From Alteromonas stellipolaris (GTDB lineage: Bacteria; Pseudomonadota; Gammaproteobacteria; Enterobacterales; Alteromonadaceae): a stretch of 64,000 bases of DNA. Position numbers and translations under genes: made by a program. Positions within the stretch are counted from its first letter, which is position 1. The number at the start of each line of letters is the position of its first letter. Shown here piece after piece: positions 1 to 64,000 of the stretch. Where the stretch lies: assembly GCF_001562115.1 (NCBI RefSeq), contig NZ_CP013926.1, positions 2,294,001 through 2,358,000 on the forward strand, given 5' to 3'. The notes under the pieces are model-generated. The model did no database searches, had not been told where the DNA came from, and saw only the letters and a program-made list of their open reading frames with translations.

Positions 1-1963
1 TAATTTCTGCCATACTGTTTCGCGCATTCACCATCCAGCGAATTTTCTCATGCAACTGCTGCTGGCCTTCGGGCTTCAAAATATTGACAGGTTTGTCAGC
101 ACCATCAAATTGAAGCTGAGTTTTGGTTGACTCTGCTCGAACTTGGTTATTTTCATTCATGTGAGAATCGATACTGACTAACTCACTTTGCAATACCTGA
201 TGAGCGCTTTGTTGGGTACCGTTTACCAATTGCATAAACTGTCCGGCTAGCGCATCCGTTTGCCCCGCAACATTCTGCATTTGAGTTTGTGTTAACCCTG
301 CTTCAGAGGCTGCATCGGCTACAAGTGCCGAAAGATCTATGCCTGGCTCACGCCCTTGAGCGACTTGTTGCTGAAACTCGTTTATACCAGCAATCAGGTT
401 TGATTTAACCGCTTGTTGCTGGGCTGCGGTGGTCGCTGTAGGCAAAGATGCCGCTACCCGCTCGGCAAATGCTTCAGTCGCTTTTTGTGCACTTTCTGGT
501 GACATCATCGCGAGTGACTGCAGCAAAGATTCACCCTGGCTATCGGTAAGTACATCGCTAGCTTCGGTAGAGACTGTATCGATAGGGTTGTTATTCGTTT
601 GCGTTGATGCAGTAGATTGGCCTGAAACACCATTGGCTAACGCTGCATTTAGCGCCTCTTTGGTGTCAGTTTGCCCAGCAATTTGTTCTTGAAGAAGACT
701 TAATACTAATGCCTCATCGGCACTCAAGGCTTGTTCATCTACTGCTTCTTGTTCGGACAAGAGCGCTTGTTCGGCATGTTGTGCCTGAGTATCAGAGCTT
801 TCTTCACCATTTTCGCTTGCATCACCTAAAAACTGCGCAAGCAGGTTAGCTAAGGGATCAACACTTTCCGACTGCCCTGCATCAACTTCGCTTGTTGCAG
901 CGTTTTCATTAGCTTTAGCCAATAGCGCAGCGGTGAGTGCTTTTACTGCTTCTAAGGTTTCTTTACTAAGCGCTTCTCCGGCATCTTGACTAAGTTCGTC
1001 ACCGGTTTGACTCTCAAGCAAGCTCATTAGATAAGCCGTTATTTCCGTTGCTGAGCTTGCATCAACATCGTCCGGAAGACTCGTTGCGGTTAATGCACCG
1101 TTTACCCCGGCATTGCTTTCGTTGCTGCCGTTATTTAACGCCAACGCACTTAGTACGTCTTCGCTCATCAACTCATTACCCGCTAGCAAAGCTTGTGCTG
1201 ATTGCTTCGCAGCTAATTCGGCATCCTCTATCCCGCCAGCGTTTAATAAATCATCGATACTGGCCGTGTTACTGCTAGCCTCGGCATCTGAAGAAACCTC
1301 AGCGTCACTAGAAGCACCTATCATTGATGTTACATACTCAATCCAGTCTGTGGAGCTTTCGCTATCCCCGCTTCCAATACTCGTTAACTCTTCGGGTGGT
1401 AAATCGATATGGCCGCCAAAGAAGTCTTTCTTAGTTTGGCCGTTATTTTCACCGATGTTTTCACCATTATTTAGGCCATCGTCTTTACCGCCTTTGTTTG
1501 CATCAGCGTCAATTCGACGTGCCTGCGCATCAGCAATGTCAGTATTTGCCGATTCATCCGTGTCTTCGCCAGGTGGGGCTACATCCCCCACTTCGCCTTT
1601 ATTGCCTGTTTGGTCCGCTTGATCGCCATTTCGCGCTTGCGCTTCATCATCTTTTACCGGAGGTAAGTCAACATTTCCTTCCTCTGGGTCAACCGAGCGG
1701 TTATTAGCCGATTTCTTTTCGATAGCAGGGTTTGCACTGTCGTTTACCGAGGCACTTGCGTGTCGCGATGAATGACTTCTGTTTTGAGCGTCAAGAGACT
1801 TTGCATTTGACTCTTTTGCTTGAATATAGGCAGCTTCAAACGCTTTGTTATTCTGCGATGAATCTTCTGCACCCATTCCAGCTTCTACGGCTTTTGCCGT
1901 TGACGAAGCAGAGAAAGGCAATGCGGCAATGTCTGTTTTTTGTGCGGCAACTTGTTGCATCAT
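1..1963 (-). CDS. fliK: Flagellar hook-length control protein FliK (C-terminus cut by window edge)
   Basis: FliK is secreted through the flagellar export gate, measures hook length and switches export from hook to filament substrates. The visible 654 codons start at tandem ATG codons (MMQQVAAQK) after an AGGA-type ribosome site. The body is long, acidic and low in complexity, rich in Ala, Ser, Asp, Glu and Asn, typical of the FliK ruler region. Near the window edge the protein reads KIRWMVNARNSMAEI, the opening of the conserved FliK C-terminal domain, so the remaining C-terminal domain lies outside the window. It follows fliJ on the same strand and has its own sigma54-like site at 2134-2149. 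Identity rests on position plus this C-terminal motif. Confidence 0.9.
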   Translation of the reverse strand, partial: MMQQVAAQKTDIAALPFSASSTAKAVEAGMGAEDSSQNNKAFEAAYIQAKESNAKSLDAQNRSHSSRHASASVNDSANPAIEKKSANNRSVDPEEGNVDLPPVKDDEAQARNGDQADQTGNKGEVGDVAPPGEDTDESANTDIADAQARRIDADANKGGKDDGLNNGENIGENNGQTKKDFFGGHIDLPPEELTSIGSGDSESSTDWIEYVTSMIGASSDAEVSSDAEASSNTASIDDLLNAGGIEDAELAAKQSAQALLAGNELMSEDVLSALALNNGSNESNAGVNGALTATSLPDDVDASSATEITAYLMSLLESQTGDELSQDAGEALSKETLEAVKALTAALLAKANENAATSEVDAGQSESVDPLANLLAQFLGDASENGEESSDTQAQHAEQALLSEQEAVDEQALSADEALVLSLLQEQIAGQTDTKEALNAALANGVSGQSTASTQTNNNPIDTVSTEASDVLTDSQGESLLQSLAMMSPESAQKATEAFAERVAASLPTATTAAQQQAVKSNLIAGINEFQQQVAQGREPGIDLSALVADAASEAGLTQTQMQNVAGQTDALAGQFMQLVNGTQQSAHQVLQSELVSIDSHMNENNQVRAESTKTQLQFDGADKPVNILKPEGQQQLHEKIRWMVNARNSMAEI

Positions 1964-2133
1964 ATTTTTACCGTCCTGCTATGACTTTAAAAGTCAGAAC
2001 CATGAAAACCCAGATTGAATCGTTTGGTCTCTACAACCCAGTGTCCGAGGGCTGCAGGCCGACACTTAGCTTAGAAAAGCTGCCATATCGGCATTCAAAT
2101 TAGGCGTATAAACACATTAATGATTAACGAATT

Positions 2134-2149
2134 TGCAAAGAGTGTTCCA
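2134..2149 (-). promoter_or_regulatory. Candidate sigma54 promoter for fliK
   Basis: Read on the minus strand the site is TGGAACACTCTTTGCA, with GG and GC ten bases apart as sigma54 (RpoN) requires and a good match to TGGCAC-N5-TTGCA. It lies about 170 bases ahead of the fliK start, suggesting that fliK can be transcribed apart from fliE-J. Confidence 0.65.
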
Positions 2150-2243
2150 CTGTGGAGATTAAACGACGAGGTATTTAAAAAATCGAAAGGATTGAAAGAC
2201 TTGGGGTAACTGACTTGGGGTGAATGAAAATAAGATAAACTGA

Positions 2244-2690
2244 CTAGAAAAAAGTTTTTCCACTCCTAAAAAATTTCTGCGTGGCAAATTCGTCCATCAT
2301 AGCTTGTTCTGCTCTAGCTTCTTTTGCCACTTTAGCTAAATGACGTTTATTAAGTAACAACTCTACTGCCTTTACTTTTTGCTGCTGCTTTAGCCAAAGC
2401 TGTTTACGCTGGTCGGCGGCCATATTTGCTTGTGCAATGACATTCATTTGCTGCTCACAGGCCTTATCTAATTTGCCTACAAACGACAAATGCTGTTGAT
2501 AATGGGTAGCAGTTACACCCGCTTTGCCGGTTTGCTGAATGCCCTTTAAGTAATCAATTCTATATTGCTCAAGGCTGGTGAGCTTTTGTTTCTGTTGCAT
2601 CACATTTTGCTGTGCTTGTTGGAACATTTGGGCAATGCGTTGCTCTCTTTCTCGTTCAAATTCAGCGAGGCGTTCTAATTGTTTAGACAT
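2244..2690 (-). CDS. fliJ: Flagellar export chaperone FliJ
   Basis: FliJ is the small coiled-coil stalk protein of the type III flagellar export apparatus. It sits in the FliI ATPase ring and helps recycle chaperones. The 148-residue protein is almost wholly helical, very rich in Gln, Lys, Glu and Ala, with heptad-like spacing. This fits the usual FliJ length of about 147. It starts at ATG 6 bases after the fliI stop, with AAGGG just upstream overlapping the end of fliI, so the two are likely translationally coupled. FliJ sequences diverge fast, so the call relies on size, composition and the fliH-fliI-fliJ-fliK order. Confidence 0.9.
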   Translation of the reverse strand: MSKQLERLAEFEREREQRIAQMFQQAQQNVMQQKQKLTSLEQYRIDYLKGIQQTGKAGVTATHYQQHLSFVGKLDKACEQQMNVIAQANMAADQRKQLWLKQQQKVKAVELLLNKRHLAKVAKEARAEQAMMDEFATQKFFRSGKTFF

Positions 2691-2696
2691 AATTGA

Positions 2697-4031
2697 TTAC
2701 CCTTGCCCTAAGCCTTTCGCTAATGCAGCCATGCCTTCTAGACATTCATCGTAAGGCAATACATTCTTCATGCCTTGTTGCAGGAATGCATTAATTGCAG
2801 GCTCTGCACGAATGGCTAAATCGATACGAGGATCTGAACCTTTGGCATAAGCACCAATGGATATAAGATCTTGGTTTTGTTTATAGTTTGAATAAACTTG
2901 CCTTACTCTGCGTGCCATTTGTTGATGTTCATCGCTGACCACCATAGGCATAACACGGCTAATAGACGCTTCAATATCGATGGCAGGGTAATGACCGCTA
3001 TCGGCGAGGGTCCGTGATAACACAACGTGGCCATCTAAAATAGCCCGTGCGGCATCGGCAATGGGATCTTGTAAATCGTCACCTTCGGTAAGTACCGTGT
3101 AAAAGGCGGTGATAGAACCTTGTTTCTCACTTCCGTTACCCGCCCTTTCTACCAATGCAGGTAATCGGGCAAATACCGAGGGCGGATACCCTTTTGTGGC
3201 GGGAGGCTCACCCACCGCTAATGCAATTTCACGTTGGGCCATGGCATAGCGAGTTAAAGAATCGATAAGTAGTAGAACTTTTAAGCCCTGATCGCGAAAG
3301 TATTCAGCAATCGTGACTGCCGTTTCGCAGCCCTTCAAGCGCATTAACGGTGAAGTATCGGCCGGCGCTGCTACCACAACCGCACGGGCGCGCTCTTCTT
3401 CGGTTAAGATATCGTGAATAAACTCTTTTACTTCTCGGCCCCGCTCTCCCACTAAGCCAACCACAACCACATCGGCTTCGCAGCCTCGGGTCATCATACC
3501 GAGCAAAACACTTTTCCCCACGCCGCTACCTGCAAAAAGCCCCATGCGTTGACCTACGCCAACGGTATTTAGCGCGTTAATAGCGCGAACACCGACATCC
3601 ATAGGCTGAGTAATAGCGCGGCGAATTAACGGGTTGATAGGAGGGCGCGTAGTAGGTACGCGGGTTTCAGTTTGAATTTCGCCAAGCCCATCCAGCGGGT
3701 TGCCGTTGCCATCCACCACACGACCCAATAGTCCCATGCCAACGGCAAGGCCACTTTGTCGGTTCAGCGGCATAACCCGACTCCCAGGTACAATGCCCCG
3801 CACTGCTTCGGTGGGCATGAGGTAAGTAATATCGGCGCCAAACCCCACCACTTCAGCCTCAATTTCGCCTTCAATGGTTTGCACAAGGCACTGGCTACCG
3901 ACGGGTAGTTGGCACCCAACTGCTTCCAGAGTAAGGCCTATGCCTCTGACAAGTTTACCCGCCGCCACAATAGGCGGTGACGTAACTTGCTTCTGCAAGC
4001 TGTCGAAATGCGCATGCCAAGGGCTAGTCAT
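2697..4031 (-). CDS. fliI: Flagellum-specific ATPase FliI
   Basis: FliI is the F1-beta-like ATPase that powers delivery of substrates to the flagellar export gate at the cytoplasmic face of the basal body. The 444-residue protein has the usual length. The Walker A loop GSGVGKS lies near residues 168-174 and the Walker B stretch LLLIDS near 253-258, followed by the family signature around [18 protein letters not shown]. The ATG overlaps the end of fliH by 8 bases, indicating tight coupling. Nothing is missing from the catalytic core. Confidence 0.97.
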
Positions 4032-4809
4032 CTGATAAACCCTGATTCACCATAAATTTGTCAATCACATCGCGACAACGGCGTTCAATGGAAACATCTA
4101 CGGCATTTTGTTCAGTCGCAATATCACAGCCACCTCGCTCCATAGTAGGCGCTTCAATGAACTGCCAATCTTTCTCTTTTAACGTAGCTTCGGAATAATG
4201 TTCGGTAACTAGCGCTATATCATCCGGATGCATATGAATTTGATACCGAGTTTGATTGACTGGCAGAGCTTTCATTCCTTCGCTAAGCGCTTGTAAAATC
4301 ACTTGATGATTCGACGAAATTTCGGTTTTTATTACAGATTTGGCAAGAGTAACTGCAAGCTTAACTAGCTGATCGCGGGTTTCGTCGTTAGCTTGTGATA
4401 ATGGCGTATGAAGTTTTTCAATAAGTTGCTGCCAAACTTCAACTTGCGAAGAAATTATGCCCTTACCTTCTTCTAATCCTTGCTCAAGCCCCTCAGCATG
4501 ACCAGATTCACGACCTTCATTAAGTCCTAGCTCTAGGCCTTCCGCTTTCCCTTCTTCGAAACCTTGCGCCTTGCCTTGTCCGTAGCCTTCATCGTGAGCA
4601 GCTTGTCTAATAGCTTCAATTTCTTGTGCAGTAGGAGGAAGGATTTCAGCTTCTTCCTCTTCTGGTGGCTCGTATTTCCAATCTGAACGGAAATTTAGCG
4701 CGTTGGTTTTGTCTTTATCTTGTGGCTTTTCGGGCTGTTCAACGAAGGGCAAATCCCAAGGTTTTGCATCACTTAATTCGTCGTCGCTGAAGCCTTTATT
4801 TGATGACAT
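4024..4809 (-). CDS. fliH: Flagellar assembly protein FliH
   Basis: FliH binds and holds back the FliI ATPase and links it to the C-ring protein FliN. The N-terminal third is acidic and probably disordered. Residues about 74-116 carry a run of glycines spaced every four residues ([17 protein letters not shown] and onward), the GxxxG repeat typical of FliH. The C-terminal part has the FliH/YscL fold and the conserved VDVSIERR. I place the start at the ATG at 4809, because the codon before it is only a TTG. The gap to fliG contains a hairpin. Confidence 0.93.
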
Positions 4810-4833
4810 CAATCTACCCAGGTAACGTTCATG

Positions 4834-4862
4834 AGGCCTTTAGCAAACTAGTGCAAAGGCCT
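4834..4862 (-). other. Hairpin in the fliG-fliH spacer
   Basis: A perfect 8-base inverted repeat, AGGCCTTT and AAAGGCCT, flanks a 13-base loop in the 84-base gap between fliG and fliH. No T-run follows it on the minus strand, so it is not a standard terminator. It may be an mRNA stability or processing hairpin that sets the fliG to fliH ratio. This role is inference. Confidence 0.5.
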
Positions 4863-4896
4863 ATTTTAACCACAATAGCGAATAAATAATGAAGGG

Positions 4897-5937
4897 TTAT
4901 AAGAACTCTTCACCGCCTCCGCCGCCCAGCATAATTTCACCTGAATCGGAAAGTCTTCTGGCAACAGAGAGAATTTCTTTCTGTGCAGTTTCAACTTCAG
5001 ATATACGTACAGGCCCCAAGGCTTCAAGGTCGTCGTTAAGCATTTCTGCCGCACGCTTCGACATGTTTTTCAAAATCTTGTTCTTAAGCTCTTCGTCCGC
5101 ACCTTTAATCGACTTAAGCAGCGCATCTTGTTGCACTTCGCGCAAGATAGCTTGAATACCTTTGTCGTCTACATCGACTAAGTTGTCGAATACGAACATG
5201 AGATCTTGGATTTGTTGACTCATTTCTTCGTCTTGTTCACGGATAGCATCCATCAACTGACCTTCAATAGCGGTATCAAGGTAGTTCATGATGTTCGCAG
5301 CAGATTTCAGGCCGCCCATTTTAGCGGCTTGCGTACCCGCTTGACCGGCGAATTGTTTCTCCATGATTTCGTTAAGCTCTTGCAGTGCAGCAGGCTGAAC
5401 TTCTTCAAGATTCGCAATACGCATAAGTAAGTCTAAGCGTACTTTTTCTGGGAACTGTGCCAATATTTCGGCACTCTGTTCTGGCTCTAAGTACGACAAT
5501 ACAATGGTTTGAATCTGAGGATGTTCGTTTCGGATGATACTGGCTACTTGCTTCGAGTCCATCCACTTCAACGAATCGAGACCTTTCGCTCCACTTCCCA
5601 TCAGAATTTGGTCAATTAAGTTAGCCGCTTTATCTTCACCTAATGCAGCGGTAAGGGCGCGCTTAACAAAGTCTTGGCTTTGGAAGCCGATGGTACTGTA
5701 GTTTTGAATCTCTTCAATAAAGTGTTTATGCACAGACGTAATTTTTGTCTGTGTCATATCATCCACTTTAGCCATCTCAGAACCCAGCTTTTGAACTTGC
5801 TTTGGCTCAAGATGTTTTAAAATTTGTGCAGCGTCTTCTTCAGACAAACTCAGAAGCAAGATGGCGGCTTTTTCAACCCCTTCTAGCTTACTGACGTCAT
5901 AGGACGCTTCTTCTGTAGTGGCAAGTTCTTCAGCCAT
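4897..5937 (-). CDS. fliG: Flagellar motor switch protein FliG
   Basis: FliG forms the rotor ring under the MS-ring. It contacts FliF, FliM and the stator and so generates torque. The protein is 346 residues, against about 331-350 for the family. The middle domain contains the EHPQ motif at residues 138-141. The C-terminal torque helix region reads NDDLEALGPVRISEVETAQK, with the conserved charged residues in place. It ends in a short glycine-rich tail (LGGGGGEEFL). It starts 13 bases after fliF in the fliEFGHIJ operon. Confidence 0.97.
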   Translation of the reverse strand: MAEELATTEEASYDVSKLEGVEKAAILLLSLSEEDAAQILKHLEPKQVQKLGSEMAKVDDMTQTKITSVHKHFIEEIQNYSTIGFQSQDFVKRALTAALGEDKAANLIDQILMGSGAKGLDSLKWMDSKQVASIIRNEHPQIQTIVLSYLEPEQSAEILAQFPEKVRLDLLMRIANLEEVQPAALQELNEIMEKQFAGQAGTQAAKMGGLKSAANIMNYLDTAIEGQLMDAIREQDEEMSQQIQDLMFVFDNLVDVDDKGIQAILREVQQDALLKSIKGADEELKNKILKNMSKRAAEMLNDDLEALGPVRISEVETAQKEILSVARRLSDSGEIMLGGGGGEEFL

Positions 5938-5950
5938 AATACGCTCTCAC

Positions 5951-7645
5951 TTACTCATCTTGCATCAGCCAGCCCTTAACAACTTGGGCTGACAATTCAG
6001 GCTCGTTCGCAACCAGTGCACGAACCGCTTTTAATACGTCTTCATCTTTATGTAAATCTGGCAGCATCAGTGAACCATCTGCCGCAAAGCCCACTTGACC
6101 TTCATCGAAATCAGTAGACAACATACTAATGGTTTCGTCACCAAGATCTAGGCCCTCGTCTGCATCAAAGTCATCCGCTTCTTTCGACTCATCAGGGTTA
6201 ATCAAGCGACGTAGCATTGGTCTTATCACAAAGATGATAAGCACGATAATAACCAAACCACCAATGACTAGCTTAAGTATAGGCAAAAATGCAGGCTGTT
6301 CCCATATTGGCGCATCTTCAATAATACCATCATCCATACGGGTGAAAGGAACACTGACGACTTCCAACGAGTCGCCACGGGTCACGTCAAACCCAACACC
6401 ACCTTGTAATAAACGGCGAATGTTTAACAAGGCTTCTTGATTACGAGGCTCTGCCGAGGTAGTGCCATCTTCACCAGCAACTTGAAGATAGTCTACCGCC
6501 ACAGATACGCTTAACCGGCGGATTACGCCACTTTGTTTTTTGGTATGACTAATGGTGGTGTCCAGCTCGTAGTTTCGAGTAGAAACTTTCGATGTGCTGC
6601 CTGGCAACGTAGCTTGTGCACCAGTGGTCGCATTTTCGGGAATGTTTGAATCTAGCGGAGGTTGGTTAGTTAGCGCACCAGGAATACCCATGGCACCGCC
6701 ACCTACACTATTTTGTTCGTTAATCATTTCACTACGAACAGCCGGTAAATCAGGATTATAGCTACGCTGAGTTTGCTCAAGTGCAGTAAAGTCCATACTA
6801 ACATCCGCTTGCGCGGTGTAATTACCTATACCTAGAACTGGAATAAGAATGGCATCAATTTTTTCTAGATATTCTTGTTCACGCTGTCTTTCGATTTCAT
6901 ATTCTTTGCGTGCTCGAGCGCTTAGTGAGTCTTGAGAACCCGAATTTAGTAATCGACCATTGCTATCGGTAACTGTTACCGCAGAAGGCTCCATGTTTTG
7001 TACCGCTGACGCCACGATATCAATAACGGAATCAACTTCCTCTCCGGCAATCACCTTGCCGCGCTTAGCAGTAAGTACTACAGTAGCAGAGGCTTTTTTC
7101 TCACGACGAGCAAATACATTCTCTTTTGGCATCGCCAATAGAACCCGTGCTTTTTGTATACTTGAGATATCTTCAATAGTGGCAGCGATTTGTTGCTCAC
7201 GGGCGTGTTTCAAGCGTTCCATCTCTACCCGCTGGCTTACCCCGAATCCCATGTCCTGCATGATAATATCGGTTCCAGCATCGGAAGAGCCGGTTAAGCC
7301 CTGACGCGTCATGCCCAAGCGTATAGTTTGAAATTCATCGCTTCGAACGTATACCGTATTCCCCTCTAAACGATATTCGATTTGGTTAGCGTCCATATAA
7401 TCCAAGGTTTCAATAAGCTCTTGGGTTTCCATTTTTGCTAACGGACGAAAATCAGGCTCTTGTGCCCAAATTAATATGAAGACTGCAATGGCGACACATA
7501 TAACAAGCACTACCACTAACGCCATTTGGCGCATCATGTCTGCACTGCCTAAGGTATCCATGAATCCTGATTTATTCTCAGGCTCGCTATCGTTACCCAT
7601 AGATGGGTCGTTAACGGTCAAATTTGTGCCTGTTGCTTCAGCCAT
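5951..7645 (-). CDS. fliF: Flagellar MS-ring protein FliF
   Basis: FliF builds the MS-ring in the inner membrane, the base on which rod, switch and export gate assemble. The 564-residue protein has one membrane helix near residues 38-65 and a second near 447-475. Between them is the large periplasmic ring-building region, including the YscJ-like segment (VYVRSDEFQTIRLGMTRQGL). The cytoplasmic tail is acidic and ends in VKGWLMQDE, the FliG-binding part. It follows fliE by 12 bases and precedes fliG by 13 bases. Confidence 0.97.
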   Translation of the reverse strand: MAEATGTNLTVNDPSMGNDSEPENKSGFMDTLGSADMMRQMALVVVLVICVAIAVFILIWAQEPDFRPLAKMETQELIETLDYMDANQIEYRLEGNTVYVRSDEFQTIRLGMTRQGLTGSSDAGTDIIMQDMGFGVSQRVEMERLKHAREQQIAATIEDISSIQKARVLLAMPKENVFARREKKASATVVLTAKRGKVIAGEEVDSVIDIVASAVQNMEPSAVTVTDSNGRLLNSGSQDSLSARARKEYEIERQREQEYLEKIDAILIPVLGIGNYTAQADVSMDFTALEQTQRSYNPDLPAVRSEMINEQNSVGGGAMGIPGALTNQPPLDSNIPENATTGAQATLPGSTSKVSTRNYELDTTISHTKKQSGVIRRLSVSVAVDYLQVAGEDGTTSAEPRNQEALLNIRRLLQGGVGFDVTRGDSLEVVSVPFTRMDDGIIEDAPIWEQPAFLPILKLVIGGLVIIVLIIFVIRPMLRRLINPDESKEADDFDADEGLDLGDETISMLSTDFDEGQVGFAADGSLMLPDLHKDEDVLKAVRALVANEPELSAQVVKGWLMQDE

Positions 7646-7657
7646 GACTTACTCCAA

Positions 7658-7987
7658 CTACACCGGCATGTTCATAATGGTTTTATACGCTTCAAGTACC
7701 TTGTTACGTACTTGCACTGTGGCCTCAAAAGCTATGCCTGCCTTTTCTTTAGTTAGCATAACTTCGGCAAGGCTTAGTGACTTATCACCCATTTCAAACC
7801 GCTGCTGTAAATCTTTAGATTCTAATTGCATGCCATTAACCCCATCTACCGCTTGCTTAAGCATGGTAGAGAACTCGTTGGCCGAGGGATTAATCTCGTT
7901 TGATGGTTGAAGTTCGTTTGCAGGCATACGAGTTTGCCCAATCATGCTTTGCATTTCTTGGTACAAACTATTGGCTTTAACGTCCAT
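7658..7987 (-). CDS. fliE: Flagellar hook-basal body protein FliE
   Basis: FliE is the small export-dependent protein joining the MS-ring to the rod. I start it at ATG 7987 (MDVKANSLYQEMQ), which has a strong AAGGAG seven bases upstream. A longer reading from a TTG at 8032 adds 15 unlikely residues. The resulting 109 residues match the usual FliE length. The C-terminus has the family pattern around LSLAEVMLTKEKAGIAFEA and ends YKTIMNMPV. It is the first gene of the fliEFGHIJ operon, with a sigma54 site at 8062-8077. Confidence 0.95.
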   Translation of the reverse strand: MDVKANSLYQEMQSMIGQTRMPANELQPSNEINPSANEFSTMLKQAVDGVNGMQLESKDLQQRFEMGDKSLSLAEVMLTKEKAGIAFEATVQVRNKVLEAYKTIMNMPV

Positions 7988-8061
7988 AACCACTCCTTCG
8001 AATGTCGGTGGGGAATTGCCGCTTAACGACAATGCGCTTTAATTACTTATGCTTAGCTATA

Positions 8062-8077
8062 AGCAAGCGGCAAGCCA
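8062..8077 (-). promoter_or_regulatory. Sigma54 promoter for the fliE operon
   Basis: On the minus strand the site reads TGGCTTGCCGCTTGCT. The invariant GG and GC are ten bases apart and both half-sites match the RpoN consensus. It lies about 75 bases ahead of the fliE start. In Vibrio and Shewanella-type cascades this operon is driven by sigma54 with FlrA/FlrC, which fits the flrABC genes next door. The rest of the roughly 390-base gap between fliE and flrC shows only the flrC terminator. Confidence 0.8.
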
Positions 8078-8329
8078 ACTTTAAAACCCACCTAAAATCA
8101 ATTTAAAAACAATAAGTTATGGAGTTTTTCAAGGGGGTTGCCAATTTTATGACAGAGAGGGGAGAATAGCGTCAAGAAAGTGAATAGACGTAAGATTATG
8201 TAAAAACGCGAAGCAAAAATGCTCGGTGGCAGCGCAGAAGGTCTCGCACGTTGCCGTGACGCCCAGTCCAAGCCAGTATAAATACAAGCACAACTGCAAG
8301 TACAATACGAAAAGCACAGCACCTAAAGC

Positions 8330-8356
8330 GTTAAAAATAAGGGGCTAATCGCCCCT
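8330..8356 (-). terminator. Rho-independent terminator after flrC
   Basis: AGGGGC and GCCCCT pair around a 5-base loop (8340-8356). On the minus strand the hairpin is followed by TTATTTTTAA. It sits 24 bases downstream of the flrC stop and separates flrBC from the fliE operon. Confidence 0.8.
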
Positions 8357-8379
8357 CATTACCAAACTAGTTTGAGATG

Positions 8380-9720
8380 TTAGGCCGGTAATTCAATCCC
8401 GTCTTCACGCATTCTAGCTAACTTATAGCGTAAGGTTCGAGGGCTGATACCCAATTTTTCTGCCACATCTTTACGCTTACCATTACATAGAGTAAGTGTA
8501 TCAAGAATGATTTGATGCTCCTGCTGGCGAAGCTCTGAGCCTAAGCGACTATTGTCTTCTGGCTCATCCTGCTTTACTTCCATCTCATCATGCACAGCCA
8601 TATCAATCATTAAGTCACCAGACTCTATGCTGCCGTCTTCACACAGTATAAGTGCCCGCTGAATAACGTTTTCAAGCTCTCGCACGTTACCTGGCCATGT
8701 ATATTGCGCCAATTTGTTTCGTGCAGCTGCACTGAGACGTACATTGCCTAAGCCTTGCACACTTGTGTGACGATTAATAAGGTGTTCCGCTAACGGTACA
8801 ATATCACCTGGACGCTCTGCGAGCGGGCGCCATGTGATAGGGAAAACATTTAGGCGGTAATATAAATCTTCTCGAAAGTTTCCAAGCTCTACCGCTTTAC
8901 GTAAATCTCGGTTACTGGTTGCAATAACCCGTACATCTAATTTAATCGTTTTACGTCCACCAAGCCGCTCTACTTCACGCTCTTGAATAACACGAAGTAG
9001 TTTTGCCTGAAGTGCTAAATCCATTTCGGTAATTTCATCTAATAGCAGTGTACCGCCTTGGGCTTGTTCAAACTTACCGGGGCAAGCTTGAATAGCGCCG
9101 GTAAACGCGCCTTTTTCATAACCAAACAATGTCGCTTCAAGCATATTTTCAGGAATAGCTGCGCAGTTGATTGCCACAAAAGGTGCATCTGCGCGAGAAG
9201 ACTGGTCGTGTATATAGCGGGAAAGTACTTCCTTACCAGAACCACTTGGCCCAAGCACCATCACGGTCGCTTCTGACTTCGCCACTTTTCTTGATAATTC
9301 GAGTAATTTTAAACTAGAAGGGTCAGCCACGATAGGCGTGCAAGATTCGACTTTTTGTGCAGGCGCATAGCGTCCAACAAGATTAAGTAGCACTTCAGGC
9401 GCGAATGGTTTGGACAGATAATCAGTAGCCCCATCTCGCATGGCCTGCACGGCATCATCGATGGTGGCGTACGCTGTCATTAATAACACCGGAAGTTGAG
9501 GGTATTTCGCCTTAATGCTTTTTAATAAAGCAAGGCCACTCATTTCACCCATTTGGATATCACTTACCACAAGATCTATCTTTCTCCCCGCTAATACCAT
9601 TAGCGCAGCCTCGGCACAGTCAGCATCCACAACATCGTAATCGCCTAGTAATAAGGTGTCGTACAACGCTTCGCGTAATCCAGCATCGTCTTCCACGATA
9701 AGAATAGTTGTTTTAGACAT
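8380..9720 (-). CDS. flrC: Sigma54-dependent response regulator FlrC (FleR type)
   Basis: FlrC is the response regulator that, phosphorylated by FlrB, activates sigma54 promoters of basal-body and hook genes. I start at ATG 9720 (MSKTTILIVEDD), with AGGAG eight bases upstream, rather than a TTG 18 bases earlier. The 446 residues show a receiver domain with the phosphorylated Asp at residue 54 (VVSDIQM). An AAA+ domain follows, with Walker A GPSGSGKE near 157-164 and the sigma54 contact loop GAFTGA near 204-209. A Fis-type helix-turn-helix ends the protein. It begins just after flrB. Confidence 0.95.
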   Translation of the reverse strand: MSKTTILIVEDDAGLREALYDTLLLGDYDVVDADCAEAALMVLAGRKIDLVVSDIQMGEMSGLALLKSIKAKYPQLPVLLMTAYATIDDAVQAMRDGATDYLSKPFAPEVLLNLVGRYAPAQKVESCTPIVADPSSLKLLELSRKVAKSEATVMVLGPSGSGKEVLSRYIHDQSSRADAPFVAINCAAIPENMLEATLFGYEKGAFTGAIQACPGKFEQAQGGTLLLDEITEMDLALQAKLLRVIQEREVERLGGRKTIKLDVRVIATSNRDLRKAVELGNFREDLYYRLNVFPITWRPLAERPGDIVPLAEHLINRHTSVQGLGNVRLSAAARNKLAQYTWPGNVRELENVIQRALILCEDGSIESGDLMIDMAVHDEMEVKQDEPEDNSRLGSELRQQEHQIILDTLTLCNGKRKDVAEKLGISPRTLRYKLARMREDGIELPA

Positions 9721-9738
9721 TTCTAATTCTCCTAGCAA

Positions 9739-10902
9739 TTAAGCGACATTTGAGTGAGGCTTATTGTGTTGCCCGATAGCCTGAGTATTACAAGGTAATG
9801 AAAGCGTAAAGCAGGCACCACCTTCATTAAGATTGACCACGCTAAGCGAGCCATTATGCGCTTTAGCTACCGACTTCACCACGGCTAATCCTAGCCCTGT
9901 GCCATGGGTTTTGGTGGTAAAGAACGGCTCGAATATTTTATTGATTAAGGTATTTGGTACACCAGGCCCCTTATCATTAACGCAAAGCAGTACTCTATCT
10001 TCATGTACTACCGCATTAATCGACACCGTGTAACCCTTGGGCGTAACCTGACTCGCATTTTGGATAAGATTCAATACAGCACCTTGCAGCGCAGTGAGGT
10101 TACCCGTGATAAGTGCATCGGTTGAATCAAAGCCATTAAAAGTAATCTTTTGTGCGTGCTGCGCGGTGATAGTTTGCGCGTTGGGCTCAATAGCTTCTCG
10201 CAAACTGGCGAGCGATAAGGTATTCACAACTTGTTGTTCACCAGATTTGGCAAACAACAGCATGTCATTAACTTGGCTTTCTAACTCTTTAAGTCTGTCT
10301 GTCATCTTTCGAGCAAACTGCTCAGATGCGTGCTGCGGTAAATCTTTTCGCGTTAAATTAGAGGCGTAGAGCATAGCTGCGGATAAAGGCGTACGAATCT
10401 GATGCGCAAGCGATGCCACCATTTTGCCTAATGAAGATAAACGCTGCATATGACTGACACTGGCTTGAAGCCGACGGGTTTCCGTCAAGTCTGTAATAAC
10501 TATAAGCTGCCCTGGCTCATCTTCTAGTGGCGTTATAGAAAGCTTAACGCGACGACCATCTACCAATGACACTTCGTGACCATCGTCTGCACGCGGGTTA
10601 AATGAGCGAGAAATGATGCTACGCCATACTTGTTCTTCTAGCGGCTCGCCCAGTAATGCTTTGGCTAAGTCATTGGCTTGACGTACAACCCCTTTGCCGT
10701 CAATAACAATGACGCCTGCAGGCATGACTTGAAGCAAGTTTTCCAAACGACTAGCTTGGCGACGAAGTGAACTGACTTCTGCTTCACTCACATAAGACGG
10801 TGTTGTAGCCTCAAGCGCATGCTCGACACTAGGCACATCAAAAGATGAAGTGAATGTTTCGGAAGACGAAGTGCTGCTGTCGTGTGTGCTATCAAAAATC
10901 AT
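9739..10902 (-). CDS. flrB: Flagellar sensor histidine kinase FlrB (FleS type)
   Basis: FlrB is the kinase partner of FlrC, controlling hook and basal-body genes. The 387-residue protein has no membrane helices and is predicted to be cytosolic, as in the FlrB/FleS family. A PAS-like domain covers about residues 50-140. The dimerisation helix carries the phosphorylated His at residue 167 (LAHQIRTPL). The C-terminal ATPase domain shows the N-box (LIQNASQV), NDKGPGVP and GTGLGLAVVK. It has its own sigma54 promoter and is followed by flrC after 18 bases. Confidence 0.95.
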   Translation of the reverse strand: MIFDSTHDSSTSSSETFTSSFDVPSVEHALEATTPSYVSEAEVSSLRRQASRLENLLQVMPAGVIVIDGKGVVRQANDLAKALLGEPLEEQVWRSIISRSFNPRADDGHEVSLVDGRRVKLSITPLEDEPGQLIVITDLTETRRLQASVSHMQRLSSLGKMVASLAHQIRTPLSAAMLYASNLTRKDLPQHASEQFARKMTDRLKELESQVNDMLLFAKSGEQQVVNTLSLASLREAIEPNAQTITAQHAQKITFNGFDSTDALITGNLTALQGAVLNLIQNASQVTPKGYTVSINAVVHEDRVLLCVNDKGPGVPNTLINKIFEPFFTTKTHGTGLGLAVVKSVAKAHNGSLSVVNLNEGGACFTLSLPCNTQAIGQHNKPHSNVA

Positions 10903-10948
10903 ATGGCTCTCGTCAATTTAAAGACGGTTTGTGTATATGATTTTACAT

Positions 10949-10964
10949 TGCAGAAGACATGCCA
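10949..10964 (-). promoter_or_regulatory. Sigma54 promoter for flrBC
   Basis: The minus strand reads TGGCATGTCTTCTGCA, a near-consensus RpoN site with correct GG to GC spacing, about 47 bases before the flrB ATG. In Vibrio cholerae FlrA with sigma54 drives flrBC. The same circuit is inferred here because flrA lies immediately upstream. Confidence 0.8.
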
Positions 10965-11010
10965 GTTTTATAGGCTTTAATATTCAATGAGTTACATCAA
11001 AATAAGATGA

Positions 11011-11042
11011 AAGTTTAACGTCAATTACCTGACGTTAAACTT
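11011..11042 (-). terminator. Long hairpin spanning the flrA stop codon; possible flrA terminator
   Basis: A perfect 13-base inverted repeat (AAGTTTAACGTCA and TGACGTTAAACTT) with a 6-base loop covers the last codons and stop of flrA. On the minus strand it is followed by TTTCATCTTATTTTG, only a broken T-run. It could end or dampen flrA transcription ahead of flrBC, or protect the 3' end. Confidence 0.55.
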
Positions 11043-12486
11043 CTTCCATGCGTTGAATGTCGTACTTACGCATCTTCTCAACAAGCGTGGTTCTTCGCAT
11101 TCCAAGCTTATCGGCAGCGCGAGCGACAACCCATTCTTGTTGTTCTAACGCTTGGCGAATGAGGGTAATTTCAAGTTCAGATAAGTATTCTTTCAGATTA
11201 ACCCCTTCCTCAGGCAACGACGAGGAAAGCGGCAAACTGTTCTCTTCCTCAGGCTCGTCAAAGTGCTCTTGAGAGGCTGATTCGGCAAAAAGCGCATTAA
11301 ACGCATCTCGCTCTAACAATTCTTCAGGGTAATCTGGTTCGTACGCTTGAATCTCACCGTACTGGTATTTCTCTGGAAGGTCGGCCACATCAACGATTTG
11401 ACCGGGATAAAGAATACTTAAACGCTCAACAAGGTTTGATAGCTCTCGTACGTTACCCGCCCAGTTATGCTCCATTAACGATGCAATGGCGCGCTCAGTG
11501 AAACGTACGCTATCTACACCATCACCTTGAATACGACTGTTGAGTTCTTGCAATAGCAAGGGAATGTCATCTTTACGCTGACGTAACGCGGGGCTATCGA
11601 TAGGGAACACATTTAAGCGGTAATAGAGATCTTCACGAAACTTATCTTCTTTGATCATAGTTTCTAGATGACGATGGGTAGCCGCAATAATACGAACGTT
11701 GCATTGTAGAGGCTTACTGCCGCCTACTCGCTCATAAATACGCTCTTGCAGCACCCGAAGCAGTTTGACTTGCATCTGCAACGGCATGTCGCCAATTTCA
11801 TCTAGAAATAATGTTCCGCCTTCGGCTAACTCAAAACGGCCTTTACGAGCACTTATTGCACCGGTAAACGCGCCTTTTTCGTGACCAAACAATTCACTTT
11901 CAAGTAGCTCGCCGGGAATAGCACCGCAGTTAACAGGAATAAAAGGGCCGTCTTTACGTTCTGACAAGAAATGTACATTACGTGCCACCACCTCTTTACC
12001 TGTACCAGATTCGCCCAAAATCAGCACTGTAGCCTCTGTTGGAGCTACTTGCTCTACTAAACGGCGTACAATCTGAATTTCGTCGCTCTTACCAACCAAA
12101 CTTCTAAAAAGACGCGTTTTAGAGCCACCAGCACGTGTTTTACCCGGCTTTCTGCGACTATATTCTTGGCATCGGTGAATTGATTGCGTAAGTACTGGGT
12201 AAGTAAGCGGTAAGGTGATCACGCTGACTAAATTGCACGACGCGGCTACTTCGCCATTTGAATGTAAAATGGCAACGAATGGTATGTGTGGAAAACGAGC
12301 AACCAGTGAATTTATCACTGACGGCGACGCGTACTCAATAAGTACCGCATCTGCGCCCTTTTCTTTCAGGTAACTTTCACAGTCAGAAAGCCCTCGTGAC
12401 TGACACGACTCTCCCAAAAAGGTGACTATGGTTTCTAAGCTATGAATTAGTTCCTGGCTATCACTAACCAGCAAAATATCCTTCAT
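11035..12486 (-). CDS. flrA: Master flagellar regulator FlrA (FleQ type), sigma54 activator
   Basis: FlrA is the top-level activator of polar flagellar genes and works with sigma54. The 483 residues have an N-terminal receiver-like FleQ domain (about 1-110), and an AAA+ domain with Walker A GESGTGKE near 158-165 and GAFTGA near 205-210. A Fis-type helix-turn-helix at the C-terminus reads [16 protein letters not shown]. Homologues of this family bind c-di-GMP, which is not visible directly here. I use the ATG at 12486; the codon before it is a TTG. The gene stands alone, with a terminator of the neighbouring flagellin behind it. Confidence 0.95.
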
Positions 12487-12594
12487 CAAATCCCCGAGAA
12501 CGCTTTGTTATTATTTACAGTTTAGCGCATTTGTAAATTGTAACGACAAAAGATCGCAGCGCAACTGGTGTTTTCGGAAATGTAGCAATAAAAA

Positions 12595-12612
12595 AAGCAG
12601 GTTTCCCTGCTT
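12595..12612 (-). terminator. Terminator of the orphan flagellin
   Basis: AAGCAGG and CCTGCTT pair around a 4-base loop. On the minus strand the hairpin is followed by TTTTTATT. It lies 30 bases after the stop of the flagellin-like gene and ahead of flrA. Confidence 0.8.
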
Positions 12613-12641
12613 CTTTCGAATAACTCACTCAAATTTAATGT

Positions 12642-13442
12642 TTAACTGAGCAGCGCCAAAACCTGCCCTTGCTGCTGATTCGCTTGGGCTTGAACCGTTA
12701 AAGCCGCTTGTCCTTGCACATCATTTGCCGCTTGTTGAGAGCTGGCTTGAGCGTAATCTAAATCTTGAATTCGGCTACGCGCTTCTGCCGTGTTCACATT
12801 GGATTGGGTTAAATTTCGAGCAGTACTAGCCAAACTATTTTGCGTAGCGCCTAAATCGCCACGTGCACCACCTAAAATTTCAATCGCCTCGTCGGTAGCA
12901 CTTAATGCATCATCAATATTACTACCAGAGGTTAAATCGATAGAAAGAACATCTGATAGTTGGCTGCCTATATCTTGGGTTTTAATATCAACTGAGTTGC
13001 CAGCATTGGCCCCAACTTGAAAACTCAACGCGCCATTGTCAGACAACAAGGGTTTACCTGCAAAATTGGTTTGCTCAATGGTAAAGCTAATGTTCTCTTG
13101 AAGCTGTGATATTTCAGATTGCAGCGCTTGACGGTCGCCGTCGCTTAAAACGCCATTACCTGACTGAATAGTAAGTTCACGTATACGATTTACATCATCG
13201 TTGATGTTACTTAACCCGCCTTCAGCAACTTGAGCTAACGATATACCATCATAAACGTTGTTCACAGCCTGACGATTACCTTCAACCTCAGAGGTTAAAC
13301 GGTCAATAATTTGCTGGGCAGCAGCGCCGTCTGATGCGCTATTAATTTCTTTTCCGGACGCAAGTTTTTCCAAAAGCGTATTTTGCTTTTCTTGTACTTG
13401 CTGAAGAAGCGAACTGCCGATGTCAGAATCAACTTTCAACAT
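12642..13442 (-). CDS. Divergent orphan flagellin
   Basis: The 266-residue protein aligns by eye with flagellin D0/D1 domains. The N-terminal half shows LEKLASGKEINSASDGAAAQ and VYDGISLAQVAEGGLS, and the C-terminus ends QQQGQVLALLS. It differs strongly from the three flagellins at 38845-42770: it begins MLKVDSDIGSS, not MSLFVNTNVSS, and lacks their highly conserved mid-region, with a short central part. It starts at ATG behind a strong CCGGAGG and ends before a terminator, so it is a single-gene unit. I found no convincing sigma28 or sigma54 site upstream. It may be a minor filament subunit or filament-specific variant; function is inferred. Confidence 0.85.
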   Translation of the reverse strand: MLKVDSDIGSSLLQQVQEKQNTLLEKLASGKEINSASDGAAAQQIIDRLTSEVEGNRQAVNNVYDGISLAQVAEGGLSNINDDVNRIRELTIQSGNGVLSDGDRQALQSEISQLQENISFTIEQTNFAGKPLLSDNGALSFQVGANAGNSVDIKTQDIGSQLSDVLSIDLTSGSNIDDALSATDEAIEILGGARGDLGATQNSLASTARNLTQSNVNTAEARSRIQDLDYAQASSQQAANDVQGQAALTVQAQANQQQGQVLALLS

Positions 13443-13651
13443 TTTAACCTCCGGTTAAGTGTCAGTAGTGGTAATTAGTTCAGTAATTATACAGCATTTT
13501 CGTAAACCCAAGTACCCCACTACATTATTAATAAGTATACATTGCCATACTCATATATGGATTAGCGTGCTAAATTTGTGTTTAAAAGCGAAAAATAGCG
13601 AATAGGAACTGTTAAAAACTAATGGTTTATGGCATTCGCGCCGACACATGA

Positions 13652-14842
<1,191 letters not shown>

Positions 14843-14904
14843 AAAGTGCCGCGAGTACAAGTAAAGAAGCCGTAATGAAAGCAAAGATATAGAGCACGTT
14901 ACTC

Positions 14905-15606
14905 ATGAATATAGCCATTATTCCTGCCCGAGGCGGAAGTAAGCGCATTCCTCGAAAGAATATTAAGTTATTTCGAGGAAAGCCTATTATTGCCTATTCG
15001 ATAGAAGCCGCCCTTAGCAGTATTGCTATAGATAAAGTTGTGGTGTCCACTGACGACAGGGAAATTGCCGATATTGCCATTCAATATGGTGCAGAAGTGC
15101 CTTTCTTAAGAGAAGTATCACTGGCAGACGACAAAACTGGTACTACGCCAGTAATTCGCAGTGCGCTTGAATCGTTAGTCGCACTCGGATGGAATGTTGA
15201 TGTATGCGCGTGCTTATATGCTACCGCCCCTTTTCTAACAGGCACTTTGATTAACGATGCGGTACACCGGCTTCAGCAAGACAATGCTGAATTTGTTTTT
15301 ACGGTAAATCAATTCTCTTTTCCTATTCAACGAGCACTCTTGCAAACTGAGCAGGGCGAGGTTATGCCATTCAATCCTGAAACGATTGGTAAGCGATCAC
15401 AAGATTTACCAGACACCTTTCACGATGCTGGGCAGCTATACGTTGCTAATGCCACCACATGGCTAGATAAAACCAAGCGCGTGTTTTCACCTCAATCTCG
15501 CATGATTAAACTCCCATCACACCTTGTTCAAGACATCGATACTCCTGAAGATTGGAAGCGTGCAGAAGTCTTGTACAAAGTACTTAAAGAGATGGGTGAA
15601 TGCTAA
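14905..15606 (+). CDS. pseF: Pseudaminic acid cytidylyltransferase PseF
   Basis: PseF couples pseudaminic acid to CMP, making the donor for flagellin glycosylation. The 233-residue protein opens with the family signature IIPARGGSKRIPRKNIK, the CTP-binding loop, and later shows the expected VVVSTDD and DAGQLYVA stretches. It is the usual length. It starts 62 bases after the pseB-pseC fusion and its last 7 bases overlap pseG in an ATGCTAA junction. Order and homology fit the Shewanella/Alteromonas type of pse operon. Confidence 0.93.
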   Translation: MNIAIIPARGGSKRIPRKNIKLFRGKPIIAYSIEAALSSIAIDKVVVSTDDREIADIAIQYGAEVPFLREVSLADDKTGTTPVIRSALESLVALGWNVDVCACLYATAPFLTGTLINDAVHRLQQDNAEFVFTVNQFSFPIQRALLQTEQGEVMPFNPETIGKRSQDLPDTFHDAGQLYVANATTWLDKTKRVFSPQSRMIKLPSHLVQDIDTPEDWKRAEVLYKVLKEMGEC

Positions 15607-16724
15607 AAGTCGTTTTTCGTGTTGATGCTTCAATCGCTATTGGGGCTGGCCACGTTATGCGTTGCCTTACCTTAGCCCACGCACTAGGTGGCAAAGCATA
15701 TTGTGAATTTATTGTCAGTAAAAGCGGAGCCGCACTTTCATCTAAGATAAAAGCTTCTGGGTATAATGTGCATGTTATTGCTGACATAGACAACGACCCG
15801 GCGCAACACGCGACGAATACGTTAGCAGTAATATTGCCTGAAACCGACCTGATTATTATCGACCACTATAACTTGGACACGCGTTACGAAACACATTTAT
15901 ACAACAAGGTTTCGGGTGTAATGGTTATTGATGATCTCGCCAATAGAAAGCACCACTGCAATCTGCTTTTAGATGGCAACTTGCTGCCAAATAGTGCTTC
16001 ACGATACAAAGACCTTGTTCCTAAAGACTGCGCCACGCTTTTGGGGCCGCAGTTCGCGTTATTACGAGAAGAGTTCTACACGCCTACACAAACAAAAACC
16101 CCAAAACACATACTCAACGTTGCACTTCAAACCAACGAGAAACAAAAAAGAAAACGTATTCTAGTTTGCTTTGGGGGTACAGATCCGCAAAATGTAACCG
16201 ATAAAACCCTATCAGCGATAAGTAAGCTAGACACTACACTTTTTGACGTTGATGTCGTGATTGGCAGCCAGCATAAGAGTTATGCTCAGATTGTTTCAAA
16301 AGTGGCGCAGTTTTCTACTATGTCATTGCACGTAGATACCACACAAATGGCAGTGCTTATGCGGCACGCGACAATAATGATTGGCGCGGGTGGCAGTATG
16401 CACTGGGAACGCTGTGTATCAGCTCTGCCTAGCATAGTTATTACACTTGCCGCCAATCAAGTCGCGACGACAAAATATTTGTCAGAATTGGGAGCCTGCA
16501 AATGGCTTGGCGACAGTGAAACGGTAACGAAGGACGCCATTGCGCATTCTGTATTAGCGTTGTTAAATGATGCAACGGCTCGGCGACACATGGCTAATAT
16601 CGCATCACAGATTGTTCCAATAGATGGCGGCGCTGTTGCAGTGGTTGATGTAATAGTAGCGCAGATGAATAAGATAAAGGGCGAGACGGTGTTAAACAGT
16701 AGAATCTTAAGAGAGGAAGGCTAA
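15600..16724 (+). CDS. pseG: UDP-2,4-diacetamido-trideoxy-altrose hydrolase PseG
   Basis: PseG removes UDP from the acylated altrose intermediate before condensation to pseudaminic acid. The protein (374 residues) is a GT-B fold enzyme. The N-terminus reads FRVDASIAIGAGHVMRCLTLA, shown here in part: GAGHVMRC carries the catalytic His of the family. The C-terminal nucleotide-binding half shows LVCFGGTDPQNVT and GAGGSMHWERC. Length is slightly above the common 280-370 range. It overlaps pseF by 7 bases and is followed one base later by pseI. Confidence 0.92.
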   Translation: MLKVVFRVDASIAIGAGHVMRCLTLAHALGGKAYCEFIVSKSGAALSSKIKASGYNVHVIADIDNDPAQHATNTLAVILPETDLIIIDHYNLDTRYETHLYNKVSGVMVIDDLANRKHHCNLLLDGNLLPNSASRYKDLVPKDCATLLGPQFALLREEFYTPTQTKTPKHILNVALQTNEKQKRKRILVCFGGTDPQNVTDKTLSAISKLDTTLFDVDVVIGSQHKSYAQIVSKVAQFSTMSLHVDTTQMAVLMRHATIMIGAGGSMHWERCVSALPSIVITLAANQVATTKYLSELGACKWLGDSETVTKDAIAHSVLALLNDATARRHMANIASQIVPIDGGAVAVVDVIVAQMNKIKGETVLNSRILREEG

Positions 16725-16725
16725 C

Positions 16726-17775
16726 GTGGATACATTTTCAATTGGTCACCATACCATTGGTGACACACAGCCCCCTTTTATTATTGCGGAATTATCGGGT
16801 AATCATAACCAAGATCTTGATGTTGCTTTGGCCATGGTAGACGCTGCCGCAGAAGCTGGTGTTCATGCATTAAAGCTACAGACTTACACTGCTGATACCA
16901 TGACATTAGATATTGCTACTGGCGAGTTTTATATTGATGATGAGAATAGCCTGTGGCACGGTTCGTCGTTATATCAGCTATATGAAAAAGCGTTTACGCC
17001 ATGGGAGTGGCATAACGCTATTTTTGAACGAGCGAAAGAAAAAGGTATGGTTGCCTTTAGCACACCATTCGATCTTACTTCAGTAGCGTTTCTAGAAAGC
17101 CTAGAAGTACCTTGTTATAAAATAGCCTCATTTGAAAATACTGACCACGCGCTCATTGCTGCAGTGGCTAAAACAGGTAAACCCGTTATTGTCTCTACGG
17201 GTATGGCAAGTTTGACAGAAATTTCAGAAGCGGTAGATGTGTTACGTGACAATGGCTGTGAGAATTACGTGCTACTTAAATGTACTAGCCAATATCCTGC
17301 CGACCCAGTAAACGCTAACTTAATGACCTTGCCCCATTTAAAAGCCATGTTCGGATGCCATGTGGGATTATCTGATCACACTACGGGTATAGGGGTAGCC
17401 ATTGCAGCTGCCGCACTAGGCGCGAGTGTAATTGAAAAGCATTTCGTTATTGATAGAAATGCAGGCGGCGTGGACGCGGCATTTTCTTTAGAACCGAAAG
17501 AATTTAAACAGCTAGTAGAAGAAAGCCAACGCGCACGCATTGCAGTGGGGGAAGTTAATTACGGCTGTACAGAAGCAGAGGTTAATTCACGGGTACACAG
17601 GCGTTCGCTTTATATCGCTAACGATTTAAAGGCGGGTGATGTTTTAACCCCCACAAACTTGCGTTCAATTAGACCAGGCCTTGGTTTGCCGGTTAAAAAT
17701 TTGCCCATGCTGTTAGGAAAGCCTGTCAAACAAGATGTGGCAAAAGGTACCCCTATGAGCTGGGACCTTATTTAA
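16726..17775 (+). CDS. pseI: Pseudaminic acid synthase PseI
   Basis: PseI condenses the released 6-deoxy-diacetamido-altrose with phosphoenolpyruvate to pseudaminic acid. The 349 residues contain the NeuB-type TIM barrel (IIAELSGNHNQD, KLQTYTADTM, LLKCTSQYPA, GLSDHTTGIG) and a C-terminal antifreeze-like SAF domain (about 285-349). The AELSGNHN signature is the PseI form rather than the AEAGVNHNG of NeuB at 27110. It starts at GTG one base after pseG, with GAGGAAGG just upstream. Confidence 0.94.
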   Translation: MDTFSIGHHTIGDTQPPFIIAELSGNHNQDLDVALAMVDAAAEAGVHALKLQTYTADTMTLDIATGEFYIDDENSLWHGSSLYQLYEKAFTPWEWHNAIFERAKEKGMVAFSTPFDLTSVAFLESLEVPCYKIASFENTDHALIAAVAKTGKPVIVSTGMASLTEISEAVDVLRDNGCENYVLLKCTSQYPADPVNANLMTLPHLKAMFGCHVGLSDHTTGIGVAIAAAALGASVIEKHFVIDRNAGGVDAAFSLEPKEFKQLVEESQRARIAVGEVNYGCTEAEVNSRVHRRSLYIANDLKAGDVLTPTNLRSIRPGLGLPVKNLPMLLGKPVKQDVAKGTPMSWDLI

Positions 17776-17779
17776 TCCC

Positions 17780-18487
17780 ATGACGCATATTCCCGAAACA
17801 CCCAAACAAGTGATACCCAAACAAGTAGCACCTAAACCAGCAGCGCCTCTTTCAAAAGCAACTAGCGCAAAAACTAAAACATCGCCGAGCAGTCAGTTTA
17901 TACCGTTAAATGAAACGCACCTTGAAACGGTGCTTGGCTGGCGTAACTTGCCGCATATACGCGAAAACATGCACTCTACTGATGAGATAAGCTGGCAACA
18001 GCACCTTAGTTGGTTTGAAACACTTAAAAACAACGCGGGTAAGCAGTTCTTTGTGTTTATGCAAAACCAGCGCCCTATTGGGATTTTAAATTTCACTTTA
18101 ATAGGCGCTATTAAGAATAGCAATGAACTGACTGCGCCCTGCATAGAATGGGGATGTTATATTGGTGAGGACAATGTGTGGCCTGGGTCAGGGTTACTAT
18201 TAGAAATTGCCGCACTCGATTATGCATTTATCAGTAAAAATGCAGCAACCTTGTATGCCGAGGTGCTGTCGTCTAATCAATCCGTGCTCAAAATGCACAA
18301 ATTGTTTCAATACGAAGCACTTGAAGATCGAATAGATGAAAAACCAGAGAAAAAAGACGGCACTACTGTTACGGTTAAGCGCTTTTTATACCAACAAAAG
18401 CAGTGGCTTACCAAACGGGAAAAAGTACTTTCAATGTTACCAAAGCAAATTGGCGCAGCGGCACAGCATATACACTTTGTTGATTAA
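17780..18487 (+). CDS. PseH-like GNAT N-acyltransferase with a Pro/Lys-rich N-terminal extension
   Basis: Residues about 40-210 are a GNAT acyltransferase of the PseH type, which acylates the 4-amino sugar in pseudaminic acid synthesis (ETHLETVLGWRNLPHIRENM; IGILNFTL; CIEWGCYIGEDN). The first 38 residues are an unusual low-complexity tail with repeated KQV and PK units (IPKQVAPKPAAP). The gene starts 4 bases after pseI. An acyl carrier protein gene follows, so its acyl donor may be an acyl-ACP rather than acetyl-CoA. That last point is inference. Confidence 0.8.
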   Translation: MTHIPETPKQVIPKQVAPKPAAPLSKATSAKTKTSPSSQFIPLNETHLETVLGWRNLPHIRENMHSTDEISWQQHLSWFETLKNNAGKQFFVFMQNQRPIGILNFTLIGAIKNSNELTAPCIEWGCYIGEDNVWPGSGLLLEIAALDYAFISKNAATLYAEVLSSNQSVLKMHKLFQYEALEDRIDEKPEKKDGTTVTVKRFLYQQKQWLTKREKVLSMLPKQIGAAAQHIHFVD

Positions 18488-18530
18488 CGTAATTTGCGAC
18501 TTCTTAAACTATCAATAATGAACGAGACCA

Positions 18531-18800
18531 ATGAGCGATTTAAACAGAACTGAGTTAGCGCAAACTATTTTAGATACCATGTCGAATGTAGCGGTTATTG
18601 CAGATTGTACGCTCATCGATACCATTACTGATGAAACCGTACTGCTTCAAAGCGGTTTAGATTCACTAGGATTTGCCATGTTGGTAGCGCAGCTTGAAGA
18701 AGACTTAGGTATAGACCCATTTAGTGAAATGCAACTCGCCGTATACCCTCGTACTTTTGGAGAGTTCACCGCGCTTTATGCAAGTGCATTAAAGGGCTAA
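18531..18800 (+). CDS. Acyl carrier protein of the glycosylation cluster
   Basis: This 89-residue protein is a phosphopantetheine carrier. The motif SGLDSLGFAML places the modified serine at residue 45, and the flanking helices are acidic as expected. It is not the housekeeping AcpP, which is more acidic and shorter. It lies between the PseH-like acyltransferase and an adenylating ligase. In related Shewanella islands a similar ACP-ligase-reductase trio accompanies pse genes. It probably carries a short acyl group destined for the sugar amine. Confidence 0.88.
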   Translation: MSDLNRTELAQTILDTMSNVAVIADCTLIDTITDETVLLQSGLDSLGFAMLVAQLEEDLGIDPFSEMQLAVYPRTFGEFTALYASALKG

Positions 18801-18804
18801 CAGG

Positions 18805-20175
18805 GTGTTGTCGCTGCTCGAGCAGGTTTCAAAATTTTCAGGTATTGCGCTTGTTCACAATACAAGGGCAGATAAAAAGGCAGCAAAAAAGGTAGATAAT
18901 AGCGTTAACGATGACGCTCGAGCTATTCAATACACCACTTACGAAACCCTAATTGCCGAAGCCAAAGCATTACGCGCTAAGGGAAACTTGCCTTGCCAGG
19001 CGGTACTTACTTTTGATGATCTAACCACCTTTGTAACCTATTTGCTAGCCTATGAAGGCGTGGTGGAAAATTTATATCTACAACCTGAAGCCCCGCTTGC
19101 TCTTCCTAATACAAGCAACGCATATAACAGCAGCACAAACACGGTAGATATCACACACAAAAAACCAGCTGCAACCGTGTGGCACTTGGCCACGTCTGGC
19201 ACAACAGGTACGCCCAAATGGATTGCTCATACTAGCTCTAGTTTATGCCGCGCTATTAAACACGGACGGCAACATCAGCAAACCCGCTGGGCATTATGCT
19301 ACCAACCCTTTCGCTATGCAGGCCTGCAAGTAATCTTACAAAGCCTGCTCAATGGCGCCACGTTAGTAGATTGCACCACCGCAGATACCGCCAAAAAAGT
19401 AGATATCATTAGGCGCGAGAAAGTAAATGCGATTTCCGCCACCCCCACCCTTTGGCGTCAATTTTTATTAAGCGGCGCTTTTTCAGATAGCTCGCCTACT
19501 TTCACTATCGAGAAGATAACTCTTGGGGGAGAAATTACCGATGCCCCGTTGATGGCCCTATTGGCAAGCCAATTTTCGAACGCAAAAATTATGCATGTAT
19601 ATGCATCTACTGAAGCTGGTGTAGGCTTTGCGGTTACCGACGGTCAGCCTGGTTTCCCAAAACAATGGCTAACTTCGGGAGTGAATGGTAATAGCTTAAA
19701 AGTGGATAGCGAAAATGTACTTTGGATCAAGGCTAACGCAGCGCAAAACACTAAATTAAACAAGATAAATAACACCATTGTAGAGGTCGATTCACAAGGC
19801 TACGTAAACACAAATGATGTAGTAATAATTAAAGACAATCGTGTTTACTTTAAAGGCAGAGCAAATGGTGCCATTAACGTCGGTGGGCAAAAAGTGCACC
19901 CCGAACATGTAGAACAAGTACTATTACAATCGCCATTAGTGTCACAAGCGCGAGTCTACGCGAAGCAAAGCAGTATCATGGGGCAACTCGTCGTGGCAGA
20001 TGTTGTGCTCTCTGCTAGCAAAGACATCGAAACAAAACCCACAATAGCGTTATTGCTACATTGTAAAAAGCATCTTGCTCGATTCGAAATGCCCACAAAA
20101 ATTAACGTTACTGATAGCATAGCCATCAATGCCTCAGGCAAGATAGGCAGAGCACAACAAGCGTCAACAGAGTAA
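18805..20175 (+). CDS. AMP-forming acyl ligase (ANL family), likely loads the adjacent ACP
   Basis: ANL-superfamily enzymes activate a carboxylate as acyl-AMP and transfer it to a thiol. The core motif LATSGTTGTPK is near residues 128-138. Further on, YASTEAG matches motif A5, and YFKGRANGAINVGGQKVHPEHVE, shortened here as GGQKVHPEHVE, marks the hinge. The C-terminal lysine region is SGKIGRAQQ. Its 456 residues are normal to slightly short. The start is uncertain: GTG 18805 is used and a TTG follows directly. Its substrate is unknown, but the ACP 4 bases upstream is its natural acceptor. Confidence 0.85.
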   Translation: MLSLLEQVSKFSGIALVHNTRADKKAAKKVDNSVNDDARAIQYTTYETLIAEAKALRAKGNLPCQAVLTFDDLTTFVTYLLAYEGVVENLYLQPEAPLALPNTSNAYNSSTNTVDITHKKPAATVWHLATSGTTGTPKWIAHTSSSLCRAIKHGRQHQQTRWALCYQPFRYAGLQVILQSLLNGATLVDCTTADTAKKVDIIRREKVNAISATPTLWRQFLLSGAFSDSSPTFTIEKITLGGEITDAPLMALLASQFSNAKIMHVYASTEAGVGFAVTDGQPGFPKQWLTSGVNGNSLKVDSENVLWIKANAAQNTKLNKINNTIVEVDSQGYVNTNDVVIIKDNRVYFKGRANGAINVGGQKVHPEHVEQVLLQSPLVSQARVYAKQSSIMGQLVVADVVLSASKDIETKPTIALLLHCKKHLARFEMPTKINVTDSIAINASGKIGRAQQASTE

Positions 20176-20179
20176 ATAT

Positions 20180-20917
20180 ATGCAGCAACCAACATTGAAT
20201 AAGAAACTAGTGATTGTGACGGGCGCGAGTCGAGGGCTAGGCCTTGCAATATGCCACTTATTGGCAGCAGATAACTACCAAGTGGTGGCGATTTCACGGG
20301 CAAGCAGTGACGCCCTTGATGCATTGTGTAGTGGCAATGATGTTACCCATATTCCATTTGATTTAGGGAACCTTGATTCACTTCACGAACTGACTAAATC
20401 AATAGTGAAAACACACGGTAGACCTTACGCGCTTATAAATAATGCCGCCGTAGGTTTTGATGGTGTGTTGGCCACTATGCATAACAGCGAGATAAACACG
20501 CTGCTGAATGTGAATGTTCAGGCGCCCATTTTACTGACCAAATATTTGTCTCGCGCCATGCTACTTAACCGCACGGGGCGAATTATCAATATTTCTTCAA
20601 TTATTGCCAACACCGGATTTAATGGTTTAAGCGTTTATGCTGCCAGCAAAGCGGCGCTTGAAGGATTTACCCGCTCCCTTGCACGGGAAGTTGGAAAAGC
20701 CGGCATAACAGTGAATTGCGTAGCCCCTGGCTACATGCAGACGGATATGACAGATAGCCTTACTGGCGACAAGCTTGAAGCAGTGAAACGCCGTAGTCCG
20801 CTAGGCACACTTGCCACGCCTGAAGATGCGGCAGGCGCCGTATTGTATTTATTAAGTGATAGCGCAAAATCAATTACAGGTACAACCATAACCGTTGATG
20901 CTGGCAGCACGGCTTAG
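20180..20917 (+). CDS. FabG-like short-chain dehydrogenase/reductase
   Basis: This is a classical SDR of 245 residues. It has the nucleotide loop TGASRGLG at 14-21, NNAA at 87-90, the catalytic Ser near 140, Tyr153 and Lys157 in the YAASK motif, and a C-terminus typical of 3-oxoacyl-ACP reductases (ITGTTITVDAGSTA). Next to an ACP and a ligase, it probably reduces a 3-oxoacyl-ACP to a 3-hydroxyacyl-ACP. The starting gap after the ligase is 4 bases. Reduction of a sugar keto group is the main alternative. Confidence 0.87.
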   Translation: MQQPTLNKKLVIVTGASRGLGLAICHLLAADNYQVVAISRASSDALDALCSGNDVTHIPFDLGNLDSLHELTKSIVKTHGRPYALINNAAVGFDGVLATMHNSEINTLLNVNVQAPILLTKYLSRAMLLNRTGRIINISSIIANTGFNGLSVYAASKAALEGFTRSLAREVGKAGITVNCVAPGYMQTDMTDSLTGDKLEAVKRRSPLGTLATPEDAAGAVLYLLSDSAKSITGTTITVDAGSTA

Positions 20918-21010
20918 CTAGTTGGCTTAAATTTTTGGTTTGGCAGGCAACGTCATAAGAACGTTTAATTATCGATTAATGTTAGTTACGAACTCGATAC
21001 GGATTGGACA

Positions 21011-21043
21011 GGCATTGGCATTGGCATTGGCATTGGCATTGGC
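21011..21043 (+). repeat. Hexanucleotide tandem repeat, GGCATT x5.5
   Basis: Five and a half perfect copies of GGCATT lie in the 151-base gap between the SDR gene and the glycerophosphotransferase-like gene, ending 25 bases before its ATG. An in-frame stop at 21051 keeps the repeat outside the coding frame. Copy-number change would move upstream promoter elements relative to the start without changing any protein. Confidence 0.95.
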
Positions 21044-21068
21044 GAGAGCTTAGCGAGAACGCATTACT

Positions 21069-22553
21069 ATGCAGAGCAATATTAATACCTCACAACCAGT
21101 ATACGTAGCACCAGCCAACCCAGCAGGAAGGGCGCTTGCGAGTGCACTAACGGCTGAGGGATACAACGTATGCGGGCTTGCTGATAATTTAAAGCAAGCC
21201 GATGGAATAATAAACTCACACGCTCAATCAAAACCTGATGCCATCGTTATTATTTGCAACGGCCCATACACTCATAATGTCGCCAAAGGGCTTATGGCAA
21301 GAGGGTTTGCTCCCCACCAGCTTTACACTTCGTTAAGAGAAGATGTCGACACCACAGTGCAAACGCAAAGCTCTGGCGCAAGCGCTCACTCGGACATTCG
21401 CCCATACAAAACGCCGATAAGCGAAAAGTTTAAGTCATTTCGGTTTAGAATATTATCGTTCACCATCAAGGTATTAAGGAGCATAGTGCCGCAACGGGGC
21501 TATGTGTATTACGCAGAGCAGTTTTTTGATACCAATATGCTGTTAGCGTACCGACAACACCGAAGACAATACCCTGATGAACCCTGGTTGATAGGCAGAA
21601 ATATCAAGCAAGATTTAACCATGCTGGATGCCGACAATCATCTACTACGCTTATTTTCGCTTTACGGGCTGTGGAAAATGGTACGTGCTAAAAAGATGGT
21701 GGTAGATCATGAGTTCACCGGGAATACCTTCACCCTTTTAAGAAAGTTTATTCCTGTTGTACAGCTATGGCACGGGTTACCTTATAAAGCGTTGAGCGGA
21801 AATATTCATTACCCTGATATTTGCGATGATGCCTTCATATCTAGTTCATCATGGTTTAACGAACACATCTTTCCCACTATTTTTAGGGCTAAACGCTATT
21901 TAGATTTCGGATACCCTCGAAATGATGTGTTTAGTCAATCACCTCAAGCGCGAGACTGGATAAACGCTGAGCCTCTCAGCACATTGACGCATATTCAAAA
22001 TACCACAGGTAGTATTATTGTATACGCCCCCACCTATCGCGATTGGGGGGATAACGATTATCCGTTAGATTTAGATAAGATAAACGCGTGGTGTGAGAAT
22101 AATAAACGCGCTTTTATTTTAAAATTTCACCCGTTTATTTCACGTCAATTTGGGGATGCCATGGCACTGCCTGATAGTGAAAATGTTCAAACGCTTCCTT
22201 CGCACCCTCATATCTATTTATACCCTAGTGGAAAGAATATATACCCTTGGCTGGCCGATGCAGAAACCTTGATTACTGACTATTCGTCAATCGCGTATGA
22301 CTTTTTATTGGCAGACAAACCGATTATTTATTTTCAATATGACAAGCAGGATTATCTGAAATTACGTGGAAATACATTGGTGAGTGACAATGATTTTATT
22401 GCGGGGGAAGTGGCGTTGACTATTGATGAATTACTTCGTCTTCTTACCGACTCTGCGGCAGCAAATACTGAATTAGTATCAGCACTGCGTGATAAATTTT
22501 TGCTCGGTAACAAACCGGCTTGCCCATTAATTCTTGAAGAGGTTAGAAGTTAA
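21069..22553 (+). CDS. CDP-glycerol glycerophosphotransferase-like protein (TagB/TagF family)
   Basis: Family members transfer glycerol-phosphate or ribitol-phosphate from CDP donors to polymers, as in teichoic acid synthesis. The C-terminal half (about residues 220-490) has the expected landmarks: VVQLWHGLPYKAL, FDFGYPRNDVF (read as DFGYPRNDVF), IIVYAPTYRDWG, ILKFHPF and LITDYSSIAYDFLLADKPII. The first 120 residues are a separate, Rossmann-like part of unknown role. The ribosome site is weak. In this setting it likely decorates the flagellin glycan or makes a donor-linked substituent; the acceptor is unknown. Confidence 0.8.
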   Translation: MQSNINTSQPVYVAPANPAGRALASALTAEGYNVCGLADNLKQADGIINSHAQSKPDAIVIICNGPYTHNVAKGLMARGFAPHQLYTSLREDVDTTVQTQSSGASAHSDIRPYKTPISEKFKSFRFRILSFTIKVLRSIVPQRGYVYYAEQFFDTNMLLAYRQHRRQYPDEPWLIGRNIKQDLTMLDADNHLLRLFSLYGLWKMVRAKKMVVDHEFTGNTFTLLRKFIPVVQLWHGLPYKALSGNIHYPDICDDAFISSSSWFNEHIFPTIFRAKRYLDFGYPRNDVFSQSPQARDWINAEPLSTLTHIQNTTGSIIVYAPTYRDWGDNDYPLDLDKINAWCENNKRAFILKFHPFISRQFGDAMALPDSENVQTLPSHPHIYLYPSGKNIYPWLADAETLITDYSSIAYDFLLADKPIIYFQYDKQDYLKLRGNTLVSDNDFIAGEVALTIDELLRLLTDSAAANTELVSALRDKFLLGNKPACPLILEEVRS

Positions 22554-22582
22554 ATCTTACAATAGTAATTGCCATCTTCTCT

Positions 22583-23470
22583 CTAGTCGTTAGCACTCAG
22601 GTAATACTCATCGAAAATTGACATTATCGTTTCAACAGTATCAGGCGTAATGTGTCTATTATCTTCTTTCCAAGGCGACTCAATGTAGTCATTTACTAAC
22701 TCGTATGATGGGAAATAGAGGGCATCTGCATGCTCCTTTTGACTTAAAAACTCATGCAATACAGCACGGAGTGTTGCTTTAGAGGCAGTATTCGCGGCAA
22801 CTACTGACTTTCCGTGATACGAACCAAGGAGCGGTATTGGGGAAAGGGTAAACAATACTTTCGCACAAGGAACGTTACTTTTGATTAAGTTATAAATTCG
22901 ACGTAAATTCTCTAAATTTTCGGAAAAGGAAACAAACCGACTTTCAAATCGAGTTGGATCTAAGCGTCTATTTGGCACAAACTTCCAGAGGTATTGCTCA
23001 CTCTCTTTGTCATACCAGGCCTCTGTGAGACCCAATGTTATTATAAAAAAGTCTGTTTCTTTAATAATTTGTTTGCAGGCTTCCAGACTATGGTATGTCT
23101 GTGCTTTTTCTTCGGCGGAACCGATGAAAACGGAGCCCAAAGGTTTGTTGTTAAACGCCCACTCAAACTGGGCAAGTAGAGCCGGTGTATGCACCATTAT
23201 TTCGTCAATACGAATTAAATCCGATTGATTGTGGTCCCAGCTATGAGCATTAACCTGATAACCTTTTTTGAGTAAATAGCGAGAAACATTTCCAGCGAAA
23301 CAAGAGCCAAAGGCAGTTATTTTTGTATTTTTAGTAATCAATGGCTCAGGCGGGGCGTAACCGTGCATAAAATAGTCTGAGACCGCCTCGGCACTCTCAA
23401 GTTGCGTATTACCTGGCCAACGATTCAAGCCATTGAACCCATGCTTTTCTAAAACGCTCAACTTACGCAT
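22583..23470 (-). CDS. GSCFA-family protein (SGNH-hydrolase-like)
   Basis: The motif GSCFA itself is present at residues 55-59, followed by the family stretches FFIITLGLTEAW and FTLSPIPL. The family resembles SGNH/GDSL hydrolases and acyltransferases, with the Ser of GSCFA as probable nucleophile, and often occurs in polysaccharide and glycosylation loci. The gene is 295 codons, starts at ATG with GGAG upstream, and faces the glycerophosphotransferase-like gene tail to tail with 29 bases between. A role in adding or removing acyl groups on the glycan is inferred. Confidence 0.78.
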   Translation of the reverse strand: MRKLSVLEKHGFNGLNRWPGNTQLESAEAVSDYFMHGYAPPEPLITKNTKITAFGSCFAGNVSRYLLKKGYQVNAHSWDHNQSDLIRIDEIMVHTPALLAQFEWAFNNKPLGSVFIGSAEEKAQTYHSLEACKQIIKETDFFIITLGLTEAWYDKESEQYLWKFVPNRRLDPTRFESRFVSFSENLENLRRIYNLIKSNVPCAKVLFTLSPIPLLGSYHGKSVVAANTASKATLRAVLHEFLSQKEHADALYFPSYELVNDYIESPWKEDNRHITPDTVETIMSIFDEYYLSAND

Positions 23471-23649
23471 CTCTGTCTCCGGTATTAATCATTCTCACAC
23501 CTTTATTATCGGCCATACTCCAGTACGCTTAACACTTTTCTTAAACTAAATAAAAAGTTACCTTGACCAGCCTTATTCAATGAAACGCTTTAGAATATTG
23601 AATAATTGCCGTTAAACCATGTGACTACTTATAAGTAAAGGCGCCCCAA

Positions 23650-24924
23650 ATGCTTTCTGAAAGATTTAAAAATGATAACGTCGCGAGGTTAACATTAAAG
23701 GAAGCGCAACTAGCCGCTAGGAACGAGTATTTGTCTCAAGTGGCTCTTGGCAAATATCAGTTCGAATCGGTACTTTGTGAATGTGGAAGTAATGATCTGG
23801 AAATTTTGGCTAAAAAAGACAGATACGCCATTCCGATTACCACACAGATATGCAAGTCATGCGGCCAAGTTTTCAGCTCTCCACGCTTAAACCAAACAAG
23901 CACCTCAGATTTTTATGCTAATTTGTACAGAAAGCTCTATGTAGGGGCCGCGGCTGCAGACGAACAGTTTTTTAATCGACAGGTTCGTCACGGCAATCGA
24001 ATATTACGCTATTTATCAGATGTTATTAAGCCCAATAGAGGTTCTGTTTTAGAAATTGGCTGTGGTGCCGGAGGAATATTAAAGCCTCTCGAAGAAGCTG
24101 GCTATTCGTGTATTGGGGTGGATTTAGGGGACACCTATTTAGACATGGGCCGACAATTTGGGTTAACTCTTCATTGTATGTCTTCTCAACAACTTTATGA
24201 AACTACAAAAGAAAAATTCAATTTAGTTATTCTCAGCCATGTGTTTGAACACTTTCTTGATATAGAGAAAGAACTCAACACCATCTCATCGCTTCTTGCA
24301 AAAAATGGCCTTCTCTATATAGAAGTTCCAGGCTTATTCAACCTCAGAAACACTTATGACAGTGACTTTCTTAAATACTTGCAAAATGCACACAACTATC
24401 ACTTTAACTTGGCATTATTGAAAAGAGTACTTGGTAAATATGGATTTTCATTTGTGAAGGGTAATGAAAATGTACAAGCCGTATTTAAGAAATCTGACAA
24501 CTCTGTACCTTGCACTGATAATCAATACCCAAGCATTCGCGCATATTTAGATGACCTAGAGAGCAATCGAGAATGTTACGTTAAGCAACAAAGTGAGAAC
24601 GCTGAATTAGCGATACGTCAACGCTTTAGCGAGCTCGATTTAACACTCAGTGCTTTCCCCGACAAATCCGTATCTCTTTACGGAACTGGCCTGCACACGA
24701 AACAATTACTGTCTTACATCACTCAAGCAAAAAAGTTAAAAAATATCATATCGCCAGATGCGGCAGAACATGGGAACACAATGGGAAACCTTCCGATAAT
24801 TGCCCTTGAAGAACAGATTCCAAAGGCTATTGTTATTTCATCCAATTCGTATCAAGAAACGATATTTAGACGAATAAATCATCTTGAATCTAGTGGGGTT
24901 GAGATTATTTGCCTGTACAAGTGA
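23650..24924 (+). CDS. SAM-dependent methyltransferase with N-terminal zinc-ribbon
   Basis: The N-terminus has two Cys pairs, CECGSND and ICKSCGQVF, typical of the zinc-binding head of sugar C-methyltransferases and related enzymes. A class I methyltransferase fold follows, with the SAM loop VLEIGCGAGGIL near residue 135 and LSHVFEHF downstream. The C-terminal third (VSLYGTGLHTKQLLSYI) looks like a small Rossmann-type domain. The gene stands alone between convergent and divergent neighbours. Shewanella flagellin carries a methylated nonulosonic acid, so methylation of the flagellin sugar is a reasonable guess, not a demonstration. Confidence 0.8.
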   Translation: MLSERFKNDNVARLTLKEAQLAARNEYLSQVALGKYQFESVLCECGSNDLEILAKKDRYAIPITTQICKSCGQVFSSPRLNQTSTSDFYANLYRKLYVGAAAADEQFFNRQVRHGNRILRYLSDVIKPNRGSVLEIGCGAGGILKPLEEAGYSCIGVDLGDTYLDMGRQFGLTLHCMSSQQLYETTKEKFNLVILSHVFEHFLDIEKELNTISSLLAKNGLLYIEVPGLFNLRNTYDSDFLKYLQNAHNYHFNLALLKRVLGKYGFSFVKGNENVQAVFKKSDNSVPCTDNQYPSIRAYLDDLESNRECYVKQQSENAELAIRQRFSELDLTLSAFPDKSVSLYGTGLHTKQLLSYITQAKKLKNIISPDAAEHGNTMGNLPIIALEEQIPKAIVISSNSYQETIFRRINHLESSGVEIICLYK

Positions 24925-24956
24925 TTCACTTAGCATTAGCTATGCTGGAGGATAAG

Positions 24957-25652
24957 TTACTGCTGACGCTTAAGTGCTAAATTAAATTCATCCAGCGTAT
25001 CAATATCAATTGAATCAACTTCGTCCATCACAAATGAATAGGTGGTGGGCTGGTATTGTGCAAACAAACTATCAACCTGGTAAATGAAGATAGCGCCATT
25101 GGGCATGTAAACTCGGCCATTGTTCTGTCGATTAAATAATCCACCTTGGTTTAAGCTATCGTCAAGGAACCTAAGTTGCCCTTCGGAATTATCTTGTAGC
25201 AACCATCGGTACTTATTCTCAACTTGATAGACTGACGCTAGTGACTTTTCTTCGCTAGGAATACGTTCAAAATACTCAAGAGCAGCATTGATGTGCTCAT
25301 AGGTTCTAAGCGGGGATGTGGGTTGAAGGCAAACAACCACATCATAAAATAGATTAGCTTTTGCCATCTCATCTACTGCATGTTTAAGTACTGACATCAT
25401 TCCTGCTGTGTCATCAGAAAGTGTTTTGGGTCGAATAAAAGGCACATGTGCCCCCCACTTTTTTGCCACTTCTGCATACTTATTACAATCGGTAGATACG
25501 ACAGCATCTAGCACATATTTTGACTGCTTAGCGGCCTCTATACTCCATGCTAATAAAGGCTTGCCATTAAATGGCAGTATATTTTTGTCTTTGAGCCCTT
25601 TTGAGCCAGAGCGGGCTGGAATAACAGCTAAAACGCGCGGATGATTAGCCAT
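24957..25652 (-). CDS. CMP-nonulosonate cytidylyltransferase (NeuA/LegF family)
   Basis: This enzyme activates a nonulosonic acid with CTP. Its start reads VLAVIPARSGSKGLKDKNI, the NeuA signature loop, and later PLLAWSIEAAK and VVCLQPTSPLR. It is distinct from PseF at 14905. Of about 230 residues, it is the single-domain bacterial form. I start at ATG 25652, overlapping the isomerase stop by one base; a GTG lies just before it. It is the last gene of the compact second sugar operon. Which nonulosonic acid it takes cannot be read from the sequence. Confidence 0.9.
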   Translation of the reverse strand: MANHPRVLAVIPARSGSKGLKDKNILPFNGKPLLAWSIEAAKQSKYVLDAVVSTDCNKYAEVAKKWGAHVPFIRPKTLSDDTAGMMSVLKHAVDEMAKANLFYDVVVCLQPTSPLRTYEHINAALEYFERIPSEEKSLASVYQVENKYRWLLQDNSEGQLRFLDDSLNQGGLFNRQNNGRVYMPNGAIFIYQVDSLFAQYQPTTYSFVMDEVDSIDIDTLDEFNLALKRQQ

Positions 25653-26515
25653 CACGAATTCAACAACGCCGCTGTACTTTCGTAGCTTTCTTGCAAGCTA
25701 CCATCGTAAACTTCAAGCGTAATCGTTTTATTGTTTAGAGCGACACTTTCTAGCAACTTAAATACTTCGGTCCCCTTGTGCAGCCCATGATTGGTATCGG
25801 CCATGCCATTATTATCACTAAAGTGTAGGTAGTCAGATTGTGCAACCAAGGTTTTAAGTTCATTGTCAAAACTTAGGCCCAAGCTATTACAGCTTACCTT
25901 AAGGTGTGCAATATCAAGCAACAATGGTGCGCCTGTGGCCTTTTGCAATTTTTTTATTGATACGCTGTCTGTCGCTAGAAACGGATTACCTTGCGTGAAG
26001 GTCTTGTGATTTGCAGCCGATAAAACATTATTTTCCACATAGAGTTTTACACCGTGCTCAATAGCTCTATCGTTGACTTTTTCCCATGCAGCAGCGAACA
26101 ATTCAATGGCCTCATTCTCAGGCTGTAGTGCAACATTTGTAAATGCTTTACCTAACTTGTTTGTGTCGGGCTGCAGACGAAACCCTGCATGAATACCGTA
26201 TACTGACGCCTCCAATTCATTTGATAATTCAATAACATTGAGAACATGCTCGATGGAACGGCGTCGTTCAAATTTATCATGAGATGATAAATTCAAAACA
26301 AAATGCTCTTTGGGAGGGGGAAAGTAGTTGTGGCATCGATACGTTAAGCCTAGCTCAGATTTTAATGCAATTAACTCTGCTTTCCACTCAGGGTATAAAT
26401 TAGTTCCCCCGGAAAGTTCGATATTTGTAAAACCTTGATCAGCCAACATTTTAACGCTTTGCGCGATACGGCTATTATTGACACAACTGCTGGAAACAAA
26501 AATAGCCGAGTTCAT
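25652..26515 (-). CDS. TIM-barrel sugar isomerase/epimerase-like protein
   Basis: The protein (287 residues) looks like the xylose-isomerase-like / AP-endonuclease-2 TIM-barrel family. Expected metal-site stretches are visible: HAGFRLQPD (with the His), LYVENN, LLLDIAHLK (Asp and His), HFSDNNG and ITLEVYDGS. Such enzymes isomerise or epimerise sugars. It overlaps neuD by 4 bases and neuA by one base, so it is most likely part of one pathway with them, perhaps epimerising the free sugar before the NeuB step. The exact reaction is unknown. Confidence 0.8.
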   Translation of the reverse strand: MNSAIFVSSSCVNNSRIAQSVKMLADQGFTNIELSGGTNLYPEWKAELIALKSELGLTYRCHNYFPPPKEHFVLNLSSHDKFERRRSIEHVLNVIELSNELEASVYGIHAGFRLQPDTNKLGKAFTNVALQPENEAIELFAAAWEKVNDRAIEHGVKLYVENNVLSAANHKTFTQGNPFLATDSVSIKKLQKATGAPLLLDIAHLKVSCNSLGLSFDNELKTLVAQSDYLHFSDNNGMADTNHGLHKGTEVFKLLESVALNNKTITLEVYDGSLQESYESTAALLNS

Positions 26516-27117
26516 GGTTTCACCTTTCTAGCTGGACTACCTACGTAAAGTCCTGGCTCATCAATATCACAATTCACAAACGCGTTAGCACCAATAATAA
26601 CACCATCTGTTAAGCGCACACCTTCTCGGATAACCGCGCCAGCTCCTACAAAGCATCTATCTCCAAGCGAACAACGCCCTAATACCATAGCACCAACAGC
26701 AATATGGCTATGACATCCTATTCGGGATTCATGCTCAACAATAGCATGGGTATTAACAATCGTGTTTTCACCCACGATACATAAAGGACCAACATAAGCG
26801 CCTGAAAATATTTGAGAGCCCCGTTGCGCTGTCGCATTTTCGTCTATGCTTGCGCGCAGATGTACTAATGGCTTATTCCACAATCGAGTGTGGTACTGGT
26901 GAAACATGGCTTCTCGTATTTTGTTATCGCCTACTGATAGGACTAGAGACTCTACAGATTTTGCCAAATCCGATACAACCGGTATACCCATCACGTTTTC
27001 ATCCGCTAAGGCTGTGCTATCGACTATACGCGCCACTTGCACATCAATTGAACGAAGTAGCGATAATACTGAACGAGCATGCCCTCCGGCACCAAGCAAG
27101 GTGATTACGTCAGACAT
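26512..27117 (-). CDS. NeuD/PglD/PerB-like sugar O/N-acetyltransferase
   Basis: The 201-residue protein has a small Rossmann-like N-terminus (LLGAGGHARSVLSLL) followed by left-handed beta-helix hexapeptide repeats (about 90-195: IVNTHAIVEHESRIG, HIAVGAMVLGRCSLG, FVGAGAVIREGVRL). This is the architecture of NeuD, PglD and the GDP-perosamine N-acetyltransferase PerB. Next to a GDP-perosamine synthase, PerB-like N-acetylation of the 4-amino group is the most economical reading. It overlaps neuB by 8 bases and the isomerase by 4. Confidence 0.87.
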   Translation of the reverse strand: MSDVITLLGAGGHARSVLSLLRSIDVQVARIVDSTALADENVMGIPVVSDLAKSVESLVLSVGDNKIREAMFHQYHTRLWNKPLVHLRASIDENATAQRGSQIFSGAYVGPLCIVGENTIVNTHAIVEHESRIGCHSHIAVGAMVLGRCSLGDRCFVGAGAVIREGVRLTDGVIIGANAFVNCDIDEPGLYVGSPARKVKP

Positions 27118-28165
27118 TTACTATATCGCCTACGTTCAATAACTTTGTCGCTAATTTTCCATATACACTTTGGACATAATTAGCAGGGATCCCTACACCA
27201 CCAGTTCGTTTCGCGCAAATATTACTCTCATTAAAGGCAACACCTGGCTCAATATGACAACTCGCCACTAAACACTTTTGAAGTGAAAGCCTGTTTTCAC
27301 GCTCACACAATTCCACACGTTTTATATTGCGCCCCATCATGGTATCTACTCGCCTTATTTCACGCATAAAGCTAATTAATTCATCGGGTGAAAGCGATGC
27401 TTGGTGGTCAGGGCCAGGCAATGTCTTATCTAGCGTAAAGTGTTTCTCGATAACTAAAGCTCCAGCGGCAACTGCATAGGGCGAAGCACCTATGCCTACC
27501 GTGTGATCGGAATAACCAGCGATAATCCCATAGTCTTCCGCGTATTTGCGAATAACTCTTAGGTTCAAGTCAGCCTCTGGCGCAGGGTAACTGGAGGTAC
27601 ATTGGAGTAACACCACATCTTTACAGGCTTCATGAATTGCAGAAATAGCGTGATCGACTTCTGACTGCTCACTCATGCCGGTAGATAATATAATCGGAAC
27701 ACCTATCTTAGCGGCATCTAGAAGAAAAGGAGTATTGGTTAAGTCAGTGGACGATATCTTTAATGCTGACAATCCCAACGTAGCGAGAAAAGAAAGGCTA
27801 GGTTCATCAAATGGCGTAACTAGAAAATCAATGCTTTTAGTTGCGGCATACTCTGCTAACACCTTGCATTCATCCGCACTAATCTCCAGTGCCTTCAACA
27901 TTTCATACTGTGATTGACTATCAGTTTTATTACCAACTTGATATGCGGCTTTTTTTACATCAGCTTTAATAAGGGCATCAGTATTAAAGAGCTGAAATTT
28001 AACCGCATCTGCGCCTGCAGAAACCGCTGTGTCTATTAGTTTCTTAGCCAACGCGATATCACCATTGTGATTCACCCCGGCTTCTGCAATGACATAGGTA
28101 GGCTCCCCTGCCCCTATAGTATGTTTTCCTATGGTGACATTTTTAGAAAAGCGATAAATTGTCAT
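27110..28165 (-). CDS. neuB: N-acetylneuraminate-type nonulosonic acid synthase NeuB/LegI
   Basis: NeuB enzymes condense a hexose derivative with phosphoenolpyruvate to a nine-carbon sugar acid. The 351 residues contain VIAEAGVNHNGD, VKFQLFNTDAL, LLQCTSSYPAP and GYSDHTVGIG in the barrel. A C-terminal SAF domain follows (about 285-350). It differs clearly from PseI at 16726, so the island encodes two different synthases. It overlaps the aminotransferase by 4 bases and NeuD by 8. The acceptor sugar is uncertain; context points to a perosamine-derived sugar instead of ManNAc. Confidence 0.93.
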   Translation of the reverse strand: MTIYRFSKNVTIGKHTIGAGEPTYVIAEAGVNHNGDIALAKKLIDTAVSAGADAVKFQLFNTDALIKADVKKAAYQVGNKTDSQSQYEMLKALEISADECKVLAEYAATKSIDFLVTPFDEPSLSFLATLGLSALKISSTDLTNTPFLLDAAKIGVPIILSTGMSEQSEVDHAISAIHEACKDVVLLQCTSSYPAPEADLNLRVIRKYAEDYGIIAGYSDHTVGIGASPYAVAAGALVIEKHFTLDKTLPGPDHQASLSPDELISFMREIRRVDTMMGRNIKRVELCERENRLSLQKCLVASCHIEPGVAFNESNICAKRTGGVGIPANYVQSVYGKLATKLLNVGDIVNV

Positions 28166-29301
28166 TTCGAAAGGCTCCGTTGGCGGTTGGTAATTGCGGT
28201 ACTGATGATTTCACACACTCTTTGAATATCTTCACAACTCAAACCTACAAAAGTGGGCAATGACAAACCAGATGAAGATAATACATCGGTAGATTTCAGC
28301 GCAGCTCTTTCATTTGAATAAGGCGGTTGCTGATGTAATGGGTAAAAGAACAATCGCGACTCTATTTGGTGTTCCGTTAAAATACCTTGTAATTCGGCTG
28401 CACTAATTCCACTTAACGCTTCATCTATTCTTAAGGACATAAGCCAATTAACAGGTATAGCCCCCTTAATAACTCTTTTAAAAATGACCCCAGGAACATC
28501 CGTTAGATATTTTTTGTAGAGAGCTTCTTGTTCACTACGTGCTTTTGCAAATTCATCGAACACATTGAGCTGAGAAACGCCAATAGCAGCTTGAATGTTG
28601 GTCATTCTATAGTTTAATCCCGCTATATCATGCCAATATCGTTTCTCGGTGCTCATGCCGTGATCTCTTAGCGTTCTGATTTTAAGCGCGAGTGCATCAC
28701 TATCTGTCGTCACCATCCCTCCCTCGCCGGTGGAAAGGAGTTTATTCGCAAAAAAGCTATAGCACCCCATATCACCAAAAGTACCTAAATAACGGCCATC
28801 TAGTGTAGCACCAAGCGACTCAGCACAATCTTCAATAACGCTTAAGCCGTTGCGTTTAGCGAAATCATTAATCTCATGCATCCGTGCCGGGTTCCCGTAT
28901 AGATGTACGGGAATAATAGCTTTAGTTTTGTCTGATAACACCGCCTCAGCGTCGTTAACATCCAGTGTCCACTCATCTTTATTTACACAACAAAGCACAG
29001 GTGTTGCGCCACATAAAATAACTGCATTTGCGGTAGCGGCAAACGTTAGGTCGGGCACAATAACTTCATCTTCCGATCCGATCCCTAAACAGAGCAACGC
29101 GAGATGAAGTGCAGCCGTCCCACTGCTAACGCTGATGGCGTGCTTAGCCCCGCATTTTTCTGCAAATTCGTTTTCGAACCTCTCGACGTAAGCCCCTTTC
29201 GATGAAATCCACCCCGAATCTAAACAATCAACAACAAAGGTTTTTGCTTCTTGAGTGAGATAAGGCTTTGATACTGGTATAAAATCACTGTTGCTATTCA
29301 T
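28162..29301 (-). CDS. GDP-perosamine synthase-like aminotransferase (PerA/RfbE, DegT family)
   Basis: The enzyme is a pyridoxal-phosphate sugar aminotransferase. Of 379 residues, key points are the N-terminal [37 protein letters not shown] and the catalytic Lys at 187 in [27 protein letters not shown] also matches the perosamine synthase subfamily rather than PseC. These enzymes convert GDP-4-keto-6-deoxy-mannose to GDP-perosamine. The gmd gene immediately upstream, overlapping it by 8 bases, supplies that substrate. It is unlikely to replace the lost PseC, whose substrate is a UDP-linked altrose-type ketosugar. Confidence 0.88.
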
Positions 29302-30421
29302 TACTATACTTATTTAAAATCGCTTCATCTCTTGAAAGGGATAAGTCGTGAGTCATCATTTCATTTACCATTTCATTCAGTGTGACTTTGGGTTTCCAAC
29401 CTAATTCACGCTCCGCTTTACTTGCATCCCCCCACAATACGTCCACTTCATTTGGGCGAAAATAAAAAGGATCTATTTTTACTACTACATCACCGACATT
29501 AAGGCTACTTATAAAGCTACCTAAAAGTGTTTCCGTTTTTTCTTTATCAATTGTATCTATTCGCGCTATTTCATCTACACCACTACCTTGCCAAGCAAGC
29601 GTGATACCTAGTTCAGCAAAACTCAATTCAACAAACTGCCTTACCGAGGTTTTACTTCCTGACGCGATGACATAATCTTCAGGTTTATCTTTCTGAAGCA
29701 TCAGCCATTGAGCTTCGACATAATCCTTAGCATGCCCCCAGTCCCTTTGTGCATCTAGGTTACCTAAGTATAGGCAATCTTGAAGACCATAAATCATACG
29801 CGCGATAGCTGAGGTAATTTTACGGGTAACAAAAGTTTTACCCCGTAGCTTAGACTCGTGATTGAATAAAATGCCGTTACAGGCAAACATCCCGTAAGAC
29901 TCTCGGTAATTAACGACAGACCAGTAAGCATATAATTTTGCAGTGGCATAAGGTGAGCGAGGATAAAACGGCGTAGTTTCACTTTGCCGAGGCTCTTGAA
30001 TTTTGCCATACAACTCAGACGTTGAAGCTTGATAGAACTTTACTTTATCAGCCTGTTTCAAGGTTCTAATTGCATCTAGTAGGCGTAAGGTACCAATAGC
30101 ATTTACGTCAGCTGTATTTTCTGGAGCGTTAAATGAAACATGTACGTGACTTTGCGCGGCTAAGTTATACACTTCTGTGGGTTCAATATCGGCCAGTAAT
30201 CTTACCAATGACAGTGGATCAGACATGTCGCCATAGTGTAGATAGAAATTATTTTTAGTCCCTTGGGGAGGCTGAACAAGATCGTGTACGCGATCTAAGT
30301 TTGGCAATGAAGCCCGTCGCCTTAACCCGTGAACTTCGTAGCCTTTACCCAGCAAAAAGCGCGATAGATATGCGCCGTCTTGCCCTGTAACCCCAGTGAT
30401 TAGTGCTATTTTCTTTGCCAT
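29294..30421 (-). CDS. gmd: GDP-mannose 4,6-dehydratase Gmd
   Basis: Gmd converts GDP-mannose to GDP-4-keto-6-deoxy-mannose. The 375-residue protein shows the NADP loop [37 protein letters not shown], the catalytic STSELYG and [12 protein letters not shown], and the typical end [19 protein letters not shown]. Every landmark of true Gmd is present, which sets it apart from LegB or PseB dehydratases. It is the first gene of the coupled run gmd, perosamine synthase, neuB, neuD, isomerase, neuA. Confidence 0.95.
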
Positions 30422-30436
30422 TACCTGACCTTAAAA

Positions 30437-31516
30437 TTATTGTAAGTTAAGGGTCGTTATTCCAAACTCTTCAAACCTATCATATATAGACTCAATATGA
30501 TCTCGAAGCGTAAACCTGTCACTGCCGTAATGACGTGTGCCCATAGCGGCCAATTCATTTTCATTTAACATATAACAAATTGCCTCACACGCATTGCCTG
30601 ACAGTATTTTCATGTTAAATAAACTTGTTGAGTGTAAACCTACTACCTTTTCAGGCATACGACCTTGCGAGGCACACGCTAATTCATAAGGCTGATCGTG
30701 AAATTCTATTGTGTATCCCAAATCAGATAAAATCTGCGCCTTAGATTTTATATCTTCCGCTCTGTGAGCAAAGTAAATTAATGATGTTTTTGCATCATGG
30801 GACTTAGCAGCATGAGTCAAGATGTCGTAATAGCGCTTCGAATCAAGCAGGCCCTTTTCACATACCGGCGAGCCAATGAAATGCCGCTCTACGTTTTCAT
30901 TATGGTCGTGTAGTGCAAACTGCTGTCGAAGCAACGACAGTGTATTTCGAATAGAATGCTTACTATCATTAAATTCAAATATAGAAAAAAGGCGAAACTT
31001 CGTAGGATTGTGAGATATCCCCAATGAAGATTTTAGCTCCCATGCCAGCAATTTTCGCTCGGGGTTGTCTGAATGCATAGAAACAGGAAGCATATAATCG
31101 CTAGGTCGAATTATAAACTTTTCAAAAACATTCGTAGCGGCGCCATCATCCACTAATACCACGTTATCTGCATTGATATTACATGCAATATCTTGCATCC
31201 ATAGCTGTCGCAGGTCGCCAATTAATACCGTCGAAAAAGCACCTTTTGCAAATACAGAGATAAGATCTGAATAGGCGCCAATTCGCGAAGCTAAACTGCC
31301 TTCTTTAGGGATAGAGAGTAGCTTTACAGATTCAGGTTTCGCAATCTTATGCATTGCCTCAATTTGAAGCATAGAGTTTTCACAGAACGTAGCTGCATTC
31401 ACTACGGTAATACTGACCCGCCGTCCCATTTGATGCAAATATTCCAACGCACACCAATATTGAAATGGTGATGAGATGAGCATTAAAATCTTCAATTGAT
31501 GGTTGTCACTTGTCAT
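30437..31516 (-). CDS. Probable glycosyltransferase of GT52/sialyltransferase-like type, uncertain
   Basis: I do not recognise a close family. The N-terminus LKILMLISSPFQYWCALEYLHQ and the internal VLIGDLRQLWMQ and NVVLVDDGAA resemble the GT-B sialyl/polysialyltransferase group (GT52). The C-terminal half has EFHDQPYELA and VGLHSTSLFNMKIL, the latter resembling a nucleotide-binding loop of that group. At 359 residues the length fits. It sits just upstream of gmd and after the Stealth gene on the same strand. It could transfer the CMP-nonulosonate, or alternatively release a nucleotide from an intermediate. Confidence 0.5.
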   Translation of the reverse strand: MTSDNHQLKILMLISSPFQYWCALEYLHQMGRRVSITVVNAATFCENSMLQIEAMHKIAKPESVKLLSIPKEGSLASRIGAYSDLISVFAKGAFSTVLIGDLRQLWMQDIACNINADNVVLVDDGAATNVFEKFIIRPSDYMLPVSMHSDNPERKLLAWELKSSLGISHNPTKFRLFSIFEFNDSKHSIRNTLSLLRQQFALHDHNENVERHFIGSPVCEKGLLDSKRYYDILTHAAKSHDAKTSLIYFAHRAEDIKSKAQILSDLGYTIEFHDQPYELACASQGRMPEKVVGLHSTSLFNMKILSGNACEAICYMLNENELAAMGTRHYGSDRFTLRDHIESIYDRFEEFGITTLNLQ

Positions 31517-31654
31517 TTACTGTTTACCCAACGACAAAAACGTCTGCACTTTTAGAAACTTATATTGATATGACCATGAGTTTATCACCTATAAACCACA
31601 GGTCGTAAACTCCTTATTTATCGGCAGTAAACGTAAACAGTAAAGCTTTATTTT

Positions 31655-32653
31655 TTAAAGGGCTAATTCAGACACGAGTGGCGGGCCACAGAGCGCTTCT
31701 AAGTCACTTTTTACAAAGGGTAAACGGGGGTAAAGTGATTGATACTCGTTGATACAAAACATTTTCCGTTTGTTTTGACGAAACAAGTCAAAAAGAAACT
31801 TAATTTTTTCAGCCTCACCTTCTCGGCATAACTGAAAACTAAAATGTACCATGGGTTCGGTACCGCTTGTCTCAACGTTTTTATGTCGGTAGCAATAATG
31901 ATTGTGTAAGGATTCAAGCAAAAATTGGCTACGGTGCCTGAACTTGTGAGCTAAGTTATTTGTGAATTGAGCTGGAAATTTATCCCTAAGCGTTTCGATA
32001 ATTTGTCTATCCATAGGTTGAAACCCATGGCTTATATTTATAAAAGAGTGAGAAGGGAACCCGAGCATTTTTGCGGCATTCATCATGCCTTGCTGATATA
32101 GTGTTGGCTTTATTTCGGCGGTGTGTGAGACCCAATCACCATAAACTACAGGCAGCCCTTGCTTGAAGAAAAAGTCAGGCGCAACATTGCCCCCAAGCAT
32201 AAAATCATCGTTGCCATATATAAATTTCTGGCTCAACCCTGGAATTTTATCGATTAAAGATACTATGCTGCGGGTGTTAAATGTAGGCAGGTACTTTTCA
32301 TTTCCAGAAAATATAGCTTTGTGATCAACTATCTCGATGCGATCTTTATAAAGCTTTTTGGACTCTAAAAATGAAGGTATTTGACTATCGGTTACCAGCC
32401 AAATTTTCCTATACCAGGGGGCATGATGCTTTATTGAACGTAGACAATATCGCAGTTCGCTTGTCTGTATAAATCTTAGGTTATCAATCGACTGCTCTTC
32501 ATCTCCTGGATTACAACCTATATCAGAAGATAAAAAGGCCTGCCTTTTGGCACGGTGTTCAGGCGCATCTCCGTCTACCCAAAGTATAACGAAATCTATA
32601 CCACTTTCTTGACTAACTGGATCTGGGCTACTATTGGACGTAGATAAAGTCAT
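31655..32653 (-). CDS. Stealth-family sugar-phosphate transferase
   Basis: Stealth proteins transfer a sugar-1-phosphate from a nucleotide sugar, forming phosphodiester-linked glycans. The conserved regions are clear: CR1 as DFVILWVDGDAPEHR (about 20-34), CR2 as SELRYCLRSIKHHAPWYRK and IWLVTDSQIPSFL (about 65-97), CR3 as FIYGNDDFMLGG, and CR4 near the C-terminus (NDLRFLFD-like region weaker). The length, 332 residues, is typical. It lies 11 bases after maf and is probably co-transcribed. A 138-base gap without clear signals follows before the next gene. Confidence 0.85.
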   Translation of the reverse strand: MTLSTSNSSPDPVSQESGIDFVILWVDGDAPEHRAKRQAFLSSDIGCNPGDEEQSIDNLRFIQTSELRYCLRSIKHHAPWYRKIWLVTDSQIPSFLESKKLYKDRIEIVDHKAIFSGNEKYLPTFNTRSIVSLIDKIPGLSQKFIYGNDDFMLGGNVAPDFFFKQGLPVVYGDWVSHTAEIKPTLYQQGMMNAAKMLGFPSHSFINISHGFQPMDRQIIETLRDKFPAQFTNNLAHKFRHRSQFLLESLHNHYCYRHKNVETSGTEPMVHFSFQLCREGEAEKIKFLFDLFRQNKRKMFCINEYQSLYPRLPFVKSDLEALCGPPLVSELAL

Positions 32654-32664
32654 AAGTGCTTGGC

Positions 32665-35600
32665 TTAGCGCGTTTTTCGGTCAATAAATATTTGTTTCAT
32701 GCTCTGGTATTTTTCATCATTTATTTTTCGACCGAGAATATCTAAAACCTTAATATGCGGGAGATAATAGACCCTATCACCATTACCTAATAATAATTCC
32801 TGCTCATCCAAACGACGTTGGCTGAGTAATAAAAAGTCGGAACCACTATAAGCATAAATCCCCTCAAGTGAGAGTAATCGCTTATCGAACCAAGGTGTAT
32901 CCGCTGCGTCATCGTTATAAATCAACTTGGGAACAAAAACCACACCATTAATGCCACTAATTATTGAAAGTACAGCAAAATTCAATCCAGTTTCATCGTT
33001 ACATGACACGGAGTACCCTTCTGTTAAATAACTTCCAGGGATGTAAACTGAATTGCCGTCCTCGATAAACAATGACTCTATATTTTTTGCGACTTCTCTT
33101 ACTATCACATATCGCTTCTGATTCGCTTCTTTATTTGAAGGTTCAAGGTTAGTGGTTAACAATGCGGCAGGGTTTTTCTGGTCTCTATATTCGTCCACAA
33201 TAGAAATGAATGTGCTATTTCGGCCAATTGGCGCACTGCTTTCGATATCAATATTAAAAGGTTTTGAGGATAAGTAGTTTCTTAATAAAATTTCTCTACG
33301 TTTACCCATAAAACTAGTAATACCATCCAGCTCGAATCGAGCATGTGCAAAACCATCACGAATATACTTTAAGTAGCGTTTCCATATAGAAAGGAGTTCG
33401 CTACTTAATGAAATCATCCGTGTTTCATCACTTAAATTAGCCACTTTAGTGAGTGAGCTATTAATGTAATTTAACGTGCCATTTAGGTAAAAGAATAGAA
33501 GAGAGTTTTTGTTCAGCAAAGATTTGACCACAAAGTTCCTTTGCTCTTCTATTAGCACTGTTAAATCTTCTTTGCTCTCTAATTCTGTAGGTACTAATAG
33601 ATGAAATTGAGAAAGCTCTTCTATTAATACATTACTGTCGTAGCGATTGTTAAATCGCTTTTCAAAGTCATCAAAATCTAGCTCTTTAAAAACCTGTTGC
33701 TTCATTGCTTCAACTGCGGCATCTCTTTGAGCAGCGCTACAAACTAAAATAGCGTCCTCTTTGCGAAGCGGTTTAGTTCCCGCTATTTTCGCGCCATCAT
33801 TTAGGTTATAAACTTCGGCTTTCTTCACTGACAAAACATTTTCTAATACAGATTTAGATACTTTAAATTCATATTTCGTTTTTACCACGGGCCTAAAATT
33901 TCCAGGCAGAATCAAAGATGTATTGTTTTCAGCGGTGTAATCGTACAGTTCGTTGCCTTTCTCACTGTAATACCCTGAAGATTTCGAATGATGATAATTT
34001 TCATCTACAAACCCCATATCAGTCCCAAACAGATAAAACTGCTCAAAGCCGATTTCAGTCAGCAGATTCATAGCGAAATTAGTGACGGTAGGGTATGCGG
34101 CATCAAGAGCCCCAAAGGTCTTTTTGGGGTACAGTTCCGCAATAGACACTGTTGAAGCTTCACCTTGTTTAAATGCTAAATACACATCTTTGTACAAGTT
34201 ACAGGTGTCAGGATGAATTCCGTTGCAGCTTATTAAACTGATTTGTTTTAAGTAATCTGGCGCATTAACACGAATCGCCCAATCATAGGTAGACCGATTT
34301 GATTCAATTTCTGCGTGAAAATGAGGCGTAATACCGTGTTTATAAAGTGTTTGAAGCGCCGTTCCACAAGAAACAATAATTGCGGCATCAGCTTCTTCTT
34401 TAATCAAAGGAATGAGATCGTCAAGCGAAGGGCCATTACCAACAATAAAAACCGGTACTTCTTTGTGAATAGATTCTAAATGAGTCGAAGGCTTATAACG
34501 CATCAGTGGCATGTGGTGCTTTATCGCTGAATGTGTGTGCGAAAGACCATATTTTGCATTATCGAGATAGTCACCCATCGCAATAATAACCTGTAACTGC
34601 TCTCTTAGTTGAGATACGGCGGTTACTAACCCTTGATTATAATAAGACTGATAAAAATATGAATTGGCCAACACATAGGGACCAATAGACTGAAACTGAA
34701 CCAATAAATCATTAATTAGATTGCTTCCATCGTCTCCAATATTTAAGTAAAGACGACGTTCTTTTTTATTGAAATAATCTAAAATTTTAGCCCAATCAAC
34801 GCTATATAAAGACGCGTAAAAGAAGTCTTTATTAGGTTCGCAAATAAATAATTTTTCTATATCGAAGTTTTCTACAAAATACTCGAAATCGTACCCAGCA
34901 GCCAAACCAAAAAAGATAGTCGATTTTACTTTTTCTGGTAACTGTCCCGACTCTTCTTCAAAGCCCTGTAGTACTTTCTCGCATTCTGTAACCAACTGAT
35001 AGTGGGTATAATTGCGAAGCTTTTTCCCTTTATAACCGAGCACTAAACTGTCTTTATGAGGGTGCTGAGTAAAGTTTTTAAAGCTGTGATGGGCTTCATT
35101 TTCCGGCGCGTTACCATAGAAAAGAGCCCCAGTGGCTTTATAGCAAATATTGATGCTGCCATCGGCGAGTGCAATGGGCTCCCACACGGCCGGAGAATAT
35201 GCTAAAAACTCTTTATATAATTCGGGGAAATACTGTTTTAGTGCATCAAGATTACGCAGCTTGGTGCTTTCATCAAGAAAGCTTTGATCCCAATTAAACT
35301 GATGCTTAATTTGAGTCCAAGGGGAAATATAATTAACAATAGGATTGAGTGTGGTGCGTTTAAATCGCCAATGCTCAAACTCATCCCAGGTCAGGGTTTT
35401 AAGGCCACTTTCAACTTGGTCGAACGTTGGATTATTAAAATGCTTGTATAACGCAAATTTTGTTAAACCTAAATGTTCTTGTAGCTCACTAATATCACTA
35501 TATAAACTACTTCCATCGCTGCCTATTTGTAGAAATAAAGCAATTCCCGCTTTCTTCGCATCACTAAGAATATCTTTCCAATTAATGGATGAAAGTGAGC

Positions 35601-36048
35601 AAATAAAATAATCAACATTAGGTTCGTAAACGACAATATTTTTATATTTCTGGCACGCTATCAGTTCTTCAAGGTGATAACCTAGCCCCAACCCCAGAAC
35701 GACCAATGTATCTGTAGCAGTGGTGACACCTGATTCTTCGACAGACACATCAAGTCTATCATTCAAATATGCACGCAAATGCCCACTTACTTCTTCTTTT
35801 GGTGAGATCCCATAAAGTACTTGACCAGTCTGAATGTCGACAATATTCAACTCGCCGAATCTATTGCACATTATCGTAGAAGACGTGGCTTCTTGATTGA
35901 CGAAAAATTTTAGTAAAGAGGGAATTTGACGTCTAAAAGCCTCAACACCTTCGTGATGACGCCGCTGAATTGATTTCGCAACTTCTTGTTCAATATTCTG
36001 TTGCTTTTGTTCGTCTTCATCAATGTGAAACTGAATTTGGTTTAGCAT
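32665..36048 (-). CDS. maf: Motility accessory factor Maf, flagellin nonulosonate transferase
   Basis: Maf proteins transfer pseudaminic, legionaminic or related acids onto Ser/Thr of flagellin in the cytosol. The DUF115/MptE-like core is near residues 505-700, with VPVFIVGNGPSLDDLI, ISCNGIHPD and FGTDMGF. At 1127 residues it is long for the family. The N-terminal part carries two similar blocks, about 115-220 (VLGLGLGYHLEELI, YEPNVDYF, QIGSDGS) and 376-480 (FFGLAAGYDFEYF, CEPNKDFF, NIGDDGS), an internal duplication. It starts 2 bases after the FliT-like gene, so it is coupled to the fliDST genes. Base composition is AT-richer than its neighbours to the right. Confidence 0.92.
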   Translation of the reverse strand: MLNQIQFHIDEDEQKQQNIEQEVAKSIQRRHHEGVEAFRRQIPSLLKFFVNQEATSSTIMCNRFGELNIVDIQTGQVLYGISPKEEVSGHLRAYLNDRLDVSVEESGVTTATDTLVVLGLGLGYHLEELIACQKYKNIVVYEPNVDYFICSLSSINWKDILSDAKKAGIALFLQIGSDGSSLYSDISELQEHLGLTKFALYKHFNNPTFDQVESGLKTLTWDEFEHWRFKRTTLNPIVNYISPWTQIKHQFNWDQSFLDESTKLRNLDALKQYFPELYKEFLAYSPAVWEPIALADGSINICYKATGALFYGNAPENEAHHSFKNFTQHPHKDSLVLGYKGKKLRNYTHYQLVTECEKVLQGFEEESGQLPEKVKSTIFFGLAAGYDFEYFVENFDIEKLFICEPNKDFFYASLYSVDWAKILDYFNKKERRLYLNIGDDGSNLINDLLVQFQSIGPYVLANSYFYQSYYNQGLVTAVSQLREQLQVIIAMGDYLDNAKYGLSHTHSAIKHHMPLMRYKPSTHLESIHKEVPVFIVGNGPSLDDLIPLIKEEADAAIIVSCGTALQTLYKHGITPHFHAEIESNRSTYDWAIRVNAPDYLKQISLISCNGIHPDTCNLYKDVYLAFKQGEASTVSIAELYPKKTFGALDAAYPTVTNFAMNLLTEIGFEQFYLFGTDMGFVDENYHHSKSSGYYSEKGNELYDYTAENNTSLILPGNFRPVVKTKYEFKVSKSVLENVLSVKKAEVYNLNDGAKIAGTKPLRKEDAILVCSAAQRDAAVEAMKQQVFKELDFDDFEKRFNNRYDSNVLIEELSQFHLLVPTELESKEDLTVLIEEQRNFVVKSLLNKNSLLFFYLNGTLNYINSSLTKVANLSDETRMISLSSELLSIWKRYLKYIRDGFAHARFELDGITSFMGKRREILLRNYLSSKPFNIDIESSAPIGRNSTFISIVDEYRDQKNPAALLTTNLEPSNKEANQKRYVIVREVAKNIESLFIEDGNSVYIPGSYLTEGYSVSCNDETGLNFAVLSIISGINGVVFVPKLIYNDDAADTPWFDKRLLSLEGIYAYSGSDFLLLSQRRLDEQELLLGNGDRVYYLPHIKVLDILGRKINDEKYQSMKQIFIDRKTR

Positions 36049-36050
36049 GA

Positions 36051-36365
36051 TTATTTATATTTCTTTAATGCTGCCCGCCCACGAGAATATTGAACGGCTT
36101 CGTCTTTAGCACTATCTAGCAAACCACGCGCCAATTTCTCTAATTTATTATTTATCTCTAACTCTTTAGCAGCGAAAGCTTTTTCTACTTCGGAGTCCAT
36201 TTGCTTCAGCGCCCGCCTTATTACACGGTCGCGTAATTGAACCAAAGATCTAAAATTTTCAGTAGGAATTGGGGCGTCAGAAGGCACCAAACAGGCAGCT
36301 AATTTTTCATTAACTACCTGTAAGAATAAAGGAGTGAGTTCGTGATTAAAAATAACCTGGTTCAC
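36051..36365 (-). CDS. Small FliT-position protein downstream of fliS
   Basis: This 104-residue helical protein is not recognisable from motif. It lies directly after fliS, overlapping by 4 bases, where Vibrio and Enterobacteria carry flaI or fliT-type cap chaperones. Charged helices (RDRVIRRALKQMDSEVEKAF, ELEINNKLEKLARGLL) fit a small coiled chaperone. It is most likely the FliT-type chaperone for FliD; direct sequence support is thin. Confidence 0.6.
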   Translation of the reverse strand: MNQVIFNHELTPLFLQVVNEKLAACLVPSDAPIPTENFRSLVQLRDRVIRRALKQMDSEVEKAFAAKELEINNKLEKLARGLLDSAKDEAVQYSRGRAALKKYK

Positions 36366-36790
36366 ATAGCTTGACGATTTTGACGCTGAGCTTCAAAGGC
36401 CTCTTGCTTTGCAGTTTCAGGAATTTGTACCCACGCGTCTCGAATAGGTGTTAATAGGCTAGACACTTCATCAAGTAACTTCAAGTCGTTATTTACATGC
36501 GCATCATTTAAACGCTGAATCATGTAGTCATATAGATTAAACATGTTCTGCGCTACTTCACCACCAATTTCAAGATCTAACGTATCACGCAAGTGCATGA
36601 GGATAGCGCTTGTTTTAGAGATAAAATCTGCTTTAGTGATAAGATCTTTTCTTTCCATTGCACCTTTGGCATAGGCGATTCGATCTAACGCGCCTTGCAG
36701 CAGCATGAGTGTAAGCTTATGCGGATCCGCAGACGCTATATCTTGTTTTAGGTTACCTTTGCGGTAAGCGTTAATGCCTTTAAGTGCCAT
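36362..36790 (-). CDS. fliS: Flagellin export chaperone FliS
   Basis: FliS binds the C-terminus of newly made flagellin and prevents early polymerisation before export. The 142-residue protein begins LKGINAYRKGNLKQDIASADPHKLTLMLL, in part GINAYRKG, and continues with the family stretch MLLQGALDRIAYAKGAMER and the FNLYDYMIQRL helix. Length and order after fliD are as expected. The 4-base overlap with the following gene suggests coupling. Confidence 0.95.
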   Translation of the reverse strand: MALKGINAYRKGNLKQDIASADPHKLTLMLLQGALDRIAYAKGAMERKDLITKADFISKTSAILMHLRDTLDLEIGGEVAQNMFNLYDYMIQRLNDAHVNNDLKLLDEVSSLLTPIRDAWVQIPETAKQEAFEAQRQNRQAM

Positions 36791-36808
36791 AAAATCTCCG
36801 AAAACTTC

Positions 36809-38242
36809 TTAGCCTAGTGAAGCAAGTAATGCTGAACTAGTCTGGTTTAGCTGAGCAACAGTTTGGTCTAGATTCAAATACTTATCTCGAAGAATTTCTT
36901 CATAGCTAAGCATTCTTAGTTCCAATGTCTCTCGCTCGTCGTACAAATCATCTCTATCGTCTTTGGCTGACCGTTCACGCAAACTAATGAGGCCACTGTA
37001 AGAGGTATATTGGTTTGCAAATTCATAAAGCCGTACCGCAACACCTTCATCGTCATCAGTAAATAGCGATGCTATTTCATCAAAATTATCTTCAAGGGCA
37101 TCTGCAAGACGATCTTCACCTGAACCCAATCCATAGTCGGTTGTGCCAATTTCTAGTTTACCATCGTCATCAAATTCTATCCCTAATTGGAATAAGCCCC
37201 CCAACGCAGATGCGCTGTTACTGTCACCAACTATACTGGCCAAACCTGATTGAATTCCGCGCAATAAAGAATCTCCAGCCAACGCGCCATCATCTTCTAA
37301 CTCTGACTCGCCGTATTTAGTTAGCAGGCCTATTTCGTCAATCAAACTATTATAGTTTTCTACGAAATCACGAATTTTTTTATCGAGGCCTTCCTTGTCG
37401 TAACCAATTTCCAATTTTGTCGAAAGAAAATCACCGACGGCGTCTTTAGGCGAAATTTCATTCACTTCAAAAGACACGTTTTGAATGGTGTTTTCAAATT
37501 CATTGGATTCACTTTCAACCGCGATACCGTCTATATAAGCAATCGCATTTTGTGCAGATTCGATATTCGCAGGGTCGATGCTACCTGCCCCACCAGTAGT
37601 AGAAAGCCTATCTAACTCGGCGTTACCATTATCATTGGTGATAACCAAATCATTGCCCGTACCCGTTTCACTAGAGCTAAACACTAAACGAGGGCCGGCA
37701 GCTGTGCCGGTATCGATAATGTTGGCAGTTACACCGAAATTATCATCTGCGTTATTAATTTTTTCTCTAAGCGCGGTTAATGAGGTACCCGCAGTAATAT
37801 CGATGGTAAAGCTGTCGCTTCCGCCTACGTCAAACGTAAGTGAGCCAGTACCTGATGTGAGTACTGGATCTGAACTGGCGGTAAACGCGCCATCGTCGGT
37901 AGTAATTCGGCTGCCTTGGGCTAATTGCTCAACTACAATATCGTAGGAACCACGGAGGGCTGAATTAGATGCTTCTGCAGAAAGTACATCGTCATCTTCA
38001 GAAGGGTTAGTAATAGTGGGTTCACGACCATTGATATCGTTATCGCTTCGTAGATCGTCTACCGCATCTTTAAAATCAGAAAATTTGGATTTAATCTGAC
38101 CTAACCCTGAGATTTCAGCTTCAATCTGTTCTTCTTTCGCATTCAGCCGATCTTCTTTGGGCTGACGCTCAGCGGTAAGAAGCTGCTGAACTAGGTCGTC
38201 AAGTGCTAAACCTGAACCTACACCTAATGATTGAATTGTCAT
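36809..38242 (-). CDS. fliD: Flagellar filament cap protein FliD
   Basis: FliD forms the cap at the filament tip and guides flagellin polymerisation. The 477-residue protein opens IQSLGVGSGLALDDLVQQLL, the FliD N-terminal helix. The C-terminal domain ends RDKYLNLDQTVAQLNQTSSALLASLG, in part DQTVAQLNQTSS, as in other FliD. The middle is Asp/Glu/Gly/Ser-rich, typical of an exposed cap domain. It lies 24 bases downstream of flaG and 18 bases ahead of fliS. Confidence 0.96.
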   Translation of the reverse strand: MTIQSLGVGSGLALDDLVQQLLTAERQPKEDRLNAKEEQIEAEISGLGQIKSKFSDFKDAVDDLRSDNDINGREPTITNPSEDDDVLSAEASNSALRGSYDIVVEQLAQGSRITTDDGAFTASSDPVLTSGTGSLTFDVGGSDSFTIDITAGTSLTALREKINNADDNFGVTANIIDTGTAAGPRLVFSSSETGTGNDLVITNDNGNAELDRLSTTGGAGSIDPANIESAQNAIAYIDGIAVESESNEFENTIQNVSFEVNEISPKDAVGDFLSTKLEIGYDKEGLDKKIRDFVENYNSLIDEIGLLTKYGESELEDDGALAGDSLLRGIQSGLASIVGDSNSASALGGLFQLGIEFDDDGKLEIGTTDYGLGSGEDRLADALEDNFDEIASLFTDDDEGVAVRLYEFANQYTSYSGLISLRERSAKDDRDDLYDERETLELRMLSYEEILRDKYLNLDQTVAQLNQTSSALLASLG

Positions 38243-38266
38243 ACTTTACCTCGTTAAACACGGTTG

Positions 38267-38755
38267 CTAGACGCGATTATTAATAAATACCCCTACACTG
38301 TCGCCTACGTCTTGCTGTAAATCTTGAATACGTTCAGCAAGCGCTAATACTTCTTCAGAGGGTATTTGTCTTATTACATCACCAGACTCAGAATCTTTTA
38401 CCGTGACAACCGAGCGCTTAGTTTCATCATCAATAGAAAACGCCAAGTTTCTATTTTGCGTTTGCAAGAATGATTCAACTTCTTGAACAGCGTTCTCTAG
38501 CGAAGCTTGATTCTCTTCTTCTGATACTTTATCGGCTAACGTACCAGAACCTTGAGCCAAATTTTGTACACTAGATACACCGTTTTTAAGCGCCGTATTT
38601 GTTCCACTACTATTTGCTTGCTGTTGGCCAGCACTATTATTTTCACTGTCGTTGCTCGCTTTACCTGAGCTCTCGTTAGGCGCAACTTTAGACACCGTTG
38701 CGGATTCAGAAGCTAATGCAAAAGCCTGACCAGTTTGATTATTTACGATTTCCAC
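38267..38755 (-). CDS. flaG: FlaG family protein
   Basis: FlaG proteins accompany flagellin and fliD in polar flagellar loci and affect filament length; their mechanism is poorly known. The first 80 residues are Ser/Asn/Gln-rich and probably disordered. The C-terminal FlaG domain (about 85-162) reads FLQTQNRNLAFSIDDETK and IRQIPSEEVLALAERIQDL. It starts at GTG, with an AGGGGGG ribosome site close by. It is the first gene of flaG-fliD-fliS-fliT-like-maf. Confidence 0.9.
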   Translation of the reverse strand: MEIVNNQTGQAFALASESATVSKVAPNESSGKASNDSENNSAGQQQANSSGTNTALKNGVSSVQNLAQGSGTLADKVSEEENQASLENAVQEVESFLQTQNRNLAFSIDDETKRSVVTVKDSESGDVIRQIPSEEVLALAERIQDLQQDVGDSVGVFINNRV

Positions 38756-38783
38756 TTATTTCACCCCCCTTTTGAAACGACAA

Positions 38784-38815
38784 AACGGGCCCTTGCAAAT
38801 AAGCAAGCACCCGTT
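38784..38815 (-). terminator. Imperfect hairpin after the third flagellin
   Basis: AACGGG/CCCGTT and CTTGC/GCAAG form a stem with a 2-base internal mismatch around a 6-base loop. On the minus strand TTTTGTCGTTTC follows. It likely ends most flagellin transcripts, with some read-through into flaG-fliD. Confidence 0.5.
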
Positions 38816-38844
38816 ACATTCCAACTAAGGTATTAAATTATAGC

Positions 38845-39684
38845 TTATCCAAGCAAAGATAGCGCAGTTTGAGGGCGCTGGTTTGCTTGACTTAGTACAG
38901 AAATAGATGCCTGCTGAATAATCTGATTACGTGTTAGATCTGCCGTTTCAGATGCAAAATCTGTATCACGAATCTGAGAACGTGCAGATGACAAGTTCTC
39001 ACTGATATTGCTCAAGTTACGAATAGTTGATTGGAAACGGTTTTGAAGCGCACCCAGGTCAGCTCGAACTCCCCCAATACCTGATATTGCAGCGTCTACA
39101 TCAGATAGAAGCGCAGACGCGCCATCTGCTGTGGCAACACTGTTGGTAGTAATACCCAACCCAGTTGCACTAAAGCCGCTGATAGAACCAAGATTAGTTG
39201 AAGATAAGTTCACAGAAATGGTTTGGCCAGCATTTGCACCTACTAAGAATTTAGCAGAGAAGTTACCGTCCAAAAGTTTCACGCTTCCGAATTGAGTATC
39301 GGTCGCAATGCGCGAAATTTCAGTTCTAAGCGCAGACACTTCTTTTTGAAGTGCTAAGCGGTCAGCTGAAGAGTTAATACCGTTTTGTGATTGAACTGCT
39401 AATTGGCGAATACGTTGTAAGCTAGATGTTACTTCGCTAAGCGCTCCTTCAGCAGTTTGTGATAATGAGATAGCATCGTTCGCATTACGAACAGCTTGGT
39501 TTAATCCTTCAACTTGAGACGTTAGACGGTCAGAAATTTGAAGACCAGCAGCATCATCAGCCGCACTGTTGATACGAAACCCAGATGACAATCTCTCAAA
39601 TGACGTGTTCAATTTATCACTTACGTCAAAAAGCTGACGTTGAGCGTTTATTGACGACACATTAGTATTTACAAATAAAGACAT
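38845..39684 (-). CDS. Flagellin (third of the array)
   Basis: This 279-residue flagellin has the standard D0/D1 ends. The N-terminus is SLFVNTNVSSINAQRQLF, with FERLSSGFRINSAADDAAGLQ after it, and the C-terminus is QASISVLSQANQRPQTALSLLG, in part. There is almost no D2/D3 domain, as in other marine polar flagellins. It differs most from the other two array copies (SINAQ; TDTQFGSVKLL). Its sigma28 promoter is at 39812-39839 and the ribosome site is AGGAGG. Confidence 0.95.
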   Translation of the reverse strand: MSLFVNTNVSSINAQRQLFDVSDKLNTSFERLSSGFRINSAADDAAGLQISDRLTSQVEGLNQAVRNANDAISLSQTAEGALSEVTSSLQRIRQLAVQSQNGINSSADRLALQKEVSALRTEISRIATDTQFGSVKLLDGNFSAKFLVGANAGQTISVNLSSTNLGSISGFSATGLGITTNSVATADGASALLSDVDAAISGIGGVRADLGALQNRFQSTIRNLSNISENLSSARSQIRDTDFASETADLTRNQIIQQASISVLSQANQRPQTALSLLG

Positions 39685-39811
39685 TAGATTACCTCCTAGG
39701 GATTCAATGATGCCTGTGCTACCATTAAATCCTTCCAGTTCAAATTAGCTGGGTCACTACTCCCGACTAACTTCCTCTTGCAAAGTAAATTACATTACCC
39801 CTCAACAATAG

Positions 39812-39839
39812 GTATCGGCCAAGTCTTTAGCTTCTTTAG
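39812..39839 (-). promoter_or_regulatory. Sigma28 (FliA) promoter for the third flagellin
   Basis: The minus strand reads CTAAAG, then 14 bases, then GCCGATAC, seven of eight matching the FliA -10 consensus GCCGATAA, with ideal spacing. The transcript would have a leader of about 120 bases. Confidence 0.82.
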
Positions 39840-40079
39840 TTTTTTTTGTCTTTTTTTAAAAATAAATCAAAATAATATTTAAGCTACTGATTTTTAATGG
39901 CTTTATATCTATCTGATTTTGTGCTTTTTTATCTTTAAGGCCACTAAAGCGACACAAATGCTAGTCTATTTACGATAAATCGATTCACATTCCGGCTGGC
40001 AACATTTACTTTTAAGGGTATTACGGCATCATTAGGTTTAACAATGATTCGTAGATTTGACACATTAAGTGAATACACT

Positions 40080-40095
40080 TGGCATGGAAGGTGCA
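40080..40095 (+). promoter_or_regulatory. Orphan sigma54-like site facing the flagellin 3' region
   Basis: TGGCATGGAAGGTGCA on the plus strand has the GG to GC spacing of ten and close matches in both half-sites. No plus-strand gene follows. The next plus-strand sequence is antisense to the 3' end of the flagellin at 40407. A 9-base inverted repeat (AATCATTAA/TTAATGATT) lies just downstream at 40108-40136. The site could be fortuitous. Confidence 0.35.
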
Positions 40096-40164
40096 TTTAT
40101 ATTTGTGAATCATTAATTTTGCTCAAGTTAATGATTTCAGTTTGGCAGGGTGTTTCGGCTTAGA

Positions 40165-40197
40165 ATAAAAAAAAGGCCGAGACATTAAATCTCGGCC
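40165..40197 (-). terminator. Terminator of the second flagellin
   Basis: GGCCGAGA and TCTCGGCC pair around a 7-base loop. On the minus strand they are followed by eight T residues. It lies about 210 bases after the stop, so the second flagellin mRNA has a long 3' end. The 722-base gap between the second and third flagellins holds this terminator, the hairpin at 40327-40346, the sigma28 promoter of the third flagellin and the plus-strand sigma54-like site. Confidence 0.85.
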
Positions 40198-40326
40198 AAT
40201 CTGCTCACGTTAGGAGATTGAGCAAATACTGTTTCAGTCGGCTGGCAGGGTTTTAGTAGGATAAACTGGCCTCTCAACCAACACTTCTACACTCTCAGTC
40301 CTGTTAGTCGGCGCTTTCTCAAAGGG

Positions 40327-40346
40327 GGCGGCCTTAATTGGCCGCC
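40327..40346 (-). other. GC-rich hairpin in the flagellin 3' region
   Basis: GGCGGCC and GGCCGCC pair around TTAATT, 60 bases after the flagellin stop. No T-run follows on the minus strand, so it is probably an mRNA-stabilising 3' structure rather than a terminator. Confidence 0.5.
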
Positions 40347-40406
40347 ATTCCTTCATTAGGGGATGGCCTCTCAACTCCTTCCCAATTAAAACGCCTTATT
40401 TACTTC

Positions 40407-41258
40407 TTACCCTAGTAGTGACAATGCCGCTTGTGGACGTTGGTTTGCCTGGGCAAGAATAGTTGTACTTGCTTGTTGAAGAATCTGGTTACGGCTCAAC
40501 TCTGCCGTTTCGGTGGCAAAATCTGTATCTTTAATTCGTGATCTTGCCGCAGATACATTCTCAGAAATATTACTTAAGTTTCTGATGGTAGATTGGAAGC
40601 GGTTTTGAAGCGCACCCAAGTCTGCACGCAGGCCACCTATTGCAGATATCGCGTTATCTACAGAACCAAGTAGTGCAGATGCATTCGTTTCTGTTAATAC
40701 ATCATTATTCCCACCTGTAATTCCTAAACCTGTCGCACTAAAGCCATCAATGCCTGCGCGGCCCAATGCTTGTGTAGACAAGTTAACAGAAATCGTTTGC
40801 CCAGCGTTGGCGCCTACTAAGAAGCGAGCTGAAAACGCGCCAGTTAGTACATCTACGCCAGCGAACTGGGTAGTGGTAGCAATACGTGAAATTTCAGTAC
40901 GAAGTGCCGACACTTCTTTTTGAAGCGCTAGTCTATCCGCAGAAGAGTTAATACCATTTTGCGATTGGATAGCAAGAGTACGAATTCGCTGCAAGGCTGT
41001 CGTGGTTTCTTGCATTGCACCTTCAGCAGTTTGCGACAACGAAATCGCATCATTTGCATTACGTACCGCTTGATTTAGACCTTGAACTTGTGAGGTCATA
41101 CGGTCGGTAATTTGTAGACCTGCAGCATCATCAGCGGCACTGTTAATTCTAAAGCCAGATGATAAACGTTCAAATGCAGTATCTAAGTTATTGCCTGTTG
41201 AAAACAACTGGCGCTGCGCATTAAGCGATGACACATTAGTATTTACGAATAGACTCAT
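40407..41258 (-). CDS. Flagellin (second of the array)
   Basis: The 283-residue flagellin has N-terminus SLFVNTNVSSLNAQRQLF and C-terminus TILAQANQRPQAALSLLG, in part. It is close to the first array flagellin at 41919, with the same length and a shared ISGGNNDVL-like region. It lacks D2/D3. It is preceded by an unusually long upstream region with two sigma28-like sites and has AGGAG before its ATG. Flagellins of this type are targets for Maf transfer of nonulosonic acids in the surface-exposed loop of D1. Confidence 0.96.
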   Translation of the reverse strand: MSLFVNTNVSSLNAQRQLFSTGNNLDTAFERLSSGFRINSAADDAAGLQITDRMTSQVQGLNQAVRNANDAISLSQTAEGAMQETTTALQRIRTLAIQSQNGINSSADRLALQKEVSALRTEISRIATTTQFAGVDVLTGAFSARFLVGANAGQTISVNLSTQALGRAGIDGFSATGLGITGGNNDVLTETNASALLGSVDNAISAIGGLRADLGALQNRFQSTIRNLSNISENVSAARSRIKDTDFATETAELSRNQILQQASTTILAQANQRPQAALSLLG

Positions 41259-41525
41259 GAGAGGTCTCCTAACAGTTTAAGTTTTGCGCTATTGATTTTA
41301 TTATTTGCGCGAGTTAATTAAATATTTTGGCATAGCTTGTGCTTCACATAATTGTCAGGATTTTATTCTGACGCTTTAACGGGTCACTCCCGGTGAAGCT
41401 TGTTACACAGAGAAGGAAACTTCTCTTTTGCTGACTGTCGGGTTTGTTGTTCCAGACCTCAAACCTCTCACTACCTCCTGGCTTCATTCTCGCCAGTCAG
41501 CAGCCCAATCAGCAAACTTAACTCT

Positions 41526-41554
41526 TTATCGACTTACCTCACCATTTCCTTTAG
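41526..41554 (-). promoter_or_regulatory. Sigma28 promoter (proximal) for the second flagellin
   Basis: The minus strand reads CTAAAG, 15 bases, GTCGATAA. The -10 differs from GCCGATAA at one base and the spacer is one longer than ideal. The predicted leader is about 260 bases. Confidence 0.62.
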
Positions 41555-41719
41555 AACTTTATGAAAATGATTTTTCAGGTTTCAAGCTATTGATCTCCTG
41601 ACAATATCTAAAACCAAGCAGCCAACTAACACTCGTCAAAACCTATTAAACTTATTGCTTTTATTATTCGTTTTAGGCTTTAAAGAGAGGAAGTAATGTT
41701 TACCTTCCCTTTGTTATAG

Positions 41720-41748
41720 TTATCGTACCGGACTGCCGTTTACTTTAG
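41720..41748 (-). promoter_or_regulatory. Second, distal sigma28-like site upstream of the second flagellin
   Basis: CTAAAG, 15 bases, TACGATAA on the minus strand. It lies past the terminator of the first flagellin, within the 660-base gap before the second. It may be a second start site or the relic of a lost flagellin promoter. Two -10 bases deviate from consensus. Confidence 0.35.
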
Positions 41749-41803
41749 GTTTTTTTGATCTTTTTAAAAAAATCTTTTATTTCAATAAATTAATTCGCAG
41801 AAA

Positions 41804-41836
41804 TAAAAAAAGGCCGATTAAAAAATCGGCCTTTTT
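41804..41836. terminator. Bidirectional-looking terminator after the first flagellin
   Basis: GGCCGATT and AATCGGCC with a 4-base loop are flanked by an A-run on one side and a T-run on the other. On the minus strand it ends the first flagellin transcript, about 85 bases after its stop. Confidence 0.88.
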
Positions 41837-41918
41837 AAATATAATTCACTGTAGAACAGCTGAGGTTAAAGGTTCACTACCTCCTGGCCCCATTCTCTCA
41901 CTGTTAACGACTAGCTTA

Positions 41919-42770
41919 TTAACCTAGAAGCTGAAGTGCTGCCTGTGGACGCTGATTCGCCTGAGACAACACGGTAGTGCTCGCCTGCTGTAGAATCTGG
42001 TTACGGGTCAAGTTAGCTGTTTCAGTAGCAAAATCGGTATCTTTGATTTGTGAACGTGCTGCTGAAACGTTTTCAGAAATATTACTAAGGTTACGAATCG
42101 TTGACTGGAAACGGTTTTGAAGCGCACCTAAGTCGGCACGAAGACCACCTACCGCTGAAATAGCCGTATCTACGCTAGCTAGCATACTTGATGCATTTTC
42201 ACTGGTAAGTACGTTATTTGTGCCGCCAGTAATCCCTAAACCTGTCGCACTGAAACCCTGAACACCAGCGTTTGCCAACGGGGTAGTAGAAAGGTTTACA
42301 GAAATCGTTTGGCCAGCATTTGCACCTACCAAGAACTTGGCAGAGAAGTCACCTGACAATATATTTACACCAGCAAACTGAGTTGTGGTTGAAATACGCG
42401 ATATTTCAGTTCTTAGTGCAGATACTTCTTTTTGAAGTGCTACACGGTCAGCAGAGCTGTTGATACCGTTTTGTGATTGAATTGCTAGTGTACGAATACG
42501 TTGAAGAGAAGTAGTCGTTTCAGACAACGCACCTTCAGCCGTTTGCGATAGTGAGATCGCATCGTTAGCGTTACGTACCGCTTGGTTAAGACCTTGAACT
42601 TGTGAAGTCATTCGGTCGGTGATTTGTAGACCTGCGGCGTCATCTGCAGCACTGTTTATACGGAAACCCGAAGACAGACGCTCAAAAGACGTACCCAAAG
42701 AATTGCTTACATCAAATAATTGACGCTGAGCATTCAATGAGGAAACATTGGTATTGACGAACATAGACAT
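41919..42770 (-). CDS. Flagellin (first of the array)
   Basis: This 283-residue flagellin starts SMFVNTNVSSLNAQRQLF, has FERLSSGFRINSAADDAAGLQ, and ends VLSQANQRPQAALQLLG. It is the first in direction of transcription, with a sigma28 site at 42887-42914 and a leader of about 110 bases bearing AGGAG. The three array flagellins are all monocistronic, so their relative levels can be set separately. It is one of the likely acceptors for the sugar made by this island. Confidence 0.96.
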   Translation of the reverse strand: MSMFVNTNVSSLNAQRQLFDVSNSLGTSFERLSSGFRINSAADDAAGLQITDRMTSQVQGLNQAVRNANDAISLSQTAEGALSETTTSLQRIRTLAIQSQNGINSSADRVALQKEVSALRTEISRISTTTQFAGVNILSGDFSAKFLVGANAGQTISVNLSTTPLANAGVQGFSATGLGITGGTNNVLTSENASSMLASVDTAISAVGGLRADLGALQNRFQSTIRNLSNISENVSAARSQIKDTDFATETANLTRNQILQQASTTVLSQANQRPQAALQLLG

Positions 42771-42886
42771 AAAGTCTCTCCTACACTCTCAGTCCAGCGT
42801 GAGCTGGCTGCCGGGGATCCGGCTATTACAATTTTAATAGTCACCAATACCTGAGGGGTAATGATGAACTGGCTCTCTCAGTGTTT

Positions 42887-42914
42887 GTATCGACATAACC
42901 GCAGTTCCCTTTAG
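42887..42914 (-). promoter_or_regulatory. Sigma28 promoter for the first flagellin
   Basis: The minus strand reads CTAAAG, 14 bases, GTCGATAC; -35 and spacing are ideal and the -10 matches at six of eight. The divergent beta-propeller gene begins 84 bases further on. Confidence 0.72.
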
Positions 42915-42997
42915 AATTATTTACAAAAATTGCCGTAGTGCGGTATAAAATTGCCGTTTACGATTACATAACAGTCGGTTTTTAAAAGAGTATTAGC

Positions 42998-43984
42998 GTG
43001 AATATAAATTTGAAGATTAACGCGGTTGAGCGAATTTCATCTGAAGGTGAACACTGCGCATTCACTGATTTAATCGAAAATCCCTTCGACAATAGTCGTA
43101 AGTCACTACTGACCTGCTATAGACGGGGCGTAAACCATATAAGCCCAGATGGTGTTGTGATTGTCTGTAAAGTGAATGTTAATTCAGGAGCAAAAACTTA
43201 CCAACGACTGACACTACCCTCTTGGGATTTACGCGATCCAAAATTTTGTTTTGATGGACGAAAGTTAATCATCAGTGCCTACGCTAAGCACAAAGACGTA
43301 AATACCGGTGTGATAACCACTAAAATGGTGAGTTACTTTTCTACCACCGGTGAGTCTTGGTCAACACCCCACTTTTTTGGACATTCAGGTTGGTGGCTTT
43401 GGCGCATAACTTGGAACAAGGGAAAGGCTTATGGGTTTGCCTATAATCGTAAAAATCAAAGGATCGATTTGTTTGAAGGCAATCCGCTCAAACAACTTTA
43501 CCTTCAAAAGAAGGGCGCTATGTCTTTTGAAAAGCACAAATTTGGCTATCCGAATGAAAGCCATATAGTGTTTGATGATGCTGATAAAGCGACGGCGATT
43601 GTACGCCGAGATGCCGATAGTTTCAGCGCCAAATTGGGTTTTTCCTTGCCCCCCTATACCAATTGGACATGGCACGATTTGGAACAATACGTGGGAGGAC
43701 CCGTAATGTTATCACTTTCCGAAAATACGTATGTGGTAGCAGGTAGAAATTGGGATGGTAAAAATCTGACTACGGCAATTTGGTTACTTTCATCAACTGA
43801 TTATTCGCTGAAACTTCTGATTACCTTGCCTAGTAAAGGAGACAATAGTTACCCAGGCTTAGTGTGGCAACACGATACTTTGTATGTCTCTTATTATTCA
43901 GATCATATCGATAATAAAACCCGTGTATACCTCGCCACATTATCGGGAATGAATGCTTTACTAGATGAAGTTGAACAAGGATAA
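42998..43984 (+). CDS. Sialidase-like beta-propeller protein of unknown substrate
   Basis: The 328-residue protein has repeated beta-propeller features: YFSTTGESWSTP resembles an Asp-box, and SWDLRDPKF, WRITWNKGKAYGFAY, YPNESHIVFDDAD, YPGLVWQHDTLYVSYYS are blade-like. Its nearest fold is the exo-alpha-sialidase type. The catalytic residues cannot be confirmed by eye. No signal peptide is seen, so it is predicted to be cytosolic or exported otherwise. It starts at GTG after a weak ribosome site, the only plus-strand gene among flagellar structural genes, and its end overlaps flgL by 24 bases tail to tail. Trimming of a flagellar glycan is a guess. Confidence 0.65.
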   Translation: MNINLKINAVERISSEGEHCAFTDLIENPFDNSRKSLLTCYRRGVNHISPDGVVIVCKVNVNSGAKTYQRLTLPSWDLRDPKFCFDGRKLIISAYAKHKDVNTGVITTKMVSYFSTTGESWSTPHFFGHSGWWLWRITWNKGKAYGFAYNRKNQRIDLFEGNPLKQLYLQKKGAMSFEKHKFGYPNESHIVFDDADKATAIVRRDADSFSAKLGFSLPPYTNWTWHDLEQYVGGPVMLSLSENTYVVAGRNWDGKNLTTAIWLLSSTDYSLKLLITLPSKGDNSYPGLVWQHDTLYVSYYSDHIDNKTRVYLATLSGMNALLDEVEQG

Positions 43985-45184
43985 ATTAGATACTTGCGGG
44001 AAAGTCGCTAACGCTGCATTGAGTGCGGTTTCTTGTTTGGCAAATTCCGTAGAAGCCTCTGCATAATCAACATCTTGGATTGACGAACGGGATGCCTTTG
44101 CCGCAATTTCCATATCAAGGTTACTTTCGTAAGTAGATTCAGCGATGTTTAAGCGACTACCTATAGAGGCGCGTTCAAGAGATATTTTTTCTAACCCATT
44201 ATCTAACCCGACCAATGAATCGGCAATAGCCTCTTGCAGCGCACTATCATCAATGGTGCTGTCCATAAGTATGGTTTGAATTTCATGAAGTGATTGGGCC
44301 ATACTCTTTTTCTCCGGCGCATCCAAAGAAAAATTAATGGTATCGCCAACGGCAGCACTCGCTTCAAACTGCATGCCTTTGATAGTAAATGGACTCCCCG
44401 AAGTATAGCCAACCGTTCCCACAACAGCACCTGTGCCAGTATTGGTTAACTGTGCTTCTCCCGATGCCAAAAACTCTACTTGATAGTCATTATTAGCACT
44501 GGTCACTGGGTCATAATTCTTGTTGAAAAAGGTATCAAATGTACCTTGTTCTTTCACTATTGTGTTTTGTAAATCCGCAGCTGTAGTGCCAGTGACTGAG
44601 AAATCAAAACGGGATAATACGTTCTCAAAAACTTCATAACCGTTGCTGGTAGATTGTATTTTTGAGCTAGACGATAGCTGAATAAAACTTACGCCTGCAT
44701 CACCCGAAAACGTGATTGCATTTCCTGATGATGCGGGATTATAGGTAAATGCTTGGTTTGCAGATTGATAGCCTGCATACATATAATTTCCATCGGCGTC
44801 TTGGGTATTCATTAAGTCGAAGATCTCCAACTTAATTTGTTCTAACTCAGCGCCAATGGCGCGTTTATCAGGATCGTCCAGAATACCCGAGCCTGCTTGA
44901 ACAACAAGCGTTCTAGCACGGTTAATTGAATTGGTAATATTTGTTAGCACTGCTTCTTGCTGTTCTAGAGAGCCAGTTACCAAATCATTATTTCGTTGAA
45001 ATTGCGTCAGCCCATCAAGCTCTTCGGTCAAGCGCAACACTTTTGCAGCACCCACAGGGTCGTCTGCCGGTGTTAAGATTCGCTTACCTGTTGCCAACTG
45101 CTCTTGTGTTTTAGCCAAACCTTCTTGGTTTTCCATAATGGAGCGAATGCTTTGGTCGTAAATTTGACTCGTTGATATACGCAT
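43961..45184 (-). CDS. flgL: Flagellar hook-filament junction protein FlgL
   Basis: FlgL is the second junction protein between hook and filament. The 407-residue protein opens MRISTSQIYDQSIRSIM and shows QLATGKRILTPADDPVGA, the flagellin-like helical part. The C-terminus YAEASTEFAKQETALNAAL is also family-typical. It starts with GAGG upstream and follows flgK by 6 bases. Its stop overlaps the convergent beta-propeller gene. Confidence 0.95.
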   Translation of the reverse strand: MRISTSQIYDQSIRSIMENQEGLAKTQEQLATGKRILTPADDPVGAAKVLRLTEELDGLTQFQRNNDLVTGSLEQQEAVLTNITNSINRARTLVVQAGSGILDDPDKRAIGAELEQIKLEIFDLMNTQDADGNYMYAGYQSANQAFTYNPASSGNAITFSGDAGVSFIQLSSSSKIQSTSNGYEVFENVLSRFDFSVTGTTAADLQNTIVKEQGTFDTFFNKNYDPVTSANNDYQVEFLASGEAQLTNTGTGAVVGTVGYTSGSPFTIKGMQFEASAAVGDTINFSLDAPEKKSMAQSLHEIQTILMDSTIDDSALQEAIADSLVGLDNGLEKISLERASIGSRLNIAESTYESNLDMEIAAKASRSSIQDVDYAEASTEFAKQETALNAALATFPQVSNLSLFNFI

Positions 45185-45190
45185 AATCTG

Positions 45191-47320
45191 TTACCTCGCT
45201 GCACTTAGAATAGTATCGAACAACTCTTGCGCTGTGCTTAAAATTCGTGCTGCGGCAGAATAAGACTGCTGAAACTTAACTAGGTTTGCCGCCTCTTCAT
45301 CTAGGCTTACTCCAGACACTGACTCAAACCAATTTTCTGATTGAGTTTTCATTGCTTCTGCTGAAGTCAAAGAAATGTCAGCCATGGCTGCGTCTTCACC
45401 AATCCGCCCTACCATAGATGCATAAGCATCTTGAAAAGTACGTTGCTGGTTGGTTGATTCACTGCTCACTTGCACTAGATTCTCGTTCTGCAAAGATGCG
45501 ATTTCAAGTGCATTACTGTTGTCGTTGAAACCATCAGTATTGTAACTAATCGTAAAACTATCACCTGCTTTAGGCACACCATCTAAACTGATGTCGTAAC
45601 CTGGGTAGTCATCTAGTGATGAAAATGCTGCGGGCCAAGCAGGGCCGCTGCCACTGCTTTCTGCCTGTGCTAGTAAGTTGCTTAAATTCGTTGCGCCGGT
45701 CACATTGGTAATGACATTAGGCGGCGTTTCTCCATCTAGCACTTGATAGCTATCTTCTGCGGTAAAGACTATTTGAGCTGGCGCGCCAAACGTGCCGCTG
45801 GGTGAGCTGGCTAAATCGTGTATGCCACCAGCGCCGTCAAATGCAGATTGTTCGGTACCACCGCCGACTTCAGTGTTGGTAATTGTTACCCCACTTACAT
45901 TGGCGCTACCTAAATTCGTTGCATCCGCTTGGGCTCTTACGGGCGCCGCGAAAGCGAGGTCTTCAGGTCTGTTTGTGGCTAACTCAATGGTTGATGCAAT
46001 AGTTTTAGTAGGCTGCATCAAAAATTCATCCCCAACCGCATAGGTTGAAGCACCACCAAACTCTACTTCAATACCACCAGGTAATTCGTTAAAGCCACTA
46101 GTAACAGTGTAGTTTGAATAGATAATATCATTCCCAGAACCGTCTTTTTGAGGTGTTCCGTCAGGATTTAAAAAAGTAATTTCTATTTCGCTAGGAACCC
46201 CTCCCGCTACAGCGGTTACCTCAATTTGATAATCCGCATCAGTGAGTTCAGCGCCTTTTCCCGCAATAAGCTGCCCGACAACCTGATAGTCTCCGCTGGT
46301 ATCTTGAGTTTCTAATCCCCTAAACGTAGGAATGTCGAAAATATTGCTACCCAGCTGACCGTCTAAATCCATCCCGAGCTTGTTTTGGGTATTAACAGCA
46401 TCGGCAAAAGTAACGGCAAGCTGGCCCACATCGCGCATAGCAGTGCCAAGCACTTCATTTCTGTAACGAAATAATCCGCCTAGGCTGCCACCTAAGTCAC
46501 TTTCGACAACACGAACCGTAGTATCGTTTTTCGTTTGAGAACCAAAATCAGTTTCTAACTTTAATTCTTTGCTGGTTGAATCCGCACTGGTACTTATTTC
46601 AAATAAATTAAACGCGCCATTATCTAGTATGAGTGATTCGCCAGTGGTCAAATTTACGGTAATCGCTCCGTTTTGACTCTGACTCTCTTTCACATTGATA
46701 GCCATAATAGAGGCGAGTTCTTCAACAGCGGCATCTCGTTTATTCATTAATGCGCTGGGTTCGTCGCTGGTGTTATTCCCTTTGGCAATGACAATATTTT
46801 TGTTTAGTTCGCCAATAGAGCTAATCAAGCTATTGGTTCTGTTAACCAACGACGTGACTTCAAGATTAAACTCTTCTTCCTTCTCAACCATGTAATCTGA
46901 CAGGGTTTTCATACGCTGATATAGCGATTCTGACTTCCCTAATACCTGTTCACGAGAGGCCAAATTTGTAGGGTCGTCGGAGGCAGTTTGGACTGCTGCA
47001 AAATAATCACTAATGCCTTTAGAAAGGGAGTTCGCTTCACTGGCCAGAAGGTTATCAATTGCTGACGTTTTTGAAGAAAAAGCCTCTAGTTCGCCCACCG
47101 AAGTTATATCGCGGCGAAGCTGGTTTTGCGCAAATACGTTAATAATTCGCTCTGTATTACCGATTTCAACACCGAATACATCACTGTTAACAAGCTCGGT
47201 TCGTTCGCGTACGTACCCTGGCGTATTTACATTGGCAATATTATTACTGGTCGTTTGTAAAAGCTTACTACTGGCGTTTACACCACTGGTGGCTAGGGAA
47301 AATAAATCAACTGCGCTCAT
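45191..47320 (-). CDS. flgK: Flagellar hook-associated protein FlgK
   Basis: FlgK joins the hook to FlgL and the filament. The 709 residues begin VDLFSLATSGVNASSKLLQTTSNNIAN, in part LQTTSNNIANVNTPGY, the rod/hook N-terminal motif, and end SLDEEAANLVKFQQSYSAAAR, in part EEAANLVKFQQSY. The central part is Thr/Asp/Gly-rich and forms the exposed domains, making it somewhat longer than Salmonella FlgK (553). It follows flgJ by 17 bases in flgB-flgL order. Confidence 0.96.
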   Translation of the reverse strand: MSAVDLFSLATSGVNASSKLLQTTSNNIANVNTPGYVRERTELVNSDVFGVEIGNTERIINVFAQNQLRRDITSVGELEAFSSKTSAIDNLLASEANSLSKGISDYFAAVQTASDDPTNLASREQVLGKSESLYQRMKTLSDYMVEKEEEFNLEVTSLVNRTNSLISSIGELNKNIVIAKGNNTSDEPSALMNKRDAAVEELASIMAINVKESQSQNGAITVNLTTGESLILDNGAFNLFEISTSADSTSKELKLETDFGSQTKNDTTVRVVESDLGGSLGGLFRYRNEVLGTAMRDVGQLAVTFADAVNTQNKLGMDLDGQLGSNIFDIPTFRGLETQDTSGDYQVVGQLIAGKGAELTDADYQIEVTAVAGGVPSEIEITFLNPDGTPQKDGSGNDIIYSNYTVTSGFNELPGGIEVEFGGASTYAVGDEFLMQPTKTIASTIELATNRPEDLAFAAPVRAQADATNLGSANVSGVTITNTEVGGGTEQSAFDGAGGIHDLASSPSGTFGAPAQIVFTAEDSYQVLDGETPPNVITNVTGATNLSNLLAQAESSGSGPAWPAAFSSLDDYPGYDISLDGVPKAGDSFTISYNTDGFNDNSNALEIASLQNENLVQVSSESTNQQRTFQDAYASMVGRIGEDAAMADISLTSAEAMKTQSENWFESVSGVSLDEEAANLVKFQQSYSAAARILSTAQELFDTILSAAR

Positions 47321-47337
47321 ATATTAAACCCCTCTTC

Positions 47338-48288
47338 TTACGGCATTAAGCCGTTAAGCCTATCACTGTTGTAAACGGCCATGATTTTACTGGCGTAATT
47401 AGGATCCGTAGCATATCCAGCGCTTTGTAGCTCACGGGTATAGCTGTGTGCATCTGAGGCTTGTTCTACAGCTTGCTGATAACGAGGCTGAGTGACGATA
47501 AAGCGCCCATAGTCATCAACGGCTTCTTCTAATGAAGCATAAGAACGAAATGCTGCTTTTTGCTTTTGTGGAATGCCGCTATTGAATTCAAGTGTATCGA
47601 CAACCGCTTGGTCGCCTTCCCACTGCGCATTCGCTTTAATCCCAAAAAGATTATGCGAACTTTCACCATCGGCGTTGTGAATAACAAACTTACCCCAGCC
47701 CGTTTCAACCGCAGCCTGTGCAATAATGGCTTTAGCATCCATACCGTACTTTTCAGCCACTTGCTCAGCATAGGGGCGTATAGTTTCAACAAAGTCTTCA
47801 GGGCTATCAAACATGCTGTCTTTGGTGGCCGATTGCACACCTTTAGATTCAGAAGCCAGCACAGTTTCCTGGGCTTGCTCTGTGGCAATAACACGGTCAC
47901 GGTTCAGCGAGCTCAAATTACCATCACTGCGAATTACGCTGGCAGGTAAATAACTGTCTTCAGATTGCCCCATTTGTTTCACGATAATATCAGCTAACCC
48001 CAAACCGCCGCCTGACGTTAAATCAGTTGCAAGTTGTTGGTCGTGCATATCGCGATAGAACTTAACTTGTTGAGAATTAAATGGGCTATTTTCATCGGCA
48101 AGCGCGTCTTGCGCTTTACGCATTGACTTCAGCATCATTTGCACAAATATGGCTTCAAATTGCTCTGCCGCTTCTTGCAATACACTTTCATCACCCGAAG
48201 CAATGGCCTCGCGCATTTTATTGATACTGCCAAGATCGTGAACATTGCGTGCCATATCGAGCTGATTTTTTGAGCTGAATGCTTCCAT
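47338..48288 (-). CDS. flgJ: Peptidoglycan hydrolase and rod-cap protein FlgJ
   Basis: FlgJ caps the growing rod and cuts peptidoglycan for it. The N-terminal rod-binding domain (about 30-105) reads AAEQFEAIFVQMMLKSMRKA, in part. The C-terminal glucosaminidase domain (about 165-316) holds IIAQAAVETGWGK with the catalytic Glu, HNLFGIKA and YGRFIVTQPRYQ. This two-domain form is typical of gammaproteobacteria. The ATG overlaps the flgI stop by one base (TAATG). Confidence 0.96.
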   Translation of the reverse strand: MEAFSSKNQLDMARNVHDLGSINKMREAIASGDESVLQEAAEQFEAIFVQMMLKSMRKAQDALADENSPFNSQQVKFYRDMHDQQLATDLTSGGGLGLADIIVKQMGQSEDSYLPASVIRSDGNLSSLNRDRVIATEQAQETVLASESKGVQSATKDSMFDSPEDFVETIRPYAEQVAEKYGMDAKAIIAQAAVETGWGKFVIHNADGESSHNLFGIKANAQWEGDQAVVDTLEFNSGIPQKQKAAFRSYASLEEAVDDYGRFIVTQPRYQQAVEQASDAHSYTRELQSAGYATDPNYASKIMAVYNSDRLNGLMP

Positions 48289-49400
48289 TAGATGATCACC
48301 AATTCACCGTGTAGTGCACCGGCTTGTCTTAATGCCTCTAAGATAGCCATTAAGTCGCCTGGTGCTGCACCGACTTCGTTGACAGCTCGCACTAGCTGAT
48401 CGAGAGTCACCCCAGGTTCAAAAGAAAACATGCGACTATCTGATAAATCCACATCTACAATCGACTGTGTCGTTACCACCGTTTCACCATCTGCAAACGC
48501 ATTAGGTTGGGTAACTTGTTGGTTTTCTGAAATTGTCACCGTTAATCCACCATGGGTAATAGCGGCTGGCAGTAAACGCACGTCTCGACCAATCACAATC
48601 GTACCGGTACGACTATTGATGACAACCCGCGCAGGCGCATCAGCCGGCGTGAATTCAAAATTTTCTAGTGTGGCCAAAAAGCCCACTCGCTGACCAACAT
48701 CTCGTGGCGCTGATACACGTACTGACGCGGCATCAATGGGCGTTGCTATGGAATACCCTTTTTCTGGCTGTGCGCCTAATCGCTCATTAATCACATCAGC
48801 TAATGCCTTTGCTGTTGAAAAATCAGGGTAATGCAAGTTCAGTGTTAGTGAATCGCCATTGGCAAAACCGCTTGGTACGGTTTGCTCAACCATGGCACCA
48901 TTTGGAATACGACCAACAGTAGGCGTATTCACCACAATTCGCGAACCATCGCCACCTTGAGCACCAAAGCCACTCACTACCAAGCTACCTTGCGCTACTG
49001 CATACACTTTGCCATCTACCCCGCGAAGAAACGTTTGTAGAAGCGTGCCGCCTTGCAAACTACTCGCTTCACCTACTGACGACACGGTAATATCAATGGT
49101 TTGCCCTGGCTTAGTAAAAGCCGGCAATTCTGCGTGAACAGCCACGGCTGCCACGTTCTTAATTTTCGGTTTGGTGTTGGAGTCTAAGCTAATACCGAAG
49201 TTACTTAACATGGTACGGAAGCTTTGCTCGGTGAAAGGACTTTGCTCGCCGGTGCCAGGTAAACCTACCACTAGACCATAACCTACTAATTGGTTACTTC
49301 TCACCCCTTGGATACTTGCCAAGTCTTTGATGCGTTGTGCATTAGCATTGTTAGACAACACCAATGTTAATGCGATAAGTACCACTGAAAACAAACGCAT
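48288..49400 (-). CDS. flgI: Flagellar P-ring protein FlgI
   Basis: FlgI forms the periplasmic P-ring around the rod. I start at ATG 49400 ([16 protein letters not shown]), which has AGGAG upstream and gives a clean signal peptide ending at NANAQ. A reading 36 bases longer would place the signal sequence inside. The mature protein opens with [20 protein letters not shown] and VVGLPGTGE, hallmarks of FlgI. About 370 residues is the usual length. It lies between flgH and flgJ. Confidence 0.96.
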
Positions 49401-49420
49401 AATGATTCTCCTAGCCCCGC

Positions 49421-50113
49421 TTAAAGCGGCCACCATGATGATGTGAAAAACTTCGTTAGCCAGCCTTTCTCTTGCGCACTGGCAAATGAGCCCGTTCCGC
49501 TGTATTGAATTCTGGCGTTGGCGATTTTGGTCGATAGCACTTCATTTTCGGGGCTAATGTCAGATAAGCGAATAATGCCCGTTAAACGAATATATTCGTC
49601 GCCATGATTTAAGGTAAGCCACTTTTCGCCGCGAATAACCAAATTGTCATTGGGCAGCACTTCCACTACGGTGACCGAGATATTTCCCGATAAACTATTA
49701 CTTTGATTTGTTGCGGCATCACCTGCGAAGTCGTTTGAAGAACTAACGCCAAGCTGAACAGATTGGCCGCCAATATTTAACGCTTGCCCGCCTAATCCAG
49801 TGATTGTATCTAAATCAACCGTGGTGTCTTTTGATGTAGATGTACCCGCTGATTTACTCGCGTTGGTATTTTCACTTAACGTTATGGTAATAATGTCGCC
49901 AACCCGTCTAGCCGTCATATCTGAATATAAGCTATTAGCCATATAAGAGCGGAACAGCGAACCATCTTCTACAATCTTCTCGCGAGGATAATCAGGAACC
50001 ACTGGAGCAAACGACGGGTCGTTTGCTTGAACCGGTGGCTGGTTAGTGCTTGCACAACCTGCCAAAATTGCCACTGAAAGAAAGAGTCCGATAATTCGCA
50101 TAACATTACTCAC
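49421..50113 (-). CDS. flgH: Flagellar L-ring lipoprotein FlgH
   Basis: FlgH forms the outer-membrane L-ring bushing. The lipobox is LAGC within [14 protein letters not shown]. Later stretches [22 protein letters not shown] and [17 protein letters not shown] are FlgH signatures, cited in part. The GTG at 50113 overlaps the flgG stop; the ATG at 50101 (MRIIGLF) gives a shorter and equally good signal peptide. Neither has a strong ribosome site, so coupling to flgG is likely. Confidence 0.95.
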
Positions 50114-50901
50114 TAAAGTTGCTGAATGACTTGTCCAAGCATCTGATCCACCGATGAAATCACTTTCGAGTTCATCTCGTACAAACGTTGACTTTCAATC
50201 AAATTAACCAGCTCTTCGGTCACATTCACGTTAGAGGTTTCCAACGTACCCTGTGCAATAGTGCCTATACCTTGAAGGCCTGGTACACCCTGAATAGGCG
50301 CCCCGCTTGATGCGGTTTCAACGTAAAGGTTCTGCCCAATAGGCTGGAGGCCAGTTGGGTTAATAAAGTCTGAAAGGTTCATTTGCCCAAGCACTTGCGG
50401 CTCTGCTTGACCACGAATCGACACGCTAATTTCACCGTCTTGTGAAATGGTAATTTGCTGCGCATCCTCTGGAATAGCCACTTCAGGTTGTAATAAAAAG
50501 CCAGCGCCAGAAGTCACTATTTGACCTTGGTCGTTCATTGAAAACTGACCATTTCTTGAATAGGCAATGGTGCCGTCAGGCTGTAATATTTCAAAGTAAC
50601 CGCGCCCTTGAATAGACATATCCAATGCGTTATCTGTGGTTAATAAGTTACCTTGGGTATGCGCTTTTTGTGTTGATACCACCTTTGAACCAGAACCTAA
50701 CATAAGGCCAGACGGTAATTCGGTATCAGCTGATGAACGGCCACCAGGTTGGTTTATATTTTGATAAAGCAAGTCTTCAAAAATTGCTCTGTCTTTTTTA
50801 AAGCCTACCGTTGATGCGTTAGCCAGGTTGTTCGATACCACGGCGACATCTGTTTGTGCGGCATCAAGACCTGTTTTACTTATCCACAATGCTGGGTGCA
50901 T
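50113..50901 (-). CDS. flgG: Distal rod protein FlgG
   Basis: FlgG builds the distal rod. The 262 residues open MHPALWISKTGLDAAQTDVA with VVSNNLANASTVGFKKDRA, and the C-terminus VTEELVNLIESQRLYEMNSK is the standard end, in part. The length matches the family. It starts with AGGAGG upstream, 48 bases after flgF, and overlaps flgH at its stop. Confidence 0.97.
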   Translation of the reverse strand: MHPALWISKTGLDAAQTDVAVVSNNLANASTVGFKKDRAIFEDLLYQNINQPGGRSSADTELPSGLMLGSGSKVVSTQKAHTQGNLLTTDNALDMSIQGRGYFEILQPDGTIAYSRNGQFSMNDQGQIVTSGAGFLLQPEVAIPEDAQQITISQDGEISVSIRGQAEPQVLGQMNLSDFINPTGLQPIGQNLYVETASSGAPIQGVPGLQGIGTIAQGTLETSNVNVTEELVNLIESQRLYEMNSKVISSVDQMLGQVIQQL

Positions 50902-50949
50902 GGCGACCTCCTAACCTTTTAAGTTCGTATAACGAAATTGTTAACTAAT

Positions 50950-51693
50950 CTATAGAATACGTAGTAACTGGTTGCCGCGAGAATCTAGCTCGTCAGCTTG
51001 CTTCATCATCTTCACTTGAAGCTCATAGTGGCGCTGCAGGCTTATCATGTTGACCATTTCATCAACGGCATTCACGTTCGAGCCTTCCAACATGCCAGAC
51101 ATCACTTTTACACCAGCGCTTGCTGGAGCTACCGTGCCGTCTTCCATTCGAAATAAACCATCAGTGCCTCGTTCCATATCAGCATAGTTCGGCTTAACCA
51201 ATTTCAGCCTGCCAACATCTTCAATGACATTTTCGGGCGCACCTAGCTGTCTCATTGACAAGGTGCCGTCCATACCGATATCTAGATTATCCAGTGGTAC
51301 AGGAAGGAAAATTGGACCGTTATCACCTAAAACTGGGCGATTGTGCACATCTGTCAAAATACCGTCGTCACCTAACTTGAAGTTACCGTCACGAGAATAG
51401 GCTTCTTGGCCATTGTCATCCTGAACGGCAAACCAACCATCGCCTTGTATAGCAACATCTAAATCACGACCTGTTTGAATCATGGGGCCCGATTCATAGT
51501 TGTTTGACGGACTTTCGGTCATTGAAAAAACGCGAGACGGCAAACCTTCGCCGTAGGCAGGCATTGACCTTGCCTGTTCTAACTGAGCTCTAAACCCAGT
51601 TGTTTGCGCGTTAGCCAAGTTATTGGCACGAAGCCCAGTACCTAGAAGGTCTTGAGATGCACCACTGGCAGCAATGTAGAGAAGTTTGTCCAT
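50950..51693 (-). CDS. flgF: Proximal rod protein FlgF
   Basis: FlgF is a proximal rod subunit. I start at ATG 51693 (MDKLLYIAASGASQDLLGTG), where the conserved rod N-terminus begins. A longer in-frame reading to 51774 would add 27 cysteine-rich residues without homology and cross the terminator. NNLANAQTTGFRAQLE and the C-terminal NAVDEMVNMISLQRHYELQV are family motifs. The ribosome site is poor. A terminator between flgE and flgF lies just upstream. Confidence 0.95.
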   Translation of the reverse strand: MDKLLYIAASGASQDLLGTGLRANNLANAQTTGFRAQLEQARSMPAYGEGLPSRVFSMTESPSNNYESGPMIQTGRDLDVAIQGDGWFAVQDDNGQEAYSRDGNFKLGDDGILTDVHNRPVLGDNGPIFLPVPLDNLDIGMDGTLSMRQLGAPENVIEDVGRLKLVKPNYADMERGTDGLFRMEDGTVAPASAGVKVMSGMLEGSNVNAVDEMVNMISLQRHYELQVKMMKQADELDSRGNQLLRIL

Positions 51694-51772
51694 GACTGAC
51701 TTTTGACTCTGGTTAAACCATATACAGGTTTTGCAATCCCAGTGCCAACATGCACAAATAAGAAGTGGATAC

Positions 51773-51804
51773 AAAAAAACCGCAACAAAGTTGCGGCTTT
51801 TTTT
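51773..51804. terminator. Strong hairpin terminator between flgE and flgF
   Basis: CCGCAAC and GTTGCGG pair around AAA, with an A-run before and a T-run after, so it can end transcripts in either direction. It lies 16 bases after the flgE stop, inside the flgB-flgL gene order. It should reduce flgF-flgL transcripts relative to flgBCDE, or mark a new promoter for flgF. Confidence 0.9.
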
Positions 51805-51820
51805 AGTTAAACATCACTGT

Positions 51821-53197
51821 TTATCGGATGTTCAGGATAGTCTGGTTAAGTGAATTATTCACTTCAAGTGCTCGAGAGTTAGCCTGGAAGTTCCGCTGTG
51901 CAATAATCATATCGATAAGCTCAGTGGTTAGGTTTACGTTAGCTTGCTCTAGCGCTGATGAGTTAATTTCACCAAATGTACCGGTAGTTGCTTCACCCGC
52001 TAATGCTTCACCAGAGAGAATACTTTCTTTCCACTCAGTGCTGCTTTGCTGGGTTAAGCCCTGCTCATTGGCAAATCTCACTAGGGCCACACGCACGATG
52101 GGCTCTGACGTACCGTTTGAGAACGTCGCTCGAACCAAACCATCTGGACCGATATCAATACCTGTTAATCGACCAACTGGCAAACCATCTTGCTCTAATG
52201 ACGTAACTTCGAATGCTGATGCGTATTGCGTAGGCTCAACAGTAGTCGCATTTGAAGGGTCTAAGTTGAAATCGATACCAATTTGCTGTGTCGCATCCGC
52301 GCCGTTTGATAAAGCAGAACCAAGCGCTTCAGTCGTTAATTTATAGTCGGTAGTTTGAATGCCATCTGGTGATTCAATACCAATAAAGTCACCACCTTGA
52401 GAAAACACAAGTTTAGCTGCTGTAACACCGTTACCTGTGTTAGTACCCAACGAGTTTACCGCTGTAGTAGGGTCGGAATCAGTACCGGTAGAATTCACTA
52501 AATCAGTAAGTTGATCGTCTACCGCTGTCGCCACATACCATTCATTGTCTGCCGCCACATCTTTAACGAAGTAATACGTCATCACGTGGCTGTCGCCTAG
52601 TGAATCATAAACCGTTACCGAGGTTGCCGCGTTGTAGGTAAGTGGATCTTGTGGGTCAAATGCAGCTGGATCTAACCCTTGATCACCTGCAGGTAAGTTC
52701 ATACGAATATCAACTTCTGAGGTTTGCGCTGGAGAACCTGATGAATCTGGGATTTGAACTGGCTCTGTAGTACTTAATGCAACCGATGAACTGGTAGAGT
52801 CTGAGTTAACGGGGAAACCTAAAAGTAAGTCGCCGTTACTGTTAACCACATAGTTGTCATCATCTAACTTGAATTGACCGGCACGAGTAAACGAGAAGTC
52901 TCGTGAGGTTTCATCAGGAACAGTAGCAAAGAAACCATTACCAGTAATCGCTAAATCAAGTGCAGTATTGGTAAACTGTAAGCTACCTTGTGAAAACTGC
53001 TGGGCTACGTCTTGTGTCAAAACACCGTCGCCCACCTTGGTTTTACTTCCAGCCAATAATGATGTGGCGTACACGTCGCCGAATTCAGCTCGAGACTCTT
53101 TAAAGCCAACAGTATTCACGTTTGCGATGTTATTCGCGGTTACATCTAAATCTTTTTGTGCGGCAGCTACGCCACTTAGTGCAATATTAAAAGACAT
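51821..53197 (-). CDS. flgE: Flagellar hook protein FlgE
   Basis: FlgE polymerises into the hook. The 458 residues open SFNIALSGVAAAQKDLDVTANNIAN with NNIANVNTVGFKESR, the axial-family motif, given here in part. The C-terminus LTTELIDMIIAQRNFQANSRALE is equally typical. The central region is Asp/Thr/Ser-rich. It follows flgD with a good AGGAG and is followed by a strong terminator, fitting the high amounts needed. Confidence 0.97.
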   Translation of the reverse strand: MSFNIALSGVAAAQKDLDVTANNIANVNTVGFKESRAEFGDVYATSLLAGSKTKVGDGVLTQDVAQQFSQGSLQFTNTALDLAITGNGFFATVPDETSRDFSFTRAGQFKLDDDNYVVNSNGDLLLGFPVNSDSTSSSVALSTTEPVQIPDSSGSPAQTSEVDIRMNLPAGDQGLDPAAFDPQDPLTYNAATSVTVYDSLGDSHVMTYYFVKDVAADNEWYVATAVDDQLTDLVNSTGTDSDPTTAVNSLGTNTGNGVTAAKLVFSQGGDFIGIESPDGIQTTDYKLTTEALGSALSNGADATQQIGIDFNLDPSNATTVEPTQYASAFEVTSLEQDGLPVGRLTGIDIGPDGLVRATFSNGTSEPIVRVALVRFANEQGLTQQSSTEWKESILSGEALAGEATTGTFGEINSSALEQANVNLTTELIDMIIAQRNFQANSRALEVNNSLNQTILNIR

Positions 53198-53211
53198 GCT
53201 TCTTTCTCCTG

Positions 53212-53901
53212 CTAACTGCCGATTTGAATAACGTCGTCAAGACTAATGCTGACTTCGCCATCTAAATTTAAAATTACGCCCTGACCGCTGCCGGCCAAGC
53301 TAACACTTCCTACATGACGATTAATGGCAGTATTCAATTGAACGCCTTCACCGTTTAATTCGCCTGTAGCACTAATTACGTAGTCGCCCGCTGGCATATC
53401 GTTGCCTTGGGTATCCTTGCCATCCCATTCAAATTGAATGTTGCCAGCGGCTTGTGTGCCAGCATCAATGGTCTTAATCACTTCACCGTATTGATTTTCA
53501 ACGGTGATCGTCATGTTTTGTACACTCTGCTCATTAACCACAACACCCGAGACCCCAGCAGCGTCGCTAGACATGTGCCCTACGTTGCCCTGCACTAACA
53601 CGTTCTGGCCTATTAAGCTGGATGCTTGCAATGCCTGATTAGATGTCATCGAGGCGGCGAATGACTCGAACTTATCATTCAACTGAGAAATACCGTCAGC
53701 CATAGTGAATGATGTCATTTGCGCTACCATCTGATCATTATCTACAGGTTTAGTAGGATCCTGATTCGCTAATTGCTCAGTTAACATGGCAAAAAAGTCT
53801 TCTTGCGAAAGCTGTTGCTCTGTTCCATCGACAACCGGAACCGTCTCTTCTTGCCAGTAGAGTTCGTTGTTCAGGCCAGTAGTGTTGTTAATTGTGGTCA
53901 C
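53212..53901 (-). CDS. flgD: Hook capping protein FlgD
   Basis: FlgD is the scaffold cap for hook assembly. The 229-residue protein has SQEDFFAMLTEQLANQDPTKPVDNDQMVAQMTSFTMADGI, in part, the FlgD N-terminal motif, and a C-terminal Ig-like domain with NIQFEWDGKDTQGNDMPAG, in part. It starts at GTG with GAGGA upstream and lies between flgC and flgE. Confidence 0.96.
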   Translation of the reverse strand: MTTINNTTGLNNELYWQEETVPVVDGTEQQLSQEDFFAMLTEQLANQDPTKPVDNDQMVAQMTSFTMADGISQLNDKFESFAASMTSNQALQASSLIGQNVLVQGNVGHMSSDAAGVSGVVVNEQSVQNMTITVENQYGEVIKTIDAGTQAAGNIQFEWDGKDTQGNDMPAGDYVISATGELNGEGVQLNTAINRHVGSVSLAGSGQGVILNLDGEVSISLDDVIQIGS

Positions 53902-53932
53902 AGTATTTTCCTCACATTACCTATGCGGCAAC

Positions 53933-54355
53933 TTATTGCCCTTGTCCTAGCTGCAGTACCCGACGGAATATCCGTTTGGTGGTATCAGCAACCTGAACGT
54001 TGGTTTCATAGGCTTTTGACGCCGACATCATATTTGCCATTTCTTCAACGATGTTTACGTTCGGCTTATAGATATAACCCTCTTCGTCAGCCATTGGGTT
54101 ATGCGGGGCATACTCAACTTGCAATGGCGCATCGCTTTCTACAATTCCCTTAACTTCAACACCCACACCCTTACTTTGATCGCCCATGGCTCGCTGTAAC
54201 TCAGCGGCAAACACAGGGTGTCTTGCACGATACGTTTCGTTATAACTACTGCTTACCGAGTTCGCGTTAGCAATGTTACTAGCAGTGGTGTTTAAACGAA
54301 CATTTTCAGCTTCCATACCGGTACTGGAAATTGACATCACATTAAATAAGCTCAT
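53933..54355 (-). CDS. flgC: Proximal rod protein FlgC
   Basis: FlgC is a proximal rod subunit. The 140 residues read SLFNVMSISSTGMEAENVRLN, in part, then TTASNIANANSV; the C-terminus NIVEEMANMMSASKAYETNV is the usual signature. It begins 2 bases after flgB. Length matches the family. Confidence 0.96.
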   Translation of the reverse strand: MSLFNVMSISSTGMEAENVRLNTTASNIANANSVSSSYNETYRARHPVFAAELQRAMGDQSKGVGVEVKGIVESDAPLQVEYAPHNPMADEEGYIYKPNVNIVEEMANMMSASKAYETNVQVADTTKRIFRRVLQLGQGQ

Positions 54356-54357
54356 GA

Positions 54358-54789
54358 TTACTGGCCTCCAGAACTAAGGGCTTTTTTCATACCTTTGACT
54401 TTACCGTTAATAAACTCAAGTGTGGCTTGATAGCGTAAACCGTTATCTAAAAAGCGGTTACGTTCTGCTTGCACTTCCACCGTATTGCCGTCTCCGGTAT
54501 CCGGTTGAGTGGGTATGCGGTATTGCATTTCAAAATTTGATGCTACCGACGACATATCGCCACCTATGTGTTTATCATGTGTTCTTGCTAAGCTGCCACC
54601 ACCCAATTTGTGCTGCCCTTCTTGGGCGCTCATGGCTGACTCCATCGCTTTGTTAAAGTCGATGTCTTTAGCTTTATAACCAGGGGTATTGGCGTTCGCT
54701 AGGTTTCCAGAAATGACTTCCATTCTGTCGGTGCGTATTGCTAACGCCGACTGATGAAACCCGACTAACTTGTCGAGATTAATGGCCAT
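54358..54789 (-). CDS. flgB: Proximal rod protein FlgB
   Basis: FlgB is the first proximal rod subunit and the first gene of the hook-rod operon. Its 143 residues include FHQSALAIRTDRMEVISGNLAN, in part, and NANTPGYKAKDIDF, family motifs. The protein ends in the short FlgB helical tail. A sigma54 promoter lies 80 bases upstream at 54869-54884. Confidence 0.96.
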   Translation of the reverse strand: MAINLDKLVGFHQSALAIRTDRMEVISGNLANANTPGYKAKDIDFNKAMESAMSAQEGQHKLGGGSLARTHDKHIGGDMSSVASNFEMQYRIPTQPDTGDGNTVEVQAERNRFLDNGLRYQATLEFINGKVKGMKKALSSGGQ

Positions 54790-54868
54790 ATTGAAAACTC
54801 CTAGTTGCGAAATTCCGAAAAAACGTCGTGAATAAAGAATGACGAATTAACTATTATAGAGTTTTACT

Positions 54869-54884
54869 AGCAAGGCAGATGCCA
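54869..54884 (-). promoter_or_regulatory. Sigma54 promoter for the flgB operon
   Basis: The minus strand reads TGGCATCTGCCTTGCT, a close RpoN match with correct GG to GC spacing. The flgB ATG is about 80 bases away. A 6-base inverted repeat (TGCCAA/TTGGCA) overlaps its upstream edge. FlrC with sigma54 is the expected activator. Confidence 0.8.
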
Positions 54885-54967
54885 ACCTGAAGATTGGCAC
54901 TGTATAAAAAAGAGAAAAGAAACGGGGGAAATCTGAACTATTACATGAAATTCAGTACGTTATATGT

Positions 54968-55798
54968 TTATTTCTTTTGGTAGTACAGGCCAGGATTACA
55001 TTTAATCATGGCATATGTATCGCTTGCCGCACTGATAGATTCAGACGCGCCAAGGAAAAGGACACCGGCAGGTTGCAGCTGTCCGGCAATTTGTTGCAGT
55101 ATCTTTTGTTTTACATCTGCCGAAAAATAAATCAGCACATTGCGGCAAAAAACGATGTCAAAGCGGCCAAGTGCTGCATAGGAGGTTAACAAATTCAAAC
55201 TTCTGAATGAAACCATTTTGCGCACTTCTGGCTTAACCTGCATTTGGCCACTTTCATGAGGCTGGAAAAACATAGCCCTGCGTTGTGGCGATAACCCTCT
55301 CGCTAGCGAAAGTTCATCATATAGCCCTTGGCTACACTTATTTAGCATTTCAGAAGAAAGGTCAGTGGCTATAATTTCAACCCCTTGCCTAAGCAATCCA
55401 GGTCGCTGTTTTTGAAACTCTAGAATGGACATAGCAATAGAGTAAGGCTCTTGTCCAGACGAACAAGCTGCACTCCAAATTCTAAGCTTTTGATTTTTAG
55501 TTGCTAGTTGAGGAAGTAAATCGCGTAGTAGCAACTCAAATGGATAGGTATCTCTAAACCACAACGTTTCATTTGTGGTCATCGCATCGATGACGCTTTG
55601 CAAAAGGTTACGATCGTAACCCTTTACAACCACATCAATAAGCGCATCAGTATTGTCATAGTCATGCTTATATAACAAAGACGCAAGCCTACTTCTTACA
55701 AGATATTGTTTGTTTTCCCCGAGTACTATTCCGCATTGTTTCTCGAGGAAGTGCCGAAACTTTTCATAGCTTGCCGGCGACACATTTTTATTATCCAA
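54968..55798 (-). CDS. cheR: Chemotaxis methyltransferase CheR
   Basis: CheR methylates chemoreceptor glutamates with SAM. The 276-residue protein has the N-terminal CheR helices (FRHFLEKQCGIVLGENKQYLV, in part) and the SAM-binding fold with RIWSAACSSGQEPYSIAM and FDIVFCRNVLIYF. It starts at TTG 55798, preceded by an in-frame stop and a GGAG nine bases upstream; a later GTG is the alternative. Linked to cheV by 14 bases. Confidence 0.95.
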   Translation of the reverse strand: MDNKNVSPASYEKFRHFLEKQCGIVLGENKQYLVRSRLASLLYKHDYDNTDALIDVVVKGYDRNLLQSVIDAMTTNETLWFRDTYPFELLLRDLLPQLATKNQKLRIWSAACSSGQEPYSIAMSILEFQKQRPGLLRQGVEIIATDLSSEMLNKCSQGLYDELSLARGLSPQRRAMFFQPHESGQMQVKPEVRKMVSFRSLNLLTSYAALGRFDIVFCRNVLIYFSADVKQKILQQIAGQLQPAGVLFLGASESISAASDTYAMIKCNPGLYYQKK

Positions 55799-55812
55799 CC
55801 CCTACTGCTCCG

Positions 55813-56742
55813 TTATTCACAATCCGTCATTAACCACTTCTGAACTGCTGTCGCTAGTTCATCGGGGTGAAATTTCGCAATAAAGTCATCCGCTCCCACT
55901 TTCTGGACCATGGCTTGATTGAATACACCACTTAAAGATGTGTGAAGTACAACATGAAGCTTTTGAAGTTCTGGTGTATTTTTAATTTCCGCCGTAAGGG
56001 TGTAACCGTCCATCTCTGGCATTTCTATGTCAGACACTAGCACCCCAATTCGCTTGGTAATATCACCATATTCTTCAGCGATTTCCTTCAAGCGGTTTAA
56101 CGCTTCTAAACCATTCTTTGCCAGCTCAATTTCTAACCCAAGTGAGGTTAGCGCTTTTTTAACTTGATTTCTTGCCACAGCTGAATCGTCAGCAATGAAG
56201 ATAATTTTGTCTTCTTTACCTTCCGTAGAAAGCCCTTCAGCAACATCAGCGCTTACTTCTGCATTAAGCGGTGAAATTTCATTGAGAATTTTTTCTACGT
56301 CGAGAATTTCAATTAATTCGTTTTCTACTTCAGTAACAGCAGTTAAGTAACTCGCTCGGCCTGTCCCTTGAGGAGGCGGCATGATGGCATCCCAGTTGGT
56401 ATTAATGATGCGCTCAACAGCGCCCACTAAAAAGCCTTGTACAGAACGGTTGTATTCAGCAATAACGATAAACGCGTTTGATAAGTCTTCAATACGCTTG
56501 CCACCCGTCGCCATGCTTAAATCGATGACAGAAATAGTTTGCCCACGAATATGTGCTACTCCGCGAACTAACGAGTTCAACTTTGGCATTGAAGTCAGTG
56601 GTGGACACTGAAGCACTTCGCGTACTTTAAACACGTTGATACCAAAGCGTTGACGGCCATTAAGCCTGAACAACAATAACTCAAGACGGTTTTGACCAAC
56701 TAATTGGGTTCGTTGGTTAACCGAGTCTAAAATTCCCGACAT
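55813..56742 (-). CDS. cheV: Chemotaxis coupling protein CheV
   Basis: CheV couples receptors to CheA and has its own receiver. The N-terminal CheW-like domain (about 15-165) shows FRLNGRQRFGINVFKVREVL, and VRGVAHIRGQTISVIDLSMA. The C-terminal receiver (about 178-305) has IIFIADDSAVARNQV with acidic pocket and VLVSDIEMPEMDGYTL with the phosphorylated Asp. It is transcribed away from flgA and followed by cheR. Confidence 0.96.
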   Translation of the reverse strand: MSGILDSVNQRTQLVGQNRLELLLFRLNGRQRFGINVFKVREVLQCPPLTSMPKLNSLVRGVAHIRGQTISVIDLSMATGGKRIEDLSNAFIVIAEYNRSVQGFLVGAVERIINTNWDAIMPPPQGTGRASYLTAVTEVENELIEILDVEKILNEISPLNAEVSADVAEGLSTEGKEDKIIFIADDSAVARNQVKKALTSLGLEIELAKNGLEALNRLKEIAEEYGDITKRIGVLVSDIEMPEMDGYTLTAEIKNTPELQKLHVVLHTSLSGVFNQAMVQKVGADDFIAKFHPDELATAVQKWLMTDCE

Positions 56743-56880
56743 ATCTCACCTCTTTTTAATACTGGGCATGATCATTGCCTTCACTAAAGAGAATAGACAA
56801 TATCACTAAATGTATGCAGGTCAAACGACAGAAAAATGACGGTTTCGCTGCATGTACAACTTAATCACGGACGTACGCAA

Positions 56881-56924
56881 GTTATTGTCTGAACCTAATT
56901 TGTCTTATAAGCATAGACAATAAC
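56881..56924. promoter_or_regulatory. Inverted repeat in the cheV-flgA divergent region
   Basis: GTTATTGTCT and AGACAATAAC form a perfect 10-base inverted repeat with a 24-base spacer, 27 bases before the flgA ATG. The core ATAGACAATA occurs again at 56793-56802 near the cheV start. The three copies could be an operator for a shared regulator. No known consensus was recognised. Confidence 0.45.
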
Positions 56925-56950
56925 TCAGTAAGTGAACACGAAAAGTGACT

Positions 56951-57673
56951 ATGAAAAATTTAAAAAACGTAAAATCTTGGCTTACAGGAGTTCGTCTGCC
57001 ACTTTTCACTGTTGTGGTGACCGTTGCTTTAGCACCTTACAGTTACGCTGAAACAATGCACGATGTAGTGAATAAGGGCGCAGAAGAATACCTGCTGTCG
57101 GCGCTTAGTATACACGATGAAAACACCGATATTGCTGTGAGCATTGCTGAAGTAGACGAAAGAATTAATATTCCTCAGTGTCCAACGGGATTTCAATTTC
57201 ACGCGTCTGATGAATCTTTAAACCAATCGTATGTTTCGGTGCGGGTGAGTTGTGGAACTAATGATTGGTACTTGTTTACCAGTGCCCAAGTCACCAGAAC
57301 GAAAGAAATTGTGGTTACGTCTGGCGCGGTTAGCCCTGGCACCGTACTCTCTGCGTCTAATCTAACGCTGGCATCGGTGGATATAAAGCGTCTTCGTTAT
57401 AGTGCTTTTACCGATGTAGATGCATTAATTGGCGCTCGAATGAAACGCCGAATTGTTGATGGTCAAGCTGTGCAATCTAATATGCTATGCTTTGTGTGCA
57501 AAGGCGATAGAATTACCATTCGCGCATCACTTGGTGGAATGGCGGTTAAAACATCCGGAATAGCACAACAAGACGGTGTTATTGGCGATACCATAAAGGT
57601 GATCAATGCCAGTAGCCAAAAGCCTGTCATAGCGGAAGTCGCCAGCGCTCAAGAAGTCGTGGTACACTTGTAG
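56951..57673 (+). CDS. flgA: P-ring assembly chaperone FlgA
   Basis: FlgA is the periplasmic helper for P-ring assembly. I start at ATG 56951 (MKNLKNVKSWLTG) two codons after a GTG. The signal peptide ends near residue 32 (APYSYAETMH). The SAF domain (about 120-180) reads VSPGTVLSASNLTLASVDIK, in part, and the C-terminus GDTIKVINASSQKPVIAEV is the family end. It stands divergently to cheV and is followed by flgM. Confidence 0.95.
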   Translation: MKNLKNVKSWLTGVRLPLFTVVVTVALAPYSYAETMHDVVNKGAEEYLLSALSIHDENTDIAVSIAEVDERINIPQCPTGFQFHASDESLNQSYVSVRVSCGTNDWYLFTSAQVTRTKEIVVTSGAVSPGTVLSASNLTLASVDIKRLRYSAFTDVDALIGARMKRRIVDGQAVQSNMLCFVCKGDRITIRASLGGMAVKTSGIAQQDGVIGDTIKVINASSQKPVIAEVASAQEVVVHL

Positions 57674-57713
57674 TTCAGCGTGCTAAAAAACTACGTTTTC
57701 GTTGTATAAAAGC

Positions 57714-57741
57714 CTAAAGAAAAGAAGGCTTTTGCCGATAA
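57714..57741 (+). promoter_or_regulatory. Sigma28 promoter for flgM, overlapping an flgA hairpin
   Basis: CTAAAG, 14 bases, GCCGATAA: a perfect FliA consensus 36 bases before flgM. A stem of AAAAGCC (57708-57714) and GGCTTTT (57727-57733) overlaps the promoter and may end flgA transcripts. Confidence 0.88.
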
Positions 57742-57776
57742 CATGTACAGAGGCGAAAAGGTAGTGGAGAAATATT

Positions 57777-58109
57777 ATGGCAATTAACAACGTAAACAAT
57801 GGGTTACCAAAAACGCCCGTTGATAATACAAAAATTACGCAACAGAATCAGACACAGCAGTCGCAACAGCAACAAGCGACTTCTAACAATGCTTCTGTTG
57901 CTCAAGCACCACGACAAGATTCAGTATCCTTGACTCAGTCTGCGCAGCAGTTGAATCAAGTTCAGAAGAAAGGATCTGAGGCACCTGTAAATCAGGAAAA
58001 AGTCGACCGTCTTAAAAAAGCGGTCTCCAGTGGTGAATACCGAGTAAACCCAGAAGTGTTAGCGAATAAAATCGCTAAGCTTGAGGGTGAGATCTTTGGC
58101 CGCAAATAA
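57777..58109 (+). CDS. flgM: Anti-sigma28 factor FlgM
   Basis: FlgM holds FliA inactive until the hook is complete and FlgM is exported. The 110-residue protein has a Gln/Asn/Thr-rich, disordered first half (TQQNQTQQSQQQQATSNN) and the conserved C-terminal FliA-binding helix VDRLKKAVSSGEYRVNPEVLANKI, in part RLKKAVSSGEY. A sigma28 promoter just upstream provides feedback. flgN follows after 10 bases. Confidence 0.95.
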   Translation: MAINNVNNGLPKTPVDNTKITQQNQTQQSQQQQATSNNASVAQAPRQDSVSLTQSAQQLNQVQKKGSEAPVNQEKVDRLKKAVSSGEYRVNPEVLANKIAKLEGEIFGRK

Positions 58110-58119
58110 TTAGGTTTTT

Positions 58120-58548
58120 ATGACTAGTCATCTTTATTCAGCATTATCACAACAGGTCGCTAATTTAGAGGGCCTGTGCTTGTTGCTGGAAAAAGAATTA
58201 CATTTGATTAGCTCACGAGATGCAGAAACCTTGATGAGTCTGCTAGAAGATAAGTCTGCATTACTAGAGTCTATTCAGGCTACCGACCAAAAAGTCGAGG
58301 CCTTACATCGTCAAACTACAGACGAAACGATTAGTGCAGAAGAACAAGGGTTAATGGATAAAGCGAAAAGTCTGTTAGAAGACTGTAAGTATAAAACCAA
58401 AATTAATCAGAAAGCCGTAGAGCAAGGACAGCTTCGCCTCACACACTTACGGAATCTGATGTTGGAAGTTCGCGCTAAAGAGTCCTTAACCTACGACAAG
58501 AAAGGCAAGCCAAATGCTGGCCGTTTAGGTTCAGGTATTAGCGCCTAA
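58120..58548 (+). CDS. flgN: FlgK/FlgL export chaperone FlgN
   Basis: FlgN binds FlgK and FlgL before export. The 142-residue protein is all helical (LLLEKELHLISSRDAETLMS, LEDKSALLESIQ), with the expected heptad-like pattern and C-terminal LRLTHLRNLMLEVR. Length and the flgA-flgM-flgN order fit. It ends before a strong two-way terminator. Confidence 0.9.
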   Translation: MTSHLYSALSQQVANLEGLCLLLEKELHLISSRDAETLMSLLEDKSALLESIQATDQKVEALHRQTTDETISAEEQGLMDKAKSLLEDCKYKTKINQKAVEQGQLRLTHLRNLMLEVRAKESLTYDKKGKPNAGRLGSGISA

Positions 58549-58585
58549 GTAATGCACTCGTCATAAAATGCCAAAATAAGAATAC

Positions 58586-58614
58586 AAAAAAGCGCGTTTA
58601 ATACGCGCTTTTTT
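58586..58614. terminator. Bidirectional terminator between flgN and flgP
   Basis: AAAAAAGCGCGT and ACGCGCTTTTTT form a 12-base perfect stem with a 5-base loop. It serves flgAMN on the plus strand and flgP on the minus strand. Confidence 0.95.
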
Positions 58615-58645
58615 GATGGTGCTATTTAGCCATATATTTAAATAC

Positions 58646-59137
58646 TTAGTAGTACTTAATGTCTTTAATTCTTTGTGGCTTCGCCGTCGTCAAATAAATG
58701 TCGTAAACGCGATGCATATCTAGTTCAAGTTCGGTGGCATAGGTATCTTCACCCACAGGGTAACTTTTTATTACCCTTGCCCCTCTAATGACTCCCTCTA
58801 CAGAAGCCCGTAAGGTTTCATTATCCACTACAAGGCTAGACAGTGATTGATTACCTTCAATTCGTTGTCCATACACCTGCTCTGCGAGTTCTCTGTAAGC
58901 CTCTAGTTTTGACGCTTTAATTGCCATCAAGGTTTTCACCGTTTCGCTATCACCCCGTTGCGACATAATAGGGGCATAGCCTACAGCACTTAGTACGGGG
59001 TAACTGTCTGGCTCGACCGTCTCCCATTCCACATGTTTATCTACAAATAAACTGCATCCTGGTAAACCTGTCAGAGCAGCGAATAAAGCCGCTGTTATAC
59101 ATGCTCGGCTACTTACCAATTTCCTAAAAAACACCAT
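58646..59137 (-). CDS. flgP: Outer-membrane lipoprotein FlgP
   Basis: FlgP-type LPP20 lipoproteins build the basal disk or outer-membrane ring of polar flagella in Vibrio and Campylobacter. I start at ATG 59137, with GAGG eight bases upstream. The signal peptide holds the lipobox LPGC (about residue 28). The LPP20 part includes MAIKASKLEAYRELAEQVYG. A longer reading to 59266 would put the signal sequence inside. It is divergent to flgT; no flgO is present. A candidate sigma54 site is at 59176-59191. Confidence 0.88.
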   Translation of the reverse strand: MVFFRKLVSSRACITAALFAALTGLPGCSLFVDKHVEWETVEPDSYPVLSAVGYAPIMSQRGDSETVKTLMAIKASKLEAYRELAEQVYGQRIEGNQSLSSLVVDNETLRASVEGVIRGARVIKSYPVGEDTYATELELDMHRVYDIYLTTAKPQRIKDIKYY

Positions 59138-59175
59138 CAGAGAAACCTCATTCTCAATTTTTCTATTAGTGGATA

Positions 59176-59191
59176 AGCAATGTTTACGCCT
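59176..59191 (-). promoter_or_regulatory. Candidate sigma54 promoter for flgP
   Basis: The minus strand reads AGGCGTAAACATTGCT, with GG and GC ten bases apart; the -12 part is good and the -24 part is weaker. It is 38 bases before the flgP ATG. Confidence 0.42.
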
Positions 59192-59211
59192 AAATTTTAA
59201 ATTTGAAACAT

Positions 59212-59227
59212 TGGCATCTATTTCGCT
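59212..59227 (+). promoter_or_regulatory. Candidate sigma54 promoter for flgT
   Basis: TGGCATCTATTTCGCT has a good -24 (TGGCA) and the GG to GC spacing of ten; the -12 is TCGC instead of TTGC. It is 119 bases before flgT. It pairs back to back with the flgP site. Confidence 0.55.
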
Positions 59228-59345
59228 TATATAAATTGGAGTAAAAATAGAAACAAAAACTGACAAAAAACTGGTTCAAAAAGAATACTGACTTAAATTA
59301 ACTGATGTAGCGCTCTTCATCGCACTGCAACAAAAGGACAAGACT

Positions 59346-60575
59346 GTGCTTGGCATACGAACATTCGCTAAATTATTTTTAGTTAGCATCTCTTCTGCTA
59401 AAAGAAGATATCAAGCTAGATACGCCAATGTCGCCTTTTTTATGGCGCTGTTTTGCCTTACTGCAGTAACGACAGGGCAATGCCATGCCGCCTGGTATGA
59501 AGCCAAAGGCCAAGCAGTTATCGTGAACGGTAATAAAGAAAAAGCGCGTAGAGACGCCACTGAAGAGGCCCTAAAACAAGCTTTGTTATTCGCAGGTGCC
59601 TCGATTAGCAGTGTTCAGCAACTCACAAATGGGCTACTTGAAAGTGAAGATATTACCATTAGTAGTTCCGGTGAAGTGGACCATCTCGAGCTTACTGATG
59701 AAATATGGCATAAGGATTATGTGACTGTAAGCGTTAGGGCGGATATCTTCCCCGCGGCAAAACAATGTAACGCAGTGGAGTATGATAAAAATATTGCCAC
59801 CAGTTACTTTATGGTGGAGAACCGCAATCATTTGGTTGAAGGAAAGATCCCTAACTTTTCAGAGGCAGTGACAAGAAAGCTAGCTACCGAAATGTCGGCG
59901 CAGACGCAAAATTTAAATTTAGCGTACATTGCTCCGCACACCACACGATGGGGAGTTAATGGGCTTGAAGAAAATGTGCGTGCACTGTCACAACAATCAA
60001 ATGCACAGTTTGTTTTAATTGGCAGCATTAGTGACGTTAGTGTGGAAAGACAACGTCCCTCTTCGTTTGCGTTCTGGAAGGATGAAAAAGCCACCCGATA
60101 CTTTTCGCTAAGCATTAAGGTTTTCGACGGCATAAATAGCGGCTTAATACTGCAACAAGATTACGTTACTGAAGCAAAGTGGCCTTTTGACAGATTTGCC
60201 GATGTAGACGAATTTTCGTCTACCTTTTGGCGCACAGAATACGGTAATGCGATTAAAAAGCAGATGCAGCAGTTAACCGCTGATATTAACGAGACTATTG
60301 CTTGTCAGCCCATGACTGGCCGAGTACTCAATGTTGCTGGTTCGCATATTTCAGTATCATTGGGGCGCGATAATGGCATAAAGAACGGTGATGAACTTTT
60401 TGTCTATCAAACCAGCGAAATTATCGACAGACACGGCAAGGCCTACTTGCAGTACCATATTTACCCCGGAGCATTTGTTGTTGAAAATGCGTATGGCAAT
60501 ACCGCCAAATTAATTCATAAAGACAGTGGCATTATTGCGAATATCCAAGAAAGTGATTTCGTTATTAAACGGTAG
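59346..60575 (+). CDS. flgT: Flagellar outer-ring (H-ring) protein FlgT
   Basis: FlgT builds the H-ring around the LP-ring of sodium-driven polar flagella. The 409-residue protein has a long N-terminal leader with a membrane segment around residues 28-50. The FlgT N-domain begins AAWYEAKGQAVIVNGNKEKA, in part; the C-terminal domain contains VLNVAGSHISVSLGRDNGIK. It starts at GTG with AGGA upstream; the leader suggests that a later start could be real. It lies divergently to flgP. Confidence 0.9.
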   Translation: MLGIRTFAKLFLVSISSAKRRYQARYANVAFFMALFCLTAVTTGQCHAAWYEAKGQAVIVNGNKEKARRDATEEALKQALLFAGASISSVQQLTNGLLESEDITISSSGEVDHLELTDEIWHKDYVTVSVRADIFPAAKQCNAVEYDKNIATSYFMVENRNHLVEGKIPNFSEAVTRKLATEMSAQTQNLNLAYIAPHTTRWGVNGLEENVRALSQQSNAQFVLIGSISDVSVERQRPSSFAFWKDEKATRYFSLSIKVFDGINSGLILQQDYVTEAKWPFDRFADVDEFSSTFWRTEYGNAIKKQMQQLTADINETIACQPMTGRVLNVAGSHISVSLGRDNGIKNGDELFVYQTSEIIDRHGKAYLQYHIYPGAFVVENAYGNTAKLIHKDSGIIANIQESDFVIKR

Positions 60576-60667
60576 CCGTGATAATTCTCTTCTACGCAGC
60601 ACTTGGTTTCACATTTCCCCCATGCTATACCTATACCATAGTATGAACATCTATATATAAATGCAGG

Positions 60668-60687
60668 AGCACCGACTATATGGTGCT
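60668..60687 (+). other. Hairpin in the flgT-lapG gap
   Basis: AGCACC and GGTGCT pair around an 8-base loop, 37 bases before the lapG ATG. TATACTTTCG follows, not a clear T-run. It is a weak terminator for flgT or a leader structure for lapG. Confidence 0.35.
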
Positions 60688-60724
60688 TATACTTTCGTAT
60701 AATAAATAATTAAAAAAATAAATC

Positions 60725-61405
60725 ATGACCCTTTCGATATTTGCGTCAAACTGCTTCGTAGTTTTAGCTCTTATGTTGACAGGACAGCAAATGAAGGATC
60801 ATCTGTCTATAGAGTTCCCCGTTTTAGAAATGGAAGTTAAGACACGATTTGGGGATGATAAAGCTCTAGATGTCAAAGCGTTAGAAGAAAAACTAAGCCA
60901 GCTAAACAATCTTTCAGTATCCGCTCAGTTAGACGGTGTGAACCGCTTCTTTGACGAGCATATTCAGTACGCCACCGATGATATTGTTTTCAAACAAAAA
61001 GACTACTGGGCTACCCCCGCCGAGCTTTTTGGCCATTCCCGTGGAGATTGTGAAGATTACGCCATTGCAAAATATATAGCTCTGCTACACTTAGGTATTG
61101 ATAGTGCTAAACTTCGCTTAATTTATGTTAAAGCTAAGATTGGTAGAAGCCGCGTAACGCAAGCTCATATGGTATTAGGTTATTACGAAACGCCGTCTTC
61201 AGACCCTTTGGTCTTAGACAGCCTTGTTTCTGAAATATTGCCTGGTTCACAACGAACCGATCTCATGCCTGTATTTAGCTTTAATGACGCTGGCATTTGG
61301 TCGCCTGGCAAAACCAAGCAGGTTTCCACTTCTACCAGTAGACTATCTCGGTGGCGCAACGTTATTGAGCGCATGAAAAGTGAGGGAATAAAAAGACAAT
61401 CCTGA
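60725..61405 (+). CDS. lapG: Periplasmic cysteine protease LapG
   Basis: LapG cuts the N-terminus of a giant surface adhesin (LapA type) and releases the cell. The bacterial transglutaminase-like fold shows Cys109 in GDCEDYAIAKY, His148 in QAHMVLGYY and Asp165 in LVLDSLV, a full catalytic triad. The first 20 residues are hydrophobic but lack the usual basic start, so the true start is uncertain and no good ribosome site precedes 60725. It is followed 7 bases later by lapD, its c-di-GMP-dependent inhibitor. The target adhesin is not in the window. Confidence 0.9.
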   Translation: MTLSIFASNCFVVLALMLTGQQMKDHLSIEFPVLEMEVKTRFGDDKALDVKALEEKLSQLNNLSVSAQLDGVNRFFDEHIQYATDDIVFKQKDYWATPAELFGHSRGDCEDYAIAKYIALLHLGIDSAKLRLIYVKAKIGRSRVTQAHMVLGYYETPSSDPLVLDSLVSEILPGSQRTDLMPVFSFNDAGIWSPGKTKQVSTSTSRLSRWRNVIERMKSEGIKRQS

Positions 61406-61412
61406 GGAGTCT

Positions 61413-63350
61413 ATGTCAATAACAAGAGAGTTGTGGCTTGCCATTATAGCCGTTGTCCTTGTTGCCATTGTGGGAAGTGTATCCATTCACGGCGCAACGA
61501 CAAAAGGCTATGTAGAAGAGCAGCTTTATTCTAAAAACCTCGATAATGCTAACATGCTGGCACTTACGCTAAGTGGTTTAGAAAAAGACCCTGATACACT
61601 AGATTTATTTATCATGTCCCAGTTCGATGTGGGGCACTATGCGTCAATAACACTGCAAAAGCCTGATGGCGAAATCATTTCAAGCCATACTCATACCACA
61701 CAGTTAGATGAACAAACACCGGCTTGGTTTGTTTCATTGTTTAGTCCAAATGTCGAACCAGGCGTAGCTCAAGTCTCTGAAGGATGGGGCCAGTACGGAG
61801 TCGTTAATGTTCAAACCGATACTAGCTTTGCTGTGGCCTCTATGTGGAAAGCCACACTCCGGTTAATTTTGGGATTGTCTCTTGTAGGCACGGTGGCAGG
61901 TCTTATTGGTGCATGGTTTTTACGCCTTATTATGCGCCCTCTCGACCAAGTTGTTGAACAGGCTGAGTCTTTCAGCCAAATGCAATTTGTTCAAGTAAGT
62001 GAACCACGAACCTTAGAATTAAAACGCGTGGTTAAAGCCATGAACTTCCTAGCAAGTAATTCCCAACGAATTATGGATGAGGAAAATACACGTCTTGATC
62101 TTCTTCGCCACAAAACTCAGTTTGATGTCGAATCCGAATTAGCCAATCGCGACTATTTTATCTCTATTCTTAAAGGCCAGTTGGCATTCAGAGATACCGA
62201 AGGTGTGAATTGTATATTTCTACTGAGGGTTGTGGGGGGCCGAGAAGCATTTCTTCGCTCGGGGCCAGAAAACCGTAGAAAGCGACTTTTACAGTTCACC
62301 ACCAATGTGAATGATTGCCTTGCACAGCACCATCACCATTACACCGATAGCAGAGTAGCTCGAATGCAGAAAAATGAGATTGTCATACTGCTAACGGAAA
62401 CTCATGACATAGTGACAATTGCTGAGGCTATTCATGGTGCCTGTTTATCTGAGTTGTCTCAACAGGGCGATCCGAAATTGTATCAGTCTGTAGTACGGTT
62501 GCGACCTGACGATGATGTGTCATCTGCGCTAATGCGCCTCGATACACTGCTCGATGATGCTGAAGATAGAAAAATGAGTGGACCATATATAGAAGGCTCT
62601 CTCGACTCGTCTATTTCGTTGGTGGAAGAAAACCGTTGGAATAAGCTGCTCAAAGAAGGTATTGCTAATCAAGCGGTAGAAACGTTTAACTTTCCGGTAT
62701 TAAATGCTGAAAGAGAACTAGTTCACTATCAAAGCTGGGCGGGTATTGAAATTGACAATGACTTGAGAAAAAGTGGCTATTATACCCACTGGGCGAGATA
62801 CTTGGGCTTACTGCCTGCTTTAGAGCTAGCGACCATCAGCCACCTTTTCTCACATATAGTCAAAACTGGTACAAAAGCAAAGTTTGCCTTTCTGTGCTCT
62901 GAGCAGTTTCTTCTTGATCAAGAAATTTTAGCGCAGCTGTATTTCCAAATAAAAATGAACGAGAACTTTGCCTCACAACTTAACTTCGAAGTGAGGGAAT
63001 CTACCGCGGCTCGCTTCCCTCATGAGTTTGAGTTATTTTGCTCCACGTTGAAAGCTAAAGGATGCGGCATCGGATTAAAGCGGGTTGGCGAATCTTTCTC
63101 TCAATTAATGAATGTGCAAGAACTTGGACTTGATTATGTGGTTATCGATTCTGCCTTTATGGCAGATATAGATCACAACCCTGCCAATCATGCTTTTATT
63201 AGAGGCTTCTGTTCACTTGCCCATACTTTTGGCATTCACGTTTATGCTGACGGTGTGAAGACAAATAACACTAAAGAGCTATTTGTGGAGTTAGGTGTAG
63301 ATGGCGTGGTATCGCATATTGAAGTTATAGAGCATCTTTTAAATGACTAA
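61413..63350 (+). CDS. lapD: c-di-GMP receptor LapD
   Basis: LapD senses c-di-GMP and holds LapG back when levels are high. The 645 residues have an N-terminal membrane helix (about 8-28), a periplasmic LapD/MoxY domain to about 150, a second helix (about 150-172), a HAMP segment, then a degenerate GGDEF (about 235-395) and a degenerate EAL (about 405-640). GGDEF and EAL catalytic signatures are not preserved. It starts at ATG after GAGGAG. Its end overlaps the convergent regulator by 26 bases. Confidence 0.92.
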   Translation: MSITRELWLAIIAVVLVAIVGSVSIHGATTKGYVEEQLYSKNLDNANMLALTLSGLEKDPDTLDLFIMSQFDVGHYASITLQKPDGEIISSHTHTTQLDEQTPAWFVSLFSPNVEPGVAQVSEGWGQYGVVNVQTDTSFAVASMWKATLRLILGLSLVGTVAGLIGAWFLRLIMRPLDQVVEQAESFSQMQFVQVSEPRTLELKRVVKAMNFLASNSQRIMDEENTRLDLLRHKTQFDVESELANRDYFISILKGQLAFRDTEGVNCIFLLRVVGGREAFLRSGPENRRKRLLQFTTNVNDCLAQHHHHYTDSRVARMQKNEIVILLTETHDIVTIAEAIHGACLSELSQQGDPKLYQSVVRLRPDDDVSSALMRLDTLLDDAEDRKMSGPYIEGSLDSSISLVEENRWNKLLKEGIANQAVETFNFPVLNAERELVHYQSWAGIEIDNDLRKSGYYTHWARYLGLLPALELATISHLFSHIVKTGTKAKFAFLCSEQFLLDQEILAQLYFQIKMNENFASQLNFEVRESTAARFPHEFELFCSTLKAKGCGIGLKRVGESFSQLMNVQELGLDYVVIDSAFMADIDHNPANHAFIRGFCSLAHTFGIHVYADGVKTNNTKELFVELGVDGVVSHIEVIEHLLND

Positions 63351-63924
63351 ACTCGCCAAGCGACAGTAACAACCCTATTCTGTCTTTGGCGTTTAACTTC
63401 TTCAGAAGCGTGCCTACATGCTCTTTAATCGTTCTTTCTGCGAGCTTAAGGTTTCTCGCAATTTCTTTGTTACTCAAGCCCTCTAGAATACCCGTGAGTA
63501 CATCTCTTTCCCGCGCCGTTAATGTCGCAATTTCAGGTACTTTTTCTTTTAAACTCAGCGTAGTTGCAACTGCTGACGTTGTATTCACATAAAGCTCGTT
63601 GGGTACCCAAATTCCGCCTTCTTTTAACACCCGACTAACCGATTCAAAAAGAGATGGTTGTCCTAGTGCATGACAGTACGCCCTTGCGCCCAATAATAAC
63701 GCGGTCTGCATTTCAGGCCTATCGTAATGAAATGTTAATAAAATAACATTTCGACACTTCCCACTAGCGGCAATAATGTTTTCACGCCAATTTTTATGAA
63801 ATGTCGACACCCAAATACTGTCTTCTTTCTCGCAACGTACACTTTCAATATCAGAAAACTCAACCCAATCTATTGCGTCAACACCAAGATTCTTTTGAGA
63901 TGTATTCATAATATAATGTTTCAT
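63325..63924 (-). CDS. LuxR/NarL-type transcription regulator with a degenerate receiver-like domain
   Basis: The C-terminal helix-turn-helix (about 130-195) reads LTARERDVLTGILEGLSNKEI and LAERTIKEHVGTLLKKLNAKDR, the LuxR/GerE signature, quoted in part. The N-terminal 120 residues resemble a receiver (VILLTFHYDRPEMQTALLLGARAYC) but no phospho-acceptor pocket is clear. CsgD and VpsT, which also lack standard phosphorylation, are possible relatives. It starts at ATG behind AAGGGAG and runs tail to tail into lapD. A role in biofilm or motility is inferred. Confidence 0.85.
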   Translation of the reverse strand: MKHYIMNTSQKNLGVDAIDWVEFSDIESVRCEKEDSIWVSTFHKNWRENIIAASGKCRNVILLTFHYDRPEMQTALLLGARAYCHALGQPSLFESVSRVLKEGGIWVPNELYVNTTSAVATTLSLKEKVPEIATLTARERDVLTGILEGLSNKEIARNLKLAERTIKEHVGTLLKKLNAKDRIGLLLSLGEFSHLKDAL

Positions 63925-64000
63925 CTATCGCTCCCTTAGTGCAGATGACGTAACGGTGAAAAGTGGAGACAGAATGTAATTCAACACCGTCTTTTTGCCT

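Follow-up and report, generated by a model that had tools for sequence, protein, structure and literature searches.

A six-gene operon in a flagellar region of Alteromonas stellipolaris and a possible CMP-nonulosonic acid route from GDP-mannose

The window analysed here is a 64,000-nucleotide stretch of Alteromonas stellipolaris DNA (contig NZ_CP013926.1, positions 2,294,001 to 2,358,000). An ORF check identified six overlapping open reading frames at 24957..30421 of the window, all on the minus strand and lying in a flagellar region (Table 1). From Gmd through the DegT aminotransferase, NeuB and NeuD to the TIM-barrel protein (TIM), successive genes overlap by 8, 4, 8 and 4 bases; the overlap between TIM and NeuA is 1 base if NeuA begins at its ATG and 4 if it begins at the GTG. 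The ORFs, coordinates and overlaps given in the initial annotation are thus borne out, and its assignments of Gmd, a PerA-like aminotransferase, an acyltransferase, NeuB and NeuA stand by the family-model scores. The pairing of a NeuB-family synthase with a CMP-nonulosonate synthetase, the general mark of nonulosonic acid synthesis, is present.

Table 1. Genes of the six-gene operon and neighbouring features, in window coordinates.
Feature	Position	Strand	Model score	Proposed role or remark
Gmd, GDP-mannose 4,6-dehydratase	29294..30421	-	TIGR01472 541 bits, cut-off 415	Proposed step 1
DegT aminotransferase, GDP-perosamine-synthase-like	28162..29301	-	PF01041 395.6 bits	Proposed step 2
NeuB-family nonulosonic acid synthase	27110..28165	-	PF03102 282.7 bits	Proposed step 5
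NeuD/PglD/PerB-type hexapeptide acetyltransferase	26512..27117	-	TIGR03570 164.6 bits, cut-off 160.8	Proposed step 3
TIM-barrel protein, AP endonuclease 2 family	25652..26515	-	PF01261 57.7 bits, cut-off 31.1	Proposed step 4
NeuA/PseF-type CMP-nonulosonate synthetase	24957..25655 (GTG) or 24957..25652 (ATG)	-	PF02348 90.3 bits	Proposed step 6
GT52/polysialyltransferase-like protein	30437..31516	-	PF07922 22.3 bits, below cut-off 26.1	Co-directional with operon
Stealth-family protein, possible sugar-phosphate transferase	31655..32653	-	PF11380/PF17101/PF17102	Co-directional
Maf flagellin nonulosonate transferase	32665..36048	-	PF20157 344.1 bits	Co-directional
CMP-pseudaminic acid operon, pseC damaged	13691-18487			Separate from six-gene operon

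Sixteen loci were gathered by similarity to the TIM protein, so the presence of TIM in 16/16 is no evidence in itself; they include the window (L003) and L004, which is 95% identical to it, and L011 and L014, from the same record as L006, were counted with it once. Five other Alteromonadaceae-type loci (L004, L005, L006, L012 and L013) also contain the whole six-gene set, with the gene order changed in L006 and L013. The set is seen again on a Bacteroidota chromosome (L029), where a GNAT domain replaces NeuD. There, in Maribacter sp. HTCC2170, the operon has NeuB, a GNAT-TIM fusion (the TIM barrel joined to a GNAT acetyltransferase by Pfam), DegT, Gmd and NeuA in a row. The six proteins thus do co-occur in other genomes, with GNAT for NeuD in Maribacter, and the recurrence of the same set in distant genomes makes a single pathway, as first proposed, much more probable than a chance neighbourhood.

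Seven of the 16 TIM loci (the window, L004, L005, L006, L012, L013 and L029) have Gmd no more than 8 kb from the TIM gene, against 0/15 control NeuB loci. The controls were chosen by hand from the 60 listed among 102 NeuB-matching plasmid records; distances were measured from TIM in the TIM loci and from NeuB in the controls, and Gmd, NeuC and PseG were called by BLAST bit scores rather than curated models. Chance adjacency of Gmd was considered, and is made unlikely by Maribacter and the reordered loci. Several of the nine stretches lacking Gmd within 8 kb end early, and both genomes tested among those without an adjacent Gmd carry one elsewhere; in L056 a mannose-1-phosphate-guanylyltransferase-like gene (TIGR01479 219.4 bits, under cut-off) lies beside NeuB. 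No NeuB is seen in the stretches L008, L058 and L060; these, like L007, end early on one side, and the gene may lie beyond. A second plasmid TIM match, H2 (Phyllobacterium, 25.6% identity), has no nonulosonate context and was excluded from the counts. At E <= 1e-20 and with the window's own or the centre genome included, TIM is found in 4/295 genomes of the window's family, 1/398 of its phylum, 2/296 of the phylum of genome G714, 1/397 of the family of G849 and 7/368 of the phylum of G715; at E <= 0.001 it is found in 1/60 relatives. The phage records gave no match, and none of 13 pattern matches in viral contigs was confirmed.

The operon contains the Gmd that the GDP-perosamine pathway requires: its closest solved relative is the GDP-mannose 4,6-dehydratase 1db3 (E 1.7e-147), and its score of 85.8 on the LegB model, against a cut-off of 475, places it outside the LegB type. 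The closest solved relatives of DegT 28162 are the perosamine synthetases 3bn1/3dr7; over the 3bn1 stretch, 45.7% of its residues are identical. A 29-row tree covers 14 of the 16 TIM loci (L004 and L060 left out, and one of two DegT genes chosen for L056). In it, 12/14 of the TIM-locus aminotransferases, 28162 among them, fall with 3bn1 (83/91), while LegC and PseC each form separate clades (100/99). The top NCBIfam model of 28162 is LegC (TIGR04181), at 322.9 bits and under the cut-off of 420, and it scores 283.4 on the PseC model against 423.5; with the LegC clade separate, it does not count as LegC-type. Closest relatives and tree placement agree with a GDP-perosamine-synthase-like enzyme, the PerA grouping having moderate support.

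NeuB 27110 scores 375.8 on the Neu5Ac synthase model TIGR03569, just under the cut-off of 399.65 and hence outside that equivalog, and 242.7 on the PseI model (cut-off 340.25). In a tree with 12/13 of the TIM-locus NeuBs (L004 left out) it is one of 8 TIM-linked NeuBs that form a clade with support 97/91. Those of L015, L029 and L061 have no resolved place, that of L056 groups with NeuC-linked NeuBs, and the long-branched, PseG-linked NeuB of L071 falls beside the TIM clade; because of these placements, the TIM loci need not all make the same sugar. Arginine R320, which we take to contact the N-acetyl group, was set aside as a guide to NeuB specificity, since it is invariant even in PseI. NeuA 24957 reaches 148.4 bits on the PseF model TIGR03584, under the cut-off of 205.7.

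The NeuB score so close to the Neu5Ac synthase cut-off, LegC as the top aminotransferase model, and the absence of Gmd from within 8 kb in 9/16 TIM loci would all fit a conventional pathway to legionaminic, pseudaminic or neuraminic acid, with Gmd and the aminotransferase forming a separate GDP-perosamine or GDP-fucose branch alongside. We consider this improbable: the operon has no LegB, PseB or NeuC and no second aminotransferase, the one it has groups with perosamine synthase rather than LegC or PseC, and Gmd opens the operon here, whose genes all overlap, and also belongs to the Maribacter operon.

The window's true pseudaminic acid gene set is the separate one listed in Table 1; PseB, PseC, PseG and PseI were not found in the six-gene operon. 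The gene at 13691-14842 looks like a fusion of pseB with a pseC that has lost most of its length: residues 1-294 of this chimera match a PseB at 80%, and residues 279-377 align with 281-378 of the PseC model. This damage raises the idea that the cluster serves to restore pseudaminic acid synthesis, with DegT 28162 standing in for PseC. It is very hard to sustain, since the six-gene set also occurs (L012) in genome G100, whose pseC is intact (L030, 4619-5764), 28162 falls outside the PseC clade, and Gmd and TIM would be left without a role.

Among the neighbouring genes, a Maf gene is also found near the cluster in L004, L005, L006, L012 and L013, and a Stealth-family gene in L004, L005 and L006. 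The structure model of 30437 has a GT-B fold nearest to polysialyltransferase (5wcn/5wc6), with PseG (3hbn) at rank 5, and the protein is a probable CMP-nonulosonate transferase. The initial annotation had left either 25652 or 30437 as the missing GDP-sugar hydrolase. Fold alone does not exclude 30437, PseG being among its matches, but as a general hydrolase it is disfavoured by having 22 relatives at E <= 1e-5 against 1064 for TIM; 25652 is favoured by its GNAT fusion in Bacteroidota and the lack of NeuC or PseG nearby. Among the TIM relatives listed, 100/120 have GNAT domains (Pfam).

That TIM belongs to the AP endonuclease 2 superfamily follows from its PF01261 score and its fold matches. 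An alignment of 31 chosen sequences has 36 invariant columns, including H62, H109, E161, D201, H204, H231, D240, N242 and E268. In an AlphaFold2 model (pLDDT 95.3) six of these nine residues lie at or beside strand ends, H62 and H109 where strands 3 and 4 end; these two stand where we take the first-metal ligands of endonuclease IV to be, and we know of no such ligands in the epimerases. The nine invariant residues fit what we take to be the endonuclease IV/CbiR-type ligand pattern at 8/9, with N242 standing at a presumed histidine of endonuclease IV. A profile search of the PDB gave MJ1311 (8.8e-9) and then endonuclease IV (1.3e-3), the latter alignment covering the H109 region only, and on the CbiR model TIM scores 27.2 bits against a cut-off of 105. 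CbiR, a PF01261-family member, is a phosphodiesterase, and metal-dependent phosphoester cleavage is described for it (PMC7733943). A structure search with the TIM model placed D-tagatose 3-epimerases and xylose isomerases equal to or above endonuclease IV, so the fold does not favour a hydrolase.

None of the 16 TIM loci has a NeuC/WecB match, and in none does PseG lie closer than 8 kb to TIM. NeuC or PseG lies within 8 kb in 0/13 NeuB-bearing TIM loci against 12/15 controls (Fisher p 1.5e-5, only indicative because the loci are not independent); five NeuC and three PseG queries came from the controls, so that these eight were found by construction and L067, L068, L075 and L076 were not. The window contains no hydrolysing 2-epimerase of the LegG/NeuC kind, and its whole genome has no match to TIGR03568 (NeuC) and one partial PF02350 (Epimerase_2) match, 1.4 Mb away, at 31.2 bits just over the cut-off of 30.6. 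Elsewhere in the genomes, NeuC is over cut-off in G715 and Epimerase_2 in G100 and G132. PseG is over cut-off elsewhere in 5/7 TIM genomes tested, the window's included, and could supply hydrolysis there. One might suppose a perosamine-derived nonulosonic acid pathway in which TIM is a true sugar epimerase or isomerase, PseG or some other enzyme cleaves off GDP, and the product differs at a stereocentre, for example C5. The closest folds are epimerases; a shared fold by itself shows no function. We hold it unlikely, if worth keeping in view: Maribacter has the operon with no PseG match in its genome and no Epimerase_2 match over 30.6 (one partial match of 28.2 bits), the invariant H62 and H109 occupy the presumed metal-ligand sites discussed above, and a precursor already in the manno configuration needs no 2-epimerase, which would also explain the absence of NeuC/LegG. 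TIM is the likely enzyme removing GDP, a putative GDP-sugar hydrolase, and we think the family label "TIM-barrel isomerase" misleading for 25652.

Our preferred reading, to which we give a probability of roughly 0.6, is that the six genes form one cytoplasmic pathway with TIM as the GDP-sugar hydrolase; its catalytic steps, product and destination we infer as follows. Gmd would convert GDP-mannose to GDP-4-keto-6-deoxymannose, the PerA-like aminotransferase would make GDP-perosamine, and the NeuD-type enzyme would acylate the C4 amino group of the sugar, acetyl being the simplest acyl group. TIM, taken as a metal-dependent protein related to endonuclease IV and CbiR, would hydrolyse the GDP-sugar to free 4-acylamido-4,6-dideoxymannose. 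NeuB would condense this with phosphoenolpyruvate to a 7-acylamido-3,7,9-trideoxy-non-2-ulosonic acid with a C5 hydroxyl (otherwise 7-N-acyl-9-deoxy-Kdn or 5-hydroxy-legionaminic acid), to be activated with CMP by NeuA. Flagellin is the probable destination of the product in Alteromonadaceae, reached through Maf together with the GT52-like transferase; for Maribacter, where the operon adjoins genes read by eye as wzx/wzy-like, it would be a surface polysaccharide. The presence of NeuB and NeuA would argue for a fate other than transfer of perosamine from GDP to a glycan.

We see an even chance of the wider claim: a further CMP-nonulosonic acid route from GDP-mannose by way of GDP-N-acylperosamine, with a hitherto undescribed 5-hydroxy-7-acylamido-9-deoxy product and a new metal-dependent TIM-barrel class of NDP-sugar hydrolase with an endonuclease IV-like fold, unrelated to the GT-B-fold NeuC and PseG, whose relatives number in the hundreds, some of them joined to an acetyltransferase that would carry out the preceding step. 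If so, bacterial sialic-acid-like sugar chemistry gains a branch starting at GDP-mannose, a large metal-enzyme superfamily gains a new reaction, and proteins now named "sugar phosphate isomerase/epimerase", "TIM barrel protein" or "GNAT family N-acetyltransferase" include the hydrolases of that branch. The signature of NeuB and TIM without NeuC or PseG would predict a different sugar on flagella or exopolysaccharides, with a computed residue mass of 275.10 Da (N-acetyl form), where di-N-acetyl legionaminic or pseudaminic acid would give 316.13 Da.

The initial annotation knew of no described pathway with this gene set, and a literature search, mostly of non-subscription papers, agrees: it found no pathway of this kind and no nucleotide-sugar activity described for the AP endonuclease 2 family, and the available parts of PMC3765264, PMC7371886, PMC7439481, PMC3438082, PMC12925313, PMC7733943, PMC3210612 and PMC7281560 do not show the pathway. 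The CMP-legionaminic acid pathway is GDP-linked in Campylobacter jejuni and UDP-linked (the sps pathway) in Bacillus subtilis (PMC7439481). It offers a precedent for GDP-linked precursors, and its enzymes (LegB/C/H/G/I/F) follow the same sequence of dehydratase, aminotransferase, acetyltransferase, nucleotide removal, NeuB-type condensation and CMP activation. The operon route differs in starting at GDP-mannose via Gmd rather than at an N-acetylglucosamine nucleotide, in having no LegG/NeuC and in its PerA-like rather than LegC-like aminotransferase; the proposed product would carry a C5 hydroxyl because the precursor, unlike that of legionaminic acid, lacks the C2 nitrogen. The GDP-perosamine/N-acetylperosamine pathway (Gmd, PerA, PerB) would share the first three steps; there, glycosyltransferases use the GDP-sugar directly, whereas here the proposed hydrolase, NeuB and NeuA come after. 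The CMP-pseudaminic acid pathway (PseB/C/H/G/I/F) is alike in step logic and likely target (flagellin, Maf), but its inverting dehydratase, PseC and GT-B-fold hydrolase PseG are all absent from the six-gene operon. TIM resembles CbiR and endonuclease IV in fold and may do so in its His/Glu/Asp pattern, though its substrate would be a nucleotide sugar. Kdn is a nonulosonic acid with a C5 hydroxyl and no nitrogen, and no GDP-deoxyamino sugar serves as its precursor; its synthesis likewise presents a NeuB-family enzyme with a mannose-type substrate bearing a C2 hydroxyl, while the product proposed here would carry nitrogen and derive from a GDP-deoxyamino sugar.

The six minus-strand open reading frames proposed as one pathway in the initial annotation lie where it had placed them, with overlaps of 8, 4, 8, 4 and 1 bases as claimed (the last being 1 base from an ATG start or 4 from a GTG start), and the families that it assigned are borne out by Pfam and NCBIfam (see table). 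Judged from sequence, the view that the six genes form a conserved pathway is supported, and that earlier reading has been sharpened: the gene set recurs across genomes, and the hydrolase step has been narrowed to the TIM-barrel protein (TIM), probably a new, putative class of nucleotide-sugar hydrolase. Three co-directional genes lie upstream, one for a Maf flagellin transferase, one for a Stealth protein and one with a below-cut-off match to GT52, and the region is flanked by flagellin and FliD genes. The genome comprises 4.9 Mb in two contigs; it alone among the 36 same-genus genomes searched, itself counted, carries the TIM gene, so the distribution of the cluster is patchy.

Features of the window and of the compared loci (L, locus), with model scores and cut-offs
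Feature	Position	Remarks
Gmd	29294-30421 (-)	TIGR01472, 541 bits (cut-off 415)
DegT aminotransferase	28162-29301 (-)	Pfam/NCBIfam
NeuB	27110-28165 (-)	PF03102, 282.7
NeuD-family acetyltransferase	26512-27117 (-)	TIGR03570, 164.6 (cut-off 160.8)
AP_endonuc_2 TIM barrel (TIM)	25652-26515 (-)	57.7 (cut-off 31.1)
Cytidylyltransferase (NeuA)	24957-25655 (-)	Pfam/NCBIfam
Protein 30437	30437-31516 (-)	
Flagellin genes	38845-39684, 40407-41258, 41919-42770 (-)	Three in a row, adjoining fliD and the Maf gene
Fourth flagellin gene	12642-13442	
Pseudaminic acid operon	13691-18487	Separate from the six genes
PseB-PseC chimera	13691-14842 (+)	
MenE-like acyl ligase, FabG-like reductase, glycerophosphotransferase-like protein	18805-22553 (+)	Between pseudaminic operon and six-gene cluster
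GNAT-TIM fusion, Maribacter sp. HTCC2170	L029:9379-10674	Acetyltransferase fused to TIM barrel
Extended aminotransferases	L007:4650-6071, L008:9864-11342, L057:13716-15146, L058:4786-6285, L059:11365-12834, L015:14864-16351	TIM-adjacent
Divergent TIM homologue and neighbours	L061:5900-11787	28%
HisF/HisH-like pairs and N-acetyl sugar amidotransferase	L015:10593-13265, L059:4538-7076	Annotated (L015); by eye (L059)

Gmd acts on GDP-mannose, and the best solved relatives of the aminotransferase that follows it are perosamine synthetases. In a tree of 29 rows, 14 of them TIM-linked, 12 of these 14, including that of the window, share a moderately supported group (83/91) with perosamine synthetase 3bn1. 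LegC and PseC form clades of their own (100/99 each), and the two TIM-linked rows outside the 3bn1 group are those of L029 and L056, the latter with a GDP-mannose-pyrophosphorylase-like gene adjoining its NeuB. Among 30 NeuB-family proteins, eight TIM-linked ones from three phyla form one clade (97/91), apart from five PseI (100/100) and adjoined by the long branch of PseG-linked L071 (82/84); the NeuBs of L015, L029 and L061 have no firm placement and that of L056 sits amid NeuC-linked ones. From these placements and the established chemistry of the families, we infer that the product would be a 7-acylamido-3,7,9-trideoxy-non-2-ulosonic acid with a 5-hydroxyl.

Co-occurrence of the six genes elsewhere, put forward as a check with the initial annotation, was indeed seen among loci reached through TIM relatives: the same set is present in Alteromonas sp. 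MMG017 (L004), A. confluentis (L005), an Alteromonadaceae MAG (L006, order differing), Alkalimonas amylolytica (G100, L012) and genome G132 (L013, reordered, beside Maf and flagellin). The most telling locus outside the family is that of Maribacter sp. HTCC2170, with NeuB, a 431-residue GNAT-TIM fusion, DegT, Gmd and NeuA in that order, adjoining genes that look wzx/wzy-like by eye; no NeuD match was found there. Core parts (NeuB, TIM, DegT, NeuA/NeuD) recur in a Bacteroidia MAG, Bdellovibrionota genomes and an Azospirillum plasmid, with no Gmd within 8 kb of TIM, and both genomes tested among those without a nearby Gmd have one elsewhere. The TIM-adjacent aminotransferase is often extended in similar fashion at its N-terminus, by some 110-130 residues; Pfam identifies a CBS domain there, possibly a nucleotide sensor, in L007, the one scanned. 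The divergent homologue in L061, which by reading has asparagine at the D201 position, lies amid NeuB, NeuD and genes that look by eye like those for GDP-heptose synthesis (kinase, nucleotidyltransferase), perhaps for a related route from another GDP-sugar. The HisF/HisH-like pairs and amidotransferase near TIM clusters in L015 and L059 hint that certain bacteria make acetamidino-modified versions of the sugar.

NeuB requires a free sugar. None of the 16 loci gathered by TIM similarity has a NeuC/WecB-type match, and none has PseG within 8 kb of TIM (in the window the PseG of the pseudaminic operon lies at a distance of 9.9 kb, in L005 of 8.3 kb), whereas 15 control NeuB loci without TIM have NeuC in 9, PseG in 3 and neither in 3; the comparison of 0/13, the TIM loci that show a NeuB, with 12/15 (p 1.5e-5) is indicative only. 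In the window's genome TIGR03568 finds nothing and Epimerase_2 a single partial match (31.2 bits, barely above cut-off); in that of Maribacter there is no PseG match, and the one partial Epimerase_2 match, at 28.2 bits, falls below cut-off. Against replacement of these enzymes by TIM, PseG is above cut-off in 5 of 7 TIM genomes tested, NeuC in G715 and Epimerase_2 in G100 and G132, all distant from the TIM gene. As for TIM as the hydrolase, 100 of the 120 matches listed for the Maribacter fusion (of 897 at E <= 1e-10; manual count) have GNAT domains, the organism-named relatives among those 120 being Bacteroidota. The fusion fits a TIM domain acting straight after N-acylation, and therefore on the GDP-linked sugar, from which it would remove the nucleotide; with GDP-mannose as the start 2-epimerisation is not required, so a plain hydrolase would be enough.

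An alignment of 31 chosen TIM sequences has 36 invariant columns, of which the divergent L061 type keeps only part. In the confident TIM model (pLDDT 95.3), H62, H109, E161, D201, H231 and E268 lie at or beside the ends of strands 3 to 8; of these together with H204, D240 and N242, eight of nine match what we take to be the zinc ligands of endonuclease IV. Against solved structures the TIM profile finds MJ1311 first and then endonuclease IV, while by fold comparison MJ1311 shares the top places with D-tagatose 3-epimerases and xylose isomerases, so the fold is also compatible with an epimerase. The AP endonuclease 2 superfamily does contain a phosphodiesterase, CbiR (PMC7733943), although the CbiR model matches TIM weakly (27.2 bits, cut-off 105).

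The initial annotation had left the hydrolase step to TIM or protein 30437. TIM stands as the proposed enzyme, NeuC and PseG being absent nearby; 30437 is the less likely of the two. It has 22 relatives, its model is nearest a bacterial polysialyltransferase (sialyltransferases and also PseG rank lower), and we read it as the transferase that would use the CMP-sugar.

The pseudaminic operon seems from its sequence to be without most of PseC, since its chimera holds only part of that protein: residues 1-294 match PseB (80% to a G100 protein) and residues 279-377 match PseC model positions 281-378. Both pseB and pseC are intact in the pseudaminic locus of G100 (L030). The genes between this operon and the six-gene cluster, kept in L004, L005 and L012, may serve to synthesise an acyl group and to add it to the flagellin glycan.

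The nonulosonic acid of the pathway is predicted to be new. No nonulosonic route from GDP-mannose was found in the open-access papers searched, in keeping with the earlier remark that its author knew of none with this gene set. In PMC12925313, perosamine and nonulosonic acids are listed as separate accessory products. According to PMC7439481, the substrate of C. jejuni LegB is GDP-GlcNAc, and the precursors in B. subtilis are UDP-linked; the start proposed for the six genes is GDP-mannose.
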